DNA from: Bacteroidota bacterium
GTDB taxonomy: Bacteria; Bacteroidota; Ignavibacteria; Kapaibacteriales; NICIL-2
Direction of reading: 5' to 3'
NCBI GenBank assembly: GCA_019695345.1
Contig: JAIBAE010000029.1
Span: 1 to 46,918, forward strand
Length of the DNA: 46,918 bases
Position numbers and translations under genes: made by a program. Position 1 is the stretch's first letter. Every line of letters begins with the position of its first letter. The notes under the pieces are model-generated. The model was not told where the DNA came from, searched no databases, and worked only from the letters and a program-made list of their open reading frames with translations. Positions 1 through 46,918 of the stretch are shown piece after piece.

Positions 1-192
1 GCTAAATACATTCATGGTAATTTTGGACGCGGAACGTTTACATGGTACGGCGGTCACGACCCTGAAGATTACCAACACGCCGTTGGCGACCCACCAACCG
101 ATTTAGCATTACATAAAGATTCTCCCGGTTACCGCCTGATATTAAACAACGTTCTGTTTCCGGCAGCCCACAAGAAAAAACAAAAGACATAA
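1..192 (+). CDS. C-terminal 63 residues of an exported Bacteroidota protein (partial)
   Basis: An open frame runs from the first base of the window to TAA at 190-192, so only the C-terminus is present. It contains GGHDPEDYQ-type and VGDPPTDL segments followed by SPGYRLILNNVLFPAA and a lysine-rich end. From memory, this tail is typical of a Bacteroidota family often catalogued, probably misleadingly, as 'asparagine synthetase B'. The resemblance is recalled and not searched, and no catalytic motif can be judged from this fragment. The gene ends 4 nt before a strong hairpin that separates it from the convergent gene at 247-762. The coding assignment is firm and the family name is tentative. Confidence 0.6.
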   Translation, partial: AKYIHGNFGRGTFTWYGGHDPEDYQHAVGDPPTDLALHKDSPGYRLILNNVLFPAAHKKKQKT

Positions 193-195
193 AAA

Positions 196-221
196 AAGGC
201 GACTCAAGTTTGAGTCGCCTT
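196..221. terminator. Bidirectional intrinsic terminator between convergent genes
   Basis: An 11-bp perfect stem (AAGGCGACTCA / TGAGTCGCCTT) with a 4-nt AGTT loop is preceded by an A-run and followed by T-rich sequence. It can therefore terminate the upstream plus-strand gene and the minus-strand gene ending at 247. Confidence 0.85.
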
Positions 222-246
222 TACTTTTTCAATCAATTACTAAGTA

Positions 247-762
247 TCAAGAACCGCCAAGCGCCTTCTTTAGTTTATCCATCATTCGAACATCAAGCAT
301 GCCATTAGAACTCCAGAAATGAACCTGATGAGTAATATAATCTTCTCTACCGCTAAGTTCAACGGTTAACACAACCTGTACTGTTTTATCGGGCATATCT
401 TTAATACTAAAATTATATTGAATCCGCCCTGAAACCCAAACTCCACCGCGTATCATCGGAACCTTTCCATATTTCATCATCACTTCTCGGGTTGAGTCCT
501 CGCCTGATACCAATAAACATGTTTCAGAGCGGAGGTTACCTTTGTATGTTTCTGTTTTTTCATCAAAATTTTGTTTTTCACTTTCAATAGCACAATTCTC
601 TTCAGTAATTAATCGCTTAATCGTTTTCCAAACAGTTGGGAACGGTTTGTTAAACTTTTCGCGAAGAATCATGGTGGTATCCGGCGTATAGTCAAACTGC
701 GCAAATGCAGAAATCGAACAAAATGCCATCAACATAATAACAGATTGCAGTAAACGATTCAT
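247..762 (-). CDS. Hypothetical exported protein (171 aa)
   Basis: The start at 762 gives an N-terminal signal peptide, with a hydrophobic stretch at about residues 5-20 ending AFAQ, consistent with type I signal peptidase cleavage. The mature part is soluble, mixed alpha/beta, with no transmembrane segment. A conserved-looking block reads EKFNKPFPTVWKTIKRLITE, and Cys residues fall near 57 and 82. The family is not recognised. The protein is probably periplasmic. It lies alone between the terminator at 196-221 and repeat element A1, and a TATTTTTG promoter-like box lies about 50 nt upstream of its start. Confidence 0.75.
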   Translation of the reverse strand: MNRLLQSVIMLMAFCSISAFAQFDYTPDTTMILREKFNKPFPTVWKTIKRLITEENCAIESEKQNFDEKTETYKGNLRSETCLLVSGEDSTREVMMKYGKVPMIRGGVWVSGRIQYNFSIKDMPDKTVQVVLTVELSGREDYITHQVHFWSSNGMLDVRMMDKLKKALGGS

Positions 763-813
763 AAATTCCTCTGTAAATGGTAATTACTTGTTTTTTGTTT
801 TTCTGTGACTCAG

Positions 814-821
814 CAAAAATA
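814..821 (-). promoter_or_regulatory. Bacteroidota-type -7 box for the 247-762 gene
   Basis: TATTTTTG on the minus strand matches the TAnnTTTG -7 consensus, about 50 nt upstream of the ATG at 762. No well-spaced TTTG -33 element is visible, so support is partial. Confidence 0.35.
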
Positions 822-850
822 AAAATTGGATACAAGTAACTACTAAAACT

Positions 851-917
851 TTTTGCTAACGCATTACGGCACCGAGCCATATATATAAAACGGCTGTTAT
901 AACTGCCGGAAAGAACC
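851..917 (+). repeat. Structured repeat family A, copy A1
   Basis: Starts TTTTGCTAACGC (conserved TTGCTATCGC box), then ACGGCACCGAG, a variable loop, and ends TGCCGGAAAGAA. The stem is CGGCA (867-871) with TGCCG (904-908). It lies between the start of the 762 gene and the stop of the methyltransferase, in the opposite orientation to both. Confidence 0.8.
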
Positions 918-928
918 AACGCATATTT

Positions 929-1900
929 TTACAACGAATTTCGTTCAAAGAAAATACCGTTCTCGTAACCTTGAATTGTTTTATCATGCTCAGCCGAGGC
1001 TAAACGTTTCAGAGCATATAAACAATACTCTTCATCCATTTCAACACCTAAAAATGTACGGTGCAGCTTCTTGGCTGTCACTGCGGTTGTTCCCGAGCCA
1101 AGGAATGGGTCTAAAACTACATCCCCCGGATTGCTACTGGCAAGAATCAACTTTGCCAATAACTTTTCGGGTTTTTGGGTTGGGTGGTTCGTGTTTTCGG
1201 GCATAGACCAAAATGGTATCGTAATATCCGTCCAGAGATTTGATGGAAACGTCATTCTGTATTTTCCATCTTCCTCGTGTTTCCAATCTTTTGGTTCGCC
1301 GGTATGGTGGCGGTAAGATGCCAAGACTTTCTTCCTAACTTTCACGGCATCCACATTAAACGTATAGTGTTCACCCATTGTACAAAACCAAATATCTTCC
1401 GAACAGTTCTTCCAATTGGTATATGCACCTCTGCCTTTATCGCGCTCGAAGGTAATGCGGTTACGGACGGTGGTATATTTTTCCAAAATATCAAACACAG
1501 CGGTTGAAGTATGCCAATCGGCACACACATAGATACTTGCTGTTTCTTTAAGTGCAGGTAATACCTTAACAAACCACGACTCAAACCACGAAGCATATTT
1601 ATCGTGTGTTGATTTTGTAAACGTGCTTCCGTTAAACTTCTTCGTCATGTTATACGGCGGGTCTAAAATCAGCAAATCAACAAAATGAAGTGGTAGCAAA
1701 TCGCAAACGTCGTTCATGTTACCATGAATAACCCGGTTATACAACTGCTCCGGATGCAACACCGGATGTTGAAGTGTAAAGATTTGTTGTTGTAGATGTG
1801 CCCTTTCCTGCTGTAATAACGAGAGCGTTCTGTTATTCCGCGCAGGTTGTTTTACGGCAGAAGTATGCACCCCCGCTGCCGATTTGCTTTTATCAAGCAT
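929..1900 (-). CDS. Site-specific DNA methyltransferase, beta-class N6-adenine/N4-cytosine type (orphan)
   Basis: The 323-aa protein should transfer a methyl group from S-adenosylmethionine to an exocyclic amino group of DNA. The catalytic motif DPPY lies at residues 80-83. The SAM-binding motif DPFLGSGTT lies near the C-terminus (264-272), followed by FLGVEMDEEYC, and NHPTQKP (239-244) precedes it. The order DPPY before FxGxG defines the beta class. Residues 1-45 are Gln-rich and probably helical. No restriction endonuclease or specificity subunit lies next to it, so it is either a solitary regulatory/protective methylase or the remnant of a restriction-modification system. The recognition sequence cannot be read from the protein. 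Start at 1900 is the furthest plausible ATG. Confidence 0.92.
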   Translation of the reverse strand: MLDKSKSAAGVHTSAVKQPARNNRTLSLLQQERAHLQQQIFTLQHPVLHPEQLYNRVIHGNMNDVCDLLPLHFVDLLILDPPYNMTKKFNGSTFTKSTHDKYASWFESWFVKVLPALKETASIYVCADWHTSTAVFDILEKYTTVRNRITFERDKGRGAYTNWKNCSEDIWFCTMGEHYTFNVDAVKVRKKVLASYRHHTGEPKDWKHEEDGKYRMTFPSNLWTDITIPFWSMPENTNHPTQKPEKLLAKLILASSNPGDVVLDPFLGSGTTAVTAKKLHRTFLGVEMDEEYCLYALKRLASAEHDKTIQGYENGIFFERNSL

Positions 1901-1972
1901 AAACTTCCCCCGAAGTTATTCTTTATACTGCACGTGCAAGATATGGTTTTTCCAACACTTTAAAGAATGTTT

Positions 1973-2036
1973 TTTGCTTTCGCCTGACCGCGCCAGATGT
2001 TCAGCAAGCAATAACCTCAACATGCGGATAGAGAAC
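1973..2036 (+). repeat. Structured repeat family A, copy A11 (within the 1901-2220 gap)
   Basis: Reads TTTTTGCTTTCGCCTGACCGCGCC, a variable loop, then ATGCGGATAGAGAAC. The stem is CCGCG (1988-1992) with TGCGG (2023-2027), including one G-T pair. It is followed 25 nt later by family B copy B1. These two elements fill most of the 320-bp gap between the divergent methyltransferase and ABC genes. No clear promoter box was found in the remainder. Confidence 0.7.
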
Positions 2037-2060
2037 AAATCATCTTACATCCAAAACTTT

Positions 2061-2130
2061 CTTGCGAAGCTGTAATGGTTTTTCCCGACCGTGTTGCGGC
2101 GCTGAAGAGTTGCTACGGCAGTGGCGGGGC
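2061..2130 (+). repeat. Structured repeat family B, copy B1
   Basis: Matches the family B pattern: CTTGCGAAGCTGTA, then TTCCCGACCGTGTTGCGGCGCTG, then TTGCTACGGCAGTGGCGGGG. A short stem CCG...CGG encloses the GTGTTG loop. It lies 90 nt upstream of the ABC transporter start, an exception to the usual 3'-flank position of this family. Confidence 0.8.
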
Positions 2131-2220
2131 ACCCTATATTTTATATCCTGTTTGTGTAGCACCCAACTTCGTGTTATTTTGAACATGTTGGTTATACGTT
2201 GAATTCATTTCGGGAATCTG

Positions 2221-4005
2221 ATGAGTGTTTTACTTGATGTTCGTAACCTTGTAACTGAGTTTCGTTCGGAGAATTATAGTATCCGTGCGGCTAATAATAT
2301 TTCGTTCCATGTGGACCGAGGTAAAACACTGGGTATTGTAGGTGAATCGGGTTCCGGGAAATCAGTAACGTCGCTTTCGGTGATGCGGTTAATCCCTAAC
2401 CCACCGGGAAAAATTACGAACGGTGAAATTCTCTTTTCTGAAAAAGACGGTTCTCAGATTGACCTGCTTAAAATTAGTGAAGATGAAATGCGCGGGTATC
2501 GCGGTAACCGCATTGCAATGATTTTCCAAGAACCGATGACCTCGTTAAATCCGGTGTTCCGTTGCGGCGACCAGATTATAGAGGCAATACAACTTCACCA
2601 GAATTGCTCGTACGATGAAGCTCGCGAACGTACATTACAGCTATTGCGTGAGGTACAACTTCCCCGCCCCGAAACAATGATAGATCAATATCCGCATCAG
2701 CTTTCCGGCGGACAAAAGCAACGGGTAATGATTGCAATGGCAATGAGTTGTTCACCGGACTTATTAATTGCCGATGAACCAACCACCGCATTAGATGTTA
2801 CTGTACAAGCTACCATTTTAGAACTCATGCGCGATTTACAACGTCAACGCGAAATGAGCATGATGTTTATTACGCATGACCTTGGAGTTATTGCCGAAAT
2901 TGCTGACGAAGTAATTGTAATGTACAAAGGCAATATTGTTGAGCAAGGAAGCGTGCTCCAAATATTTGAAGACCCTCAACATCCGTACACTAAAGGCTTA
3001 CTTGCTTGCCGTCCGCGGTTAGATAAGAAGCTTCGCATACTACCTACCGTACGTGATTTTATGGAAGAAACTGCCGACGGTACAATTACCGAAAAAGCAC
3101 ACATCACCGTTACCGAGAAAATTGATGAGGTTGCGTTTTCGGCTGATGATATTCACAAACGTTTGCAAGAATTAGATAAGCGTAAGCCATTGTTACGAGT
3201 AGAAAACTTGCAGGTTCACTTCCCTATTCGTACCGGGTTGTTTAGCCGCACCACTGGTTGGGTTAAAGCTGTGGATGATATTTCGTTTGATGTAAAACCC
3301 GGTGAAACACTTGGTCTGGTTGGCGAAAGTGGTTGCGGTAAAACCACAACAGGCAGAGCTATCTTACGTTTGATTGAACCAACCGGAGGCAATGTGATGT
3401 TTGATGGCAGAGATGTGCGAACCATGGATCATAAGTCATTAACAGCATTACGAAAGGATTTCCAAATCATTTTCCAAGACCCATATTCATCGCTGAACCC
3501 ACGGTTATCGGTTGGTAGTGCAATTATGGAAGTATTACGTGTTCACAATTTATATGAGAACGACAAGCAGCGTAAAGACCACGTGATGTACTTGCTGGAT
3601 AAAGTAGATTTGTTACCACGCCACTTTAACAATTACCCGCATGAATTCAGCGGAGGCCAACGTCAGCGGATTTGTGTTGCACGTGCCTTGGCGTTAAAAC
3701 CCAAGTTCCTGATATGCGATGAATCTGTTTCTGCATTGGATGTATCAGTTCAAGCACAAGTGTTAAACATGCTTGTAAGTTTACGCGAAGAATTTAATCT
3801 CACGTACATATTTATATCGCACGATTTAAGTGTGGTGAAGTTTATCAGTGATAGAATTGCAGTTATGAACGCAGGCAAAATAGTAGAACTTGATGCGGCA
3901 AATGAAATATACGAACAGCCCAAAGAGGAATACACTAAACGCTTAATTCACGCTATCCCAACAGGAACTATAGAGGTGATTAAGAACAGAGGTAAAGCGG
4001 CGTAA
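2221..4005 (+). CDS. Fused two-ATPase ABC protein, dipeptide/oligopeptide (DppD-DppF) type
   Basis: This 594-aa cytoplasmic protein carries two complete ABC ATPase domains and would energise import of peptides or similar solutes through a two-permease complex. Domain 1: Walker A GESGSGKS (41-48), Q-loop near 103, signature LSGGQ (161-165), Walker B LLIADEP (181-187), H-loop His219. Domain 2: Walker A GESGCGKT (368-375), signature FSGGQ (476-480), Walker B FLICDES (496-502). The C-terminal extension of each domain (for example HPYTKGLL near 255-261) is typical of the oligopeptide family. A single-chain fusion of this kind is known in GsiA/YejF-like proteins. No permease or binding-protein gene is adjacent, so the partners must be encoded elsewhere. 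The stop codon abuts the relic toxin gene at 4006. Confidence 0.93.
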
Positions 4006-4119
4006 CTACACTGTTAAACTGTAGCTCACTATTGAATATTCCCACGCTTGTACAGTTTGAACAATATCAGTATTTGCCTTATAGATTTCAATAATAATAT
4101 TGCTATCGCAAAGTATCAT
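4006..4119 (-). pseudogene. Truncated VapC-like PIN-domain toxin relic
   Basis: A 37-codon minus-strand frame begins MILCDSNIIIEIYKANTDIV, the hallmark start of PIN-domain toxins: a hydrophobic strand with the first metal-binding Asp at residue 5, then IxIEIYK. It ends in TAG immediately after the stop of the ABC gene. An intact PIN toxin has roughly 120-140 residues, so the remaining acidic active-site residues are missing. Its ATG overlaps the stop of the upstream antitoxin relic as ATGA, the standard coupling of vapBC operons. Nuclease function must be lost. The identification is by motif only. Confidence 0.7.
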
Positions 4120-4328
4120 TTACTTCTATCACAAGCTTGGCGGCGTAATTCAGTAGCGTCAATAGGATTATCTTTTCACAATCCTACAGAAAGCGAACTC
4201 TCACTTATCTTTTTTGCAACCGGTTGTTGGGGTTTCAATTCTGCATCTAAATCCCATGATTTCAAAAAATATAGCAAAGCGTCCATTTTGGATTGCTCAA
4301 TATCTTTTATTAACAATAAGTGTTTCAT
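4116..4328 (-). pseudogene. VapB-like antitoxin relic with an in-frame nonsense codon
   Basis: The minus-strand frame encodes 50 residues starting MKHLLLIKDIEQSKMDALLY, then TGA, then 19 more in-frame codons (KDNPIDATELRRQACDRSK) to the TGA that overlaps the toxin start. Related antitoxins, as I remember them, carry GLW-KD...ID...LR..AW.R at this place. The TGA therefore sits where a Trp codon (TGG) is expected, and the later TGT (Cys) also falls at a usual Trp. This fits a G-to-A nonsense mutation in a former antitoxin. The 180 nt beyond its start (4329-4509) show nothing recognisable. Confidence 0.68.
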
Positions 4329-4509
4329 AAATGATTTATAAGGGAATTTCTGTGAGTTAATGTTTGCTGATTGTTGTATTTGCTATATTAATATAGGCAA
4401 AATCTATTTCAATAGATTAAATCTGTGTGATGCATGAAATTCATAAACACGTTGCTAAGTTGTTGCTATAATTCTACTGTTATCTAAACTAAATCACTAT
4501 TGTAGAACA

Positions 4510-5226
4510 CTATTTTGGCTTAATAAAACGTGTAAATGCATTCAAAGAATAATCACATTTATAAAATCTTCTAAATCCAAATGAATCTTCGTCTCTAATC
4601 TCACAATATTGTTGAGTGTACGTTCTTATTCTTTTATTTGAAATATGTCCATCGTTAATAAACCGAGCAAAGACTAAAGGATTAGTTACAACACTAATCA
4701 AATAATTCCTATTAGTTAGCAACGTAGTATCAAGTATGTTGATAGTGCCAAGTTGTTTAATTACTAAACGAAATGCAGAATCACTTTTATGTACCTTAAA
4801 AACGAATACGGTATCAAGTTTTAACTTGTAGAATGTTGACTTCTCATCAATTTTTTTTCCATTGGGCTTAAACAGGCTTAACAAATTAAAATTATACGCC
4901 GATGTGTCTGACCAATAATCTTGAGATTGTATCTGAATCGTTATCGAATCTGAATAGTTCTCGCTAGTAGACATTGTATATGTTGGTGCAAAATGATAAC
5001 TCAGAGTATCAAACTGTAGAGTTAATCTTGAGTGATAAAGCTTAAATCTTCCGGTTCCAATTCCCGTTTCTCCACAGAAATTGTAATAGTACTTAAACGA
5101 GCTATCAGAATTAAACTCAAAAACTTCATGTCCCAAAAAGTAATTTTTCCAGTACAATCCATTCAATTGTGCAGTTACATTTATTGTAAAAAACAACAAG
5201 AGTACTATGTAGATTAGTTTTTTCAT
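4510..5226 (-). CDS. Hypothetical exported protein (238 aa)
   Basis: The N-terminus MKKLIYIVLLLFFTINVTAQ is a clear signal peptide with cleavage expected after VTA. The mature protein is rich in Ser, Tyr, Phe and Asp, resembling a small beta-rich secreted or outer-membrane-associated protein, with no transmembrane helices. The segment FEFNSDSSFKYYYNFCGETGIGTGRF looks like the lipocalin-type 'copying-background' modules seen in Bacteroidota exported proteins, but this is only an impression. The base composition is visibly more AT-rich than the neighbouring ABC and T9SS genes, as in the other lineage-specific genes of this window. Function unknown. Confidence 0.75.
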   Translation of the reverse strand: MKKLIYIVLLLFFTINVTAQLNGLYWKNYFLGHEVFEFNSDSSFKYYYNFCGETGIGTGRFKLYHSRLTLQFDTLSYHFAPTYTMSTSENYSDSITIQIQSQDYWSDTSAYNFNLLSLFKPNGKKIDEKSTFYKLKLDTVFVFKVHKSDSAFRLVIKQLGTINILDTTLLTNRNYLISVVTNPLVFARFINDGHISNKRIRTYTQQYCEIRDEDSFGFRRFYKCDYSLNAFTRFIKPK

Positions 5227-5262
5227 CTAGTACATAGATAGAATTACTAAACTAAAGTTACA

Positions 5263-5332
5263 CTTGCGCCGCGCAACGCTTGGCTCGCACCGGGTTGGCG
5301 CACTGAAGGATTGCTTCGGCAAATGCGGGAAA
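5263..5332 (+). repeat. Structured repeat family B, copy B2
   Basis: Reads CTTGCGCCGCGCAACGC, CTCGCACCGGGTTGGCGCACTGAAGGA, TTGCTTCGGCAAATGCGGGAAA. The small stem is CGC...GCG here instead of CCG...CGG. It ends 5 nt from the stop codon of the minus-strand T9SS gene, so on that gene's strand it forms the immediate 3' flank. Confidence 0.8.
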
Positions 5333-5337
5333 CCCTG

Positions 5338-7716
5338 TTACCGCTTAATAAGAACAGGCATAACTTTTTGTTCGGTTTCGGTGCGTATTTGCATGTAGTA
5401 CATACCTTCCGGCAGTGAATGTGCATCAACCAGAATTTGCTTACCTTCAAGCAACTTATTTTGCCCAATTGCGGTTCGTAGTGTTGTTAACACTGCATCG
5501 TTGCGGATGTTACCAAGAACATCGGTAAGTGTAATCTCGGACTGAGAACCTGTTGGAAATGCAACTACAAAAGCAATGGTGTTGTCGGCTGGGTTAGGCG
5601 AAGGCGGTGTTACGTACAAACCCGGTGTTGTAAGTGAAATTGTTACACCTTCCAAGAGCAAATTACACATCTCGCTACTTTTGTAATATTCCGGTTTGCC
5701 CGCACTCTGAACATAGATACGACGCTTACAATAGCCACCTATTATCATGGTATCGCGCTGAGTTTCCAATGCCGATGCTAAGTAACAAATTGCTATCGCA
5801 AGCCGCTCGCCGGGTTGCAGCGTTACCGGAAACTTTGCTTGCGGGACAGAAAACTCAACGTTTCTATTAAACGATGACTTTGATACGAGTAAAGGAATTG
5901 GTCCGCTATTACCAACAATAATGCTATCGCAAATCATCACTCCAGCTTTGGCAGAATCCATAACCAACGTTGTGAATTCGGGTAAGGTGAACATCTCTAA
6001 ATAATTTGGGTCAACTATTACTTCGGCAGTATCGGAGATTCCTGTGCAACCGTATTTATCTGTTACTTTAACAACAAACTTGCCCGGCGTTTTTACAATG
6101 TGATAATTACCGTTTGTGCCATCGTTCCATTCATACTTTGCAAACCCGGCAGTTGCATACAATACTACAGTATCGCCTTCACAAAACCGCAGCGGTGCAC
6201 TTCCAGTTATTTGCGGCACTATCTTCTTACCGCCGGTTACGTCAACTTGTACAGTTCCGGTACATCCATTTGTATCAATAACATCTAACGTATATGTACC
6301 TTCTGTTTTTACAATTATAGAATTTCCCGTAGTGCCATCAGACCATTTATAGGTTTTATATCCCGGTAGTGCATTTACAGTAATAGAATCCTGATAACAG
6401 AAATGGAATATCCCCGAACTTGATGTCAGTTCCAGCTTAGGGGGCGGGAATACTTTTATGTTTAATGAGTTCGATGACTTTGTGCAACGCCCGTCTTCCG
6501 ATACCATAACAAAGTACTCACCCGATTTATCTACCCTAATTGTTTTTGTTGTTTGTCCGTTACTCCACAGGTATGATTTGTAATCCTTGGTAACTGTTAA
6601 AGTGATTGTATCACCTTCGCACACATTAAGTTTATTGGCTGTGATTGTTGGCGGGTCGAAATCTTTTTTTGTTCGGTAAATACCATTACCACATACATAC
6701 CCAAGTGTATCATTTACAAACCAAAGGTCATCCCAATCATTTTCTTCGGGTAAACCGCAGTTGTATTTTTTCCATGTATTTCCGGCATCCGAGGTGCGCC
6801 ATATTTCACCATTCCAACCCGAAACCCAACCGGTTGTTGGGTTTAACATAAATGCGCCAAACATCGAACCACGTGTTACATAATACTTCCATGTATTACC
6901 TCCATCTGTGCTAAAGCGAGCGTCTCCTCGGTTATCGCCTTGTCCGTAACAATCTGTTCCCGATGTTGCTAACAAAAACGAATTACCTATGTTGTTTAAG
7001 TTTTCTTGCCAATACTGTGCGCCTGTGCTTTTATATACTTCCCAAGTTCTTCCTCCATCAACCGAGCGCCATATTCTACCGCTACCCGATGCATAACACA
7101 ATCCGTTTTCGGAATACATCTTTACGTGCGATAAACCCGAACTTGCAACATTGGCTGTAAACAAACTCCATGAATCGCCACCATCTTCAGTACGGAAAAA
7201 GGTTTGTAACTCACCACCACAACCTCCGCCAACCACCATCCCAACACGTTCATTCAAAAAATAATTTCCCCAAACTTGTGCTCGTTGTGTTACGCCATTT
7301 ATTCGAACAAGAGGTGTTATTTCTTCCCATGTTACCCCGCCATCACGCGAACGATAGATTCCTCCTGCATTACCATTACCACCATTTGTACCCGAACAAA
7401 ATCCCACAAGCGGATTTACAAAGTTTATACTTTCTAACTGTGGTGCATTGGGGATGGTAACTCCGCGCCACGTGGTACCGCCATCGGTTGTGCGAACTAT
7501 AACTCCATCTCCTGTTCTGTTTTGCAATCCACCTTCCGAACCACACGCCCATCCAATTCTTGGATTGCTTGGTAAGAACATCACATCTAAATAATACGAG
7601 CTGTTGTACACACCGGGCATGGTTAGGCGTTCCCACGTCCAGTTCGTCCATTGTTGGGCGCTCAACGTTGGTGTAATTATTAAACTTAAAAGCAAATACA
7701 GATTAAAATTTTTCAT
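5338..7716 (-). CDS. T9SS-secreted Asp-box (BNR/Ycf48-like) protein with three Ig-like repeats
   Basis: The 792-aa protein has a signal peptide at residues 1-19 (LLLSLIITPTLSA). Six Asp-box motifs follow in the N-terminal half (for example TTDGGTTWRG, SRDGGVTWEE, SVDGGRTWEV, STDGGNTWKY), the mark of a beta-propeller of the sortilin/Ycf48 type. Three related modules of about 80 residues follow, each with CEGDT/CYQDS, a YxWSDG/WNDG core and GxYxxxVxDxxGC, typical of Ig/PKD-like adhesin repeats. The C-terminus (PPSPNPADN ... GMYYMQIRTE ... VLIKR) is a type A T9SS sorting domain that directs export across the outer membrane and surface attachment. The substrate is unknown. Family B copy B2 begins directly after the stop. 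Confidence 0.88.
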   Translation of the reverse strand: MKNFNLYLLLSLIITPTLSAQQWTNWTWERLTMPGVYNSSYYLDVMFLPSNPRIGWACGSEGGLQNRTGDGVIVRTTDGGTTWRGVTIPNAPQLESINFVNPLVGFCSGTNGGNGNAGGIYRSRDGGVTWEEITPLVRINGVTQRAQVWGNYFLNERVGMVVGGGCGGELQTFFRTEDGGDSWSLFTANVASSGLSHVKMYSENGLCYASGSGRIWRSVDGGRTWEVYKSTGAQYWQENLNNIGNSFLLATSGTDCYGQGDNRGDARFSTDGGNTWKYYVTRGSMFGAFMLNPTTGWVSGWNGEIWRTSDAGNTWKKYNCGLPEENDWDDLWFVNDTLGYVCGNGIYRTKKDFDPPTITANKLNVCEGDTITLTVTKDYKSYLWSNGQTTKTIRVDKSGEYFVMVSEDGRCTKSSNSLNIKVFPPPKLELTSSSGIFHFCYQDSITVNALPGYKTYKWSDGTTGNSIIVKTEGTYTLDVIDTNGCTGTVQVDVTGGKKIVPQITGSAPLRFCEGDTVVLYATAGFAKYEWNDGTNGNYHIVKTPGKFVVKVTDKYGCTGISDTAEVIVDPNYLEMFTLPEFTTLVMDSAKAGVMICDSIIVGNSGPIPLLVSKSSFNRNVEFSVPQAKFPVTLQPGERLAIAICYLASALETQRDTMIIGGYCKRRIYVQSAGKPEYYKSSEMCNLLLEGVTISLTTPGLYVTPPSPNPADNTIAFVVAFPTGSQSEITLTDVLGNIRNDAVLTTLRTAIGQNKLLEGKQILVDAHSLPEGMYYMQIRTETEQKVMPVLIKR

Positions 7717-7795
7717 GTTGTTATACTATTCATTTACCCTGCGTGGTTGCACGACGAAAATACCATCTTCATATTAATTAATAGTGTAGTATTTG

Positions 7796-7857
7796 TTTGC
7801 TATCGCGCGACGGCACCGAACGGCAAACAAAACACTTCCATTTCTTTGCCGGAGAAA
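7796..7857 (+). repeat. Structured repeat family A, copy A2 (within the 7717-8378 gap)
   Basis: Reads TTTGCTATCGCGCGACGGCACCGA, a loop, then TTTGCCGGAGAAA. The stem is CGGCA (7811-7815) with TGCCG (7847-7851). The 660-bp gap in which it lies holds no convincing gene. It contains, in order, A2, a lone D-type terminal repeat, MITE-like C1, a small GACGCGA palindrome and A3. Confidence 0.8.
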
Positions 7858-7898
7858 TGGTCTACTATTGTAACTGCGTCTATCAGAAAATACTGTAC

Positions 7899-7922
7899 TT
7901 GCCGTCTGCTTTAGCTGACGGG
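7899..7922 (+). repeat. Solo terminal repeat of MITE family D
   Basis: TTGCCGTCTGCTTTAGCTGACGGG matches the terminal inverted repeat of the D elements at 34546-34664 and 43826-43956, but no second end lies nearby. It is probably a deletion remnant. Confidence 0.6.
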
Positions 7923-7971
7923 AACCAACAACCCAAAGAATTGGCTTTAGCATAACTAATACTAAAATGAT

Positions 7972-8162
7972 TTAAGAAACTGTTTAAGAATTATCCATGG
8001 AGTGTCATACCCGAGAAATCGGGTATCCATGTTACGTAAACGGAGACGTATGGATTCCCGATAAACGCTTAATTCAGCGTTTTCGGGAATGACAAACATC
8101 GTATTAAAAGTCAGAAACAAAATCCATATAACTTTCGATTTAAATCTTAAACAGTTTCTAAG
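7972..8162. mobile_element. MITE-like element C1
   Basis: The terminal inverted repeats are TTAAGAAACTGTTTAAGA (7972-7989) and its imperfect complement (8145-8162). Inside are two hairpins: CCCGAGAAATCGGG near 8010-8023 and a longer stem TCCCGATAAACGCTT/AAGCG...CGGGA near 8055-8090, each next to a TGTCAT/ATGACA box. A second copy with the same internal modules in inverse orientation is C2 at 32327-32507. There is no transposase, so it is non-autonomous. No target-site duplication was established. Confidence 0.6.
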
Positions 8163-8228
8163 ATTGTACAACTTCAAAGTTGCTAATTCCTTTTTGAATT
8201 TCTCATAAGTTTTCTCATTGCCTGTTAC

Positions 8229-8246
8229 GACGCGAGGCATCGCGTC
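8229..8246. repeat. Short palindrome GACGCGA-GGCA-TCGCGTC
   Basis: A perfect 7-bp inverted repeat with a 4-nt loop lies in the gap downstream of hpnE, between MITE C1 and A3. It resembles small interspersed palindromic units. There is no T-run, so it is not a standard terminator. Confidence 0.5.
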
Positions 8247-8308
8247 GCTACAAAAAAACGGAGCGTCAAAATTGATTACTTCTAAATCGTATCAGTATAA
8301 CATTGCCA

Positions 8309-8370
8309 TTCTCTCCCGCAAGCTGTTGGTGTAATTTGGTAAACGTGCGGTGCGGTCTTGCGATAGCAAA
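8309..8370 (-). repeat. Structured repeat family A, copy A3
   Basis: On the minus strand it reads TTTGCTATCGCAAGACCGCACCGCACG, a loop, then TTGCGGGAGAGAA. The stem is CCGCA with TGCGG (plus-strand 8316-8320 and 8351-8355). It starts about 9 nt after the stop of hpnE, on the same strand. Confidence 0.85.
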
Positions 8371-8378
8371 CAACACAA

Positions 8379-9728
8379 TTAAGCAAAAATAATTTCGGTA
8401 ACTGCTTTTACGCCACTTTGTGCGGCACCCTCCAGCGTTGCAGGCAGACCTGTGTTAGTCCAATCGCCCGCAAGATAAACATTAGGCACAGTTGTGCGAA
8501 CCTGCAAACGATGCGACTCTAACTGCGGCGTTGCCAAAAAGGTTGCCTGCTTTTCCTTAATCACTTTATACTGTAGCAATGTTGCATCGTGTGCGGCAGG
8601 AAATACCTTGCGAAGTTCTTCGGTACAATGGTGTGCAATATGTTCGGCTGACTCATGCACAATGGGATTTGCAGCACTTACCGTCAGCGAAACATGACCG
8701 GGATACTGCTGCAAACACTCTTTAGTTGTTTGGATCATTTTACGTTTGTTAAATACCCATTGGGTAGTTGTTTCTAACATTGCGGCAAAATCATCATCCA
8801 TAAAATTTTTATCAAACCACAAGTACACCGATATAATTGGTGAGAATACATACTCCTGCAACGTAGATTGCGCCTTACCATCCACTATTTGTTGAATGTT
8901 CAGCCGTTGCAAAGCACGTGGTGGAATTGTAAGAATAACATCGTCACCACGGACTTCCCTGTCGTCTTGGGTAACAACGCCAATTGCATTGCCATCAAAC
9001 ATCAATACTTCTTTTATTTCGGTACTGAGCATTATACTACCACCATGTTGATGTATGATGTTTTCTAAGGGTTCAAACAGTACGCTTAATCCTGCTTGTG
9101 GTAATAACAAACTTGATGCATCTCCACTGCCAAACATTGCACGTTTTAATACCTCAACTAATAAAGATGCAGATGCGTTCTCCGGAGTTGAGTTCAGAGT
9201 AGCCAAGATGACAGGCTCCCATAATCGTGTAATTATTTCCTGTGGTTGTTTGTGGTACTGCAAAAACTCAGCGGCAGACATTCCGTTATATGATGCAAGG
9301 TTAAATTGAATCTTTGCGGCAAGGAGCAACGCCCGGAGTTTTGATGCTGTTGATACGCGCTTCAGATTCCAGATGCCAAGTGCAACGCCGTTCTTTCCTT
9401 TCATTCGCGAGGCATCCAACACATCTTTGGTTCCGTCCGCATTATAAAACGGTACCTTCATGGCGGGTTGCGGTTTTAACAGATGTGTAGTTCCAAGCCG
9501 CTCAAGCATTTGCAGAAAGTACGTGTAACACCCCATCATAAGGTGTTGACCATTATCTATGGTTTCGTTGGTTGACTTATCTACAAACGAGCGGGCACGT
9601 CCGCCAATGTATGGTTTAGCTTCAATCAGTATTGGTTGGATGCCTTGGGCAATACATTCTAATGCGGCTGCAATACCTGCTACGCCGGCACCAACTATAA
9701 TACAACGTTTATGCGAAGTGATTTTCAT
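8379..9728 (-). CDS. hpnE: Hydroxysqualene dehydroxylase HpnE (FAD-dependent, squalene/hopanoid pathway)
   Basis: The 449-aa flavoprotein belongs to the phytoene desaturase/amine oxidase group. The N-terminal Rossmann FAD motif VGAGVAGIAAALE covers residues 12-24, with IEAKPYIGGRARSF (about 34-48) and the family-typical DNGQHLMMGCY (58-68). The C-terminal FAD-binding segment VYLAGDWTNTGLPATLEGAAQSG near 420-443 is complete. In the HpnCDE route, HpnE reductively removes the hydroxyl of hydroxysqualene to give squalene for hopanoids. HpnC, HpnD and the cyclase are not in this window, so the gene stands alone. It is divergently transcribed from the lipid-kinase gene with only 34 nt between the start codons, so promoter elements must overlap. 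A related carotenoid-type desaturase is the main alternative. Confidence 0.85.
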   Translation of the reverse strand: MKITSHKRCIIVGAGVAGIAAALECIAQGIQPILIEAKPYIGGRARSFVDKSTNETIDNGQHLMMGCYTYFLQMLERLGTTHLLKPQPAMKVPFYNADGTKDVLDASRMKGKNGVALGIWNLKRVSTASKLRALLLAAKIQFNLASYNGMSAAEFLQYHKQPQEIITRLWEPVILATLNSTPENASASLLVEVLKRAMFGSGDASSLLLPQAGLSVLFEPLENIIHQHGGSIMLSTEIKEVLMFDGNAIGVVTQDDREVRGDDVILTIPPRALQRLNIQQIVDGKAQSTLQEYVFSPIISVYLWFDKNFMDDDFAAMLETTTQWVFNKRKMIQTTKECLQQYPGHVSLTVSAANPIVHESAEHIAHHCTEELRKVFPAAHDATLLQYKVIKEKQATFLATPQLESHRLQVRTTVPNVYLAGDWTNTGLPATLEGAAQSGVKAVTEIIFA

Positions 9729-9762
9729 GATTCAAACTTAGCCATTTTCCGTAACTTCGGTT

Positions 9763-10686
9763 ATGAGAAGAATAATCTTTATAGCACATGGTAAATTTCA
9801 GGGAACTCCTGTTGAGAAGGAAATACGAACCGTATTTTCCGATTCTGAGTTCACTATCCACTTTACCAACCATAAAGGACATGCCGAAACCCTAGCGCAA
9901 GAAATCGAGATAGATGAATCAACAACTATTGTTTCCGTTGGTGGCGACGGCACTTTACACGATATTGTAAATGGATTGCTACGTAAGTACAATGAATCAT
10001 CTCCGGCGTGTACTCTTGCCGTATATCCGGTTGGTAGCGGAAATGATTTTGCACGAACCATTGGCGCACATCTTCCCTTGCGGGAACAGAAACGTTATAT
10101 CATGCAAAATGTCGTTACTGAAACAGATGTTCTATTCTTAGAAAGTACTGGTACCGATAACAAACCGCAGCACCATTACTGCATTAATGTTGGTGGTGTT
10201 GGCTTGGACGGCATGGTTGCACGTATTGTCAATGCTTCGCCCAAGTGGTTAAATAGCACAATGAAATATCATCTGGCAGTAATCAGGAGCTTTTTCCAGT
10301 ATAAAAAACGCAGGGCACACATTACAGTTGATGACACAATTTACGTAGTACAAACAATGAGTGTATGCTTTGCAAACGGTAAGTTCTTTGGCAATGGCTT
10401 ATGTATTGCACCCGATGCAAAGACCAACGACGGTAATATTGCCGTTACCATTATTGGCGATGTTAACGTTTTTGATTACATACGGTATGTGCCTATTCTG
10501 CGGCATGGAGATAGAATCCCCAATGCACAAGTAACCTACACACAAGCACAAACTATTACAGTAACTACAAACGCACCCGCACCAATTGAAGCCGACGGCG
10601 AGTTTGCAGGGTATTCCCCTGTTACCGTTACAGTATTACCGAAACGATTAAGAGTGTTGAATTACCGGATAACAGACCATGAGTAA
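9763..10686 (+). CDS. Diacylglycerol/lipid kinase, DAGK catalytic family (YegS/BmrU-like)
   Basis: The 307-aa cytoplasmic enzyme is expected to phosphorylate diacylglycerol or a related lipid with ATP. The nucleotide-binding motif SVGGDGTLHDIVNGLL covers residues 58-73 and the substrate-loop motif YPVGSGNDFART covers 88-99, both diagnostic of the DAGK catalytic domain. GVGLDGMVARIV and a C-terminal half ending IEADGEFAGYSPV complete the usual two-domain fold. Length is normal for the family. The gene overlaps the next one by 8 nt, indicating translational coupling. Whether the substrate is diacylglycerol, a sphingoid base or another lipid cannot be decided from the sequence. Confidence 0.88.
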   Translation: MRRIIFIAHGKFQGTPVEKEIRTVFSDSEFTIHFTNHKGHAETLAQEIEIDESTTIVSVGGDGTLHDIVNGLLRKYNESSPACTLAVYPVGSGNDFARTIGAHLPLREQKRYIMQNVVTETDVLFLESTGTDNKPQHHYCINVGGVGLDGMVARIVNASPKWLNSTMKYHLAVIRSFFQYKKRRAHITVDDTIYVVQTMSVCFANGKFFGNGLCIAPDAKTNDGNIAVTIIGDVNVFDYIRYVPILRHGDRIPNAQVTYTQAQTITVTTNAPAPIEADGEFAGYSPVTVTVLPKRLRVLNYRITDHE

Positions 10687-11845
10687 CACCACCGATGTTG
10701 TAATAATAGGTGCAGGTGCTGCCGGACTAATGTGCGCTATTGAAGCAGGCAAGCGCGGGCGTAATGTTGTAATTATTGAAAAGTCGGAAAAGATTGGCAA
10801 GAAGATTCTGATTTCCGGTGGTGGACGCTGCAACTTTACAAACCGCACAGTTACTCGGCAAAACTACATTTCCCGGAATCCACATTTTTGTACGTCTGCA
10901 CTCTCGCGGTTTACGCCACACGATTTTATTTCTCTGGTAGAGAAACACAACATAGCGTATCACGAAAAAAAGTTAGGACAGTTGTTTTGCGATGACTCCG
11001 CACGGCAGATTGTTGAGATGCTTCACTCCGAATGTTTACAACACAACGTACACATTCACACAGACACCGAAGTACACACAATAGAAAAAACCGATGAAAC
11101 ATTTACCGTACACACAAGCAATGGTACATATACAACGCAATCACTTGTTATTGCTTCGGGTGGGAAGTCAATACCCAAAATGGGAGCTACAGGTTTTGGA
11201 TATACCATAGCAAAACAATTTGGATTAAAAATCATTGAGCCGGTTCCGGCGTTGGTGCCATTTACGTTTACAAACTTTCCTTTTTCCGAGGCAAGTGGCG
11301 CATCTCTTGATGTTGAGATAGAATGTAATGGCACAACATTCCGCGAGTATATTTTATGTACGCATAAGGGTTTAAGTGGTCCGGCAATTTTGCAAATCTC
11401 ATCGTATTGGAATCATGGTGATGCTATTACTATCAACCTCTTCCCCGATACCAATGTACACGCGTTACTTACAGAACACCACACATCAAAAACTGAGTTG
11501 AAAAATTTCCTATCACCATACCTTGGGAAACGGTTTGCCGAGATTTGGTGCGAGTTGTACATGCCTTCCAAACCACTCGCACACTACACGCACAAACAAA
11601 TTGAGTCCATTGCAACACAACTACAGCATTGGCAACTTTTACCAACAGGAACCGAAGGTTTTGCCAAAGCCGAAGTAACACGCGGCGGTGTAGATACCAA
11701 CGAACTCTCCTCTAAAACAATGGAGGCAAAACACATTGCAGGATTATACTTTATTGGCGAGGTAGTAGATGTAACAGGATGGCTTGGTGGCTATAATTTC
11801 CAATGGGCGTGGGCAAGCGGCTTTGCTGCCGGACAGTACGTATAA
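10679..11845 (+). CDS. NAD(P)/FAD-dependent oxidoreductase, HI0933/YhiN family
   Basis: The 388-aa flavoprotein starts with the dinucleotide-binding motif VVIIGAGAAGLMCAIEAGKRG (residues 8-27). It has the family-specific KILISGGGRCNFTN block (42-55) and SLVIASGGKSIPKMGATGFGY near 149-169. It ends GLYFIGEVVDVTGWLGGYNFQWAWASG, the hallmark C-terminus of the HI0933 family, often annotated as 'aminoacetone oxidase family FAD-binding enzyme'. The physiological substrate of this family is not established. The start overlaps the lipid-kinase gene by 8 nt (ATGAG within its 3' end), so the two form an operon. Family B copy B3 begins 13 nt after the stop. Confidence 0.88.
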   Translation: MSNTTDVVIIGAGAAGLMCAIEAGKRGRNVVIIEKSEKIGKKILISGGGRCNFTNRTVTRQNYISRNPHFCTSALSRFTPHDFISLVEKHNIAYHEKKLGQLFCDDSARQIVEMLHSECLQHNVHIHTDTEVHTIEKTDETFTVHTSNGTYTTQSLVIASGGKSIPKMGATGFGYTIAKQFGLKIIEPVPALVPFTFTNFPFSEASGASLDVEIECNGTTFREYILCTHKGLSGPAILQISSYWNHGDAITINLFPDTNVHALLTEHHTSKTELKNFLSPYLGKRFAEIWCELYMPSKPLAHYTHKQIESIATQLQHWQLLPTGTEGFAKAEVTRGGVDTNELSSKTMEAKHIAGLYFIGEVVDVTGWLGGYNFQWAWASGFAAGQYV

Positions 11846-11858
11846 TTTTTTTGTTGTA

Positions 11859-11925
11859 CCCGCCTCTGCTGCAGCAATCCTTCTGCGCCGCAACCCGGTC
11901 GGGACATACCCTTCTGCGTCGCAAA
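11859..11925 (-). repeat. Structured repeat family B, copy B3
   Basis: On the plus strand it reads ACCCGCCTCTGCTGCAGCAATCC, GCGCCGCAACCCGGTCGGGA, CTTCTGCGTCGCA. It directly follows the flavoprotein gene, with the same orientation relative to the gene as B2, B4, B7 and B8. Confidence 0.78.
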
Positions 11926-11947
11926 AAGATTTTTGCAGACGAAAGAA

Positions 11948-11986
11948 TTGTCATTTTGAGTGGAACGAAGAATCTTGTAATGACAA
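11948..11986. repeat. Short interspersed palindrome TTGTCATT...AATGACAA
   Basis: An 8-bp inverted repeat brackets GAGTGGAACGAAGAATCTTG. It resembles the widely dispersed TGTCATTCTGAGCGAAGCGAAGAATCT type of bacterial intergenic repeat. It lies between B3 and the 12062 gene. Confidence 0.55.
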
Positions 11987-12023
11987 CAATTCTATTAGCG
12001 ACATTGATACATTTATATGTCTC

Positions 12024-12031
12024 TATTTTTG
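12024..12031 (+). promoter_or_regulatory. Candidate -7 box for the 12062 gene
   Basis: TATTTTTG matches TAnnTTTG, 30 nt upstream of the ATG. A TTG lies at 12004-12006 with 17-nt spacing, slightly short of the usual 19-20. Confidence 0.4.
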
Positions 12032-12061
12032 TATCATTACATCTTAACAACAATATTTGCT

Positions 12062-12643
12062 ATGAATAAGAAACCAACAAAAAAACAGTTTGAAGAAGAG
12101 TGCAAAAAAATCTTACTTGGTAATACAATACGTGGGATTGAATATGGAGAATTGAAATGTAATTATGATGAATCAGGTAATGTAATCGAACCAGAACCAA
12201 TGTATTTTACTATGTATCCAGAAGTAGATACTTTAGATTATTCGTTGTATATAAGAACTGATAACGGTTTTATCATGATAACTTGGGACAATACATTTGT
12301 TTCCTACGGACTTACGACTTCGGTTTTACAGAACAATGATACTATAACAGATTATGAACAAAAGTGGGATGTAACGAATGACGAAAAATGGGGCTACCTA
12401 ATCGGTGATTGTATTAATGACTTTAAAATTCAGTGGTATGGAAAATGCCCACAATCTTTCTTGATAACTACACAGCAACAACATCAAATTATTGTTTCAG
12501 CATCATCACTCGACCAAAACACTAACGAAGTAAGCGTATTGGATAATAATCTGTTGGTTTCTACCAATCTAAAGTTAGCAGAAGATATAGGTCTTATTAC
12601 TAAGCACGTAGAAAAACCTTGGTATAAACGGTTGTTTGTTTAA
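12062..12643 (+). CDS. Hypothetical cytosolic protein (193 aa)
   Basis: I chose the ATG at 12062 (MNKKPTKKQFEEECKK) over the in-frame ATG at 12017. The longer form would add a hydrophobic leader overlapping the candidate -7 box at 12024. The protein is soluble and acidic, without a signal peptide. Its C-terminal half has the pattern W-x-ND-x-KW-x-x-LIG ... DFKIQW ... ISA-like ... LLV-x-x-N, which resembles small single-domain proteins often found as immunity or stand-alone genes in Bacteroidota. I cannot name the family. The gene is AT-rich relative to the flavoprotein before it. Confidence 0.65.
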   Translation: MNKKPTKKQFEEECKKILLGNTIRGIEYGELKCNYDESGNVIEPEPMYFTMYPEVDTLDYSLYIRTDNGFIMITWDNTFVSYGLTTSVLQNNDTITDYEQKWDVTNDEKWGYLIGDCINDFKIQWYGKCPQSFLITTQQQHQIIVSASSLDQNTNEVSVLDNNLLVSTNLKLAEDIGLITKHVEKPWYKRLFV

Positions 12644-12725
12644 TAAACCACAGTATCACATAAACTCTTATTTAGCTAGTCTACGATGTTATAAAATATA
12701 CAAGAGTTAAAGTATATACCGTTGA

Positions 12726-13598
12726 TTATTTACCACTCAACTTCTCTGCTAATTCACGTTCTGCTTTCTCTTCTGATTTCATTCCAAGTTTTTGATACAT
12801 TTCGGCTAATTGGGTATGAGCCGGTGGCCAGTCTGGAACACGTTCTATCACTTTCTTGTAACATTGCATTGCCTTTGTATAATTTTCCCTACCTGCATAT
12901 GATACTCCCATTAAGTAATTAGCATCATTGTTGTTTGGATTTCTTCGTAATGCTTCAAGTAAATTATTCATTGCAGGAACATACTCTTTCTTATTAATCT
13001 GAACACGAGCTTTATTGATAAAGGTTACTATGTTATTCGTTGGATTTTTTAACAATGAATCTGTGAATAAGTCAAGCTCTTTCCATTGGTCTTTATCAAG
13101 AAACTGCCTCATTATAGTATAATCATTAATATCATTGGTAAGTAATGTACGTTTTACACTATCAATATATCCACTTGTATATGTATAACCTACCTGACTA
13201 TTCCTCTCGTAGTATCCGTTATTAGTATAATTCTGAAACAGAATATTCAAACTATCATATTGAGTATAAATGCCAATGGACTTAACAAATTTTTCAGCAA
13301 TACTAAACCAATCTACTTTGTTTACATCAATATTTTTCTGTGTTGAAATTAGTACGGTAAGATAGTTTCTTTTTGAAGATGGGTCTTCATATTCTGATAT
13401 TGTAATTCCTTTTGTATCAAATTGTGTAACAATGTCTTGAATGTAACTATTATCTGCAATTTCTATTTCTTTGGATTTTGATGTTGTTACTGTAACATCA
13501 TTTTTTGAGCATCCGGTAAAGAACACAATGCAAACACAAATATGTGATAAAACAATGGTGGGTATTTCAGCTGAACACAAATGTAGAATACTTTTCAT
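12726..13598 (-). CDS. TPR-containing lipoprotein (290 aa)
   Basis: The N-terminal hydrophobic stretch ends in a lipobox FFTGC with lipidation expected at Cys30, so the protein should be anchored to a membrane facing the periplasm. The C-terminal third (about 185-285) contains two to three tetratricopeptide repeats (KEYVPAMNNLLEALRRNPNN, YTKAMQCYKKVIERVPDW, WPPAHTQLAEMYQKLGM), a protein-binding scaffold. The central region (about 60-150) has no recognisable domain. Its role is probably as an adaptor. It is transcribed in the same direction as the DUF4397 gene upstream, but B4 and about 70 further nt separate them. Confidence 0.75.
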   Translation of the reverse strand: MKSILHLCSAEIPTIVLSHICVCIVFFTGCSKNDVTVTTSKSKEIEIADNSYIQDIVTQFDTKGITISEYEDPSSKRNYLTVLISTQKNIDVNKVDWFSIAEKFVKSIGIYTQYDSLNILFQNYTNNGYYERNSQVGYTYTSGYIDSVKRTLLTNDINDYTIMRQFLDKDQWKELDLFTDSLLKNPTNNIVTFINKARVQINKKEYVPAMNNLLEALRRNPNNNDANYLMGVSYAGRENYTKAMQCYKKVIERVPDWPPAHTQLAEMYQKLGMKSEEKAERELAEKLSGK

Positions 13599-13674
13599 GG
13601 CAAGAGGAACTCAATAATTACACTTGCCACAAAATAATAAAATTGCACTTAAAAGGTATCCGAAATCGCGTCTA

Positions 13675-13745
13675 CCTGCGTAGCACAACGCTCGGTTCGC
13701 GCCGGGTCTGCGCGCTGGCGGGTTGCTTCGGCAACTGCGGGAATC
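13675..13745 (+). repeat. Structured repeat family B, copy B4
   Basis: Reads CCTGCGTAGCACAACGCTCGG, TTCGCGCCGGGTCTGCGCGCTGG, TTGCTTCGGCAACTGCGGGAATC. The small stem is GCGC...GCGC here. It ends 2 nt from the stop codon (13747-13749) of the DUF4397 gene on the minus strand. Confidence 0.8.
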
Positions 13746-13746
13746 A

Positions 13747-15723
13747 CTAATATTCTTGTTGCATAATAAGCATATAGTTTTTGCTTGCTGCATCGCCACA
13801 AAAGATTACCGTGTACGCCTTGCCTTTACTGAATGATACGGAAAAATCGGAGCGATAAAACTCCTCTAACGTTGCAGGATTCCCCACAACCATATTAATC
13901 CGTTTTGGTAAGAGTTCGCTTCGGGTTTGCGATACAATGCCGTACTCAACATTATCCATGTACAAATTACCGGTACCAAGGTCTTTCACAGAATCTATGG
14001 TAAAACGTACCCTTCCAATTCCATCAACTGCGTTAAGATATCGCGAGCGTGCAGTATCGTTTGCAGGACGCATGGATGGAGTATTAAGTTCAACATCTGT
14101 TGGCGTTGATTGAGTTCCGTTTAGAACAACCGTTAAGCGATTATTGGAATCGGCACTATAGGTACGTTGCAGACTTCCCGACTTTAATGTAACAGTTCCT
14201 TGCGGCACTACTGTTGCAAGCGAAGCACCAAAGCCAATTGTAGCTTTAGCGATAACCGGTGTTAACGAAACATCAAACGCAGCTTTATCGGCACGGGCAT
14301 GAACAACCTGCATAAATGTACCTTGTGGTAACGGCAACATGGTTGTGTTCTCGGTTGATTGTTCAATCATGTTTACTTCAATGCCACTTCCGTTTGGTGT
14401 GGTTCCAACAATAAACAGATACTCTTTTCCTGCTTGTAATGTTGTATGATATACTCCAAGTAGTTTTTCGGGTGCATCGCTGGAGAATATGGTAAGCGGA
14501 GCTAAACCGGCAGTTATACTGTTTATGTTTGATACTTTCCCAAACGAAGTTGCTTGTGCTACAATCTCACCGTTTTGGAAATTGTTATTAGCATCGGTTC
14601 TTGCACCCAAGCGCGCACGGATATTAAGACCGCTTTGAGTTGCATTTACTACTCGCACATATACCGAGTCTTTTGATATTGCACGAGGTATTGGCGGTAC
14701 CAATGCAATACCACTAGCGGGAGCCGCCCCTTTATCATACGTAACTACGGTATATTTTGATAACACACCAATGGATGTTGATACGGTATCGCCCGATGAC
14801 CCCGAATACACTTGCAATCGGTCCGGGATTCCGGTTTGGCACGCCGTGAGTTCAACGTACTTATCAACCGCCTTTCCGGTAAGAGCGCTTGTTAACATTG
14901 TGCCTGAACTTGATGTAACTGAGTCCACCGAGTTACGCGAGAAATTCACAACACGGAAAAACGATGTGCGTTGTGTGTTTGGTATAAACGTAGCGTTGGT
15001 TAACGCATTTGCAGTTTTATCAGATTCGTCTAACACTTTTAAAACAATCTGGTTGTTTTCTTTTGCGGCTATTAAGGTGTAGAACATTTTCTCGCCAACA
15101 TTTACCGAGAACACGCCAACAAGCGAATCTTGTTTCATCAGCGAAACCACTAACGTTCCCGATGGAACAGGTTCGTACGATGTTGATTGCTTGAACGTTG
15201 TTGTACTGCCTAACTGGTTTCCGTTAGGGCAACCAATACGTAATGAATACGGAACTGTTACCGTATTTACCGCAACCAAAAATCGCACGTTGCCATATCC
15301 GGTTCGTGTTGCCTGACTTTTTAAGGTTGATAGTTGTACAATAGTATCAAGAGCTTTTACTTGCGTAAACCCCGAAGGTCCGGGAACTGCGATAATTGTT
15401 TCGTAGGAGTTTTTTGAAAACTTGGTTCGGGTTGTTTTTTTGTATTCATCGCCCGCAGCTGTTTTAATGCTAACAAAAGCGGAATCGGCAGGTGCAACTA
15501 CAGAAGCCGAGGATGCACCAAACGTTGTTGATTGCGTAAGAACAGTTCCGTCTAAGCTCATGGTTCGTGCAACACCATCGCCACTAAAGTTAATAAACCG
15601 AACGTAGATACTATCGCCTGTTGTAGTGGGCGAAACAAGATTCCAGTTTTCTTGCTCACATCCATTTGTTACCAACAATACTGCAAGTGCGCAAATAGCT
15701 AAAAGTGTTGTACGGTGAATCAT
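13747..15723 (-). CDS. DUF4397-type repeat lipoprotein (658 aa)
   Basis: The start is placed at 15723 (MIHRTTLLAICALAVLLVTNGC), giving a signal peptide with a lipobox at Cys22. An upstream in-frame start at 15789 would put 22 polar residues before it. Several divergent copies of a roughly 100-residue module carry the DUF4397 signature: V(R/Q)VVN/VVHA..., a short 'x-DV-x' strand, FGKVSNI/FGASLATVVP and a closing Y-x-F/V-I-V-G-T strand. Clear examples are YVRVVNATQSG, MQVVHARADKAAFDV and YLFIVGTT. The fold is beta-sandwich-like. The protein is probably surface- or periplasm-located with a binding or structural role. It is divergent from the alkyltransferase gene across 140 nt that contain an inverted repeat. 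B4 touches its 3' end. Confidence 0.8.
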   Translation of the reverse strand: MIHRTTLLAICALAVLLVTNGCEQENWNLVSPTTTGDSIYVRFINFSGDGVARTMSLDGTVLTQSTTFGASSASVVAPADSAFVSIKTAAGDEYKKTTRTKFSKNSYETIIAVPGPSGFTQVKALDTIVQLSTLKSQATRTGYGNVRFLVAVNTVTVPYSLRIGCPNGNQLGSTTTFKQSTSYEPVPSGTLVVSLMKQDSLVGVFSVNVGEKMFYTLIAAKENNQIVLKVLDESDKTANALTNATFIPNTQRTSFFRVVNFSRNSVDSVTSSSGTMLTSALTGKAVDKYVELTACQTGIPDRLQVYSGSSGDTVSTSIGVLSKYTVVTYDKGAAPASGIALVPPIPRAISKDSVYVRVVNATQSGLNIRARLGARTDANNNFQNGEIVAQATSFGKVSNINSITAGLAPLTIFSSDAPEKLLGVYHTTLQAGKEYLFIVGTTPNGSGIEVNMIEQSTENTTMLPLPQGTFMQVVHARADKAAFDVSLTPVIAKATIGFGASLATVVPQGTVTLKSGSLQRTYSADSNNRLTVVLNGTQSTPTDVELNTPSMRPANDTARSRYLNAVDGIGRVRFTIDSVKDLGTGNLYMDNVEYGIVSQTRSELLPKRINMVVGNPATLEEFYRSDFSVSFSKGKAYTVIFCGDAASKNYMLIMQQEY

Positions 15724-15808
15724 GGTACGTCCTGTTTTCCTAATCCGGTTTATAACTATACTGCAATTTAACGGTTTTATCCAATGCATATTGCCACCAC
15801 TGCAATAA

Positions 15809-15832
15809 TGTTTGTGTTAATATATGCAAACA
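15809..15832. promoter_or_regulatory. Operator-like inverted repeat TGTTTG-N12-CAAACA
   Basis: A perfect 6-bp dyad with a 12-nt AT-rich centre lies in the 140-nt divergent region between the DUF4397 lipoprotein and the alkyltransferase. It could bind a dimeric regulator. No cognate regulator is known. Confidence 0.35.
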
Positions 15833-15863
15833 GCTAAATTGTTGACTCAATAATCATGATACT

Positions 15864-16400
15864 ATGAAACTCTATACAACTATCATACATACTGTTCTGG
15901 GTGAGGTGTTTGTAGCCGCAAGCAACGAATCGCTCTATGTTCTTGAGTTTGATAACCCGGCACGTCGGGCAGCGCATATTCAGCATATTACAAAAGAACT
16001 CAACTGCTCTGTTGAAGAAACTACAAATCCAATCTTGCAACAAACCGAAGCAGAACTGCACGAATACCTGAACAGAACACGTACGCACTTTACTATTCCC
16101 ATTACCATGATTGGTACCAACTTCCAAAAAACTGTGTGGAGCGCATTGCAGAACATTCCGTATGGCACAACAATCTCCTACGAAGAACTCTCGCACCAGA
16201 TTGGAAACCCATTGGCAATACGGGCTGTTGGTACGGCAAACGGACAAAACAAAATTGCTATTATTATTCCCTGCCACAGAGTTGTAAACAAAAGCGGAGG
16301 TCTGGGTGGTTTTGGCGGCGGACTTCACCGCAAGGAGTTCTTACTGAAATTAGAAAATGCTTCGTTTGGTTCAACCACAAATCAGGAAACATTGTTTTAA
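15864..16400 (+). CDS. ogt: Methylated-DNA-[protein]-cysteine S-methyltransferase
   Basis: This 178-aa suicide repair protein removes alkyl groups from O6-alkylguanine (and O4-alkylthymine) by transfer to its own cysteine. The acceptor motif IPCHRVV lies at residues 135-141, with Cys137 as acceptor. It is followed by the GGLGGFGGGLHRKEFLLKLE segment. The DNA-binding helix-turn-helix with its arginine finger is visible in SYEELSHQIGNPLAIRAVGTANG (105-127). The N-terminal domain is of the short Ogt type, with no AdaA-like DNA-binding domain, so it is a dedicated repair enzyme and not the Ada regulator. It is transcribed alone. Family A copy A4 begins 15 nt after its stop. Confidence 0.95.
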   Translation: MKLYTTIIHTVLGEVFVAASNESLYVLEFDNPARRAAHIQHITKELNCSVEETTNPILQQTEAELHEYLNRTRTHFTIPITMIGTNFQKTVWSALQNIPYGTTISYEELSHQIGNPLAIRAVGTANGQNKIAIIIPCHRVVNKSGGLGGFGGGLHRKEFLLKLENASFGSTTNQETLF

Positions 16401-16414
16401 CATTCCCCTTTGTA

Positions 16415-16475
16415 TTTGCTACCGCAGACCGCACCGAGTGGCAACCATTACAAAACCTCACTGTGCGGGAGAGAA
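16415..16475 (+). repeat. Structured repeat family A, copy A4
   Basis: Reads TTTGCTACCGCAGACCGCACCGAG, a loop, then CTGTGCGGGAGAGAA. The stem is CCGCAC (16429-16434) with GTGCGG (16463-16468), six perfect pairs. It lies on the same strand as and directly behind the alkyltransferase gene. A further conserved box, ATCGTGAAG, follows at about 16499. Confidence 0.85.
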
Positions 16476-16563
16476 GCATCATGTGTAACACAGCATTAAT
16501 CGTGAAGATTTGTAGTGGAGATAGTGATTCAACTATAAACCTGTAACTCAACATGAATTAACA

Positions 16564-16587
16564 AAGGCATGACGGGTTTCATGCCTT
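16564..16587. terminator. Hairpin AAGGCATGA/TCATGCCTT between convergent genes
   Basis: A 9-bp perfect stem with a 6-nt loop lies between the alkyltransferase (plus) and the 16657-17238 gene (minus). The T-runs are short, so terminator strength is uncertain. The same GGCATGA stem recurs at 17543 and 36009. Confidence 0.6.
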
Positions 16588-16656
16588 GACTTATAAGCGA
16601 ATCTATAATAAATATTCAATCAACATAAGCATAAATAACTCTGATGCCATGTATTA

Positions 16657-17238
16657 CTAAATTGCTGGAACCAATATTTTATAGGGTAATTCACTATTTT
16701 TTGTATAAATAATTTGATAAACTTCACCTGTTTTTGTAGTATCAACTTTAACATTTTTTTCTGGTGTGGATGATACCCACCAACATCTACCATAAACTAC
16801 TGAGTCTCTAGTATACTGGTATATTGCGCAAGGCTTAACCTTTAGATTTGAATCAAGCACACCTAATGGTACTTCCGTTGCATTCACAACTTTAAGAATA
16901 AATCCATTATTTGGAGTTATTTCATAATATTCATAGGTTGTTAGATGATTTTCTAAATTGTTGTTTTTTGTAACTTTAAGAAAGTTGCCAAACTTATATT
17001 CTACTGTTGTACCATTAATTGTTGTAGCATCCCTGTATTCAATAAATTTTTGAATTCTAAGTGAATCATAGAACTGTGTAGCATGATGCTCATTCCTACT
17101 AAGTGCTACAAACATAAAAATAACGGATAATAGCATTCTTAATAGATAGTAGGCTACAACACAAATGATTGCAACAATAATTGCAAGAAATGTATAAGTA
17201 CCAATTTCATCAAACAAATCTCTAGTATTCCAATTCAT
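16657..17238 (-). CDS. Hypothetical single-pass membrane protein (193 aa)
   Basis: One or two hydrophobic segments span about residues 14-45 (TYTFLAIIVAIICVVAYYLLRMLLSVIFMFVAL). A soluble C-terminal domain of about 145 residues follows, rich in beta-strand-forming residues (VEYKFGNFLKVTKN, YEYYEITPNNGFILKVVN, VYGRCWWVSS). There is no signal peptidase site, so it is probably an inner-membrane anchor with the C-terminal domain on one face. The family is not recognised. The gene is AT-rich and stands alone between the hairpin at 16564 and the structured gap at 17239-17584. Confidence 0.7.
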   Translation of the reverse strand: MNWNTRDLFDEIGTYTFLAIIVAIICVVAYYLLRMLLSVIFMFVALSRNEHHATQFYDSLRIQKFIEYRDATTINGTTVEYKFGNFLKVTKNNNLENHLTTYEYYEITPNNGFILKVVNATEVPLGVLDSNLKVKPCAIYQYTRDSVVYGRCWWVSSTPEKNVKVDTTKTGEVYQIIYTKNSELPYKILVPAI

Positions 17239-17415
17239 TATAATATTAGTTGGTTAGTTACTCTAGCATTTGCATAGTCAAAAAGTTGATTTGAATAAGT
17301 GGATGTTAATAACAACATCATTATTCCCCTCATAACTCCTCCAAAAAATTAAGTTGATATAACAAGGCAAGGATAATCATATCCTACACCAATAAATTGA
17401 GTACTTAAAAAATGG

Positions 17416-17460
17416 ATGAGAGCCGTATGCACCAAACTAATCCCCTTGTGGTGCACTCAT
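17416..17460. other. Unassigned hairpin in the 17239-17584 gap
   Basis: ATGAG (17416-17420) pairs with CTCAT (17456-17460), and TGCACCA (17428-17434) pairs with TGGTGCA (17449-17455). The two helices are separated by a 7-nt one-sided bulge AGCCGTA, and the apical loop is 14 nt. A smaller GGAT/ATCC hairpin lies near 17370. Nothing else is visible in this 345-bp gap except the terminator at 17543. Confidence 0.5.
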
Positions 17461-17542
17461 CGGTTGGTATTTCTTAGGATGTTCAAATCTAACTATTTTT
17501 TGTAACCCACAAAATTTATTATCGGTTACATACCAAACAAAA

Positions 17543-17566
17543 AAGGCATGAGGGAACTCATGCCTT
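17543..17566 (-). terminator. Intrinsic terminator of the 17585-18250 gene
   Basis: On the minus strand, AAGGCATGAG-TTCC-CTCATGCCTT is followed by a T-rich tail (TTTTGTTTGG). The 10-bp perfect stem, short loop and position about 18 nt after the stop make this a good terminator. Confidence 0.85.
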
Positions 17567-17584
17567 GACAATAAAAATGTCTAA

Positions 17585-18250
17585 TTAACTTTCAACCTTG
17601 TAACTTTCAAGATCACCCCAGTTCTTTCCAGTTTCATCTTCTAATCGAATTGGACCTATTCCAGGAGCGAAATAAATAAAAAAATCATAAACACCAGTTG
17701 AACGACCTTTGAGGTCAAAGCCATACTTTATACATTTAAAAGTTCCAGCAGGTACAGTTACAGAAATTTGGGTTTCAAACACTTTTACTGATGTTGCATT
17801 ATCATCACCTAAGTCAAACTTAGCCAGGTATACGTCATTTAATTTAGCTGGATAAAGCCATAATATCCTTGGAACAAACGATGTTATTTTTGTTAAATCT
17901 TTTAACTCACCAATAAAGTACCCTTCCTCTAAATTGGCTACATAGGTATATTTAGGATTATTATCTGCACCACCTAAAAAGCAAAACCCAATATATGTTC
18001 CATTAGTGTTATTACTAGTAGTTCCACTAATACTGTAATAAGTATCTTTTCCAATTTGTAACTTTCCTGTAGTTGATATGAATACAGTATCATATCCATT
18101 TGTGGAGTTTTTACTAATGTATTTCCAATTATTCCCAACACGAAGCGGTATAATTTGTTTAGTGGGGGTAACTACTGTGTTGTTATTTATACTGTTATCA
18201 GAACATGAAACAAATAGAGCGGCGAGAAGTAGAATAGTAACGTGTCTCAT
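17585..18250 (-). CDS. Hypothetical lipoprotein (221 aa)
   Basis: The N-terminus MRHVTILLLAALFVSCSDN contains a lipobox (LFVSC) with Cys16 as the lipid-attachment residue. The mature domain begins with a segment PLRVGNNWKYISKN that is common in Bacteroidota lipoproteins of roughly 200 residues. It continues with beta-rich sequence ending FFIYFAPGIGPIRLEDETG. The pattern 'GNxWxY ... VPAGTFKCIKY ... YFAPGIGxI' matches a widespread exported family of unknown function that I can describe but not name. It is probably periplasmic. It is monocistronic, with its own terminator at 17543. Confidence 0.78.
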   Translation of the reverse strand: MRHVTILLLAALFVSCSDNSINNNTVVTPTKQIIPLRVGNNWKYISKNSTNGYDTVFISTTGKLQIGKDTYYSISGTTSNNTNGTYIGFCFLGGADNNPKYTYVANLEEGYFIGELKDLTKITSFVPRILWLYPAKLNDVYLAKFDLGDDNATSVKVFETQISVTVPAGTFKCIKYGFDLKGRSTGVYDFFIYFAPGIGPIRLEDETGKNWGDLESYKVES

Positions 18251-18473
18251 ATCAAGGTTTTAGATTGTGCATAATACATAGCAAAAATAACTATGAAACC
18301 ATACCACCCAACACATTTTTGGCATTACCGCAGGGTACTATTATACCTGTTTAAGGCTGTATGCCTTGCGCTTGCCGTGAAATGGATTCGTGATATTATT
18401 ACATTCAAACAATTTAGTCTATAATAAATAGCTTTTGAGCATTTAGCTGATTGACTTATTCTATATTGGTTTG

Positions 18474-19154
18474 TTAGAGAGTGATACCACTATTTATATT
18501 CAATTTCTTCTTTAAATCATCTGTAAGATTTTCCCACTCTCGTGTATATGTTGACTTTGCCATAGGATCTGAATGAAGTATGTCATCAATTTCAATCTTA
18601 CTTTTAGCAATTTTATTACTCAATTCTGTAAGTTCATTTTGATAGTCAACATCTGGGATATTGTTGTGAGATAAATTAGTTATTTTATACTGAAGTGTTG
18701 TACAAAATAGCAAACCTAATTTATAGGCCCGTTTAAATTCTTCCCTTACATCTACAGCATGAATACAAGAATTTACCTCACATAGAACATGAAATCTATC
18801 TAATAGCTCGTTTAACTTTTTTACAATTTTTATTATGCTAGTTCTTCGCTTTTCTAACTCTACGTGGTCATTTGTATTTTCACGAACTTGTTTCCTGAGA
18901 TCTGAATCAAATCTTAGATTATGTATATAAAATCGTATCTCATAAAATAAAGTCAATATCTCTTTTACATTTTGTATATCTATATCATATCGCTTTTGCG
19001 TATACCATGAATTATAGGATTTCCAAGCAACAACAAAAGCTATTATAGCTACAAGTGTACCTATTAATTTTGAGAACCAATCTATAGTATCCTTAATTGT
19101 AGTCCATGGCCATGCCATAACCCAATTGTAAAAAGCATCAAATATAGACATCAT
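18474..19154 (-). CDS. Hypothetical membrane-anchored coiled-coil protein (226 aa)
   Basis: A transmembrane segment lies at about residues 30-47 (LIGTLVAIIAFVVAWKSY), preceded by a short amphipathic Trp-rich N-terminus. It is followed by a long, mainly helical cytosolic part with heptad-like stretches (about 60-130 and 185-215) and scattered Cys residues. No enzymatic motif is seen. A clear Shine-Dalgarno sequence AAGGAG lies 6 nt before the ATG at 19154, unusual for this genome and supportive of the chosen start. The gene is divergent from another single-pass membrane protein (19247-20041), and the pair may be functionally linked. The 18251-18473 gap holds no recognisable feature. Confidence 0.68.
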   Translation of the reverse strand: MMSIFDAFYNWVMAWPWTTIKDTIDWFSKLIGTLVAIIAFVVAWKSYNSWYTQKRYDIDIQNVKEILTLFYEIRFYIHNLRFDSDLRKQVRENTNDHVELEKRRTSIIKIVKKLNELLDRFHVLCEVNSCIHAVDVREEFKRAYKLGLLFCTTLQYKITNLSHNNIPDVDYQNELTELSNKIAKSKIEIDDILHSDPMAKSTYTREWENLTDDLKKKLNINSGITL

Positions 19155-19246
19155 AGTATGCTCCTTGATATGTAATATGTAGATTGTAACCTAATGGTAA
19201 AAATAGCGTCAAAAGCATAAATCATTACAATATTATTACTTACAAT

Positions 19247-20041
19247 ATGAGTTATACTCAGTCTCAAAAAGATGTAATCAATTTCATTAACAGGAATCCC
19301 AATGGTATAACTATACATGATTATCTTTATTACAGAGCATCATCTATCGAGCCTGAAGTAGTAAAATTACCTTTATATTCTAAGCCTAAACTTTTGAAAG
19401 TTCAATTGAGGGGTAAAGCTGGCACTTATCTACTGTCTTTTAGCAACGAAGATAGATCAACAATGCATCAAATAATTTCAGACTATTTTTTGATCTCACG
19501 TGACTTAAACAACAAGGGGCTAATAACTGTTACAATGGATGATACAAGCAAGTTTATAGAACTGTTAAAAGTGCCACAATCACATAGTATTGATAGCCCT
19601 ACATTACAAACAACTGAACAATTAGCAACAGAGTTATTTTTTCCAAGTAATTTAAGTCCTGATAAGTTGAATGAACTTATTGAAATGCACAGTGATATTC
19701 TGTTTAAAATTGGATTTAGTGGAGTTAATGCAACAAGGAAAAATGAATTACTTTTTCCATTACCAGGTCTCTCAACCTATATAAACAACAACTATCAAAC
19801 CGACTCAGAGGTTCAGGCAAAACAACTCATAATATACTCAAGAAACAACTTACTGATTGCAATTGGAGCTGTACTTGTCTCAGCCGGAGTATCACTTTAT
19901 ACCACATATAAGAACTCCGATATTCGCAAAGTAATTTATACAGAGTTCCAAGATACATTGTTGGTAAAACAGGTTCCATTACCAAAGGATACTTCTAAAA
20001 CAACAGTTAAGATTGATAGTGCTAAAAAGGTCTCCCCCTAA
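19247..20041 (+). CDS. Hypothetical protein with C-terminal membrane anchor (264 aa)
   Basis: The first 190 residues are soluble. The opening (QSQKDVINFINRNPNGITIHDYLYY) could form a small winged-helix or helical domain, and a mixed region up to SGVNATRKNELLFPLPG follows. One transmembrane helix spans about 202-222 (NNLLIAIGAVLVSAGVSLYTTY), with about 40 residues behind it ending in Lys/Ser-rich sequence. No signal peptide is present. It is divergent from the coiled-coil membrane protein gene (93 nt between starts). The stop codon overlaps the end of a minus-strand coding relic (20038-20148). Function unknown. Confidence 0.68.
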   Translation: MSYTQSQKDVINFINRNPNGITIHDYLYYRASSIEPEVVKLPLYSKPKLLKVQLRGKAGTYLLSFSNEDRSTMHQIISDYFLISRDLNNKGLITVTMDDTSKFIELLKVPQSHSIDSPTLQTTEQLATELFFPSNLSPDKLNELIEMHSDILFKIGFSGVNATRKNELLFPLPGLSTYINNNYQTDSEVQAKQLIIYSRNNLLIAIGAVLVSAGVSLYTTYKNSDIRKVIYTEFQDTLLVKQVPLPKDTSKTTVKIDSAKKVSP

Positions 20042-20148
20042 TTCTCAGCAATAACATCTTCAATCCCCGATTCAAGCGCGGCGATTTCAGAAATGAAGTC
20101 ATCGTGTTTTGTTTTTTTGAGTAGAATATTTACTTCAATTATTGCGAA
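20038..20148 (-). pseudogene. C-terminal relic of an unknown protein
   Basis: The minus-strand frame encodes 36 residues ending in TAG: AIIEVNILLKKTKHDDF and ISEIAALESGIEDVIAEN form the body. The composition is convincingly protein-like, with alternating charged and hydrophobic helix-forming residues. It runs without a stop out of family B copy B5, so an older gene appears to have been cut by that element. No start codon of its own was found and the family is unknown. It overlaps the stop of the plus-strand gene by 4 nt. Confidence 0.45.
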
Positions 20149-20212
20149 GCTGTACCGATTGGTTCCGACCGGGTTGCGGCGCTGTATGGGTTGTTTCGGC
20201 AGAGGCGGGAAA
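20141..20212 (+). repeat. Structured repeat family B, copy B5 (left of a direct-repeat pair)
   Basis: Reads ATTGCGAAGCTGTACCGATT, GGTTCCGACCGGGTTGCGGC, GCTGTATGGGTTGTTTCGGC, AGAGGCGGGAAA. It differs from B6 (23304-23376) at only a few positions. The two bracket the 20299-23295 gene in direct orientation. Confidence 0.88.
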
Positions 20213-20298
20213 CTAAGAGTAAGATACCTGAAACATTATTCTGTATTTTAGATTATTGATGTAGAGTACATGATGTTCCAATTTCCTTGACTTGCCTT

Positions 20299-23295
20299 AT
20301 GAAAAGTTTATACGCATTTCTTTTTGTTGTTACTTCGTTTATTGGTGTTGCCCAAACATGGGAACAGATTGGTCCGACTGATATTGATGGCAAAGGTTTA
20401 GGCATGGGAGCCATTCACAATATTAAAATCAACCCGTGGAACCCAAACACAATTTATATTTCATCGAGAACTGGCGGACTCTGGGTTAGCCGTGACGCCG
20501 GCAGCAGTTGGCGGTCGTTATCGGATTCGTTGCCTAACTTGGACATCTGTGATTTCCATGTTCATAAATCTGATACAAACAAGATAACCGTACTTGTTGA
20601 TTTAAAGATTCCCGGAAACGGTAGTGGTGATTTCATGTACTCAACAACTAATTCCGGGTTAACGTGGTTGCCCGTAAAATTTACTGGTGGATATATTGGA
20701 AATCCTACCAAAATGATATGTGATGATAGAATGTTTTCCGTTTCTGATAACAGGTATTATCCAGACTATCGCTATAATGGCAAGATATATGTTTACCGCT
20801 TTGGCGATTTAATGGCAAAGACAATTGGTACTAGCCAAATTGGACCTATCAAAGATTTTATCTGGAAACCAAATACAGTAGCCGGGCAGTACATACAAAG
20901 TTCAGATAAGTTTTACCGTACACTGGATTCAGGCAGAACTTTTAAGTATGATAGCATACCTATTTGGGGAAAGCAAACTCCCAAGTTAGAAGTAACCTTA
21001 GCAGATACTAAACGCGTGTACGCATTAGCAATTAACGATACAGGTGCGAGTACAGGTTTATATGTTACAAGAAACGAAGGCACTTCGTGGTCTGCAATTC
21101 CAATGCAAAAAAGTATCAACCTATTAGGAACAGATATAGCAGGTTCCTCAACAACAGGTACAGGGAAACAGAATGTTTGTTTTAGAGTTTCCCCTACCGA
21201 TACAAATTTGATATTTGTTGGCGGCAAATATCTATGGAGGTCAAGCGATGCAGGTTATACATGGGAAAATGTTTCTATAACACATGGCAATTCATTATCG
21301 TACACGATTTATACAATTGAGATGTCACCATTACTACCCAACAGAGTATTTGTAGGAACATCGCGCGGTGTTTTTGTTAGTACTGATTATGGTGTAACGT
21401 GGAAATCAAGCAATAATAAGTTAGTGAATGCTGATTTTGTAAGCATGGAAGTTGCCAAAACTAAGGATGTGGTAATTATCGCTTCTACGGAAACAAGTAC
21501 AATCAGATACGAGAATAACAAATGGACTTATACTTCTGATTCTGTTTTTAAGTACTTTGCAACATTCAAAGCTCACAAGAATGTGTTTTATGGTATTACG
21601 AGAAACAATGTGCTTTTGCGTTCAAATGATACAGCAAAGACATGGAACGTAATTAATACTCCACAAGGTTCTGTGTATTATGCAGATAGACCATTTTGCT
21701 TTAATACACAAAACCCACAAACAATATATGCGGCACTTTCAGATGTATGGAAAACATCAGATGGTGGTGAAACATGGCTAAAACATTCTACGCCTTTTAG
21801 TGCAGTTACTGTTGCTATAGCAATGTCAGAAACAGATACAAATCAGATACTTCTATTTAGCCAAAACAACGCTGTTAGTAGTTCTAAAAACGGCGGAATA
21901 ACATGGGATTTTTTGTATGCCTTCAGTGATGGTAACCCAGGACCAAAACTCATTATTCCACATCCAAAACAATTTGGACAATATTACATTGCATCTGGTG
22001 TAAGTCCAGACGAACAAGAAGTATATCTATCAAATAACTCAGGTCGGAACTGGGGGAAAATTAGCACGTTACATGTTTATCAAGGTTTAAACAAGATAAT
22101 AAATTCGTTAGCATTGCAAACAGACGCTTGTGGTGAAACCGTATACATTGCAACAAATCACGGGGTTCATGCTATAGTAACAAATCGTGATATATTCAGG
22201 GATAAGGTGATTTTAAATTCAGGAATACCACCAGTGAATAGTTCGGCAATAGTTTACGTTAACGGCAATTTGTATAACGCAACAAATGGGTTGGGTTTGT
22301 GGAAGTATAAGGCACCTTACATAGGTCCTCAGGCGCAGTACCTACAAGACAAGAATGAAATTTGTCCAGGTGAAACAATTCAGTTTACTAACACCTCTTT
22401 GTTTAATGATACTCAAGAATGGGAGTTTGAAGAAGGTACACCACCGCGCTCAGAAGAACCAAATCCAATAGTTTTTTATACAAAGCCGGGTACACATAAT
22501 GTTAAACTACGTGCTAGTGTATTATGTGGAACTGATACAATCTTGCTATCCTCGGTTATTGTACTACCTATATTGAAGTCGGCATTACAAGTTAATACTA
22601 ACACTGTATGTTTGGGTGATACGGTGTTTGTGAGGAACACCACTATTGGCGATCATACTCCGGAATGGAGTTGTACCTCTCAGGATTCATTATTAGGTAA
22701 CAATACACTACGCTACTTAGTCCCTACATCAAAAGGTACAGTACGTTTTTCTTTGAAGGTCTCAAATTCGTGTGGCACGAGTACTACATCGCAATCTATT
22801 ATGGTTATTGATTCTATACCCCACTATGCAATTCAAAACACGAACAATGTACTAAGTGTACCATTTACATCGGGCTATAATTATCAATGGTATGCAAATG
22901 GTTTACTAATACCGTCGGCAACGGCTTCAAGCTTCGCCGTAGCATTTAGTGGCACATATCATGTTGTGGTTATGAATGCCGCGGGTTGTAAAGCATCATC
23001 GGATACTATATCTGTTCAAACTACCGGAATTGAAGTTACCAATAACGATGCCGTTTCAGTTGCACCAAATCCAATTGGTGATGAAGTGGTAGTTGCTGTT
23101 CAATGTAACAATGTAGCTCTTTCAAAAATTGAAGTGTACTCAATTAATGGGATACTAATGTTCAGGCAACATGTGCAAGCTGATACAACACCGGGCTCCT
23201 ATTTTATTCCATGTTCAACATTACGTACCGGAACATACATAGTACGACTGACTACCAGTTCTGGAATACTGTACAAAAAGATTCTGAAATATTAA
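20299..23295 (+). CDS. Large T9SS-secreted Asp-box/PKD protein (998 aa)
   Basis: I chose the start at 20299 because MKSLYAFLFVVTSFIGVAQ then forms a clean signal peptide (cleavage after GVA). The upstream in-frame ATG at 20287 only adds MTCL. Residues about 20-650 contain roughly ten Asp-box variants (SRDAGSSWRS, SSDAGYTWEN, STDYGVTWKS, TSDGGETWLK, KNGGITWDF), indicating one or two sortilin-type beta-propellers. A PKD-like domain follows (ICPGETIQFTNTS ... PGTHNVKLRAS), then an Ig-like repeat (CLGDTVFVRNTT) and a YQWYANGLLIPSA module. The C-terminal T9SS sorting domain has VAPNPIGDEV, MFRQHVQ and RTGTYIVRLTTSSGILYKKI. It is expected to be secreted and surface-bound. The ligand is unknown. The gene is bracketed by direct repeats B5 and B6. 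Confidence 0.87.
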   Translation: MKSLYAFLFVVTSFIGVAQTWEQIGPTDIDGKGLGMGAIHNIKINPWNPNTIYISSRTGGLWVSRDAGSSWRSLSDSLPNLDICDFHVHKSDTNKITVLVDLKIPGNGSGDFMYSTTNSGLTWLPVKFTGGYIGNPTKMICDDRMFSVSDNRYYPDYRYNGKIYVYRFGDLMAKTIGTSQIGPIKDFIWKPNTVAGQYIQSSDKFYRTLDSGRTFKYDSIPIWGKQTPKLEVTLADTKRVYALAINDTGASTGLYVTRNEGTSWSAIPMQKSINLLGTDIAGSSTTGTGKQNVCFRVSPTDTNLIFVGGKYLWRSSDAGYTWENVSITHGNSLSYTIYTIEMSPLLPNRVFVGTSRGVFVSTDYGVTWKSSNNKLVNADFVSMEVAKTKDVVIIASTETSTIRYENNKWTYTSDSVFKYFATFKAHKNVFYGITRNNVLLRSNDTAKTWNVINTPQGSVYYADRPFCFNTQNPQTIYAALSDVWKTSDGGETWLKHSTPFSAVTVAIAMSETDTNQILLFSQNNAVSSSKNGGITWDFLYAFSDGNPGPKLIIPHPKQFGQYYIASGVSPDEQEVYLSNNSGRNWGKISTLHVYQGLNKIINSLALQTDACGETVYIATNHGVHAIVTNRDIFRDKVILNSGIPPVNSSAIVYVNGNLYNATNGLGLWKYKAPYIGPQAQYLQDKNEICPGETIQFTNTSLFNDTQEWEFEEGTPPRSEEPNPIVFYTKPGTHNVKLRASVLCGTDTILLSSVIVLPILKSALQVNTNTVCLGDTVFVRNTTIGDHTPEWSCTSQDSLLGNNTLRYLVPTSKGTVRFSLKVSNSCGTSTTSQSIMVIDSIPHYAIQNTNNVLSVPFTSGYNYQWYANGLLIPSATASSFAVAFSGTYHVVVMNAAGCKASSDTISVQTTGIEVTNNDAVSVAPNPIGDEVVVAVQCNNVALSKIEVYSINGILMFRQHVQADTTPGSYFIPCSTLRTGTYIVRLTTSSGILYKKILKY

Positions 23296-23303
23296 TTGGT
23301 ATT

Positions 23304-23376
23304 ACTTGCGAAGTTGTACCGATTGGTTCCGACCGGGTTGCGGCGCTGTATGGGTTGCTTCGGCAGAGGCGGAAAT
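23304..23376 (+). repeat. Structured repeat family B, copy B6 (right of a direct-repeat pair)
   Basis: Nearly identical to B5. It begins 8 nt after the stop of the T9SS gene. CGAAG (near 23309) can pair with CTTCG (near 23358), and the inner stem CCG-GGTTG-CGG is preserved. Confidence 0.88.
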
Positions 23377-23391
23377 CATGTTTAAAACAAA

Positions 23392-23421
23392 AAAACCGCA
23401 ACTACTGATAATTGCGGTTTT
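23392..23421 (-). terminator. Intrinsic terminator of tRNA-Glu
   Basis: On the minus strand the stem AAACCGCAA / TTGCGGTTT is followed by a T-run, directly behind the tRNA 3' end. The stem is 9 bp with a loop of about 10 nt. Confidence 0.85.
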
Positions 23422-23424
23422 GTG

Positions 23425-23496
23425 TGATCCCAACGGGATTCGAACCCGTACTGCCACCTTGAAAGGGTGGTGACCTAACCATTAGTCGATGGGACC
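23425..23496 (-). tRNA. tRNA-Glu (anticodon TTC)
   Basis: The 72-nt cloverleaf has acceptor GGTCCCA/TGGGATC (one G-T pair) with discriminator A. The D-arm contains GGTTAGG. The anticodon arm is CCACC-CTTTCAA-GGTGG with anticodon TTC. The T-arm is CGGG-TTCGAAT-CCCG. The CCA end is not encoded. It is preceded by a Bacteroidota-type promoter and followed by a terminator, so it is a monocistronic tRNA gene divergent from coaE. Confidence 0.97.
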
Positions 23497-23554
23497 ATCA
23501 ATTGTCTTATTCCGTATTTTTGTTGTGGGTAACCCGCCCCGTAAAAACGGAGCG

Positions 23555-23585
23555 CAAAAATAAGGCAGTGAAGCAAACTGACAAA
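23555..23585 (-). promoter_or_regulatory. Bacteroidota-type promoter of tRNA-Glu
   Basis: On the minus strand, TTTG (23582-23585), 19 nt, then TATTTTTG (23555-23562) match the TTTG-N19-TAnnTTTG consensus. Transcription would start about 50 nt upstream of the tRNA. Confidence 0.75.
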
Positions 23586-23607
23586 ACATATCGTAAAATT
23601 ATTTTCT

Positions 23608-24288
23608 ATGAGCCACGAAACCGAGCCGAATGAACGGGATGAAAAACGTATAGTTGTAATAGGTATTACCGGTAACATAGGGTGCGGTAAATCGGAAGTT
23701 GCAACTCTCTTGCGTGCCAAGGGTTGTACCGTATTAAGCTCCGACGAGACTGCCAAACGGTTGATGAATGAAAATGCCGAAGTGCGCGATAAACTTAAAG
23801 AAGTTTTTGGTATAGATGTTTTTACAATCAACGGTACAATTAACAAGGAATTTTTGGCTAAGAAAGTTTTTGGTGAATCACCAGATAACCGTAAGTACTT
23901 GGAAACGCTAAATTCTATTGTTCACCCTGCCGTGTTAGATGAACATGTTCGCCAGATTCGTGAATTTGAACAAGCAGGGTTATCGCATCTGTTTATTGAA
24001 AGTGCGCTTATTTACGAGGTAGAAATTGAAGATGCCTTTGATTACATTGTAGTTGTGGATGCACCCGAAGATGTTCGTATTGCTCGGGCAATGCAACGCG
24101 ATAAGGGTACAGAGGCGCAGATTAGAGCCAGAATGGAAAACCAACTTGATGCAAACCAAAAGAAAAGTTGGGCAGATTTTACCATTGATAACTCAGGCAC
24201 AAAAGAACAATTAGAAACATCCGTTAACTTCCTTTATCCAATTTTTCTCACCCTCCCGCCAACTTCCTTAGTAGAAGATGAGGAGTAA
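23608..24288 (+). CDS. coaE: Dephospho-CoA kinase
   Basis: This 226-aa cytoplasmic kinase performs the last step of coenzyme A synthesis, ATP-dependent phosphorylation of the 3'-hydroxyl of dephospho-CoA. The P-loop is GNIGCGKS at residues 22-29, preceded by the strand VVIGIT. The substrate-region segment LSSDETAKRLM follows (about 44-54), in place of the usual sDxIA. SIVHPAV near 108-114 and FIESALIYEVEIEDAFDYIVVVDAP are characteristic of the CoaE lid and core. Length is normal apart from an extra charged N-terminal 14 residues, so a start further in is possible, although no better ATG is seen. The helix-hairpin-helix gene follows 20 nt downstream. Its pathway relative panB lies 1.4 kb further on, on the same strand. 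Confidence 0.93.
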   Translation: MSHETEPNERDEKRIVVIGITGNIGCGKSEVATLLRAKGCTVLSSDETAKRLMNENAEVRDKLKEVFGIDVFTINGTINKEFLAKKVFGESPDNRKYLETLNSIVHPAVLDEHVRQIREFEQAGLSHLFIESALIYEVEIEDAFDYIVVVDAPEDVRIARAMQRDKGTEAQIRARMENQLDANQKKSWADFTIDNSGTKEQLETSVNFLYPIFLTLPPTSLVEDEE

Positions 24289-24308
24289 ACCAGAATTAAC
24301 ACCTTGCC

Positions 24309-24833
24309 ATGAGTACTCCCGAACATTCAGACAAACAATCGCTTCTTGATAAACTGCAACCAATTGTTGGCGTTACTAAAAACGAATTGATTTTTGCAAC
24401 AAGTATGCTTGTGTTATCGCTTGCGGCGTTGCTTGTACGGTATGTTCAGAAACCGGTGGATACTTTTGATACGGAACTTCGCAAACAGGTTCAACATTTG
24501 TTTGATAGCGTTGCAACTGCCGATAGCTTACGTTTAGTTGCTTCCGGTGATACGACTGCAACAATGGATACTTCCAACATCCTCCAACCATTCTTATATC
24601 ACCCCGAACATCAGGAGTACAAAAAGAAGGAACTTCCAACAAGTACAATTAACATCAATACAGCATCAAAAGAAGACTTGATGAAACTCCCCGGAGTTGG
24701 AGAAAAAATGGCGGATAAAATTATAGATTACCGCAAACAAGAGCGTTTTAGAACACCGGAAGATTTGATGAACGTTTCCGGTATTGGCGAGAAGAAATTT
24801 GAAAAGATGAAACCGTATCTAAAAACTCAGTGA
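24309..24833 (+). CDS. Membrane-anchored helix-hairpin-helix (ComEA-like) protein
   Basis: The 174-aa protein has one transmembrane segment at about residues 28-46 (IFATSMLVLSLAALLVRYV). A charged linker and a C-terminal ComEA-type DNA-binding domain (about 111-173) follow, with two helix-hairpin-helix motifs: INTASKEDLMKLPGVGEKMA and LMNVSGIGEKKFEKMKPYL. In competent bacteria ComEA binds incoming DNA at the membrane. In Bacteroidota, proteins of this build are common and the uptake role is inferred, not shown. It sits 20 nt behind coaE, probably in one transcript, and overlaps the convergent membrane-protein gene by 7 nt. Confidence 0.87.
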   Translation: MSTPEHSDKQSLLDKLQPIVGVTKNELIFATSMLVLSLAALLVRYVQKPVDTFDTELRKQVQHLFDSVATADSLRLVASGDTTATMDTSNILQPFLYHPEHQEYKKKELPTSTININTASKEDLMKLPGVGEKMADKIIDYRKQERFRTPEDLMNVSGIGEKKFEKMKPYLKTQ

Positions 24834-25420
24834 TGAGTTTCCTGAAGCAACGACTGATGTTGTACAATTCCCTTCCCTACTAACCAACTGTACACTGTTA
24901 CAATAATTGTTTTAACGGTATCAGGAACATACACTGGTATCACACCACTCTCTACCCTTGGCAACCACGAAGGCGATGTACAATCTATCAATACCGAAAC
25001 AGATGCAAACGTTAGAATCATTGCCTCAATAAAGTACGATTGCTCAATGGGGATAGTTAACGCCCAATGCCAGAACCGCGGGATATAATATGCACCAATC
25101 ACTGTTACCACTGCCGACCCAACAACAACAACCGGAAATAACATAGATATTACGGATGAACAAAACCCTAACAACTTCATAACACTGGTAGCATTGGGGT
25201 CAAAACTAAATTTTATGATGGCGCTCACCAACACCAATGCAAGCATAGTGTATGGCGTAGAAAACGTACCCGATCGGTAAAAGAATGGATATTGTAACGG
25301 TCTTGTCAGAATCAACAGCATTGTGTTTAACGCCTGACGCAGATTACACCACGACATCCGAATCAATGCCATCAGCGTTTTGGGTAACAAGGTTCTAAAA
25401 ATCAGGGGCTCGGTGTTCAT
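24827..25420 (-). CDS. Hypothetical multi-pass membrane protein (197 aa)
   Basis: Several hydrophobic segments are visible (about 60-76 PYTMLALVLVSAIIKFS, 85-115 LLGFCSSVISMLFPVVVVGSAVVTVIGAYYI, 128-146 YFIEAMILTFASVSVLI, and 165-180), consistent with four or five inner-membrane helices. The N-terminal segment 'LLILTRPLQYPFFYRSGTFSTPYTMLAL' faintly recalls DUF3667-type proteins, whose pattern is LL..P...Y..G.R..Y..P, but I would not assign it. It is convergent with the ComEA-like gene (7-nt overlap). The 260 bp on its 5' side up to panB hold only a degenerate family-A-like sequence near 25500-25600. Confidence 0.72.
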   Translation of the reverse strand: MNTEPLIFRTLLPKTLMALIRMSWCNLRQALNTMLLILTRPLQYPFFYRSGTFSTPYTMLALVLVSAIIKFSFDPNATSVMKLLGFCSSVISMLFPVVVVGSAVVTVIGAYYIPRFWHWALTIPIEQSYFIEAMILTFASVSVLIDCTSPSWLPRVESGVIPVYVPDTVKTIIVTVYSWLVGKGIVQHQSLLQETHH

Positions 25421-25680
25421 ATCGGCTCATTTTGTATAATTCCTGCTAAACTAAACTACAGCCGTGTATTTTTGCGTATAATTATTTTTGTTTTCCTGCT
25501 CCGGGCAACCTGCAACCAACTGCGTTGCCTTGCATAGAAAGAACCGTACGCAACATTCAAGCGGTTATCGTGATAGTAGTTTAATTTGCGGTAACTAGTG
25601 GTACATTCTGAACGTACTGTCACGCAAGTAGAGGCGGTAAATACTTACAAGGCAAGGAGCTTATTACAAAGAAAACCATT

Positions 25681-26517
25681 ATGCAAAACAACCAGTCAAC
25701 CGGCTACATGAAAAGTAATCAGCGTGCAGTTACAACACTTCGCCTGATTGAAATGAAACGGAACAACCAAAAAATTATATGCCTTACAGCGTACGATGCA
25801 CTTATTGCCGGCATACTTGATTCTGCCGGAGTAGATGTGTTACTTGTGGGTGATTCGGTTGGTAATGTTGTGCAAGGCCACGAGACTACAATCCCCGTAA
25901 CATTAGAAGATATTATCTACCACACAAAAGCAGTAAAACGTGGTGCGCAACGTGCGTTGGTGGTAGCCGACATGCCTTTTATGAGCTATCAGGTAAACAC
26001 CGACGAAGCTTTCCGCAATGCCGGACGTTTGATGAAGGAAGCCGGCGCAGGTGCCGTAAAATTAGAAGGCGGTATGCGCGTTGCCGAAACCGTTTCTCGT
26101 ATGACCGAAGCGGGAATTCCTGTTATGGGGCATCTGGGGCTTACGCCGCAAAGTATTAATCAGTTTGGCACTTACCGTCCGCGTGGTAAAGATGAAGAAG
26201 AGGCACAACAAATAATAAACGATGCCATTGCATTACAAGATGCAGGTGCTTTTGCCATTGTACTGGAAAAAATTCCTGCTCCGTTAGCAAAGCAAGTTTC
26301 GGAAAAACTGATTGTACCTACTATTGGAATTGGCGCAGGTGTTCATTGCGATGGACAAATACTTGTGTACACCGATATGCTTGGCTTAACGGTGGATTTT
26401 AATCCGCGGTTTGTTCGCCGGTATGGTAACCTGCACGAACAAATTATGAAAGCCGTCACTGCCTATGGCGATGACATTCGCTCTTCGGCTTTTCCAAATG
26501 AATCAGAAAGTTACTAA
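25681..26517 (+). CDS. panB: 3-methyl-2-oxobutanoate hydroxymethyltransferase
   Basis: This 278-aa TIM-barrel enzyme converts alpha-ketoisovalerate to ketopantoate with methylenetetrahydrofolate, the committed step of pantothenate synthesis. Family blocks are clear: ICLTAYDALIAGILDSAGVDVLLVGDSVGNVVQGHETTIPVT (about 36-77, with the metal-binding Asp in VGDS), VVADMPFMSYQ (about 98-108), EAGAGAVKLEGG (with the Lys-Glu pair), GIPVMGHLGLTPQSIN and PTIGIGAGVHCDGQILVYTDMLGL. It is decameric in characterised members. The N-terminal about 20 residues are extra, so an internal start at MKSNQRAV is possible. The stop overlaps the next start as TAATG, so the following lipoprotein is translationally coupled. 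With coaE nearby, the region carries two CoA-pathway enzymes. Confidence 0.96.
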   Translation: MQNNQSTGYMKSNQRAVTTLRLIEMKRNNQKIICLTAYDALIAGILDSAGVDVLLVGDSVGNVVQGHETTIPVTLEDIIYHTKAVKRGAQRALVVADMPFMSYQVNTDEAFRNAGRLMKEAGAGAVKLEGGMRVAETVSRMTEAGIPVMGHLGLTPQSINQFGTYRPRGKDEEEAQQIINDAIALQDAGAFAIVLEKIPAPLAKQVSEKLIVPTIGIGAGVHCDGQILVYTDMLGLTVDFNPRFVRRYGNLHEQIMKAVTAYGDDIRSSAFPNESESY

Positions 26518-26900
26518 TGAAACCCCTGCTTGTTTGTTTTGTTCTAGTTAGCTCTGTGGTACTCCTTGCCTCGTGTACGGAAGGAAATGTAATTTCATCG
26601 GCTAAAGACATTGTATTTCCGGATTCTAACGTAAAGTACCAACAACAAGTTCAGCCATGGCTTGCACTTTCGTGTAATTTTACCGGGTGCCATGCCGATG
26701 GCTCTCAGTTTCCGTTCACCTCGTACATCACCCTTATTAATACTCCTGGTCTAATCATTTTTAACAAGCCGGAATCCAGTAGATTAACGCAGGTAATCAA
26801 CGGTACATTAGCACACCGGTACGATATTACCGTTAACATGACCGAGAACCACAAGAAAGGTATGAATACGTGGATTCGTGAAGGTGCAAAGAATAACTAA
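26517..26900 (+). CDS. Small lipoprotein with cytochrome-c-like CX4CH motif (127 aa)
   Basis: The signal peptide ends in a lipobox LLASC (Cys20). The mature part contains VQPWLALSCNFTGCHADGSQFPF, i.e. Cys53 and Cys58-His59 in a CX4CH spacing in place of the standard CXXCH. It ends MNTWIREGAKNN, resembling the closing helix (LxxWIxxGA) of cytochrome-c-like domains in Planctomycetes and Bacteroidota lipoproteins. One to three Met residues near 108-116 could serve as distal ligand. Covalent heme binding through CX4CH is unusual, so it may be a diverged, non-heme or variant domain. Its start overlaps the panB stop by 1 nt, implying co-translation with an otherwise unrelated enzyme. Confidence 0.75.
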   Translation: MKPLLVCFVLVSSVVLLASCTEGNVISSAKDIVFPDSNVKYQQQVQPWLALSCNFTGCHADGSQFPFTSYITLINTPGLIIFNKPESSRLTQVINGTLAHRYDITVNMTENHKKGMNTWIREGAKNN

Positions 26901-26942
26901 CCGATAAAAGTTCAATCTATCGTAGCTTTTCTGAAAAATTGA

Positions 26943-26973
26943 TTGTACAGAAACATCCTTACTTGTATCTTTG
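26943..26973 (+). promoter_or_regulatory. Bacteroidota-type promoter of tRNA-Leu
   Basis: TTG (26943-26945), 20 nt, then TATCTTTG (26966-26973), matching TTG-N19/20-TAnnTTTG. The predicted start is 30-40 nt upstream of the tRNA. Confidence 0.75.
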
Positions 26974-27010
26974 CGCCCCGTTTTGATAAACGGTGTTAGC
27001 CAATGTGCTT

Positions 27011-27097
<87 letters not shown>

Positions 27098-27105
27098 CAG
27101 AATAA

Positions 27106-27137
27106 AAAAGCCCGCAGGATTTCTCCTACGGGCTTTT
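27106..27137 (+). terminator. Intrinsic terminator of tRNA-Leu
   Basis: AAAAGCCCG(C)AGGA / TCCT(A)CGGGCTTTT forms a 13-bp stem with one internal mismatch and a short T-rich loop, followed by TTTTCTGTTTTT. Confidence 0.9.
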
Positions 27138-27152
27138 CTGTTTTTAGTGAGA

Positions 27153-27213
27153 TTCTCTCCCGCAAGCCAAACGCTGTTTTAATATTAACGCGCGGTGCGG
27201 TCAGGCGATAGCA
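27153..27213 (-). repeat. Structured repeat family A, copy A5
   Basis: On the minus strand: TTGCTATCGCCTGACCGCACCGCGCG, a loop, then GCTTGCGGGAGAGAA. The stem is CCGCA with TGCGG (plus 27160-27164 and 27196-27200). It begins about 10 nt after the stop of the EVE gene, same strand. Confidence 0.87.
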
Positions 27214-27222
27214 ATAGAACTT

Positions 27223-27627
27223 TTATTTACTCATTTCTAATATTCTTGCAAACTCTTCATCGGTAACGGGCATTACCGAAAGTCTGCCAATCTTTATTAA
27301 ACCAATGTTAGCCAGCGTTGGTTCTTTTTTCATTGCTGCAAGCGTAACCGGATTTTTAACCAGCTTTGTTGCTTGTAGTTCAACAGCTACCCAAGCATCC
27401 TCGGTTGTAGTTGGGTCTTGCACAGCAGTCTTGGAAACCTTGGCAATACCTACTACGGCTTTATCATCGTTACTGTGATATACCAACACCTCGTCACCTT
27501 TTGCCATTGCTTTCAGGTGATTACGTGCCGCATAATTTCTAACGCCCGTCCACAATGTTTTTTTATCACGAGTTAAATCGTGGAATGAGTATTCATCGGG
27601 GTCGGACTTAACAAGCCAGTACGCCAT
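27223..27627 (-). CDS. EVE-domain protein (134 aa)
   Basis: The protein consists of a single EVE domain, a PUA-like fold. It opens with MAYWLVKSDPDEYSFHDL and GVRNYAARNHLKAM (about 28-41), with the W, R and N residues that form the pocket for modified bases. MAKGDEVLVYHSND follows, and the end GRLSVMPVTDEEFARIL is typical. EVE proteins recognise modified cytosine or adenine in DNA or modified RNA bases, and some act in modification-dependent restriction. A stand-alone EVE protein is more likely an RNA-base reader or housekeeping factor. It starts 1 nt after the stop of the thioredoxin-like lipoprotein gene, so the two are co-transcribed. Confidence 0.92.
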   Translation of the reverse strand: MAYWLVKSDPDEYSFHDLTRDKKTLWTGVRNYAARNHLKAMAKGDEVLVYHSNDDKAVVGIAKVSKTAVQDPTTTEDAWVAVELQATKLVKNPVTLAAMKKEPTLANIGLIKIGRLSVMPVTDEEFARILEMSK

Positions 27628-27628
27628 A

Positions 27629-28120
27629 TTATTTTAGAATCACTGCAACGGTTGAATCAATTTGAACAGTTTCATCGAATGTAGCAACAACATTCCCAAC
27701 TTGTGTTGTACCTCTGGTAAGGAAAAACGTTGGCAAATCTTTAATTGTGTATTTATCGGTTGCGGGATGTTTGGTTGTTACATCGCGCATGGAATAAATT
27801 GTAACCGCATTATCCGGAACTCCTGCTTCACGTAACGTTTTGAGTAGTCTTGGAAAGTGTTTTGTAGTTCCTTTGCAGGTACATGTAGGTTTTACAAACA
27901 AATCGAATGCAACCGGATTTGCCTGATAAGCAGTTTTAATTTGATTTACATACTGTGTGTTAGGTGTATAAGCACCCATTTCTGTTGTTATCCAGGAATA
28001 ACCCGGCTGGCTTACAATTTCGTTAATGGTGTATGCTTCTGCTGTGTATTCTGTTGGTGTTTCACATGCAGAAAACAGAACTACTAAAGTTGCAAACGCT
28101 GCTAAAACTACCTGTTTCAT
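27629..28120 (-). CDS. Thioredoxin-like lipoprotein with a CXC motif (163 aa)
   Basis: The lipobox LFSACE gives Cys19 as the likely lipid anchor. The mature domain has thioredoxin-fold features. The strand AFDLFVKPTCTCKGT is followed by a helix (HFPRLLKTLREAGV), carrying Cys80 and Cys82 at the position of the CXXC active site but with one spacer residue. A later segment YTIKDLPTFFLTRG supplies the cis-Pro (Pro130) characteristic of the fold. Thiol chemistry in the periplasm, or binding of a metal such as copper, is inferred. The CXC spacing makes a standard disulfide oxidoreductase less likely. It is the first gene of an operon with the EVE protein. Confidence 0.72.
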   Translation of the reverse strand: MKQVVLAAFATLVVLFSACETPTEYTAEAYTINEIVSQPGYSWITTEMGAYTPNTQYVNQIKTAYQANPVAFDLFVKPTCTCKGTTKHFPRLLKTLREAGVPDNAVTIYSMRDVTTKHPATDKYTIKDLPTFFLTRGTTQVGNVVATFDETVQIDSTVAVILK

Positions 28121-28214
28121 AGGTAACCTTCAATTGGTGATTTTAAAATATATTCCTGTACAAAAATGCAAAAGGATATTTTTGAAAACAAACAGTAATT
28201 TATTTTAGGAAATC

Positions 28215-28646
28215 ATGACGTACAGTTCGATGTTTTTAGGTATAATTCTCATGTTTATAGGTGGATACGGATTTGCTTCTTCCAAACTTGGTGGTATGAA
28301 TTTACCGTTAATGGAGAAATTGGGGAATCCCGGTATAGAACCACAGTTTATTATACCATTGGTATTGGGTGCTATATATATTGCAACAGGTGTATTAAGC
28401 GTAAACGAAAAGCGCAGAATGACCATGTTACAAATTGCATTAGGGGTAACAGCATTGTTTATTATTCTAACAATACCCGACGTAATACATGTAATACAAT
28501 GGGTATCCAATAATACGTATGTTCAGTTACCACCACTACTCCGTGCCGAATCTTGCATGGTAGCAGTTATCTTTGGATTATTCGGTATCCGTGCTTTACG
28601 TAAATATGCAAAGGCAGTTCAGCAACCTGTTCCTACACAGGAATAA
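28215..28646 (+). CDS. Hypothetical four-helix inner-membrane protein (143 aa)
   Basis: Four hydrophobic segments are visible: about residues 5-22 (SMFLGIILMFIGGYGFAS), 43-60 (FIIPLVLGAIYIATGVLS), 70-88 (MLQIALGVTALFIILTIPD) and 110-124 (ESCMVAVIFGLFGIRA). Short loops separate them, with a charged C-terminus. The build resembles small DoxX/DUF-type membrane proteins, but no diagnostic motif is present. It is divergent from the thioredoxin-like lipoprotein (94 nt between starts). Family A copy A6 starts 4 nt after the stop codon. Confidence 0.72.
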   Translation: MTYSSMFLGIILMFIGGYGFASSKLGGMNLPLMEKLGNPGIEPQFIIPLVLGAIYIATGVLSVNEKRRMTMLQIALGVTALFIILTIPDVIHVIQWVSNNTYVQLPPLLRAESCMVAVIFGLFGIRALRKYAKAVQQPVPTQE

Positions 28647-28649
28647 TTG

Positions 28650-28713
28650 TTTGCTATCGCAGACTGCACCGAACCAAACTGTATCAGCATACGTTGGTAT
28701 TGCAGATAAGAAC
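28650..28713 (+). repeat. Structured repeat family A, copy A6 (compensated stem)
   Basis: Reads TTTGCTATCGCAGACTGCACCGAACC, a loop, then TTGCAGATAAGAA. The stem here is CTGCA (28664-28668) with TGCAG (28701-28705): the second pair is T-A where other copies have C-G or G-C. This copy is the key evidence that pairing is conserved. Confidence 0.8.
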
Positions 28714-28801
28714 CTTGCCTACTAATAAACTAGGTATCGTATAAACCGGAATCAGAGTTTCTGTTCCGGTGTTGTTATACCAAACTAACAACCTAACAAT
28801 T

Positions 28802-30928
28802 ATGAAATCATTACAGCTCGCACTTGTACTTATCATCACCTCAGTAGTTGCACAGGCACAGGGAATTCCGGACTATCTTCAGCAAAACACTGAAGGTAAA
28901 ACGGTAGAACTTTCAACACCCGAAGTGCAATGCTCGTTTAGTAAATCAACTCAGCTATTTGCCAAACGTGCCTCGTCAATCAAGCATAAACCCTACGATG
29001 TGTTATCGTATGATTTATTTATGGATTGGCGTTTACCATTAACCGATACCGGTGCAGCAGCCAGACATTATTCCGGACGTAATATCATCACTATGCGAAT
29101 TGACTCCCCCAATGTAAAGTCAATAGTGTTAGAGGCGGGGTCAATAAAAATTGACTCGGTGTTTCTAGGAAAGCAAAAACTCTCTGGTGCAGTAACAAAA
29201 AAAGCAGACACCTTAACGATTACCCTTCCAAAGGCATATTCAACAGGCGATACTATTGCTCTATGGCTGTACTACACACAAACATCAAATCAAAACAACA
29301 ATTACTTTGGTTTTGTATGTTATCCCAAAGGAACATTTGTACAAGGAGATACAGTTCAGGAAACAATTGCCTATACAAATAGCGAACCCCAAGGCGCACG
29401 ATTATGGATGCCATGTAACGACCAGCCGGATGACAAAGCAATGACTACCATATCTATTACTGTTCCCAAAGGTTTTAGAACTGCTTCCAATGGTATTCAA
29501 TCTGAGCTTATAGCTATGCAACCAGATAGCTCCAATATGTTCACGTGGGTTGGCGATAAACCAATCCCAACGTACCTTATGCACATTGCAGCAAGTAAAT
29601 ACCAAAAGAAATCAGAATGGTATAAACGCAGAAACAATCCAAACGATAGCATTGAAGTACCATTGTTCTACTGGAAAAAAGACGAACAAGTATATCTAGA
29701 TGGTTTTACATGGATACTCCCTTCCACTGTAAAAATGATGGAAACCTATTCCGATTTATTTGGCGAGTATCCGTTTACAAAATACGGACAGGACTTATTG
29801 TTCCCATATTTCTATGGCGCAATGGAACATCAAACTATCACCTCCCATCATCGCAATGTCGCAATCTTTAAATGGGAAAATGTTGTGTGCCATGAGTTAT
29901 TTCATCATTGGACGGGTGACAAAGTCTCTTGTGCAACTTGGGGTGATATATGGTTAAACGAAGGCGGTGCAACGTTTGGCGAATACATATGGGTAGAGCA
30001 AAGCCAGAACAAAGAAGAAGCCCGTAAATATCGTATGAACGGTCTACAAAAATCCTATTTCAGAAACGATGAAGCTGAGTCTCAACCGGCTATCTACGGT
30101 ATTCCATTAAGTAATCTGTTTAATGGCGGAACAACGTATACAAAAGGTGGTTGGGTGTATCATATGTTACGCACATTAGTGGGCGATTCCCTTTTCTTCC
30201 CTACTTTACGAGCATACTTAGATGAATACGCATACAAATCTGCCGAAACTGAAGATATGCTCACTGTGTTTGAACAACACATTCCAAATCCGGCCGTACC
30301 GTTCAGAACATTCTTCGACCAATGGCTGTATGGAAAAGGACATCCTATTTATACAAGTCAGCTTGTTTCAATAAAACCCGAGAATGATTCCTTTACCGTT
30401 GTGGTAAAAGTAAATCAGGAACAAACAGGTAACAACATTGCCGATGTATTTATAACGCCACTAACCTTACGATTCCACGATAACTACTCCCCTGCCGTAT
30501 TCGATTTCACTTTTATCAATAATCAACGTAATCAGGTAGTAACGGCAAGAGTACCTTTCTTACCAAGAAACTTTGTGATAGATGAAGAGAATAACCTTGT
30601 TTGTATCAAACGTGATTCTTCGGTTGTCGTCTCTGTTTCAGAAAGTGAAGTACAAACAGCACATACAAACAATATTGTTACATCACCAAATCCGGCACAC
30701 CACTCATCCACTGTTACAACACAGTACAAAGTAACTACTGCCGGATATACAAAAATTGTTCTGCGTAATAGTATTGGTCAGGAAGTTCAAACAATACACA
30801 ATGGGTATATGCCCGTTGGTTTCTATCAAACAAGTTTCAACATCCAAACCTTACCATTGGGTATTTATATTATAGAATTACACAATGGGGAAAACTACAG
30901 TTTTGATAAGATGTGTATTACTGATTAG
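28802..30928 (+). CDS. M1-family metallopeptidase with T9SS sorting tail (708 aa)
   Basis: I chose the start at 28802, giving the signal peptide MKSLQLALVLIITSVVAQA. An in-frame ATG at 28769 would put 11 residues before it. The protein is a gluzincin aminopeptidase. The N-terminal beta domain leads to YGAMEHQT (338-345, the GAMEN-type substrate loop, with His for Asn). The zinc site is HELFHHW (364-370) followed by NEGGATFGE (386-394), i.e. HEXXH-X18-E with Glu387. A segment YTKGGWVYHMLR supports the M1 fold. The C-terminal about 85 residues (TSPNPAHHSS ... VLRNSIGQEV ... LPLGIYIIEL) are a T9SS sorting domain, so it is an extracellular peptidase used for protein scavenging. A6 lies 90 nt upstream. 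Confidence 0.92.
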   Translation: MKSLQLALVLIITSVVAQAQGIPDYLQQNTEGKTVELSTPEVQCSFSKSTQLFAKRASSIKHKPYDVLSYDLFMDWRLPLTDTGAAARHYSGRNIITMRIDSPNVKSIVLEAGSIKIDSVFLGKQKLSGAVTKKADTLTITLPKAYSTGDTIALWLYYTQTSNQNNNYFGFVCYPKGTFVQGDTVQETIAYTNSEPQGARLWMPCNDQPDDKAMTTISITVPKGFRTASNGIQSELIAMQPDSSNMFTWVGDKPIPTYLMHIAASKYQKKSEWYKRRNNPNDSIEVPLFYWKKDEQVYLDGFTWILPSTVKMMETYSDLFGEYPFTKYGQDLLFPYFYGAMEHQTITSHHRNVAIFKWENVVCHELFHHWTGDKVSCATWGDIWLNEGGATFGEYIWVEQSQNKEEARKYRMNGLQKSYFRNDEAESQPAIYGIPLSNLFNGGTTYTKGGWVYHMLRTLVGDSLFFPTLRAYLDEYAYKSAETEDMLTVFEQHIPNPAVPFRTFFDQWLYGKGHPIYTSQLVSIKPENDSFTVVVKVNQEQTGNNIADVFITPLTLRFHDNYSPAVFDFTFINNQRNQVVTARVPFLPRNFVIDEENNLVCIKRDSSVVVSVSESEVQTAHTNNIVTSPNPAHHSSTVTTQYKVTTAGYTKIVLRNSIGQEVQTIHNGYMPVGFYQTSFNIQTLPLGIYIIELHNGENYSFDKMCITD

Positions 30929-31025
30929 ATTTGCCAACGGACGTAGGTTAAAATTAATTCCTCTTCAACTATATCTTGCTTGCCGGATATAGGTAGCGTG
31001 TTTTTACTCACACATTTTTGCATAC

Positions 31026-32213
31026 ATGCACACACTTTCACAGCGTGTATTATCTGCTTCGGAATCGCAAACGTTAGCAATAGCTGCGCGGGCAAAGCAG
31101 ATGAAAAAATCAGGATTAGATGTTATCAGTCTATCTACAGGCGAACCTGATTTTGCTACACCGGAGTGTGCTAAACAAGCCGCATACAAAGCAATCGAGC
31201 AAAACTTTACGCACTATACCGAATCCAACGGCATTCCCGAATTACGCGCCGCCGTTGCACAAAAATTTATCCGCGATAACAACATTCTTGGCGCGTACGA
31301 ATCCACGATACTCATATCGTGTGGTGCAAAACACAGCATCATGAATGTACTCAACGCTATTTGTAATCCCGGCGATGAAGTAATTGTGATTGCACCATAC
31401 TGGGTAAGTTATCCTGCAATGGCAACAGTAGCCGGGGCAACTCCGGTTATCATCAACACAACAGCAGAACAATCCTTTAAGGTTACCGCGGAACAATTAC
31501 AACAGGCGCTAAGTACAAAAACTAAATGTGTCATCTTTAACTCGCCAAGTAATCCAACGGGTATGATGTACACACGTCAGGAATTCGACGCAATTGCAAA
31601 CGTGCTTGCCCCGCACGATTGCTACATTCTCAGCGATGAGATATACGAGAAAATACACTACGGCATACATCCACACATTAGTTTGGGTTCATATCCGCAG
31701 TTAGCAGGCAGAGTCATTACCGTTAATGGTTGCTCCAAAGCGTATGCCATGACGGGATGGCGAATCGGTTTTATGAATGCACCTAAGGAAGTATTCGAAC
31801 AAGCCGCCAAAATTCAAAGTCAGGATACTTCTAATCCTACATCAATAGCGCAACAAGCCGCACTTGCTGCGTTACTTCATGCAGACGATGATGTAGAAAC
31901 AATGCGCATGGAATTTTCGCGCCGTCGGGATTTGGTTTGTGGACTTGTGGACGCAATCGGGGGCGTTCGCTTTCTTCAGCCCGACGGTGCGTTTTATTTA
32001 TGGGTAGATATTTCAACTATCCTCAGTAATAATTCAACCGTTACAACTGCAAGCGATTTTTGCCAACTCCTCCTCGATAAACATTATCTGGCACTTGTAC
32101 CCGGCGAGGCATTCGGAACAAATGGTTACGTCCGTTTTTCGTTTGCCGCTAACGACCACGACATCACGCAAGGTGTTCAGCGGTTTGCTCAACTTTGTAC
32201 AGATTTATCATAA
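31026..32213 (+). CDS. Class I/II PLP-dependent aminotransferase, aspartate aminotransferase type
   Basis: This 395-aa cytoplasmic fold-type I enzyme would move amino groups between an amino acid, probably aspartate, and 2-oxoglutarate. The PLP lysine lies in SKAYAMTGWRIG (237-248, Lys238). NSPSNPTGMMY (172-182) supplies the Asn of the cofactor site, SDEIYEKI (203-210) the Asp and Tyr, and VRFSFA near the C-terminus the carboxylate-binding Arg. N-terminal SLSTGEPDFATPE (36-48) is typical of the I-gamma aspartate (AspB) subgroup. Substrate choice cannot be read with certainty, and prephenate or aromatic activity also occurs in this subgroup. It is monocistronic. Family B copy B7 begins directly after the stop. 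Confidence 0.92.
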   Translation: MHTLSQRVLSASESQTLAIAARAKQMKKSGLDVISLSTGEPDFATPECAKQAAYKAIEQNFTHYTESNGIPELRAAVAQKFIRDNNILGAYESTILISCGAKHSIMNVLNAICNPGDEVIVIAPYWVSYPAMATVAGATPVIINTTAEQSFKVTAEQLQQALSTKTKCVIFNSPSNPTGMMYTRQEFDAIANVLAPHDCYILSDEIYEKIHYGIHPHISLGSYPQLAGRVITVNGCSKAYAMTGWRIGFMNAPKEVFEQAAKIQSQDTSNPTSIAQQAALAALLHADDDVETMRMEFSRRRDLVCGLVDAIGGVRFLQPDGAFYLWVDISTILSNNSTVTTASDFCQLLLDKHYLALVPGEAFGTNGYVRFSFAANDHDITQGVQRFAQLCTDLS

Positions 32214-32215
32214 GG

Positions 32216-32286
32216 TTCCCCACCTCTGCCGAAGCAATCCTTCAGCACCGCAACCCGGTCGGAACCAACCGTTACAGCATCGCAGA
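32216..32286 (-). repeat. Structured repeat family B, copy B7
   Basis: On the plus strand: TTCCCCACCTCTGCCGAAGCAATCC, CAGCACCGCAACCCGGTCGGAACC, TTACAGCATCGCAG. It begins 3 nt after the aminotransferase stop, in the same gene-relative orientation as B2, B3, B4 and B8. Confidence 0.82.
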
Positions 32287-32326
32287 ATTATGAAACATTC
32301 TCTAATTACATTTGTTGATTCTAACA

Positions 32327-32507
32327 TTGAACTGGTTTAACACTTTTGGGTAATAGAAGAAGCTACCATTTGTCATTCCCGAAAACGCTGACTAAGCGTT
32401 TATCGGGAGGCGAAGCCCAACGAGTTCATCCAGAAATCTCGTACCCATAGTATGGATACCCGATTTCTCGGGTATGACAGTCCATACATAATGTTAAACC
32501 AATTCAG
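32327..32507. mobile_element. MITE-like element C2
   Basis: The ends TTGAACTGGTTTAAC (32327-32341) and GTTAAACCAATTCAG (32493-32507) form imperfect inverted repeats related to those of C1. Inside are TGTCATTCCCGAAAACGCTG/AAGCGTTTATCGGGA and TACCCGATTTCTCGGGTATGACA hairpins, i.e. the C1 modules in reverse order. With B7 it fills the 330-bp gap before the 32543 gene. Confidence 0.6.
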
Positions 32508-32542
32508 TAAAACTATATTTTCATAAACCCCACGAGGTTCCC

Positions 32543-33325
32543 ATGCGTTCTGACCTGATTATACTTCTTGCCATGTTCTCCGCAACATTCATTCATGCTC
32601 AAAAAACAGACTCATTGAAACGGTTTGAACTTGGTGTGATTGGTGGACTTCAATACGGCTCAAACTTTGGTACACTCAAGTTTCCCAGACCATCTAGCGA
32701 AATTAAAATTTATCAATCTGATATTTTATTTTCTGCAATGAGTACGTATGGTGTGAATGTTGGAATGAGTGGAGTTTTTCATATGGGACCATTAAACGAA
32801 AGCGCAAGTGAAGTTATGGTTACTCTTCAATACAACCACATTATGTTTAACGGTTTCTCACAAAATGCAAGTCTCTATTTACCTACAAACATTGATTCAC
32901 AACCATACTCCTTGTATTCAACAACCTGCTCAACAAACTTCAACCTATCTTCATTATCTTCGAATATACTTTATGGTTTTACCATCTTTAAGGGATTTAC
33001 TTTTTTAGTAGGCGAGCATGTAGAACTCATGGTGCAGAAACAACTGCAACATCAAATCAATGTGTTTATGGTTAATGATTCAACGCCCAACTTTAAGGCA
33101 CCAGCAGATTGGCAACGTAACGGCAATACACTCACCTTTACAGGTTGGCCATCAACAATATCTCCATTTGCATTGTGCTTAACAACCGGATGTAAATACA
33201 ATACTACCTCACTGGGTTTACCCGGTACTGTTATGCTAACGTATGTGTTTCACATCACCAATATTACTTCCACAGATGCATTTAAACAATCAGTGTATCG
33301 GCTTGGGTTTGTGTATAATTTATAA
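32543..33325 (+). CDS. Hypothetical exported protein, outer-membrane-barrel-like (260 aa)
   Basis: The signal peptide MRSDLIILLAMFSATFIHAQ is followed by FELGVIGGLQYGSNFG, a start typical of Bacteroidota outer-membrane beta-barrel proteins (PorT/OmpA-like 'xGxxGGxxxG' strands). Alternating hydrophobic strands follow (SEVMVTLQYNHIMFNGF, SSNILYGFTIFKGFTFLVGEHVEL, TSLGLPGTVMLTYVFHI). The chain ends SVYRLGFVYNL, with aromatic residues near the C-terminus as expected for a barrel closing strand. It is a putative outer-membrane protein of unknown role. It is convergent with the ROK kinase, with B8 filling the 89-nt gap between them. Confidence 0.74.
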   Translation: MRSDLIILLAMFSATFIHAQKTDSLKRFELGVIGGLQYGSNFGTLKFPRPSSEIKIYQSDILFSAMSTYGVNVGMSGVFHMGPLNESASEVMVTLQYNHIMFNGFSQNASLYLPTNIDSQPYSLYSTTCSTNFNLSSLSSNILYGFTIFKGFTFLVGEHVELMVQKQLQHQINVFMVNDSTPNFKAPADWQRNGNTLTFTGWPSTISPFALCLTTGCKYNTTSLGLPGTVMLTYVFHITNITSTDAFKQSVYRLGFVYNL

Positions 33326-33343
33326 CTCATCAAGTATCAGAAT

Positions 33344-33414
33344 TTTGCGGTGCTACAACGCTTTGCCCCGCCCGTGTGACGGCGCAGTATTGTTTGCTTC
33401 GGCAGAGGAGGGAA
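33344..33414 (+). repeat. Structured repeat family B, copy B8
   Basis: Reads TTTGCGGTGCTACAACGCTT, CCGCCCGTGTGACGGCGCAG, TTGCTTCGGCAGAGGAGGGAA. The inner stem is CGCC-N-GGCG. It lies exactly between two convergent genes, and its last bases reach the stop codon (33415-33417) of the ROK gene. Confidence 0.75.
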
Positions 33415-34374
33415 TCACAAATTTTGAATTGACTGCTTTCCTAACACAGCCGCACCAACAATTCCCGCATGATTGGTAAAATGCGCCTTCCGCACTACAA
33501 CCTCCGGAGCGATAGTTTGCAACGCACGTTGCTGCAATGTTTGATGCGTAGTTTGCAACAGAATATCATGCGACTGCGAAATGCCTCCGCCAACAATTAC
33601 CACGCGCATATCCAGCACAGCCAACACCGAAGCAATTCCCAAACCCAGAAGTTTACCCGTTTGCTGTAACGTTTGTAACGCCGCAATATCGTTGGTATGT
33701 GCCGACTCGGAAATATGATGAACATCCAAATCATCTCCATAAGCATGTAACATCGAGTTGGGGTGTTCGGCGGCGATGTGCTTTGCCATAGTTATCAAAC
33801 CATTTCTACCAATGTACTCTTCCAGAACTCCTGCCCTGAAACTGCGCCCACTGTTACGCTGTTCATCGGTTGGCTCGGTGAACGCATTCACAATAACATG
33901 TCCTATCTCACCCGCCCCTCCGCGCTCACCTGTGAACAACTTCTTATCAATAATAATTGCACCGCCAACACCTGTTCCAAGCGTAACATATAAAAAATGC
34001 GAATCATTTCTTCCCGCACCAAAAGCACTCTCGGCAAGACCTGCCACATTAGCATCGTTATCAATGGCAACAGGCACAGCCAAGCTTTGCTGTAGTATCT
34101 CTTGCAACGGAACTACATCCCAACCAGGCATATTAGGCGGGTAGTACACGCACTTGTTCTGCGGGTTCACCACCGATGGAAACCCAATGCCAACAGATTG
34201 CAGCCCAACATGTTGTTCGTGCAATTGCACCGTAATATTTTTCAACGTGGCAATTACAGCTTCCTTGCCCAGATGCGCATTGGTAGGCATACTATCTTGC
34301 CACACAATCTTCCCGTCGGAATCAATTATTCCAAACTTGATATTTGTTCCGCCAACATCAATTCCACCAAACAT
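33415..34374 (-). CDS. ROK-family sugar kinase lacking the zinc-finger cysteines
   Basis: The 319-aa cytoplasmic protein has the ATP-binding start GGIDVGGTNIKFGIID (3-18) and the catalytic-Asp segment AIDNDANVAGLAE (103-115). The phosphate loop LGTGVGGAIII (132-142) and AGEIGHVIVN (154-163) with its His are also present. This is the build of glucokinase or N-acetylhexosamine kinase. The CXCGXXGC zinc motif that normally follows GEIGH and precedes the LExY helix is missing. The corresponding stretch reads NAFTEPTDEQRNSGRSFRAGVLEEYIG, longer and without cysteine. The enzyme may fold without zinc, as in some ROK subgroups. Substrate uncertain; glucose is the default guess. Confidence 0.87.
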   Translation of the reverse strand: MFGGIDVGGTNIKFGIIDSDGKIVWQDSMPTNAHLGKEAVIATLKNITVQLHEQHVGLQSVGIGFPSVVNPQNKCVYYPPNMPGWDVVPLQEILQQSLAVPVAIDNDANVAGLAESAFGAGRNDSHFLYVTLGTGVGGAIIIDKKLFTGERGGAGEIGHVIVNAFTEPTDEQRNSGRSFRAGVLEEYIGRNGLITMAKHIAAEHPNSMLHAYGDDLDVHHISESAHTNDIAALQTLQQTGKLLGLGIASVLAVLDMRVVIVGGGISQSHDILLQTTHQTLQQRALQTIAPEVVVRKAHFTNHAGIVGAAVLGKQSIQNL

Positions 34375-34417
34375 AGGTTCCTTTGCAATAAGTCTTGTGC
34401 AATAATACAGAATATGT

Positions 34418-34500
34418 TTTTGCTATCGCAATCGGCACCTAACCTTTGCTATTGGGCAGAAATTTTTCTGCCCCTACAAACCACATCTTGCCGGAAAGAA
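34418..34500 (+). repeat. Structured repeat family A, copy A7 with nested hairpin (within the 34375-34684 gap)
   Basis: Reads TTTTTGCTATCGCAATCGGCACC ... TCTTGCCGGAAAGAA. The stem is CGGCA (34433-34437) with TGCCG (34489-34493). The loop is longer than in other copies and contains a perfect 9-bp hairpin GGGCAGAAA-TT-TTTCTGCCC (34454-34473), probably a second small element inserted in the loop. A7 and MITE D1 together occupy this gap. Confidence 0.8.
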
Positions 34501-34545
34501 CCTCGTGTACAAAAAATCCTTTATCGTGAAATGGTAATCTTGTTA

Positions 34546-34664
34546 CCTGCCGTCTGCTTTAGCGGGCGGACGAGAATAACTCACACAGAACGGACTTAGC
34601 CAAATATTGTATTTCTAAATTACTTTTTTACAAAGTCTATCCGTCAGCTAAAGCAGACGGCAAG
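34546..34664. mobile_element. MITE-like element D1
   Basis: The ends CCTGCCGTCTGCTTTAGCGGG and CGTCAGCTAAAGCAGACGGCAAG are inverted repeats of about 23 bp. The interior (GAATAACTCACACAGAACGG...) matches D2 at 43826-43956. Similarity to D2 continues beyond the right end through ATACGCCTTATCTATGTGTA to about 34715, into the 3' end of the small membrane-protein gene. No transposase is present. Confidence 0.72.
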
Positions 34665-34684
34665 TAGGAACAAAAAAATACGCC

Positions 34685-34987
34685 TTATCTATGTGTAGCT
34701 TTTATTGGGACAAGCTCGTTTAGTATAAGAGTTAGTATCGCGATTAAAGCGTGTGAGAAAAGTAAAAAAGTAGTTAAGGAGTATAACATTATTAATGTAT
34801 TAATGTAACGTTTCTCTAAACTATTTTGTGTTTGATTTCGATATCTAATCAGTCTAAATATACTGAGTTTATTAGCGGGTCCTAAATAAAATCCTAGTTT
34901 CGACACTACATCTATAACCCTTGTAGTTATCATAGCAAGAAAAATAGTGATTACGAAACCAGTAATAATAGCAATGATCAATCCCAT
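34685..34987 (-). CDS. Hypothetical small membrane protein (100 aa)
   Basis: The start is placed at 34987 (MGLIIAIITGFVITIFLAMI). The longer reading from 35044 runs into repeat E1 and is less credible. Two hydrophobic segments (about 2-24 and 68-92) are separated by a basic loop (FRLIRYRNQTQNSLEKRYIN). The last residues LVPIKATHR are encoded by sequence shared with the D2 region at 43985-44012, so the natural C-terminus of this protein may have been replaced or formed by a repeat insertion. AT-rich; function unknown. It belongs to the cassette-like island 34546-36900. Confidence 0.6.
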   Translation of the reverse strand: MGLIIAIITGFVITIFLAMITTRVIDVVSKLGFYLGPANKLSIFRLIRYRNQTQNSLEKRYINTLIMLYSLTTFLLFSHALIAILTLILNELVPIKATHR

Positions 34988-35042
34988 TTTATAATCTTTG
35001 TTTATTGATAAAAATGTCCAAATTATTATGTCTTGTCTGGAC

Positions 35043-35147
35043 ATTCAAACGAAGTGCATTCACCTGACGCATCCGTTACATTGCGCATGAATCATTAGTA
35101 TGATGCCCCTTCCCCTCACAGACACAAGAAGTCACACCGGAACTACA
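35043..35147 (-). repeat. Cassette-associated repeat E, copy E1
   Basis: Two conserved blocks: TTCAAACGAAGTGCATT...GACGCATCCGTTACATTGCGC (35044-35086) and ATGCCCCTTCCCCTCACAGACACAAGAAGTCACACCGGAACTACAA (35103-35147). The same pair of blocks occurs in E3 (45165-45280), and the first block also in E2. It lies between two minus-strand genes. Confidence 0.78.
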
Positions 35148-35264
35148 AATATGATATCATCATTTTTCTTAGTTGTTGGGTTATATCATAGCGTGCAACA
35201 TTGTGACTATATTTATCAGCATGGCACTATTAATTCCAATCCAATATTCCTATCATATTGTGGA

Positions 35265-35843
35265 CTAACGTTTCGTTGCGTATTCAGGATAAATACCTAT
35301 AGATATAACTTTCCATACTTTGGATTTTAGAAAATATATACTATTGATAACTATATGGTCTTGTTTATCTAAAATTAATGCCTTTGGAATTAGCTTTTTT
35401 TCTATTTCACTATTTCTATTGATGATTATTACAGAGTCCTTAAAATATGTGTCAATTGTCTTCACATCAGCTGGTCTCACTACGCAGCAAAAATTATCTG
35501 CTAAGTTGTGTCGATGAATATAACGTAAATCATCTTCAATAACATAGTTATTATAAGTTAGCAAAACTATGTTATACTTTTCATCTGAAATTTTTTTGAA
35601 TAAATTAATAGCGGTTGAATCTCTTTCCAATTGAGAATTTCGATTATAAATAGAAAAATCAAATTTAGTAGTATCAGATAATAGTAATAGCAATTGACTT
35701 TCAGTTGTACATATTTTTATTTGATTGTAAATGAGTTTGGTAAATGCTATAGCATTTACAGAATCCATTTTCATTGTAGCATCAGATTGAGCATAGCTAT
35801 GACTTGAAGTCATTAGGGCTAAAATATACAGCAGTTTTTTCAT
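35265..35843 (-). CDS. Hypothetical exported protein (192 aa)
   Basis: The start at 35843 gives MKKLLYILALMTSSHSYAQ, a standard signal peptide (cleavage after SYA). An upstream MT adds two residues only. The mature protein is about 173 residues, Asn/Asp/Ile-rich. The middle part YNIVLLTYNNYVIEDDLRYIHRHN and the end IPKALILDKQDHIVINSIYF recall the strand order of thioredoxin-fold or TlpA-like proteins, but no CXXC is present and Cys residues are at FCCVV. The assignment stays open. E1 flanks it on the 3' side and E2 on the 5' side, as expected for a cassette. Confidence 0.68.
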   Translation of the reverse strand: MKKLLYILALMTSSHSYAQSDATMKMDSVNAIAFTKLIYNQIKICTTESQLLLLLSDTTKFDFSIYNRNSQLERDSTAINLFKKISDEKYNIVLLTYNNYVIEDDLRYIHRHNLADNFCCVVRPADVKTIDTYFKDSVIIINRNSEIEKKLIPKALILDKQDHIVINSIYFLKSKVWKVISIGIYPEYATKR

Positions 35844-35873
35844 AGTCAATTTTTATTAACTTACTTTATGTCT

Positions 35874-35928
35874 CGTCAGGACTTCCAAACGAAGTGCGGG
35901 CGTCCTGACGTATCCGTTACATTGCGCT
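35874..35928 (-). repeat. Cassette-associated repeat E, copy E2 (first block only)
   Basis: CGTCAGGACTTCCAAACGAA, GTGCGGGCGTCCTGACG, TATCCGTTACATTGCGCT. CGTCAGGAC and GTCCTGACG form a perfect 9-bp stem with a 19-nt loop. It lies just upstream of the 35843 start. The 308-bp gap to the next gene (35844-36151) contains this repeat, a GGCATGAG hairpin at 36009 and nothing else recognised. Confidence 0.78.
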
Positions 35929-36008
35929 CAGAATCATCAGTTTCACACTCTTTGCAGACTCGGGAAATTAAACTGGAAAATTTGAAATTATTTAAAAGAT
36001 GTAATGCC

Positions 36009-36036
36009 GGCATGAGCACTTCGTTGAACTCATGCC
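36009..36036. terminator. Hairpin GGCATGAG/CTCATGCC downstream of the 36152 gene
   Basis: An 8-bp perfect stem with a 12-nt loop shares its stem sequence with the hairpins at 16564 and 17543. No strong T-run is present, so it may be a diverged terminator or a repeat unit. Confidence 0.45.
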
Positions 36037-36151
36037 TGAACTTAAATTCCATCACTAACAGTAGAACACCATTCGCACACTCTATAAGTCGTATGAGTAC
36101 TGAAAAAGAAGTTCTACTTCAATAGACTGAAATAAAATTTTATAGTAAACA

Positions 36152-36658
36152 TTATTGATACTTTAACATTATTATATGATTACTTCCATCACTTTCAACT
36201 AAACAATCAATTATATCTTCAACATTTTGTACACCAAATACAATTAATCTATTTTGGAATCCTTCTATATCCACACCTTTGAAATAAAAATAAACATCAG
36301 TTAATCCATTTTCTATTTTTTTTAACTCAATCTTTAAAATTGAAGTTCTATCTATTTCAGTTACCTTTGATAACAAATTATTATATATTACAATACCCGA
36401 TTTGGTAATCAAATAATCAGTCATTAAATACGATATCATATGTATAATGAATAGGACTATAACACTCCAAAACACTAGATGTATTATTATTTTTACAGTA
36501 GACTCGAAATCTTCATTAGAAAAATAAAGAATATAGATTAGAGGGGTTATGAGTAAAGAATAAATCCATATGTTAAAAAATAATGCTCGAATAAATTTGG
36601 ATTTACCACTCCAAATAATATCTTTTTGTGTTGGAAACTGAGTTTTGTTGTATAACAT
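36152..36658 (-). CDS. Hypothetical two-helix membrane protein with PH-like domain (168 aa)
   Basis: Two transmembrane helices lie at about residues 27-47 (FFNIWIYSLLITPLIYILYF) and 57-80 (IIIHLVFWSVIVLFIIHMISYLM). They are followed by YLITKSGIVIYNNLLSKVTEIDRTSILKIELKK and a further strand-rich segment ending IMLKYQ. The order 'two helices, then YxIT..GI.IY........I....I..IE' is the typical build of bacterial PH-domain (YdbT/YdbS-like) membrane proteins. The fit is reasonable but not searched. It follows the coding relic at 36725-36898 by 66 nt and may be an accessory or immunity-type gene of the island. Confidence 0.66.
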   Translation of the reverse strand: MLYNKTQFPTQKDIIWSGKSKFIRALFFNIWIYSLLITPLIYILYFSNEDFESTVKIIIHLVFWSVIVLFIIHMISYLMTDYLITKSGIVIYNNLLSKVTEIDRTSILKIELKKIENGLTDVYFYFKGVDIEGFQNRLIVFGVQNVEDIIDCLVESDGSNHIIMLKYQ

Positions 36659-36724
36659 AAATTCACGAAACAGAATGAATTAATTCGGAATACCTAGAAT
36701 AACGAAGCATGGATTAATATAAGA

Positions 36725-36898
36725 TCATACAACATTCCACAATGCCTTCACAGCTTGTGCAGTAGCATTGTCTAAATTAACTTTTGCGCTTTTCAGTTCC
36801 GTCAGAACTTCCTTATTCTGCGAAGGGCATCCTGCTGTGGTTGTGTTTTTTATAACATCAAAGGTTGTTTGATGAACTGTACAATAATACTTAATTCT
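36725..36898 (-). pseudogene. C-terminal coding relic F1 (57 codons)
   Basis: An open minus-strand frame of 57 codons without a proper start ends in TGA at 36725. It reads YYCTVHQTTFDVIKN, then TTTAGCPSQNKEVLTELKS, then AKVNLDNATAQAVKALWNVV, a convincing amphipathic C-terminal helix. The first part is related to relic F2 (45981-46094: CTVYQSIVDVLNKH). It is probably the tail of a larger gene removed by recombination. It lies between family A copy A8 and the PH-like membrane gene, inside the 420-bp gap 36659-37078. Confidence 0.5.
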
Positions 36899-36943
36899 TC
36901 AGTACAAACTTCACGGTAATGGTACAATTATACTTGCACAACG

Positions 36944-37004
36944 TTCTTTCCCGCATGGCAAGGATGTATAGGAGTTGAGGCGTGGTGCGGTCATGCGATA
37001 GCAG
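36944..37004 (-). repeat. Structured repeat family A, copy A8
   Basis: On the minus strand: CTGCTATCGCATGACCGCACCACGC, a loop, then CATGCGGGAAAGAA. The stem is CCGCA with TGCGG (plus 36951-36955 and 36986-36990). It follows the outer-membrane factor gene and its terminator. The trailing ACCGTGAAG box continues into relic F1. Confidence 0.85.
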
Positions 37005-37023
37005 AATATCTACCCTTTATAAA

Positions 37024-37050
37024 CAAAAAGACGTTCCGAAGAACGTCTTG
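37024..37050 (-). terminator. Intrinsic terminator of the RND efflux operon
   Basis: On the minus strand AAGACGTTC-TTCG-GAACGTCTT is followed by TTTG. The 9-bp stem has a UUCG loop, about 30 nt after the stop of the outer-membrane factor gene. Confidence 0.88.
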
Positions 37051-37078
37051 TACTAAAACCATACATGTTGTGCGAGTG

Positions 37079-38506
37079 TTATCGCCAGCCACCACCAAGC
37101 GCAGCATACAAACCAATCTTTGCATTCACCTGCTTCAGTTTAACTTCAATCAATTCCATTCTTGCATCTAATGCTTCGCGTTGCGTTAACAACACCTCGG
37201 CATAGTCTGCTCTTGCAGATTGAAACAAACTGTTAGAAATAACAACAGCCCGATTTAGAATATCAACCTGTTTTGATTTCATTTCCAAACTCTGTGTGTA
37301 GTTTTTGTTCCGAGAAATCTGATTGAGAACTTCTACATAGCCATTAAGTATAGTTTGCTCGTACTTATACGCCGCCTGAATTTGCTTTGCGTTAGCATTG
37401 TAATATGCTGCCTCGATAGCGCGACGGTTGATAAGTGGTGCTGCAATCTCTCCGAATACATTATATAACACCGAAGACGGGTTAACAAGATACAACGGGT
37501 TAAACGACTGAAACCCAACATTGGCAGTAATGCTAAACGAAGGCAGAAAGTTAGCCCGTGCAGACTGAACATCTAAATCGGACGCTTGTATTTCTAACTC
37601 AGCCTGCCTAATATCCGGACGGTTCAACAACAACTGCGACGGCACGCCTGTAGCAATGGAATCTGTTTTCAAATCAAAAAAGGATGCATCGTTTCTTGGT
37701 ATTGGTGAGGAAAATCGTCCTGTTAGATAATTGATGCGATTTTCAATCTCTACAATTTGTTGCTGAACTTCAAACTGAAGATTCTGCGTATTCAGTAACT
37801 GAGCTTCGAAGCGGTTAACAGCAAGTTCAGTAACCTTAGCTGCTTCCTTTTGTTGGCGTACTACATTCAGCGCACTTTGTTGCACTTCGATATTTTTTTT
37901 AAGAATCACAAGTTGATTATCTAACGACTCTAACTCGTAATACGATGAAGCTATCTCGGATACAAGTCTGGTGACCATAAAGTTTCTGCCTTCAACGCTT
38001 TCTAAGAACCTTTTTACCGAGGCATCTTTTGCGTTTCTGAGTTTGTTCCATACATCAAGTTCCCAAGAGATCATTGCTCTTAGCGAGAAATCTCCAACGT
38101 ATTTAGGCCCTTTATCCGGGTTTGCGCTCAGGTCTTCTTCGGAGAAACCATTCCAGGTGTACTTCCCTGCTTTATCGGGGCCACCTTCTAAACCAAGTTT
38201 CCCCGATGGCATGTATTCACCTTCTTTTGCACTAATCTCGTTTCGGGCTATGGCAATCTCTTGAGTAATGATATTCAACTCTTGATTATTCCGTAAGGCT
38301 GTATCAATAAGTGCAACTAAGCTGCTATCGGCAAAGTACACGCGCCAATTGATGGAAGCAACATTTGATGTGTCGGTTTGAGCAGTATACACTTGTGGAA
38401 CCGTAGTATTCTCAGTCCTTCGTTCTACCGTGGGTATACCACATCCGGTTAGGAAAAGCACAATACCGATTGTTCCTACCAAAATATATGTGTTGTTACT
38501 TTTCAT
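37079..38506 (-). CDS. RND efflux outer-membrane lipoprotein, NodT/OprM family
   Basis: The 475-aa protein forms the outer-membrane exit duct of a tripartite efflux pump. The signal peptide ends in the lipobox LFLTGC (Cys22). Two OEP repeats are visible, each starting with a helical segment (DSSLVALIDTALRNNQELNI and ASDLDVQSARANFLPSFSI) and sharing the long alpha-barrel heptads (LESLDNQLVILKKNIEVQQ, SNSLFQSARADYAEVLLTQREAL). LLNRPDIRQAELEIQA is the diagnostic NodT-family motif. It is the third gene of the operon; its ATG overlaps the pump gene by 11 nt, implying coupled translation. The export substrate is unknown, and drugs, dyes or bile-like detergents are usual for the family. Confidence 0.94.
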   Translation of the reverse strand: MKSNNTYILVGTIGIVLFLTGCGIPTVERRTENTTVPQVYTAQTDTSNVASINWRVYFADSSLVALIDTALRNNQELNIITQEIAIARNEISAKEGEYMPSGKLGLEGGPDKAGKYTWNGFSEEDLSANPDKGPKYVGDFSLRAMISWELDVWNKLRNAKDASVKRFLESVEGRNFMVTRLVSEIASSYYELESLDNQLVILKKNIEVQQSALNVVRQQKEAAKVTELAVNRFEAQLLNTQNLQFEVQQQIVEIENRINYLTGRFSSPIPRNDASFFDLKTDSIATGVPSQLLLNRPDIRQAELEIQASDLDVQSARANFLPSFSITANVGFQSFNPLYLVNPSSVLYNVFGEIAAPLINRRAIEAAYYNANAKQIQAAYKYEQTILNGYVEVLNQISRNKNYTQSLEMKSKQVDILNRAVVISNSLFQSARADYAEVLLTQREALDARMELIEVKLKQVNAKIGLYAALGGGWR

Positions 38507-41500
38507 CTTGTTTCCTCATTCTCTTTAGTACTTCTTTTACTTTTGTAAATAACTCCGAACGTTCTTCAACAATGTTCTCGCTTAATGGATTTTCATCTTC
38601 ATCGTTGATTAGTTTTTTACCTTCAGATATTTTCCCGAATACAAAGTAGAGTCCTGGAACCAAGATTACTCCAAAGATGGTTCCGAACAACATTCCACCT
38701 AAGGCAGAAGCACCAATGGTATGATTGCCAACGGCACCGGGTCCGGTTGCAATTACTAATGGAACCAAGCCGGCAATAAATGCTAACGACGTCATGAGAA
38801 TAGGGCGGAAACGCGCACGGGCACCTTCGATAGCTGCTTCGAGAACGGTTGCACCTTTATTATGCTTTTGTACAGCAAACTCAACAATTAACACGGCGTT
38901 TTTACCCAATAGTCCTGCCAACATAATAAGACCAACCTGCGCATAGACATCGTTTGCCAGTCCCATCAATTTTAACAACATAAACGAGCCAAAGATACCC
39001 GGTGGTAAGGAGAGTAACACAGCAAATGGTAGTAGAAAACTTTCGTATTGTGCAGCAAGAATCAGATACACGAAAAACAACACCACCATAAAAATATAGA
39101 GTGCTTCGTTCCCTCTTTTTGCTTCATCGTAAGAGAGACCTTCCCATGCAATATCATAGCCTTTTGGTAACGATGTTTTAGCAACCTCTTGTATTGCTTT
39201 AATTGCATCGCCGGAAGTATAACCTTTTGCGGGTACACCATTGATAAGCGCTGAGGTGTATAAGTTATACCGTGAGATTTCGTTTGGACCTTGTGTCTTT
39301 TTTATCTTCATAAAAGCAGAATACGGCACCATTTCTCCGTGGTCGTTTTTTATGAAGAGATTGAGAATATCCGTTGGTAACTTCCGATATTCCGGTCCGG
39401 CTTGTGTGTACACTTTATAATAATTGTTGAAACGAATAAACCCTTGTTCGTACGTACTACCAATCATGATATTAAGGTTCTCCATCGCCTTACCAATGGA
39501 AACACCTTTTTGCATTGCCAATTCGTTATCAACAACAATTTCATACTGAGGGTACGATGCGTTATAAAATGTAAACAAGCCATCTAACTCTTTACGTTTT
39601 TTTAACTCATTCAGGAAGTCGTTGTTGACCTTGTCAAATTCCTGATAATCTACATCACTACCTTTATCAAGTAAGCGTAAGGCAAATCCCGATGAAGCAC
39701 CATACCCCGGAACTGCGGGTGGTTCAAAGAACTCCACAACTGCCCCAATATCTTTGGATTTTTCTTCCAGCTCTTCCATAATTTCTTTAACTGATTGCGA
39801 GCGCTCCGACCAATCTTTGAGGTTAATCAAACAGGTACCGGCATTAGAACCTCTACCTTCGCTCAGAATCTCATATCCTGCCATAGCAGTTACAGATTTC
39901 ACACCCGGTACGGTCTTGGCAATTTTTTGTAATGCCTCAGATACTTCATTAGTACGTTCTAGCGTGGTTCCCGGTGGTGTTTGAATAATTGCGTATATCT
40001 GTCCTTGGTCTTCGTTAGGGATAAATCCGGCTGGTAGGAACTTGTTTACACCTACTATTGCAACAGCAAATACTATTAATAAGCCATACGTAATTACTCT
40101 ACGATTTACAATAACGTTTAGTAAACCGGTGTAGCGTCCGGTAATCTTTTCAAACTTTTGGTTAAACCAATCAATGAACATACTAACTGGTGTTTTACGT
40201 TTGGGTTGCCCATGTGTGTTTTTTAACAACATCGCACACAATACAGGCGTAAGTGTAAGTGCTACTACACCCGAAAGCACAATAGATGTTGCCATTGTAA
40301 TGGAAAACTGTCTGTAAAGTACGCCAACTGGACCGGTCATAAATGCAACGGGTACAAACACTGCCGTCATAACAAGAGTGATGGCGATAATAGCTCCGCT
40401 GATTTCATTCAATACTTTTTTAACGGCATTATACGGAGACACATTCTCTTCCTCCATTTTAACGTGTACGGCTTCTACTACTACAATAGCATTATCAACC
40501 ACTATACCAATAGCTAACACAAGTGCAAAGAGAGTGATAAGATTAATATTAATATCAAACATTTGCATGAAAATAAACGCCCCAACAAGCGATACCGGAA
40601 CCGCAAGAATTGGTATAAGCGTAGAGCGCCAATCCCCCAAGAAAATAAACACAACAATGGCAACAAGTACAAATGCTTCTACTAGAGTATGGATAACTTT
40701 TTCGATAGAAGCATTAACGAAAGTTGAAACATCATAGTTAATCTCATAATCCATTCCCGGCGGGAAGTCTTTTTGTAGTTCTTTCAGCTTTGCTTTAACA
40801 TCAGCAATTACTTGGTTTGCATTACTGCCGGGGTTTTGCTTTAATACAATGGAAGCGGCCGGATAACCATCTTTGTTTGTGTAAATATCCACAAACTCAC
40901 TTCCAACTTCAACATCGGCAACATCTTTCAAACGAAGAATTTCTCCATCGGAATTTGCTCGGACAATAATATCCTGATACTGTTCGGGTTTATTATACCA
41001 CCCTTTGTATGTAAATACATATTCCTGAGATTGAGCTAATCTACCAGAGCTTAATCCAACACGTCCGGGGCGTGCTAAAACACTTTGTTCATCTATAGCA
41101 GTTAAAACATCATTTGCAGAAATATTATAAGCACGCATACGGTCTGGTTTTAGCCAAACACGAATTGCAAACGCACGACTCCCAACAACCTCCGAACGCC
41201 CTACCCCCGAAATCCGTTGAATCTCCGGTACCAGATAAGTATTGGCATAATTAAACAAGAACTTCTGATCTGTACTTTTCTCAGTGCTAAAAAGATTTAC
41301 ATACATCAACATACTTGGTTGAATTGGCGTAATGATTACACCTTCTTTTTGCACTAACTCCGGAAGATTAGCCCATATCTGATCTACACGGGTTTTAACA
41401 CGTGCAGCAGCAATTGTAGGGTCTGTGCCCGGTTCAAAAACAATTTGAATTGATGCTTCGCTGGCACTAGTTGCATCACTCATCATGTATTGCATTCCCT

Positions 41501-41717
41501 GCACACCGTTTATCTCACGTTCCATAATTACCAGCGTAGATTTTACTAACACATCTGCATTAGAGCCGGGGAACTCGATAAAAATATTTACACGTGGAGG
41601 AGCCAACTCTGGGAACTGTGATATCGGTCTGGTTGCAATCGCCAACAACCCCAGGAAGATTATTCCCAGCGAAAGCGAAATTGCCAAAACAGGACGATGA
41701 ATAAATGTACTAAACAT
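38496..41717 (-). CDS. RND multidrug efflux pump, HAE1 family (AcrB/MexB-like)
   Basis: This 1073-aa inner-membrane transporter uses the proton gradient. The N-terminal helix is FIHRPVLAISLSLGIIFLGLLA, followed by a porter domain with TTLER...VPGV-type sequences (TPPGTTLERTNEVSEAL). TM4 contains LAIGIVVDNAIVVVEAVH (401-418) and TM10 contains the conserved Lys in GLLGKNAVLIVEFA. In AcrB the TM4 pair is Asp407-Asp408; here it is Asp408-Asn409, a variation also known in other HAE1 pumps. Two large periplasmic loops are of normal size, and a C-terminal cytosolic tail of about 45 residues is charged. It is the middle gene of the operon, 166 nt after the adaptor. Confidence 0.96.
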   Translation of the reverse strand: MFSTFIHRPVLAISLSLGIIFLGLLAIATRPISQFPELAPPRVNIFIEFPGSNADVLVKSTLVIMEREINGVQGMQYMMSDATSASEASIQIVFEPGTDPTIAAARVKTRVDQIWANLPELVQKEGVIITPIQPSMLMYVNLFSTEKSTDQKFLFNYANTYLVPEIQRISGVGRSEVVGSRAFAIRVWLKPDRMRAYNISANDVLTAIDEQSVLARPGRVGLSSGRLAQSQEYVFTYKGWYNKPEQYQDIIVRANSDGEILRLKDVADVEVGSEFVDIYTNKDGYPAASIVLKQNPGSNANQVIADVKAKLKELQKDFPPGMDYEINYDVSTFVNASIEKVIHTLVEAFVLVAIVVFIFLGDWRSTLIPILAVPVSLVGAFIFMQMFDININLITLFALVLAIGIVVDNAIVVVEAVHVKMEEENVSPYNAVKKVLNEISGAIIAITLVMTAVFVPVAFMTGPVGVLYRQFSITMATSIVLSGVVALTLTPVLCAMLLKNTHGQPKRKTPVSMFIDWFNQKFEKITGRYTGLLNVIVNRRVITYGLLIVFAVAIVGVNKFLPAGFIPNEDQGQIYAIIQTPPGTTLERTNEVSEALQKIAKTVPGVKSVTAMAGYEILSEGRGSNAGTCLINLKDWSERSQSVKEIMEELEEKSKDIGAVVEFFEPPAVPGYGASSGFALRLLDKGSDVDYQEFDKVNNDFLNELKKRKELDGLFTFYNASYPQYEIVVDNELAMQKGVSIGKAMENLNIMIGSTYEQGFIRFNNYYKVYTQAGPEYRKLPTDILNLFIKNDHGEMVPYSAFMKIKKTQGPNEISRYNLYTSALINGVPAKGYTSGDAIKAIQEVAKTSLPKGYDIAWEGLSYDEAKRGNEALYIFMVVLFFVYLILAAQYESFLLPFAVLLSLPPGIFGSFMLLKLMGLANDVYAQVGLIMLAGLLGKNAVLIVEFAVQKHNKGATVLEAAIEGARARFRPILMTSLAFIAGLVPLVIATGPGAVGNHTIGASALGGMLFGTIFGVILVPGLYFVFGKISEGKKLINDEDENPLSENIVEERSELFTKVKEVLKRMRKQDEK

Positions 41718-41883
41718 GATATATGGTATTTTTCAGTTATGAATTTTGTAATTGAATAAATACTTCCAAAGCATCAATCATCTACGTCGTTATCCTACGT
41801 GTTTACTGACAATAGACAATTATGTGATGGATACTGTACTTATTTGTACCAAGTTTTACCCAAGCGGGTATATGAACTTTGCT

Positions 41884-42990
41884 TTACTCAGCATGTAAAT
41901 GTGTTAGGTCTGTCAATACATCGTAGTACGGCACATACTTGGTTTCAATTCTATCGTTGTTCTTTACTTTTCTTAAACCTTCAATCAAAATTTTATCGTT
42001 TGTGTTTAAGCCACTGGTAACGGCATATACGTGAGACATTTCGGTTCCAACCACAATCTGGCGGGATGTTACAAGACCTTTATCATCCACAACAAACACA
42101 AACTTTTTATCTAACACATCAAAAGTTGCTTCCTGTGGAATAAGTATCGCTTGTTTCATATATACAGGCATTAAGATGGTACCTGTTTCACCGTGTCTGA
42201 GTGTTTTTTTAGGATTAGGAAATGTAGCTCTAAAAGCTATGTTACCGGTTTCGTTATTGAAATCAGCTTCTATCGTTTCCACTTTTCCTTCATACTCAAA
42301 CATTTGGTTATTAGCCATGCGTAACTTTACCATAGGTTGGTTATGTGCATGTGTTGAATAATCTAAATATTCAGATTCCGGCACATTGTAGTATCCCCAT
42401 AAATTACTGTTATCCGATAGCGATGTTAACAACTCACCTTCATCAACCAAACTACCCAAACGCTTATGGAAGCGGTCTATATATCCGTCGAATGGTGCGC
42501 GTATCTGTGTAAATTCTAAATGAGCTTTTGCTAAGGAAAGCTCTGCTTTTTCTTTGTCTAATCGTGCCTTGGCAAGTGCCAATTCGTTTTTCGAAACAAT
42601 GTTACTATCGGCAAGGTTCTTTGTATTCAGATACTCAATTTCGGCATAGCTTACACTTGCTTTAGCTTTTTCCATATCTGCCTGATAAATAGCAGGCATT
42701 ATTTGAAACAACAGCTCGCCTTTTTTTACAAACTGACCTTCATCCACATAAATATTCTGAAGATACCCACGCTCCTGCGAACGTATCTCTATATGATTTT
42801 TAGATTGTATTTGACACACGTAGTCTTTGTATACAAGAGTGTCCTTCATTATCGGACTCGTAACTAAATATCGAACACTTTCTTGTTTTTCGCTTTCATG
42901 TTTTGTGCAACCCGATTGCGTTAACATCAACGCCACAAATAGGCACATTGCAACAACAGAGAAAACTCTGAATGGATTTATCGTATTCAT
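41884..42990 (-). CDS. RND efflux periplasmic adaptor (membrane fusion protein, AcrA/MexA-like)
   Basis: The 368-aa protein links the pump to the outer-membrane duct. The signal sequence ends MLTQSGC, a weak lipobox with a candidate lipid anchor at Cys28. The lipoyl/barrel-sandwich halves are IEIRSQERGYLQNIYVDEGQFVKKGELLFQI and IRAPFDGYIDRFHKRLGSLVDEGELLTSLSD, with the alpha-hairpin (AKASVSYAEIEYLNTKNLADSNIVSKNELALAKARL) between them. The beta-barrel (MVKLRMANNQMFEYEGKVETI) and membrane-proximal domain (IPQEATFDVLDKKFVFVVD) follow. It is the first gene of the efflux operon. The 133 nt to the next upstream gene show no clear operator or linked regulator gene, so control is not evident. Confidence 0.94.
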   Translation of the reverse strand: MNTINPFRVFSVVAMCLFVALMLTQSGCTKHESEKQESVRYLVTSPIMKDTLVYKDYVCQIQSKNHIEIRSQERGYLQNIYVDEGQFVKKGELLFQIMPAIYQADMEKAKASVSYAEIEYLNTKNLADSNIVSKNELALAKARLDKEKAELSLAKAHLEFTQIRAPFDGYIDRFHKRLGSLVDEGELLTSLSDNSNLWGYYNVPESEYLDYSTHAHNQPMVKLRMANNQMFEYEGKVETIEADFNNETGNIAFRATFPNPKKTLRHGETGTILMPVYMKQAILIPQEATFDVLDKKFVFVVDDKGLVTSRQIVVGTEMSHVYAVTSGLNTNDKILIEGLRKVKNNDRIETKYVPYYDVLTDLTHLHAE

Positions 42991-43123
42991 TGTATAATAC
43001 TATGGTTAGAAATTCTTAACAGGAAATAAACTGACTTTGCGCATGGAACACATTTGGCTGTGTTAAAATCAATAGGAAATAAATTGGGTGAGCAATGTGT
43101 CGCTCAACAGAGAGGAGTTTGTA

Positions 43124-43522
43124 TCAAATACGAAATACACAATTCCGAAGATGAATCTGGGCTTGTAGGGTACTGCAATTTTTTTCGATGTCCAATGTAC
43201 TAGGGATACTCAAACCAATAGTCCGGTTTGTTCCTGACTTATAAACAGGAGAAGATAATTCTAAATACTTCTTGTGTAACGGATCATTCTCTTCCGATAG
43301 CTCGTAATCGGCTTCAACCATTAACTTGTTAGCAATGGTTACATTATCACAATTGTTATATTTAGTTGCAGGTTGTTGTTGGCGTACAGCTCCAAGGTCA
43401 ATAGATTGAATTGTATTTTTATTGGCTTTAGCTAAAACCACAACATTAGCTATATAGACAGACAGTACAGATAAGATTATCTGCATCATAACTACTGTGT
43501 TTATGAGATGTCTGCTACGCAT
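43124..43522 (-). CDS. Hypothetical exported or membrane-anchored protein (132 aa)
   Basis: The N-terminal hydrophobic segment spans about residues 8-32 (NTVVMMQIILSVLSVYIANVVVLAKA). It could be an uncleaved anchor or a signal peptide cleaved after VLA-KA. The remaining about 100 residues are polar, with four Cys residues (58, 115, 127 and near the end), no known motif and a beta-rich C-terminus. It lies upstream of the efflux operon in the same direction, 133 nt away, so co-transcription is possible but unproven. A TATCTTTG promoter box is found 40 nt upstream of its start. Confidence 0.65.
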   Translation of the reverse strand: MRSRHLINTVVMMQIILSVLSVYIANVVVLAKANKNTIQSIDLGAVRQQQPATKYNNCDNVTIANKLMVEADYELSEENDPLHKKYLELSSPVYKSGTNRTIGLSIPSTLDIEKNCSTLQAQIHLRNCVFRI

Positions 43523-43562
43523 TAATGTTCTTTAAAAATTTATGTGAAAATTTACACGACTT

Positions 43563-43570
43563 CAAAGATA
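43563..43570 (-). promoter_or_regulatory. Bacteroidota-type -7 box before the 43522 start
   Basis: TATCTTTG on the minus strand matches TAnnTTTG, 40 nt upstream of the ATG. No TTTG at standard spacing was found. It may drive the small protein and, by read-through, the efflux operon. Confidence 0.45.
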
Positions 43571-43712
43571 TGGATAGAGGTGATATTTCTTTTCATACAA
43601 TTATCCCAGTGAACGAAATTCGATTCAGTTTCATTTATTATTAAACACATTTCATTTTTTTGCAATCAAAAGGACAGTTAACTATTCCATTTTTCATATT
43701 GTTTTACATTCT

Positions 43713-43775
43713 TTCTGCTATCGCATGACGGCACCGAACCGCATAGTACTAAGAAAGGCGATGTGCCGGAGAGAA
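43713..43775 (+). repeat. Structured repeat family A, copy A9 (within the 43523-44019 gap)
   Basis: Reads TCTGCTATCGCATGACGGCACCGAACCGC ... GATGTGCCGGAGAGAA. The stem is CGGCAC (43729-43734) with GTGCCG (43763-43768), six perfect pairs. A trailing TATCGTGA box lies near 43797. The 497-bp gap holds this copy, MITE D2 and the promoter box at 43563, and no gene. Confidence 0.87.
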
Positions 43776-43825
43776 GCCTACTAAAAGCAAACTATTTATC
43801 GTGATTTTTATAATCAAAACAATTA

Positions 43826-43956
43826 CTGTCTGCTTTAGCGGACGGACAAGAATAATTCACACAGAACGGCTTTAACCAAACAAAATTCATGAAAATGTTT
43901 TTGACTAAAGTCATGTTGTTGTACCCCCTTTCATCCGTCAGCTAAAGCAGACGGCA
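43826..43956. mobile_element. MITE-like element D2
   Basis: The ends ACTGTCTGCTTTAGCGGACGG and CCGTCAGCTAAAGCAGACGG are inverted repeats. The inner part shares GAATAATTCACACAGAACGG with D1. Shared sequence continues to about 44012 and encodes the same minus-strand peptide tail LVPIKATHR as the 34685 gene, here without an attached gene. Confidence 0.72.
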
Positions 43957-44019
43957 AGTGGGAACAAAAAAATACGCTTTATCTATGTGTAGCTTTTATT
44001 GGGACAAGTTTCAAACCAT

Positions 44020-44541
44020 TTACCTACTGCTGTAGTTAGGATGAATTGTTAAGTAGCTGGTATTTACATCATTACTATCCTTAACTATGATAATCGAATT
44101 TTTAAATATATCATTTCGAACAAAATTATACCCTGTTGAATCTGAGATTTTGAAAAAATCCAGCATACGGACCGTGATTTTTACAGTCTTATTTTTGTAT
44201 GTTGATATCCTTCCATGATAGATGTGTTTATCAACATAACTTGAATTAATAAAAATAAAACAATTATCATATTTTTTTCCAATATCTTCATCATAAACGA
44301 AGTAATTGATACTTGCTTCACCTATTCCATTTATCTCATATGCAGGTGAGTGTATATTGACTGAATCAAAACATAGTTTACTATTCTCTGCATGAGATAT
44401 CTTCGTTTCACTCAATAAACAATATTGATTGTAAACGCTTAACAACTTTTCTTTCATAACAATCAAACTTAATATCAACAAAATTGATATTGAAAAAATC
44501 AAGTACATTCTTTTATAATTTCTTGATTCCATATTCTCCAA
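44020..44541 (-). CDS. Hypothetical membrane-anchored protein (173 aa)
   Basis: A single transmembrane segment lies near the N-terminus (about residues 12-29, MYLIFSISILLILSLIVM), preceded by basic residues. It is followed by a polar, Asn/Ser/Tyr-rich domain of about 140 residues (SYVDKHIYHGRISTYKNKTVKITVRMLDFFKI). No motif is recognised. The gene starts 10 nt after the stop of the immunity-like gene 44552-45085 and is strongly AT-rich like it, so the two form a small operon within the cassette island. A second component of an immunity or effector cassette is a possibility by context only. Confidence 0.65.
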   Translation of the reverse strand: MENMESRNYKRMYLIFSISILLILSLIVMKEKLLSVYNQYCLLSETKISHAENSKLCFDSVNIHSPAYEINGIGEASINYFVYDEDIGKKYDNCFIFINSSYVDKHIYHGRISTYKNKTVKITVRMLDFFKISDSTGYNFVRNDIFKNSIIIVKDSNDVNTSYLTIHPNYSSR

Positions 44542-44551
44542 ACTATTTTTA

Positions 44552-45085
44552 TTACTCTTCCCCTAAGCTGTAAACTTCTATATTCTTAATATCTCTCAAT
44601 TCAATATTGGTAAAATTGCCTTTTAGGATTATATCTCTAACTCTCTTTGTGCAGAATGTGGAACTATTGCCTTCAGGGCTAAAAATATCAGATTTATCCC
44701 AGCTACCTAAATCAAAATTATATCCTAAGAAAAACCCAGACTCTTTAGGATAAATTATTTTCCCGCATCGACCAGTAACTTGAAAAGCAAAATACCTCTG
44801 CTTAACACCTGCAATATTAATTTTATAAGCTGTCCAACCTGTAATATTATTCTCAATTAACGTTGAATACAATCGTTCTGATATAGCAAAGTTTGATACA
44901 TCCTGAAATCTTACTAAGTCGTATAATGATTTTCCCTCTGATTTAAAAAATTCTGTAGGTGCTGTAACCCCTACTTTAGCTTTGTGGGTACCATATTCGT
45001 CGTAAACAAAATAACTCTCAATAAAGACTTCATCAGTCTTTCCAGAAGAATTTATTGTATAAAATTTTTCCATATTAAAATCCAT
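44552..45085 (-). CDS. Immunity-protein-like gene (Imm11/Imm43-type, DUF1629-like), 177 aa
   Basis: This is a soluble protein without a signal peptide. The central pattern FAISERLYSTLIENNITGWTAYKI, followed by RYFAFQVTGRCGKI, recalls the Imm11/Imm43 or DUF1629 immunity families, whose members carry 'iSerf..lLe.n.itGw..yp' and then 'Y..l.vtGr.G'. This is a remembered pattern, not a search result. Such proteins neutralise C-terminal toxin domains of polymorphic secreted effectors. Context supports this: a toxin-like coding tail (45095-45166) ends only 9 nt upstream. The gene is AT-rich, and its downstream neighbour starts after 10 nt. Alternative: an unrelated AT-rich cassette gene. Confidence 0.6.
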   Translation of the reverse strand: MDFNMEKFYTINSSGKTDEVFIESYFVYDEYGTHKAKVGVTAPTEFFKSEGKSLYDLVRFQDVSNFAISERLYSTLIENNITGWTAYKINIAGVKQRYFAFQVTGRCGKIIYPKESGFFLGYNFDLGSWDKSDIFSPEGNSSTFCTKRVRDIILKGNFTNIELRDIKNIEVYSLGEE

Positions 45086-45094
45086 ATTTTTTCA

Positions 45095-45166
45095 TTAAAA
45101 GTCTGCAAATCCACGAATACCATCAGGTGCTACTACTTTTGTTGGCTTTTCAAATTTTATGCATCT
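45095..45166 (-). pseudogene. C-terminal tail of a toxin- or effector-like protein (23 codons)
   Basis: The minus-strand frame, open from a TGA inside repeat E3, reads KFEKPTKVVAPDGIRGFADF and stops 9 nt before the immunity-like gene. Composition and spacing fit the last residues of a protein whose downstream gene protects against it. The body has been lost at the E3 boundary. Identification rests on context and on protein-like sequence only. Confidence 0.4.
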
Positions 45167-45280
45167 TCAGGGCTTCCAAACGAAGTGCGGGCGTCCTGAC
45201 GTATCCGTTACATTGCGCTTAACTCATAGGTACGATGCCCCTTCCCCTCACAGACACAAGAAGTCACACCGGAACTACAA
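45165..45280 (-). repeat. Cassette-associated repeat E, copy E3
   Basis: Both blocks are present: TTCCAAACGAAGTGCGGGCGTCCTGACG/TATCCGTTACATTGCGC and ATGCCCCTTCCCCTCACAGACACAAGAAGTC/ACACCGGAACTACAA. The second block is identical to E1 over more than 40 nt. It lies between the 45312 gene and the toxin-like tail. Confidence 0.82.
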
Positions 45281-45311
45281 TACTTATTGTGGCCCCTATA
45301 ATCCATAACCT

Positions 45312-45977
45312 TTATTTGATTTGATTACTCTGAACGGTCTGTAGGGTCAACATAAAATCCAAGAACATCTGTGTTCTAATGCTTGGGAGATACTTCTCAT
45401 ACGTTTTGTAAAAAAGTTTCAACTCTGTTTTTGCAGGTTGTAACTCTGAAATTCTATTATATTCTTTCTCGTAACCAATGCTATCTCTTTGTGATAGTAG
45501 AATTACCATGAGCAACGTACTTTTTTCTATATCATTAGGTTTCTTGTCTACGTCTTGAGTTGCTAATTCTTTTGCCTTCCCCAAACAATTTATTGACCAA
45601 TCTTGAATTCCCATCTTTTCAAACAATAATCCTTTATTGTAAAAATATGTAATATCATTATGTTCTATTTTCCTAGCAGTGTCCAATATACTCAAAGCAT
45701 CAGGGTACTTGTGCTGTAGGATAAGAATACAATGTTTGAAATAATATGCTTGCGCCCAATTTCTTCTATAATAAATTGTACTATCTGTATAGATCAATGC
45801 TGAGTCTAACTCATACGCTGATTTAGACTGTTGATACATCACATAAAAATCCATTGCTCTATTATAGCAACGCTTGCCGGATTTCGAATCTTCTATAGGT
45901 GAATTATTATTTTCTTCTTTATGTGTACATGAAACGACATGAACACTAATCAGTAAGCAAATGATAACTGTTTTCAT
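45312..45977 (-). CDS. TPR-like lipoprotein (221 aa)
   Basis: The lipobox VVSC gives Cys17 as the lipid anchor after a short signal peptide (MKTVIICLLISVHVVSC). Helical repeats follow, with TPR spacing: AQAYYFKHCILILQHKYPDALSILDTARKI, then YFYNKGLLFEKMGIQDWSINCLGKAKEL, and a third weaker unit. This suggests a periplasmic scaffold. It is flanked by E3 on the 3' side and relic F2 directly upstream, and forms part of the AT-rich island. Not the same family as the TPR lipoprotein at 12726, which has a longer N-terminal domain. Confidence 0.72.
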   Translation of the reverse strand: MKTVIICLLISVHVVSCTHKEENNNSPIEDSKSGKRCYNRAMDFYVMYQQSKSAYELDSALIYTDSTIYYRRNWAQAYYFKHCILILQHKYPDALSILDTARKIEHNDITYFYNKGLLFEKMGIQDWSINCLGKAKELATQDVDKKPNDIEKSTLLMVILLSQRDSIGYEKEYNRISELQPAKTELKLFYKTYEKYLPSIRTQMFLDFMLTLQTVQSNQIK

Positions 45978-45980
45978 AAA

Positions 45981-46094
45981 TTATATTCCATTTCCATCAG
46001 GACTTCTTGAGTCTGCAAAGGGCGTCATACTGTGGTAGTGCTTGTTAAGAACATCAACTATTGATTGATATACTGTACAATAATAATTAATTCT
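45981..46094 (-). pseudogene. Coding relic F2, related to F1
   Basis: A 37-codon open minus-strand frame without a start reads IICTVYQSIVDVLNKHYHSM and PFADSRSPDGNGI, then TAA at 45981. The first part aligns with F1 (CTVHQTTFDVIKN) and the two regions are also similar at the DNA level, including the stretch back to family A copies A8 and A10. It is either a decayed paralogous tail or a repeat with accidental coding appearance. Confidence 0.4.
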
Positions 46095-46139
46095 TAAGTA
46101 CTAATTTCATGGTAACGGCACAACGACTTGCACAAGGTA

Positions 46140-46200
46140 CTTTCCCGCAGTGAGAGGGAGGTTAAAAACAGTGGTGCGGAGCGGTCGGGCGATAGCAGAA
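46140..46200 (-). repeat. Structured repeat family A, copy A10 (within the 45978-46331 gap)
   Basis: On the minus strand: CTGCTATCGCCCGACCGCTCCGCACC, a loop, then CACTGCGGGAAAG. The stem is CCGCA with TGCGG (plus 46146-46150 and 46176-46180), shifted by two bases relative to other copies. Confidence 0.78.
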
Positions 46201-46230
46201 CAACCTATACGTGTTGTTTAAAAACACAAA

Positions 46231-46316
46231 CGGCAATGGCGCAATCAGAATCCCCGAGATTCTGCCGGTCCACTGCCGCTTGCCTGTATGTTTGCAGGGA
46301 GTGTGTTTCAACTCCC
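46231..46316 (-). other. Tandem hairpins 3' of the T9SS gene
   Basis: CGGCAATGG (46231-46239) pairs with CCACTGCCG (46270-46278) with one mismatch and encloses AGAATC-CCCGA-GATTCT. A second hairpin GGGAGT...ACTCCC lies at 46297-46316. They sit 16 nt behind the stop of the minus-strand T9SS gene and could act in termination or message stability. Confidence 0.5.
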
Positions 46317-46331
46317 CACGCCTTTGTTACG

Positions 46332-46918
46332 TTACTTTTGCACTACAAAAGTGCGTGCAATGATGCGTGAACCCATTCTCAGGCGTAATGTATAAACGCC
46401 CGATGCCATGTTTTCAAGTTCCATTGTTTTGCCGATACGCCCACTTTGGTTACCCATGTTGATGTGCAACACTTCCTGACCTGTTAAGTTGAGTATGGTT
46501 ACTTCAACTTCTTCTTCACGCTCGGTGGTTATACTAAACGTAATGCTTTCGGATGCAGGGTTTGGTTGTAGGGTTAATCCTGCTGTTTCACCGTCTTCAA
46601 TTACAGAGTTGGTAATGAAGTCATACGCGTCGGATGTACTTTCGCAACCGTTGCTGTTTTTAACACGAACGCGGTATTTACCGTTTGTGCTTGGAGCATA
46701 TGTTTGCTGTGTTGCACCCGGTATGTCGGTTGTGCCTGCAATCCACTGATAGCCGTTTGATGCACTGGAGGTTAACTGTTTGTTTACTTCCGTGATGATT
46801 GGTTTAGCAGGTGTTGGGTTCACTGTTACCACTGTTGGTGATGACACTGCTGTACATCCACCTGAGTTGGTAACTTTAACCGTATACGAACCACTTACGC
46901 TGATGGTAATGGTTTGTG
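46332..46918 (-). CDS. T9SS-sorted cell-surface protein, C-terminal 195 residues (5' part outside window)
   Basis: The frame is open to the right edge of the window, with no need for the internal GTG at 46847, so this is the 3' part of a longer gene. The visible part holds the end of one Ig/PKD-like module (SGSYTVKVTNSGGCTAVSSPT). A second module follows (SSASNGYQWIAGTTDIPGATQQTY ... GKYRVRVKNSNGCESTSDAY), then a type A T9SS sorting domain (LQPNPASESITFSI, VTILNLTGQEV, MASGVYTLRLRMG, RTFVVQK). The Ig-like modules resemble those of the 5338-7716 protein but are not identical. It should be an exported surface adhesin or enzyme. Tandem hairpins and A10 follow the stop. Confidence 0.88.
   Translation of the reverse strand, partial: QTITISVSGSYTVKVTNSGGCTAVSSPTVVTVNPTPAKPIITEVNKQLTSSASNGYQWIAGTTDIPGATQQTYAPSTNGKYRVRVKNSNGCESTSDAYDFITNSVIEDGETAGLTLQPNPASESITFSITTEREEEVEVTILNLTGQEVLHINMGNQSGRIGKTMELENMASGVYTLRLRMGSRIIARTFVVQK

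Follow-up and report, generated by a model that had tools for sequence, protein, structure and literature searches.

Similarity among nearby same-strand copies of an intergenic repeat family in a Kapaibacteriales genome, and the surface-protein gene enclosed by two of them

The surface-protein locus and its two repeats

In the window analysed here, a stretch of 46,918 bp that forms contig C19 of a 4.56-Mb genome (163 contigs, 99.9% complete), a gene for a large secreted surface protein lies between two almost identical copies of a short repeat, B5 and B6, which raises the question of how the two copies came to be so alike and what their likeness means for the gene between them. The gene (20299..23295, plus strand; ATG at 20299, stop at 23295) encodes a protein of 998 aa with a sortilin/VPS10-type BNR propeller, a PKD domain and a T9SS type A C-terminal sorting domain (PF18962, 29.3 bits, cut-off 27; TIGR04183, 37.9 bits, cut-off 23). 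It is the sole gene between B5 (20142..20211, plus strand) and B6 (23306..23375, plus strand), which were matched by the covariance model R1, built from 42 copies, at 20141-20213 (92.0 bits) and 23305-23377 (88.1 bits), respectively. The starts of the two repeats are 3164 bp apart, with 87 nt between the end of B5 and the start of the gene and 10 nt between its stop and the start of B6. To the left of B5, a 264-aa ORF without family match (19247..20041, plus strand) closes an AT-rich stretch (16600-20040, 31.6% GC); models of defence systems matched none of six ORFs examined in the window, of which four belong to this stretch. To the right of B6 follow a tRNA-Glu(ttc) gene (23424..23496, minus strand) and coaE (23608..24288, plus strand), coding for a dephospho-CoA kinase. 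The nearest named relative found for the genome is a Candidatus Kapaibacterium MAG, whose CoaE is 56% identical. Two tRNAs were the only matches in the window at Rfam gathering cut-offs, and no Rfam covariance model matched positions 20050-20300 at E ≤ 1.

The preliminary description had pointed to near-identical direct repeats around this gene, and the comparison bears this out: B5 and B6 agree at 67 of 70 positions (96%) in direct orientation, the three differences being at positions 9 (C/T), 53 (T/C) and 68 (G/A). Among the 16,471 pairs formed by 182 near-full-length copies of the repeat in the genome (median identity 70%, 99.9th percentile 90.6%) this pair ranks third, behind one pair within contig C142 and one joining the ends of contigs C134 and C136. 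When the best 40 of 192 candidates were scored, the next-best full-length match to B5 in the genome reached 88% and three partial matches of 47-53 bp reached 91%. Alignment of the 400-bp flanks extended the likeness of B5 and B6 by just 18 bp beyond the repeat on the left side, at about two-thirds identity, and no further match was present in these flanks. A segmental duplication was therefore rejected for this pair, its flanks being unrelated while the repeat itself is 96% identical.

The same description had read a coding relic at 20038..20148 (minus strand) as a sign of past rearrangement. An open frame does exist at this position, and homology lends it no support: the 37-residue peptide had no other match in its own genome, a best E value of 0.56 across 40 relatives and no Pfam match at E ≤ 1. 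A 65-codon frame on the minus strand runs through B5 in this region, and the plus strand is also open, over 69 codons.

Copies, position and fold of the repeat family

Covariance model R1 recognised at least 150 copies of the repeat (B) in the genome, the best 150 all with E ≤ 4.5e-15. Copies were collected around these 150 matches, so that weak ones are under-sampled; this yielded 195 copies at E ≤ 1e-3 in 118 stretches and the window, of which 13 partial copies were dropped to give the near-full-length set of 182. Eight of the 195 are in the window, consistent with the earlier numbering of B5 and B6. Besides these two, the model placed copies at 2061..2132 (plus), 5263..5333 (plus), 11855..11925 (minus), 32215..32286 (minus; about 3 nt separate its 3' end and the stop of the plus-strand gene 31026-32213) and 33344..33416 (plus; its 3' end reaches the stop of the minus-strand gene 33415-34374), and a diverged copy outside the 150 best model matches is found at 13675..13745 (plus). 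Judging from its density in the window, B probably occurs in several hundred copies genome-wide. Across 40 relatives, all from outside the genus, with the best 120 candidates at most considered for each, genome G002 held two copies and G005 one weak match (E 9e-4), and 147 further genomes of the phylum gave no B at E ≤ 1e-6 under strict filters with the best 33 candidates per genome.

The position of B relative to genes was counted with simple longest-ORF gene calls. After 25 of the 195 copies had been set aside for overlapping a called ORF by >20 bp and six for having no neighbour in the stretch, 164 copies were left. Of these, 105 face an opposing gene on their 3' side, with a median of 12 nt from the end of B to the stop of that gene (61% at ≤15 nt). 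Stops on the 5' side numbered 81, at a median distance of 122 nt (7% at ≤15 nt). B5 and B6 are exceptions to this orientation rule, B6 having its 5' end near a stop. Where two copies of any strength lie less than 1 kb apart, they are nearly always inverted (37 of 38 pairs), and such inverted partners are dissimilar, with a mean identity of 0.60 over 28 full-length pairs.

Alignment of the 182 copies revealed a conserved hairpin, in which columns 23-26 pair with columns 37, 36, 35 and 33, column 34 is bulged and the loop is mostly CCGGGT. The stem occurs in five compensatory types (CCGC/GCGG in 62 copies, CCGA/TCGG in 60, CGCA/TGCG in 35, CGGA/TCCG in 18 and CGCG/CGCG in 6) and is fully paired in 181 of the 182 copies, the single mispaired copy being CCTA; these and the following counts are of sequences rather than of independent events. 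A second, small hairpin, GC-TTCG-GC, carries a UNCG-type loop in 172/182 copies. Departures from its two inner pairs are G-T in 26 cases vs A-C in one on the printed strand, and those from a possible outer GCG/CGC stem are G-T in 19 vs A-C in four on the same strand; columns 50/59, the next pair outward in the small hairpin, favour the opposite strand (48 C-A vs 2 T-G). Relative to the gene at whose stop B sits, the strand with the UNCG loop is in most cases the antisense one. Folding of single sequences showed no stability beyond that expected from composition (five folds, z −0.34 to 1.11), and the hairpin became visible through the alignment only.

Among the publications listed on Kapabacteria and repeats (ten of 23), titles and abstract openings named no repeats of this kind. 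In integrons, attC is a site that folds and follows shortly after a stop codon, and attC sites form direct repeats around a gene. B shares with this general description the folded, stop-proximal site and, at the present locus, the direct repeats flanking a gene, and differs from it in being dispersed over many contigs and on both strands. B also resembles repetitive extragenic palindromes (REPs): according to PMC12306157, E. coli REPs sit at most 15 nt from stop codons, and work cited there reports that they lower translation. B has in common with these REP/BIME elements that it is a short, foldable intergenic repeat in many copies, often ≤15 nt from a stop, with frequent inverted neighbours; unlike them it is about 70 nt long rather than 20-40 nt, is composed of a bulged hairpin and a small UNCG-type one, and has the antisense placement of its loop strand described above. 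A 20-40 bp palindrome as in REPs is not seen in B, which contains a 15-nt hairpin within its ~70 bp. The GTAG and CGTC super-families are, as B, palindromic intergenic repeats, CGTC families being reported from Chlorobi, Bacteroidetes and other phyla in PMC3733652; the conserved tag is missing in B, GTAG occurring anywhere in 27/182 copies and CGTC in 1/182. Like genomes with REPIN/RAYT systems, as outlined in PMC3116915, the genome with B has inverted repeat pairs and a Y1 transposase gene, but no B stands beside the complete Y1 gene and the inverted partners of B are dissimilar. By analogy of function, B is thus REP-like in its proximity to stop codons, without GTAG/CGTC tags and without RAYT adjacency, and its position and fold suggest a probable role at the 3' ends of transcripts, comparable to that of E. 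coli REPs.

Likeness of neighbouring copies

The relation between identity, distance and orientation was analysed by permutation (5000 shuffles) of 149 strong copies, the 33 weaker full-length copies being set aside. Same-strand pairs less than 10 kb apart (n = 28) had a mean identity of 0.792 vs 0.717 after permutation (p = 0.0002; none of the 5000 shuffles was as high), and four of them reached at least 0.90, vs 0.04 expected. In contrast, opposite-strand pairs within the same distance (n = 27) had a mean of 0.718 (p = 0.45), and the two orientations differed in a rank test (p = 0.0017). The 10-20 kb and 20-40 kb bins showed no significant effect. The result persisted (n = 22, 0.767 vs 0.716, p = 0.0002) when five top contigs were removed, namely C163 (segmental duplication), C136 (tandem-like), C19 (B5/B6 itself), C142 and C120; within 5 kb, the same removal left seven pairs and p = 0.07. 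With all 182 copies, same-strand pairs <10 kb apart were again more alike (n = 37, 0.765 vs 0.692, p = 0.0002), and opposite-strand neighbours then fell below the average (n = 70, 0.654), an effect due at least in part to weak copies having been detected only next to strong ones. Across contigs no pair exceeded 0.928 save the one between the two contig ends C134 and C136 (0.971), so that recent likeness is mostly local. Given these results for nearby same-strand copies, B5/B6 is one case of a genome-wide tendency of near, same-strand copies to be alike.

Several of the similar pairs were followed individually. The C142 pair is on the same strand, with the copies 9290 bp apart and 98.6% identical over 71 bp, and was rejected as a segmental duplication because the likeness stops at the borders of B; as it also ends at or near these borders in B5/B6, a longer duplicated piece as recent as the identity of B demands is excluded for both pairs. 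In the C163 pair the likeness covers 470 bp at 94%, and here a segmental duplication was accepted. A candidate pair of filled and empty sites at the ends of C136 and C134 was dropped, since the shared right flank measures only about 40 bp before the contig ends. Synteny around the C142 pair was examined in six members of the family. They conserve the right-hand neighbour (55-67% identity); all six lack a match to the left-hand one at E ≤ 1e-10, and the ~1.5 kb read beside the conserved neighbour contains no gene of those enclosed by the pair. The genes enclosed by similar pairs are diverse: the C142 pair contains a response regulator, a histidine kinase, a GRAS/methyltransferase-like protein, an aminotransferase, a 739-aa protein without Pfam match and a 165-aa T9SS-tailed protein, the C120 pair a BNR protein related to that of the window (23% identity; sorting-domain score 26.5, cut-off 27), the C163 pair a 1496-aa HYR/T9SS protein and the C11 pair an UvrA-like gene.

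In some local pairs the identity is concentrated in one part of the element: C17 (columns 1-36, 100%; outside 64%), C11 (columns 2-45, 98%; outside 64%), C25 (columns 19-49, 100%; outside 71%) and C13 (columns 7-36, 97%; outside 74%). In B5/B6 and C142 it is spread across the whole element. The longest matching runs were greater in local direct pairs than in cross-contig pairs (n = 26, C163 and C136 omitted, p = 5.5e-5). With total identity held fixed, the mosaic test over 26 pairs gave a combined p = 0.15, B5/B6 and C142 being without comparators and entered as p = 1; singly, C17 (p = 0.007) and C25 (p = 0.025) passed and C11 (p = 0.058) just missed.

Recombination and the alternative explanations

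The reading we favour, with moderate confidence, is that B5 and B6 are alike through recombination that homogenises close B copies in the same orientation. The preliminary description had proposed a recent gene conversion or duplication event; the data support conversion, or an exchange akin to it, among near copies in direct orientation, as a genome-wide tendency rather than a one-off event, and the duplication of a segment falls with the unrelated flanks. Such recombination could be gene conversion, or duplication-deletion or unequal sister exchange between close direct copies. Ordinary RecA conversion is expected on inverted neighbours as well. The lack of an effect among inverted neighbours would thus favour exchange of the unequal-sister or duplication-deletion type over simple conversion. 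A crossover between B5 and B6 would excise exactly the surface-protein gene with one B remaining, and the same exchanges could occasionally delete or amplify the gene they bracket. Our confidence in recombination is held down because the overall mosaic test was not significant; also counted against it were the missing effect on inverted neighbours, the p value of 0.07 below 5 kb once the five top contigs were removed, the under-sampling of weak copies and the draft state of the assembly.

A less likely but live rival is local copying, in which a new B would be inserted near its source and with the same orientation as this, perhaps by way of a single-stranded intermediate formed at a replication fork. 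The local, direct-only likeness with unrelated flanks would be expected from this, as would the identity over the entire element in B5/B6 and C142 and the non-significant mosaic test, and the genome does contain matches to PF01797 (Y1 transposase), of which one spans the whole model, in an uninterrupted 211-codon frame, and another is partial, in a 194-codon frame. However, a same-strand insertion rule is not visible in the positions of the copies, as strong neighbours within 10 kb are equally common on the same and on the opposite strand (28 vs 27) and neighbours of any strength below 1 kb are nearly all inverted; recent distant copies are few. A link between the Y1 transposase and B was sought around the Y1 matches and not found: within the 6.5 kb examined, the nearest B is about 2.8 kb from the complete Y1 gene, past another ORF, and the ~3.3-kb loci around three Y1 matches contain no B. 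At a degraded Y1 match in C53, a B lies about 1.8 kb away.

It is improbable that the gene is a cassette, as had also been suggested, that enters or leaves as a circle with one B and recombines with a resident B to give the arrangement B5-gene-B6. The direct-only likeness, the unrelated flanks and the enclosure of exactly one gene would suit such a cassette, and T9SS-type ORFs recur in the top pairs C120, C163 and C142, counted inside pairs only. Moreover, among the matches listed, G012, G030 and G005 have no BNR match within 15 kb of coaE; in the sister genome G002, the nearest relative, the contig carrying coaE starts 145 bp ahead of this gene. Yet the C142 pair also holds regulatory and metabolic genes and the C11 pair an UvrA-like gene, the GC content of the surface-protein gene (38.3%) is near that of the window (39.2%), and a comparison whose genomes include no close strains revealed neither an empty site nor a circle nor a second site. 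A scan of genome contigs returned two distant loci. The best homologues in G002 are two genes in contig C587, the top one with 33% identity, and B is absent from the 9 kb read around them.

An assembly error in repeats is conceivable since the genome is a draft of 163 contigs, and one near-identical pair does sit at two contig ends (C134 and C136), but a merging of neighbouring repeats by the assembler is very improbable as the source of the pattern, because the copies differ at scattered single positions, their flanks are distinct, and such blending should be independent of orientation.

In its boldest form, which we regard as doubtful, the recombination reading would make the B copies folded recombination sites, at which direct neighbours up to about 10 kb apart recombine time and again, so that the intervening genes are deleted, amplified or swapped; if this were true, hundreds of copies would split the genome into units the size of a gene that can be exchanged, and the cargo would include large T9SS surface-protein genes. 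The pattern itself is the statistical footprint, in one draft genome, of an orientation- and distance-dependent process between ~70-bp repeats, a kind of process usually sought in series of strains. With its restriction to one lineage, its strict Watson-Crick covariation and its tight link to stop codons, the B family may serve as a test case for REP-like roles outside the well-studied groups.

Repeats and base composition within the window

B5 (20142–20211, plus strand), the left-hand B copy of the direct pair around the T9SS surface-protein gene, lies approximately 100 bp beyond the end of an AT-rich stretch (16600–20040; GC content of 31.6% vs 39.2% for the whole window). The four main ORFs of this stretch gave no match in NCBIfam and PADLOC searches, and Pfam returned a single weak match, which was under its cut-off. 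A short repeat family distinct from B, of the type TTTGCTATCGCA...GCACCGAACC (repeat pairs D8, direct, and I5, inverted), is also present at 7793–7831, 8335–8373, 16406–16440, 28641–28675 and 34410–34444, and its members include one inverted pair with 503 bp in between. In the right part of the window, six direct repeat pairs (D2, D3, D4, D6, D7 and D11; 72–97% identity) connect 34552–37006 with 43828–46200. The spacing is 9.2–9.3 kb in five of the six and 10.1 kb in D2. These pairs suggest that a gene cluster was duplicated long ago, together with its spacers.

Duplicated and possibly rearranged B loci, and Y1 transposase matches, on other contigs

At the end of contig C136 of the same genome (L173 5840–6721), an insert of about 0.6 kb is flanked on either side by a B copy and about 40 bp of a gene 3' end. 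At the start of contig C134 (L172 1–330) there is one B copy, with flanking sequence resembling that in C136; the two are possibly a filled and an empty state. Contig C163 contains a segmental duplication (L168 1–12836), the duplicated unit of which comprises a B, the adjoining 400 bp (94% identity) and the neighbouring minus-strand gene. The proteins encoded by the duplicated genes are 66% identical, and a 1496-aa HYR/T9SS protein is encoded between the duplicates. A complete Y1 (PF01797) transposase gene, a 206-aa ORF, was found in contig C123 (L185 2903–3523), with further matches in C53 (broken) and C55 (one, partial).

Close inverted B pairs

Among the B pairs less than 1 kb apart in this genome, 37 of 38 were inverted. 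The 28 full-length inverted pairs within this distance were unusually dissimilar (mean fraction of matching positions, 0.60). Selection against long perfect palindromes could account for this, as could a bias in detection.
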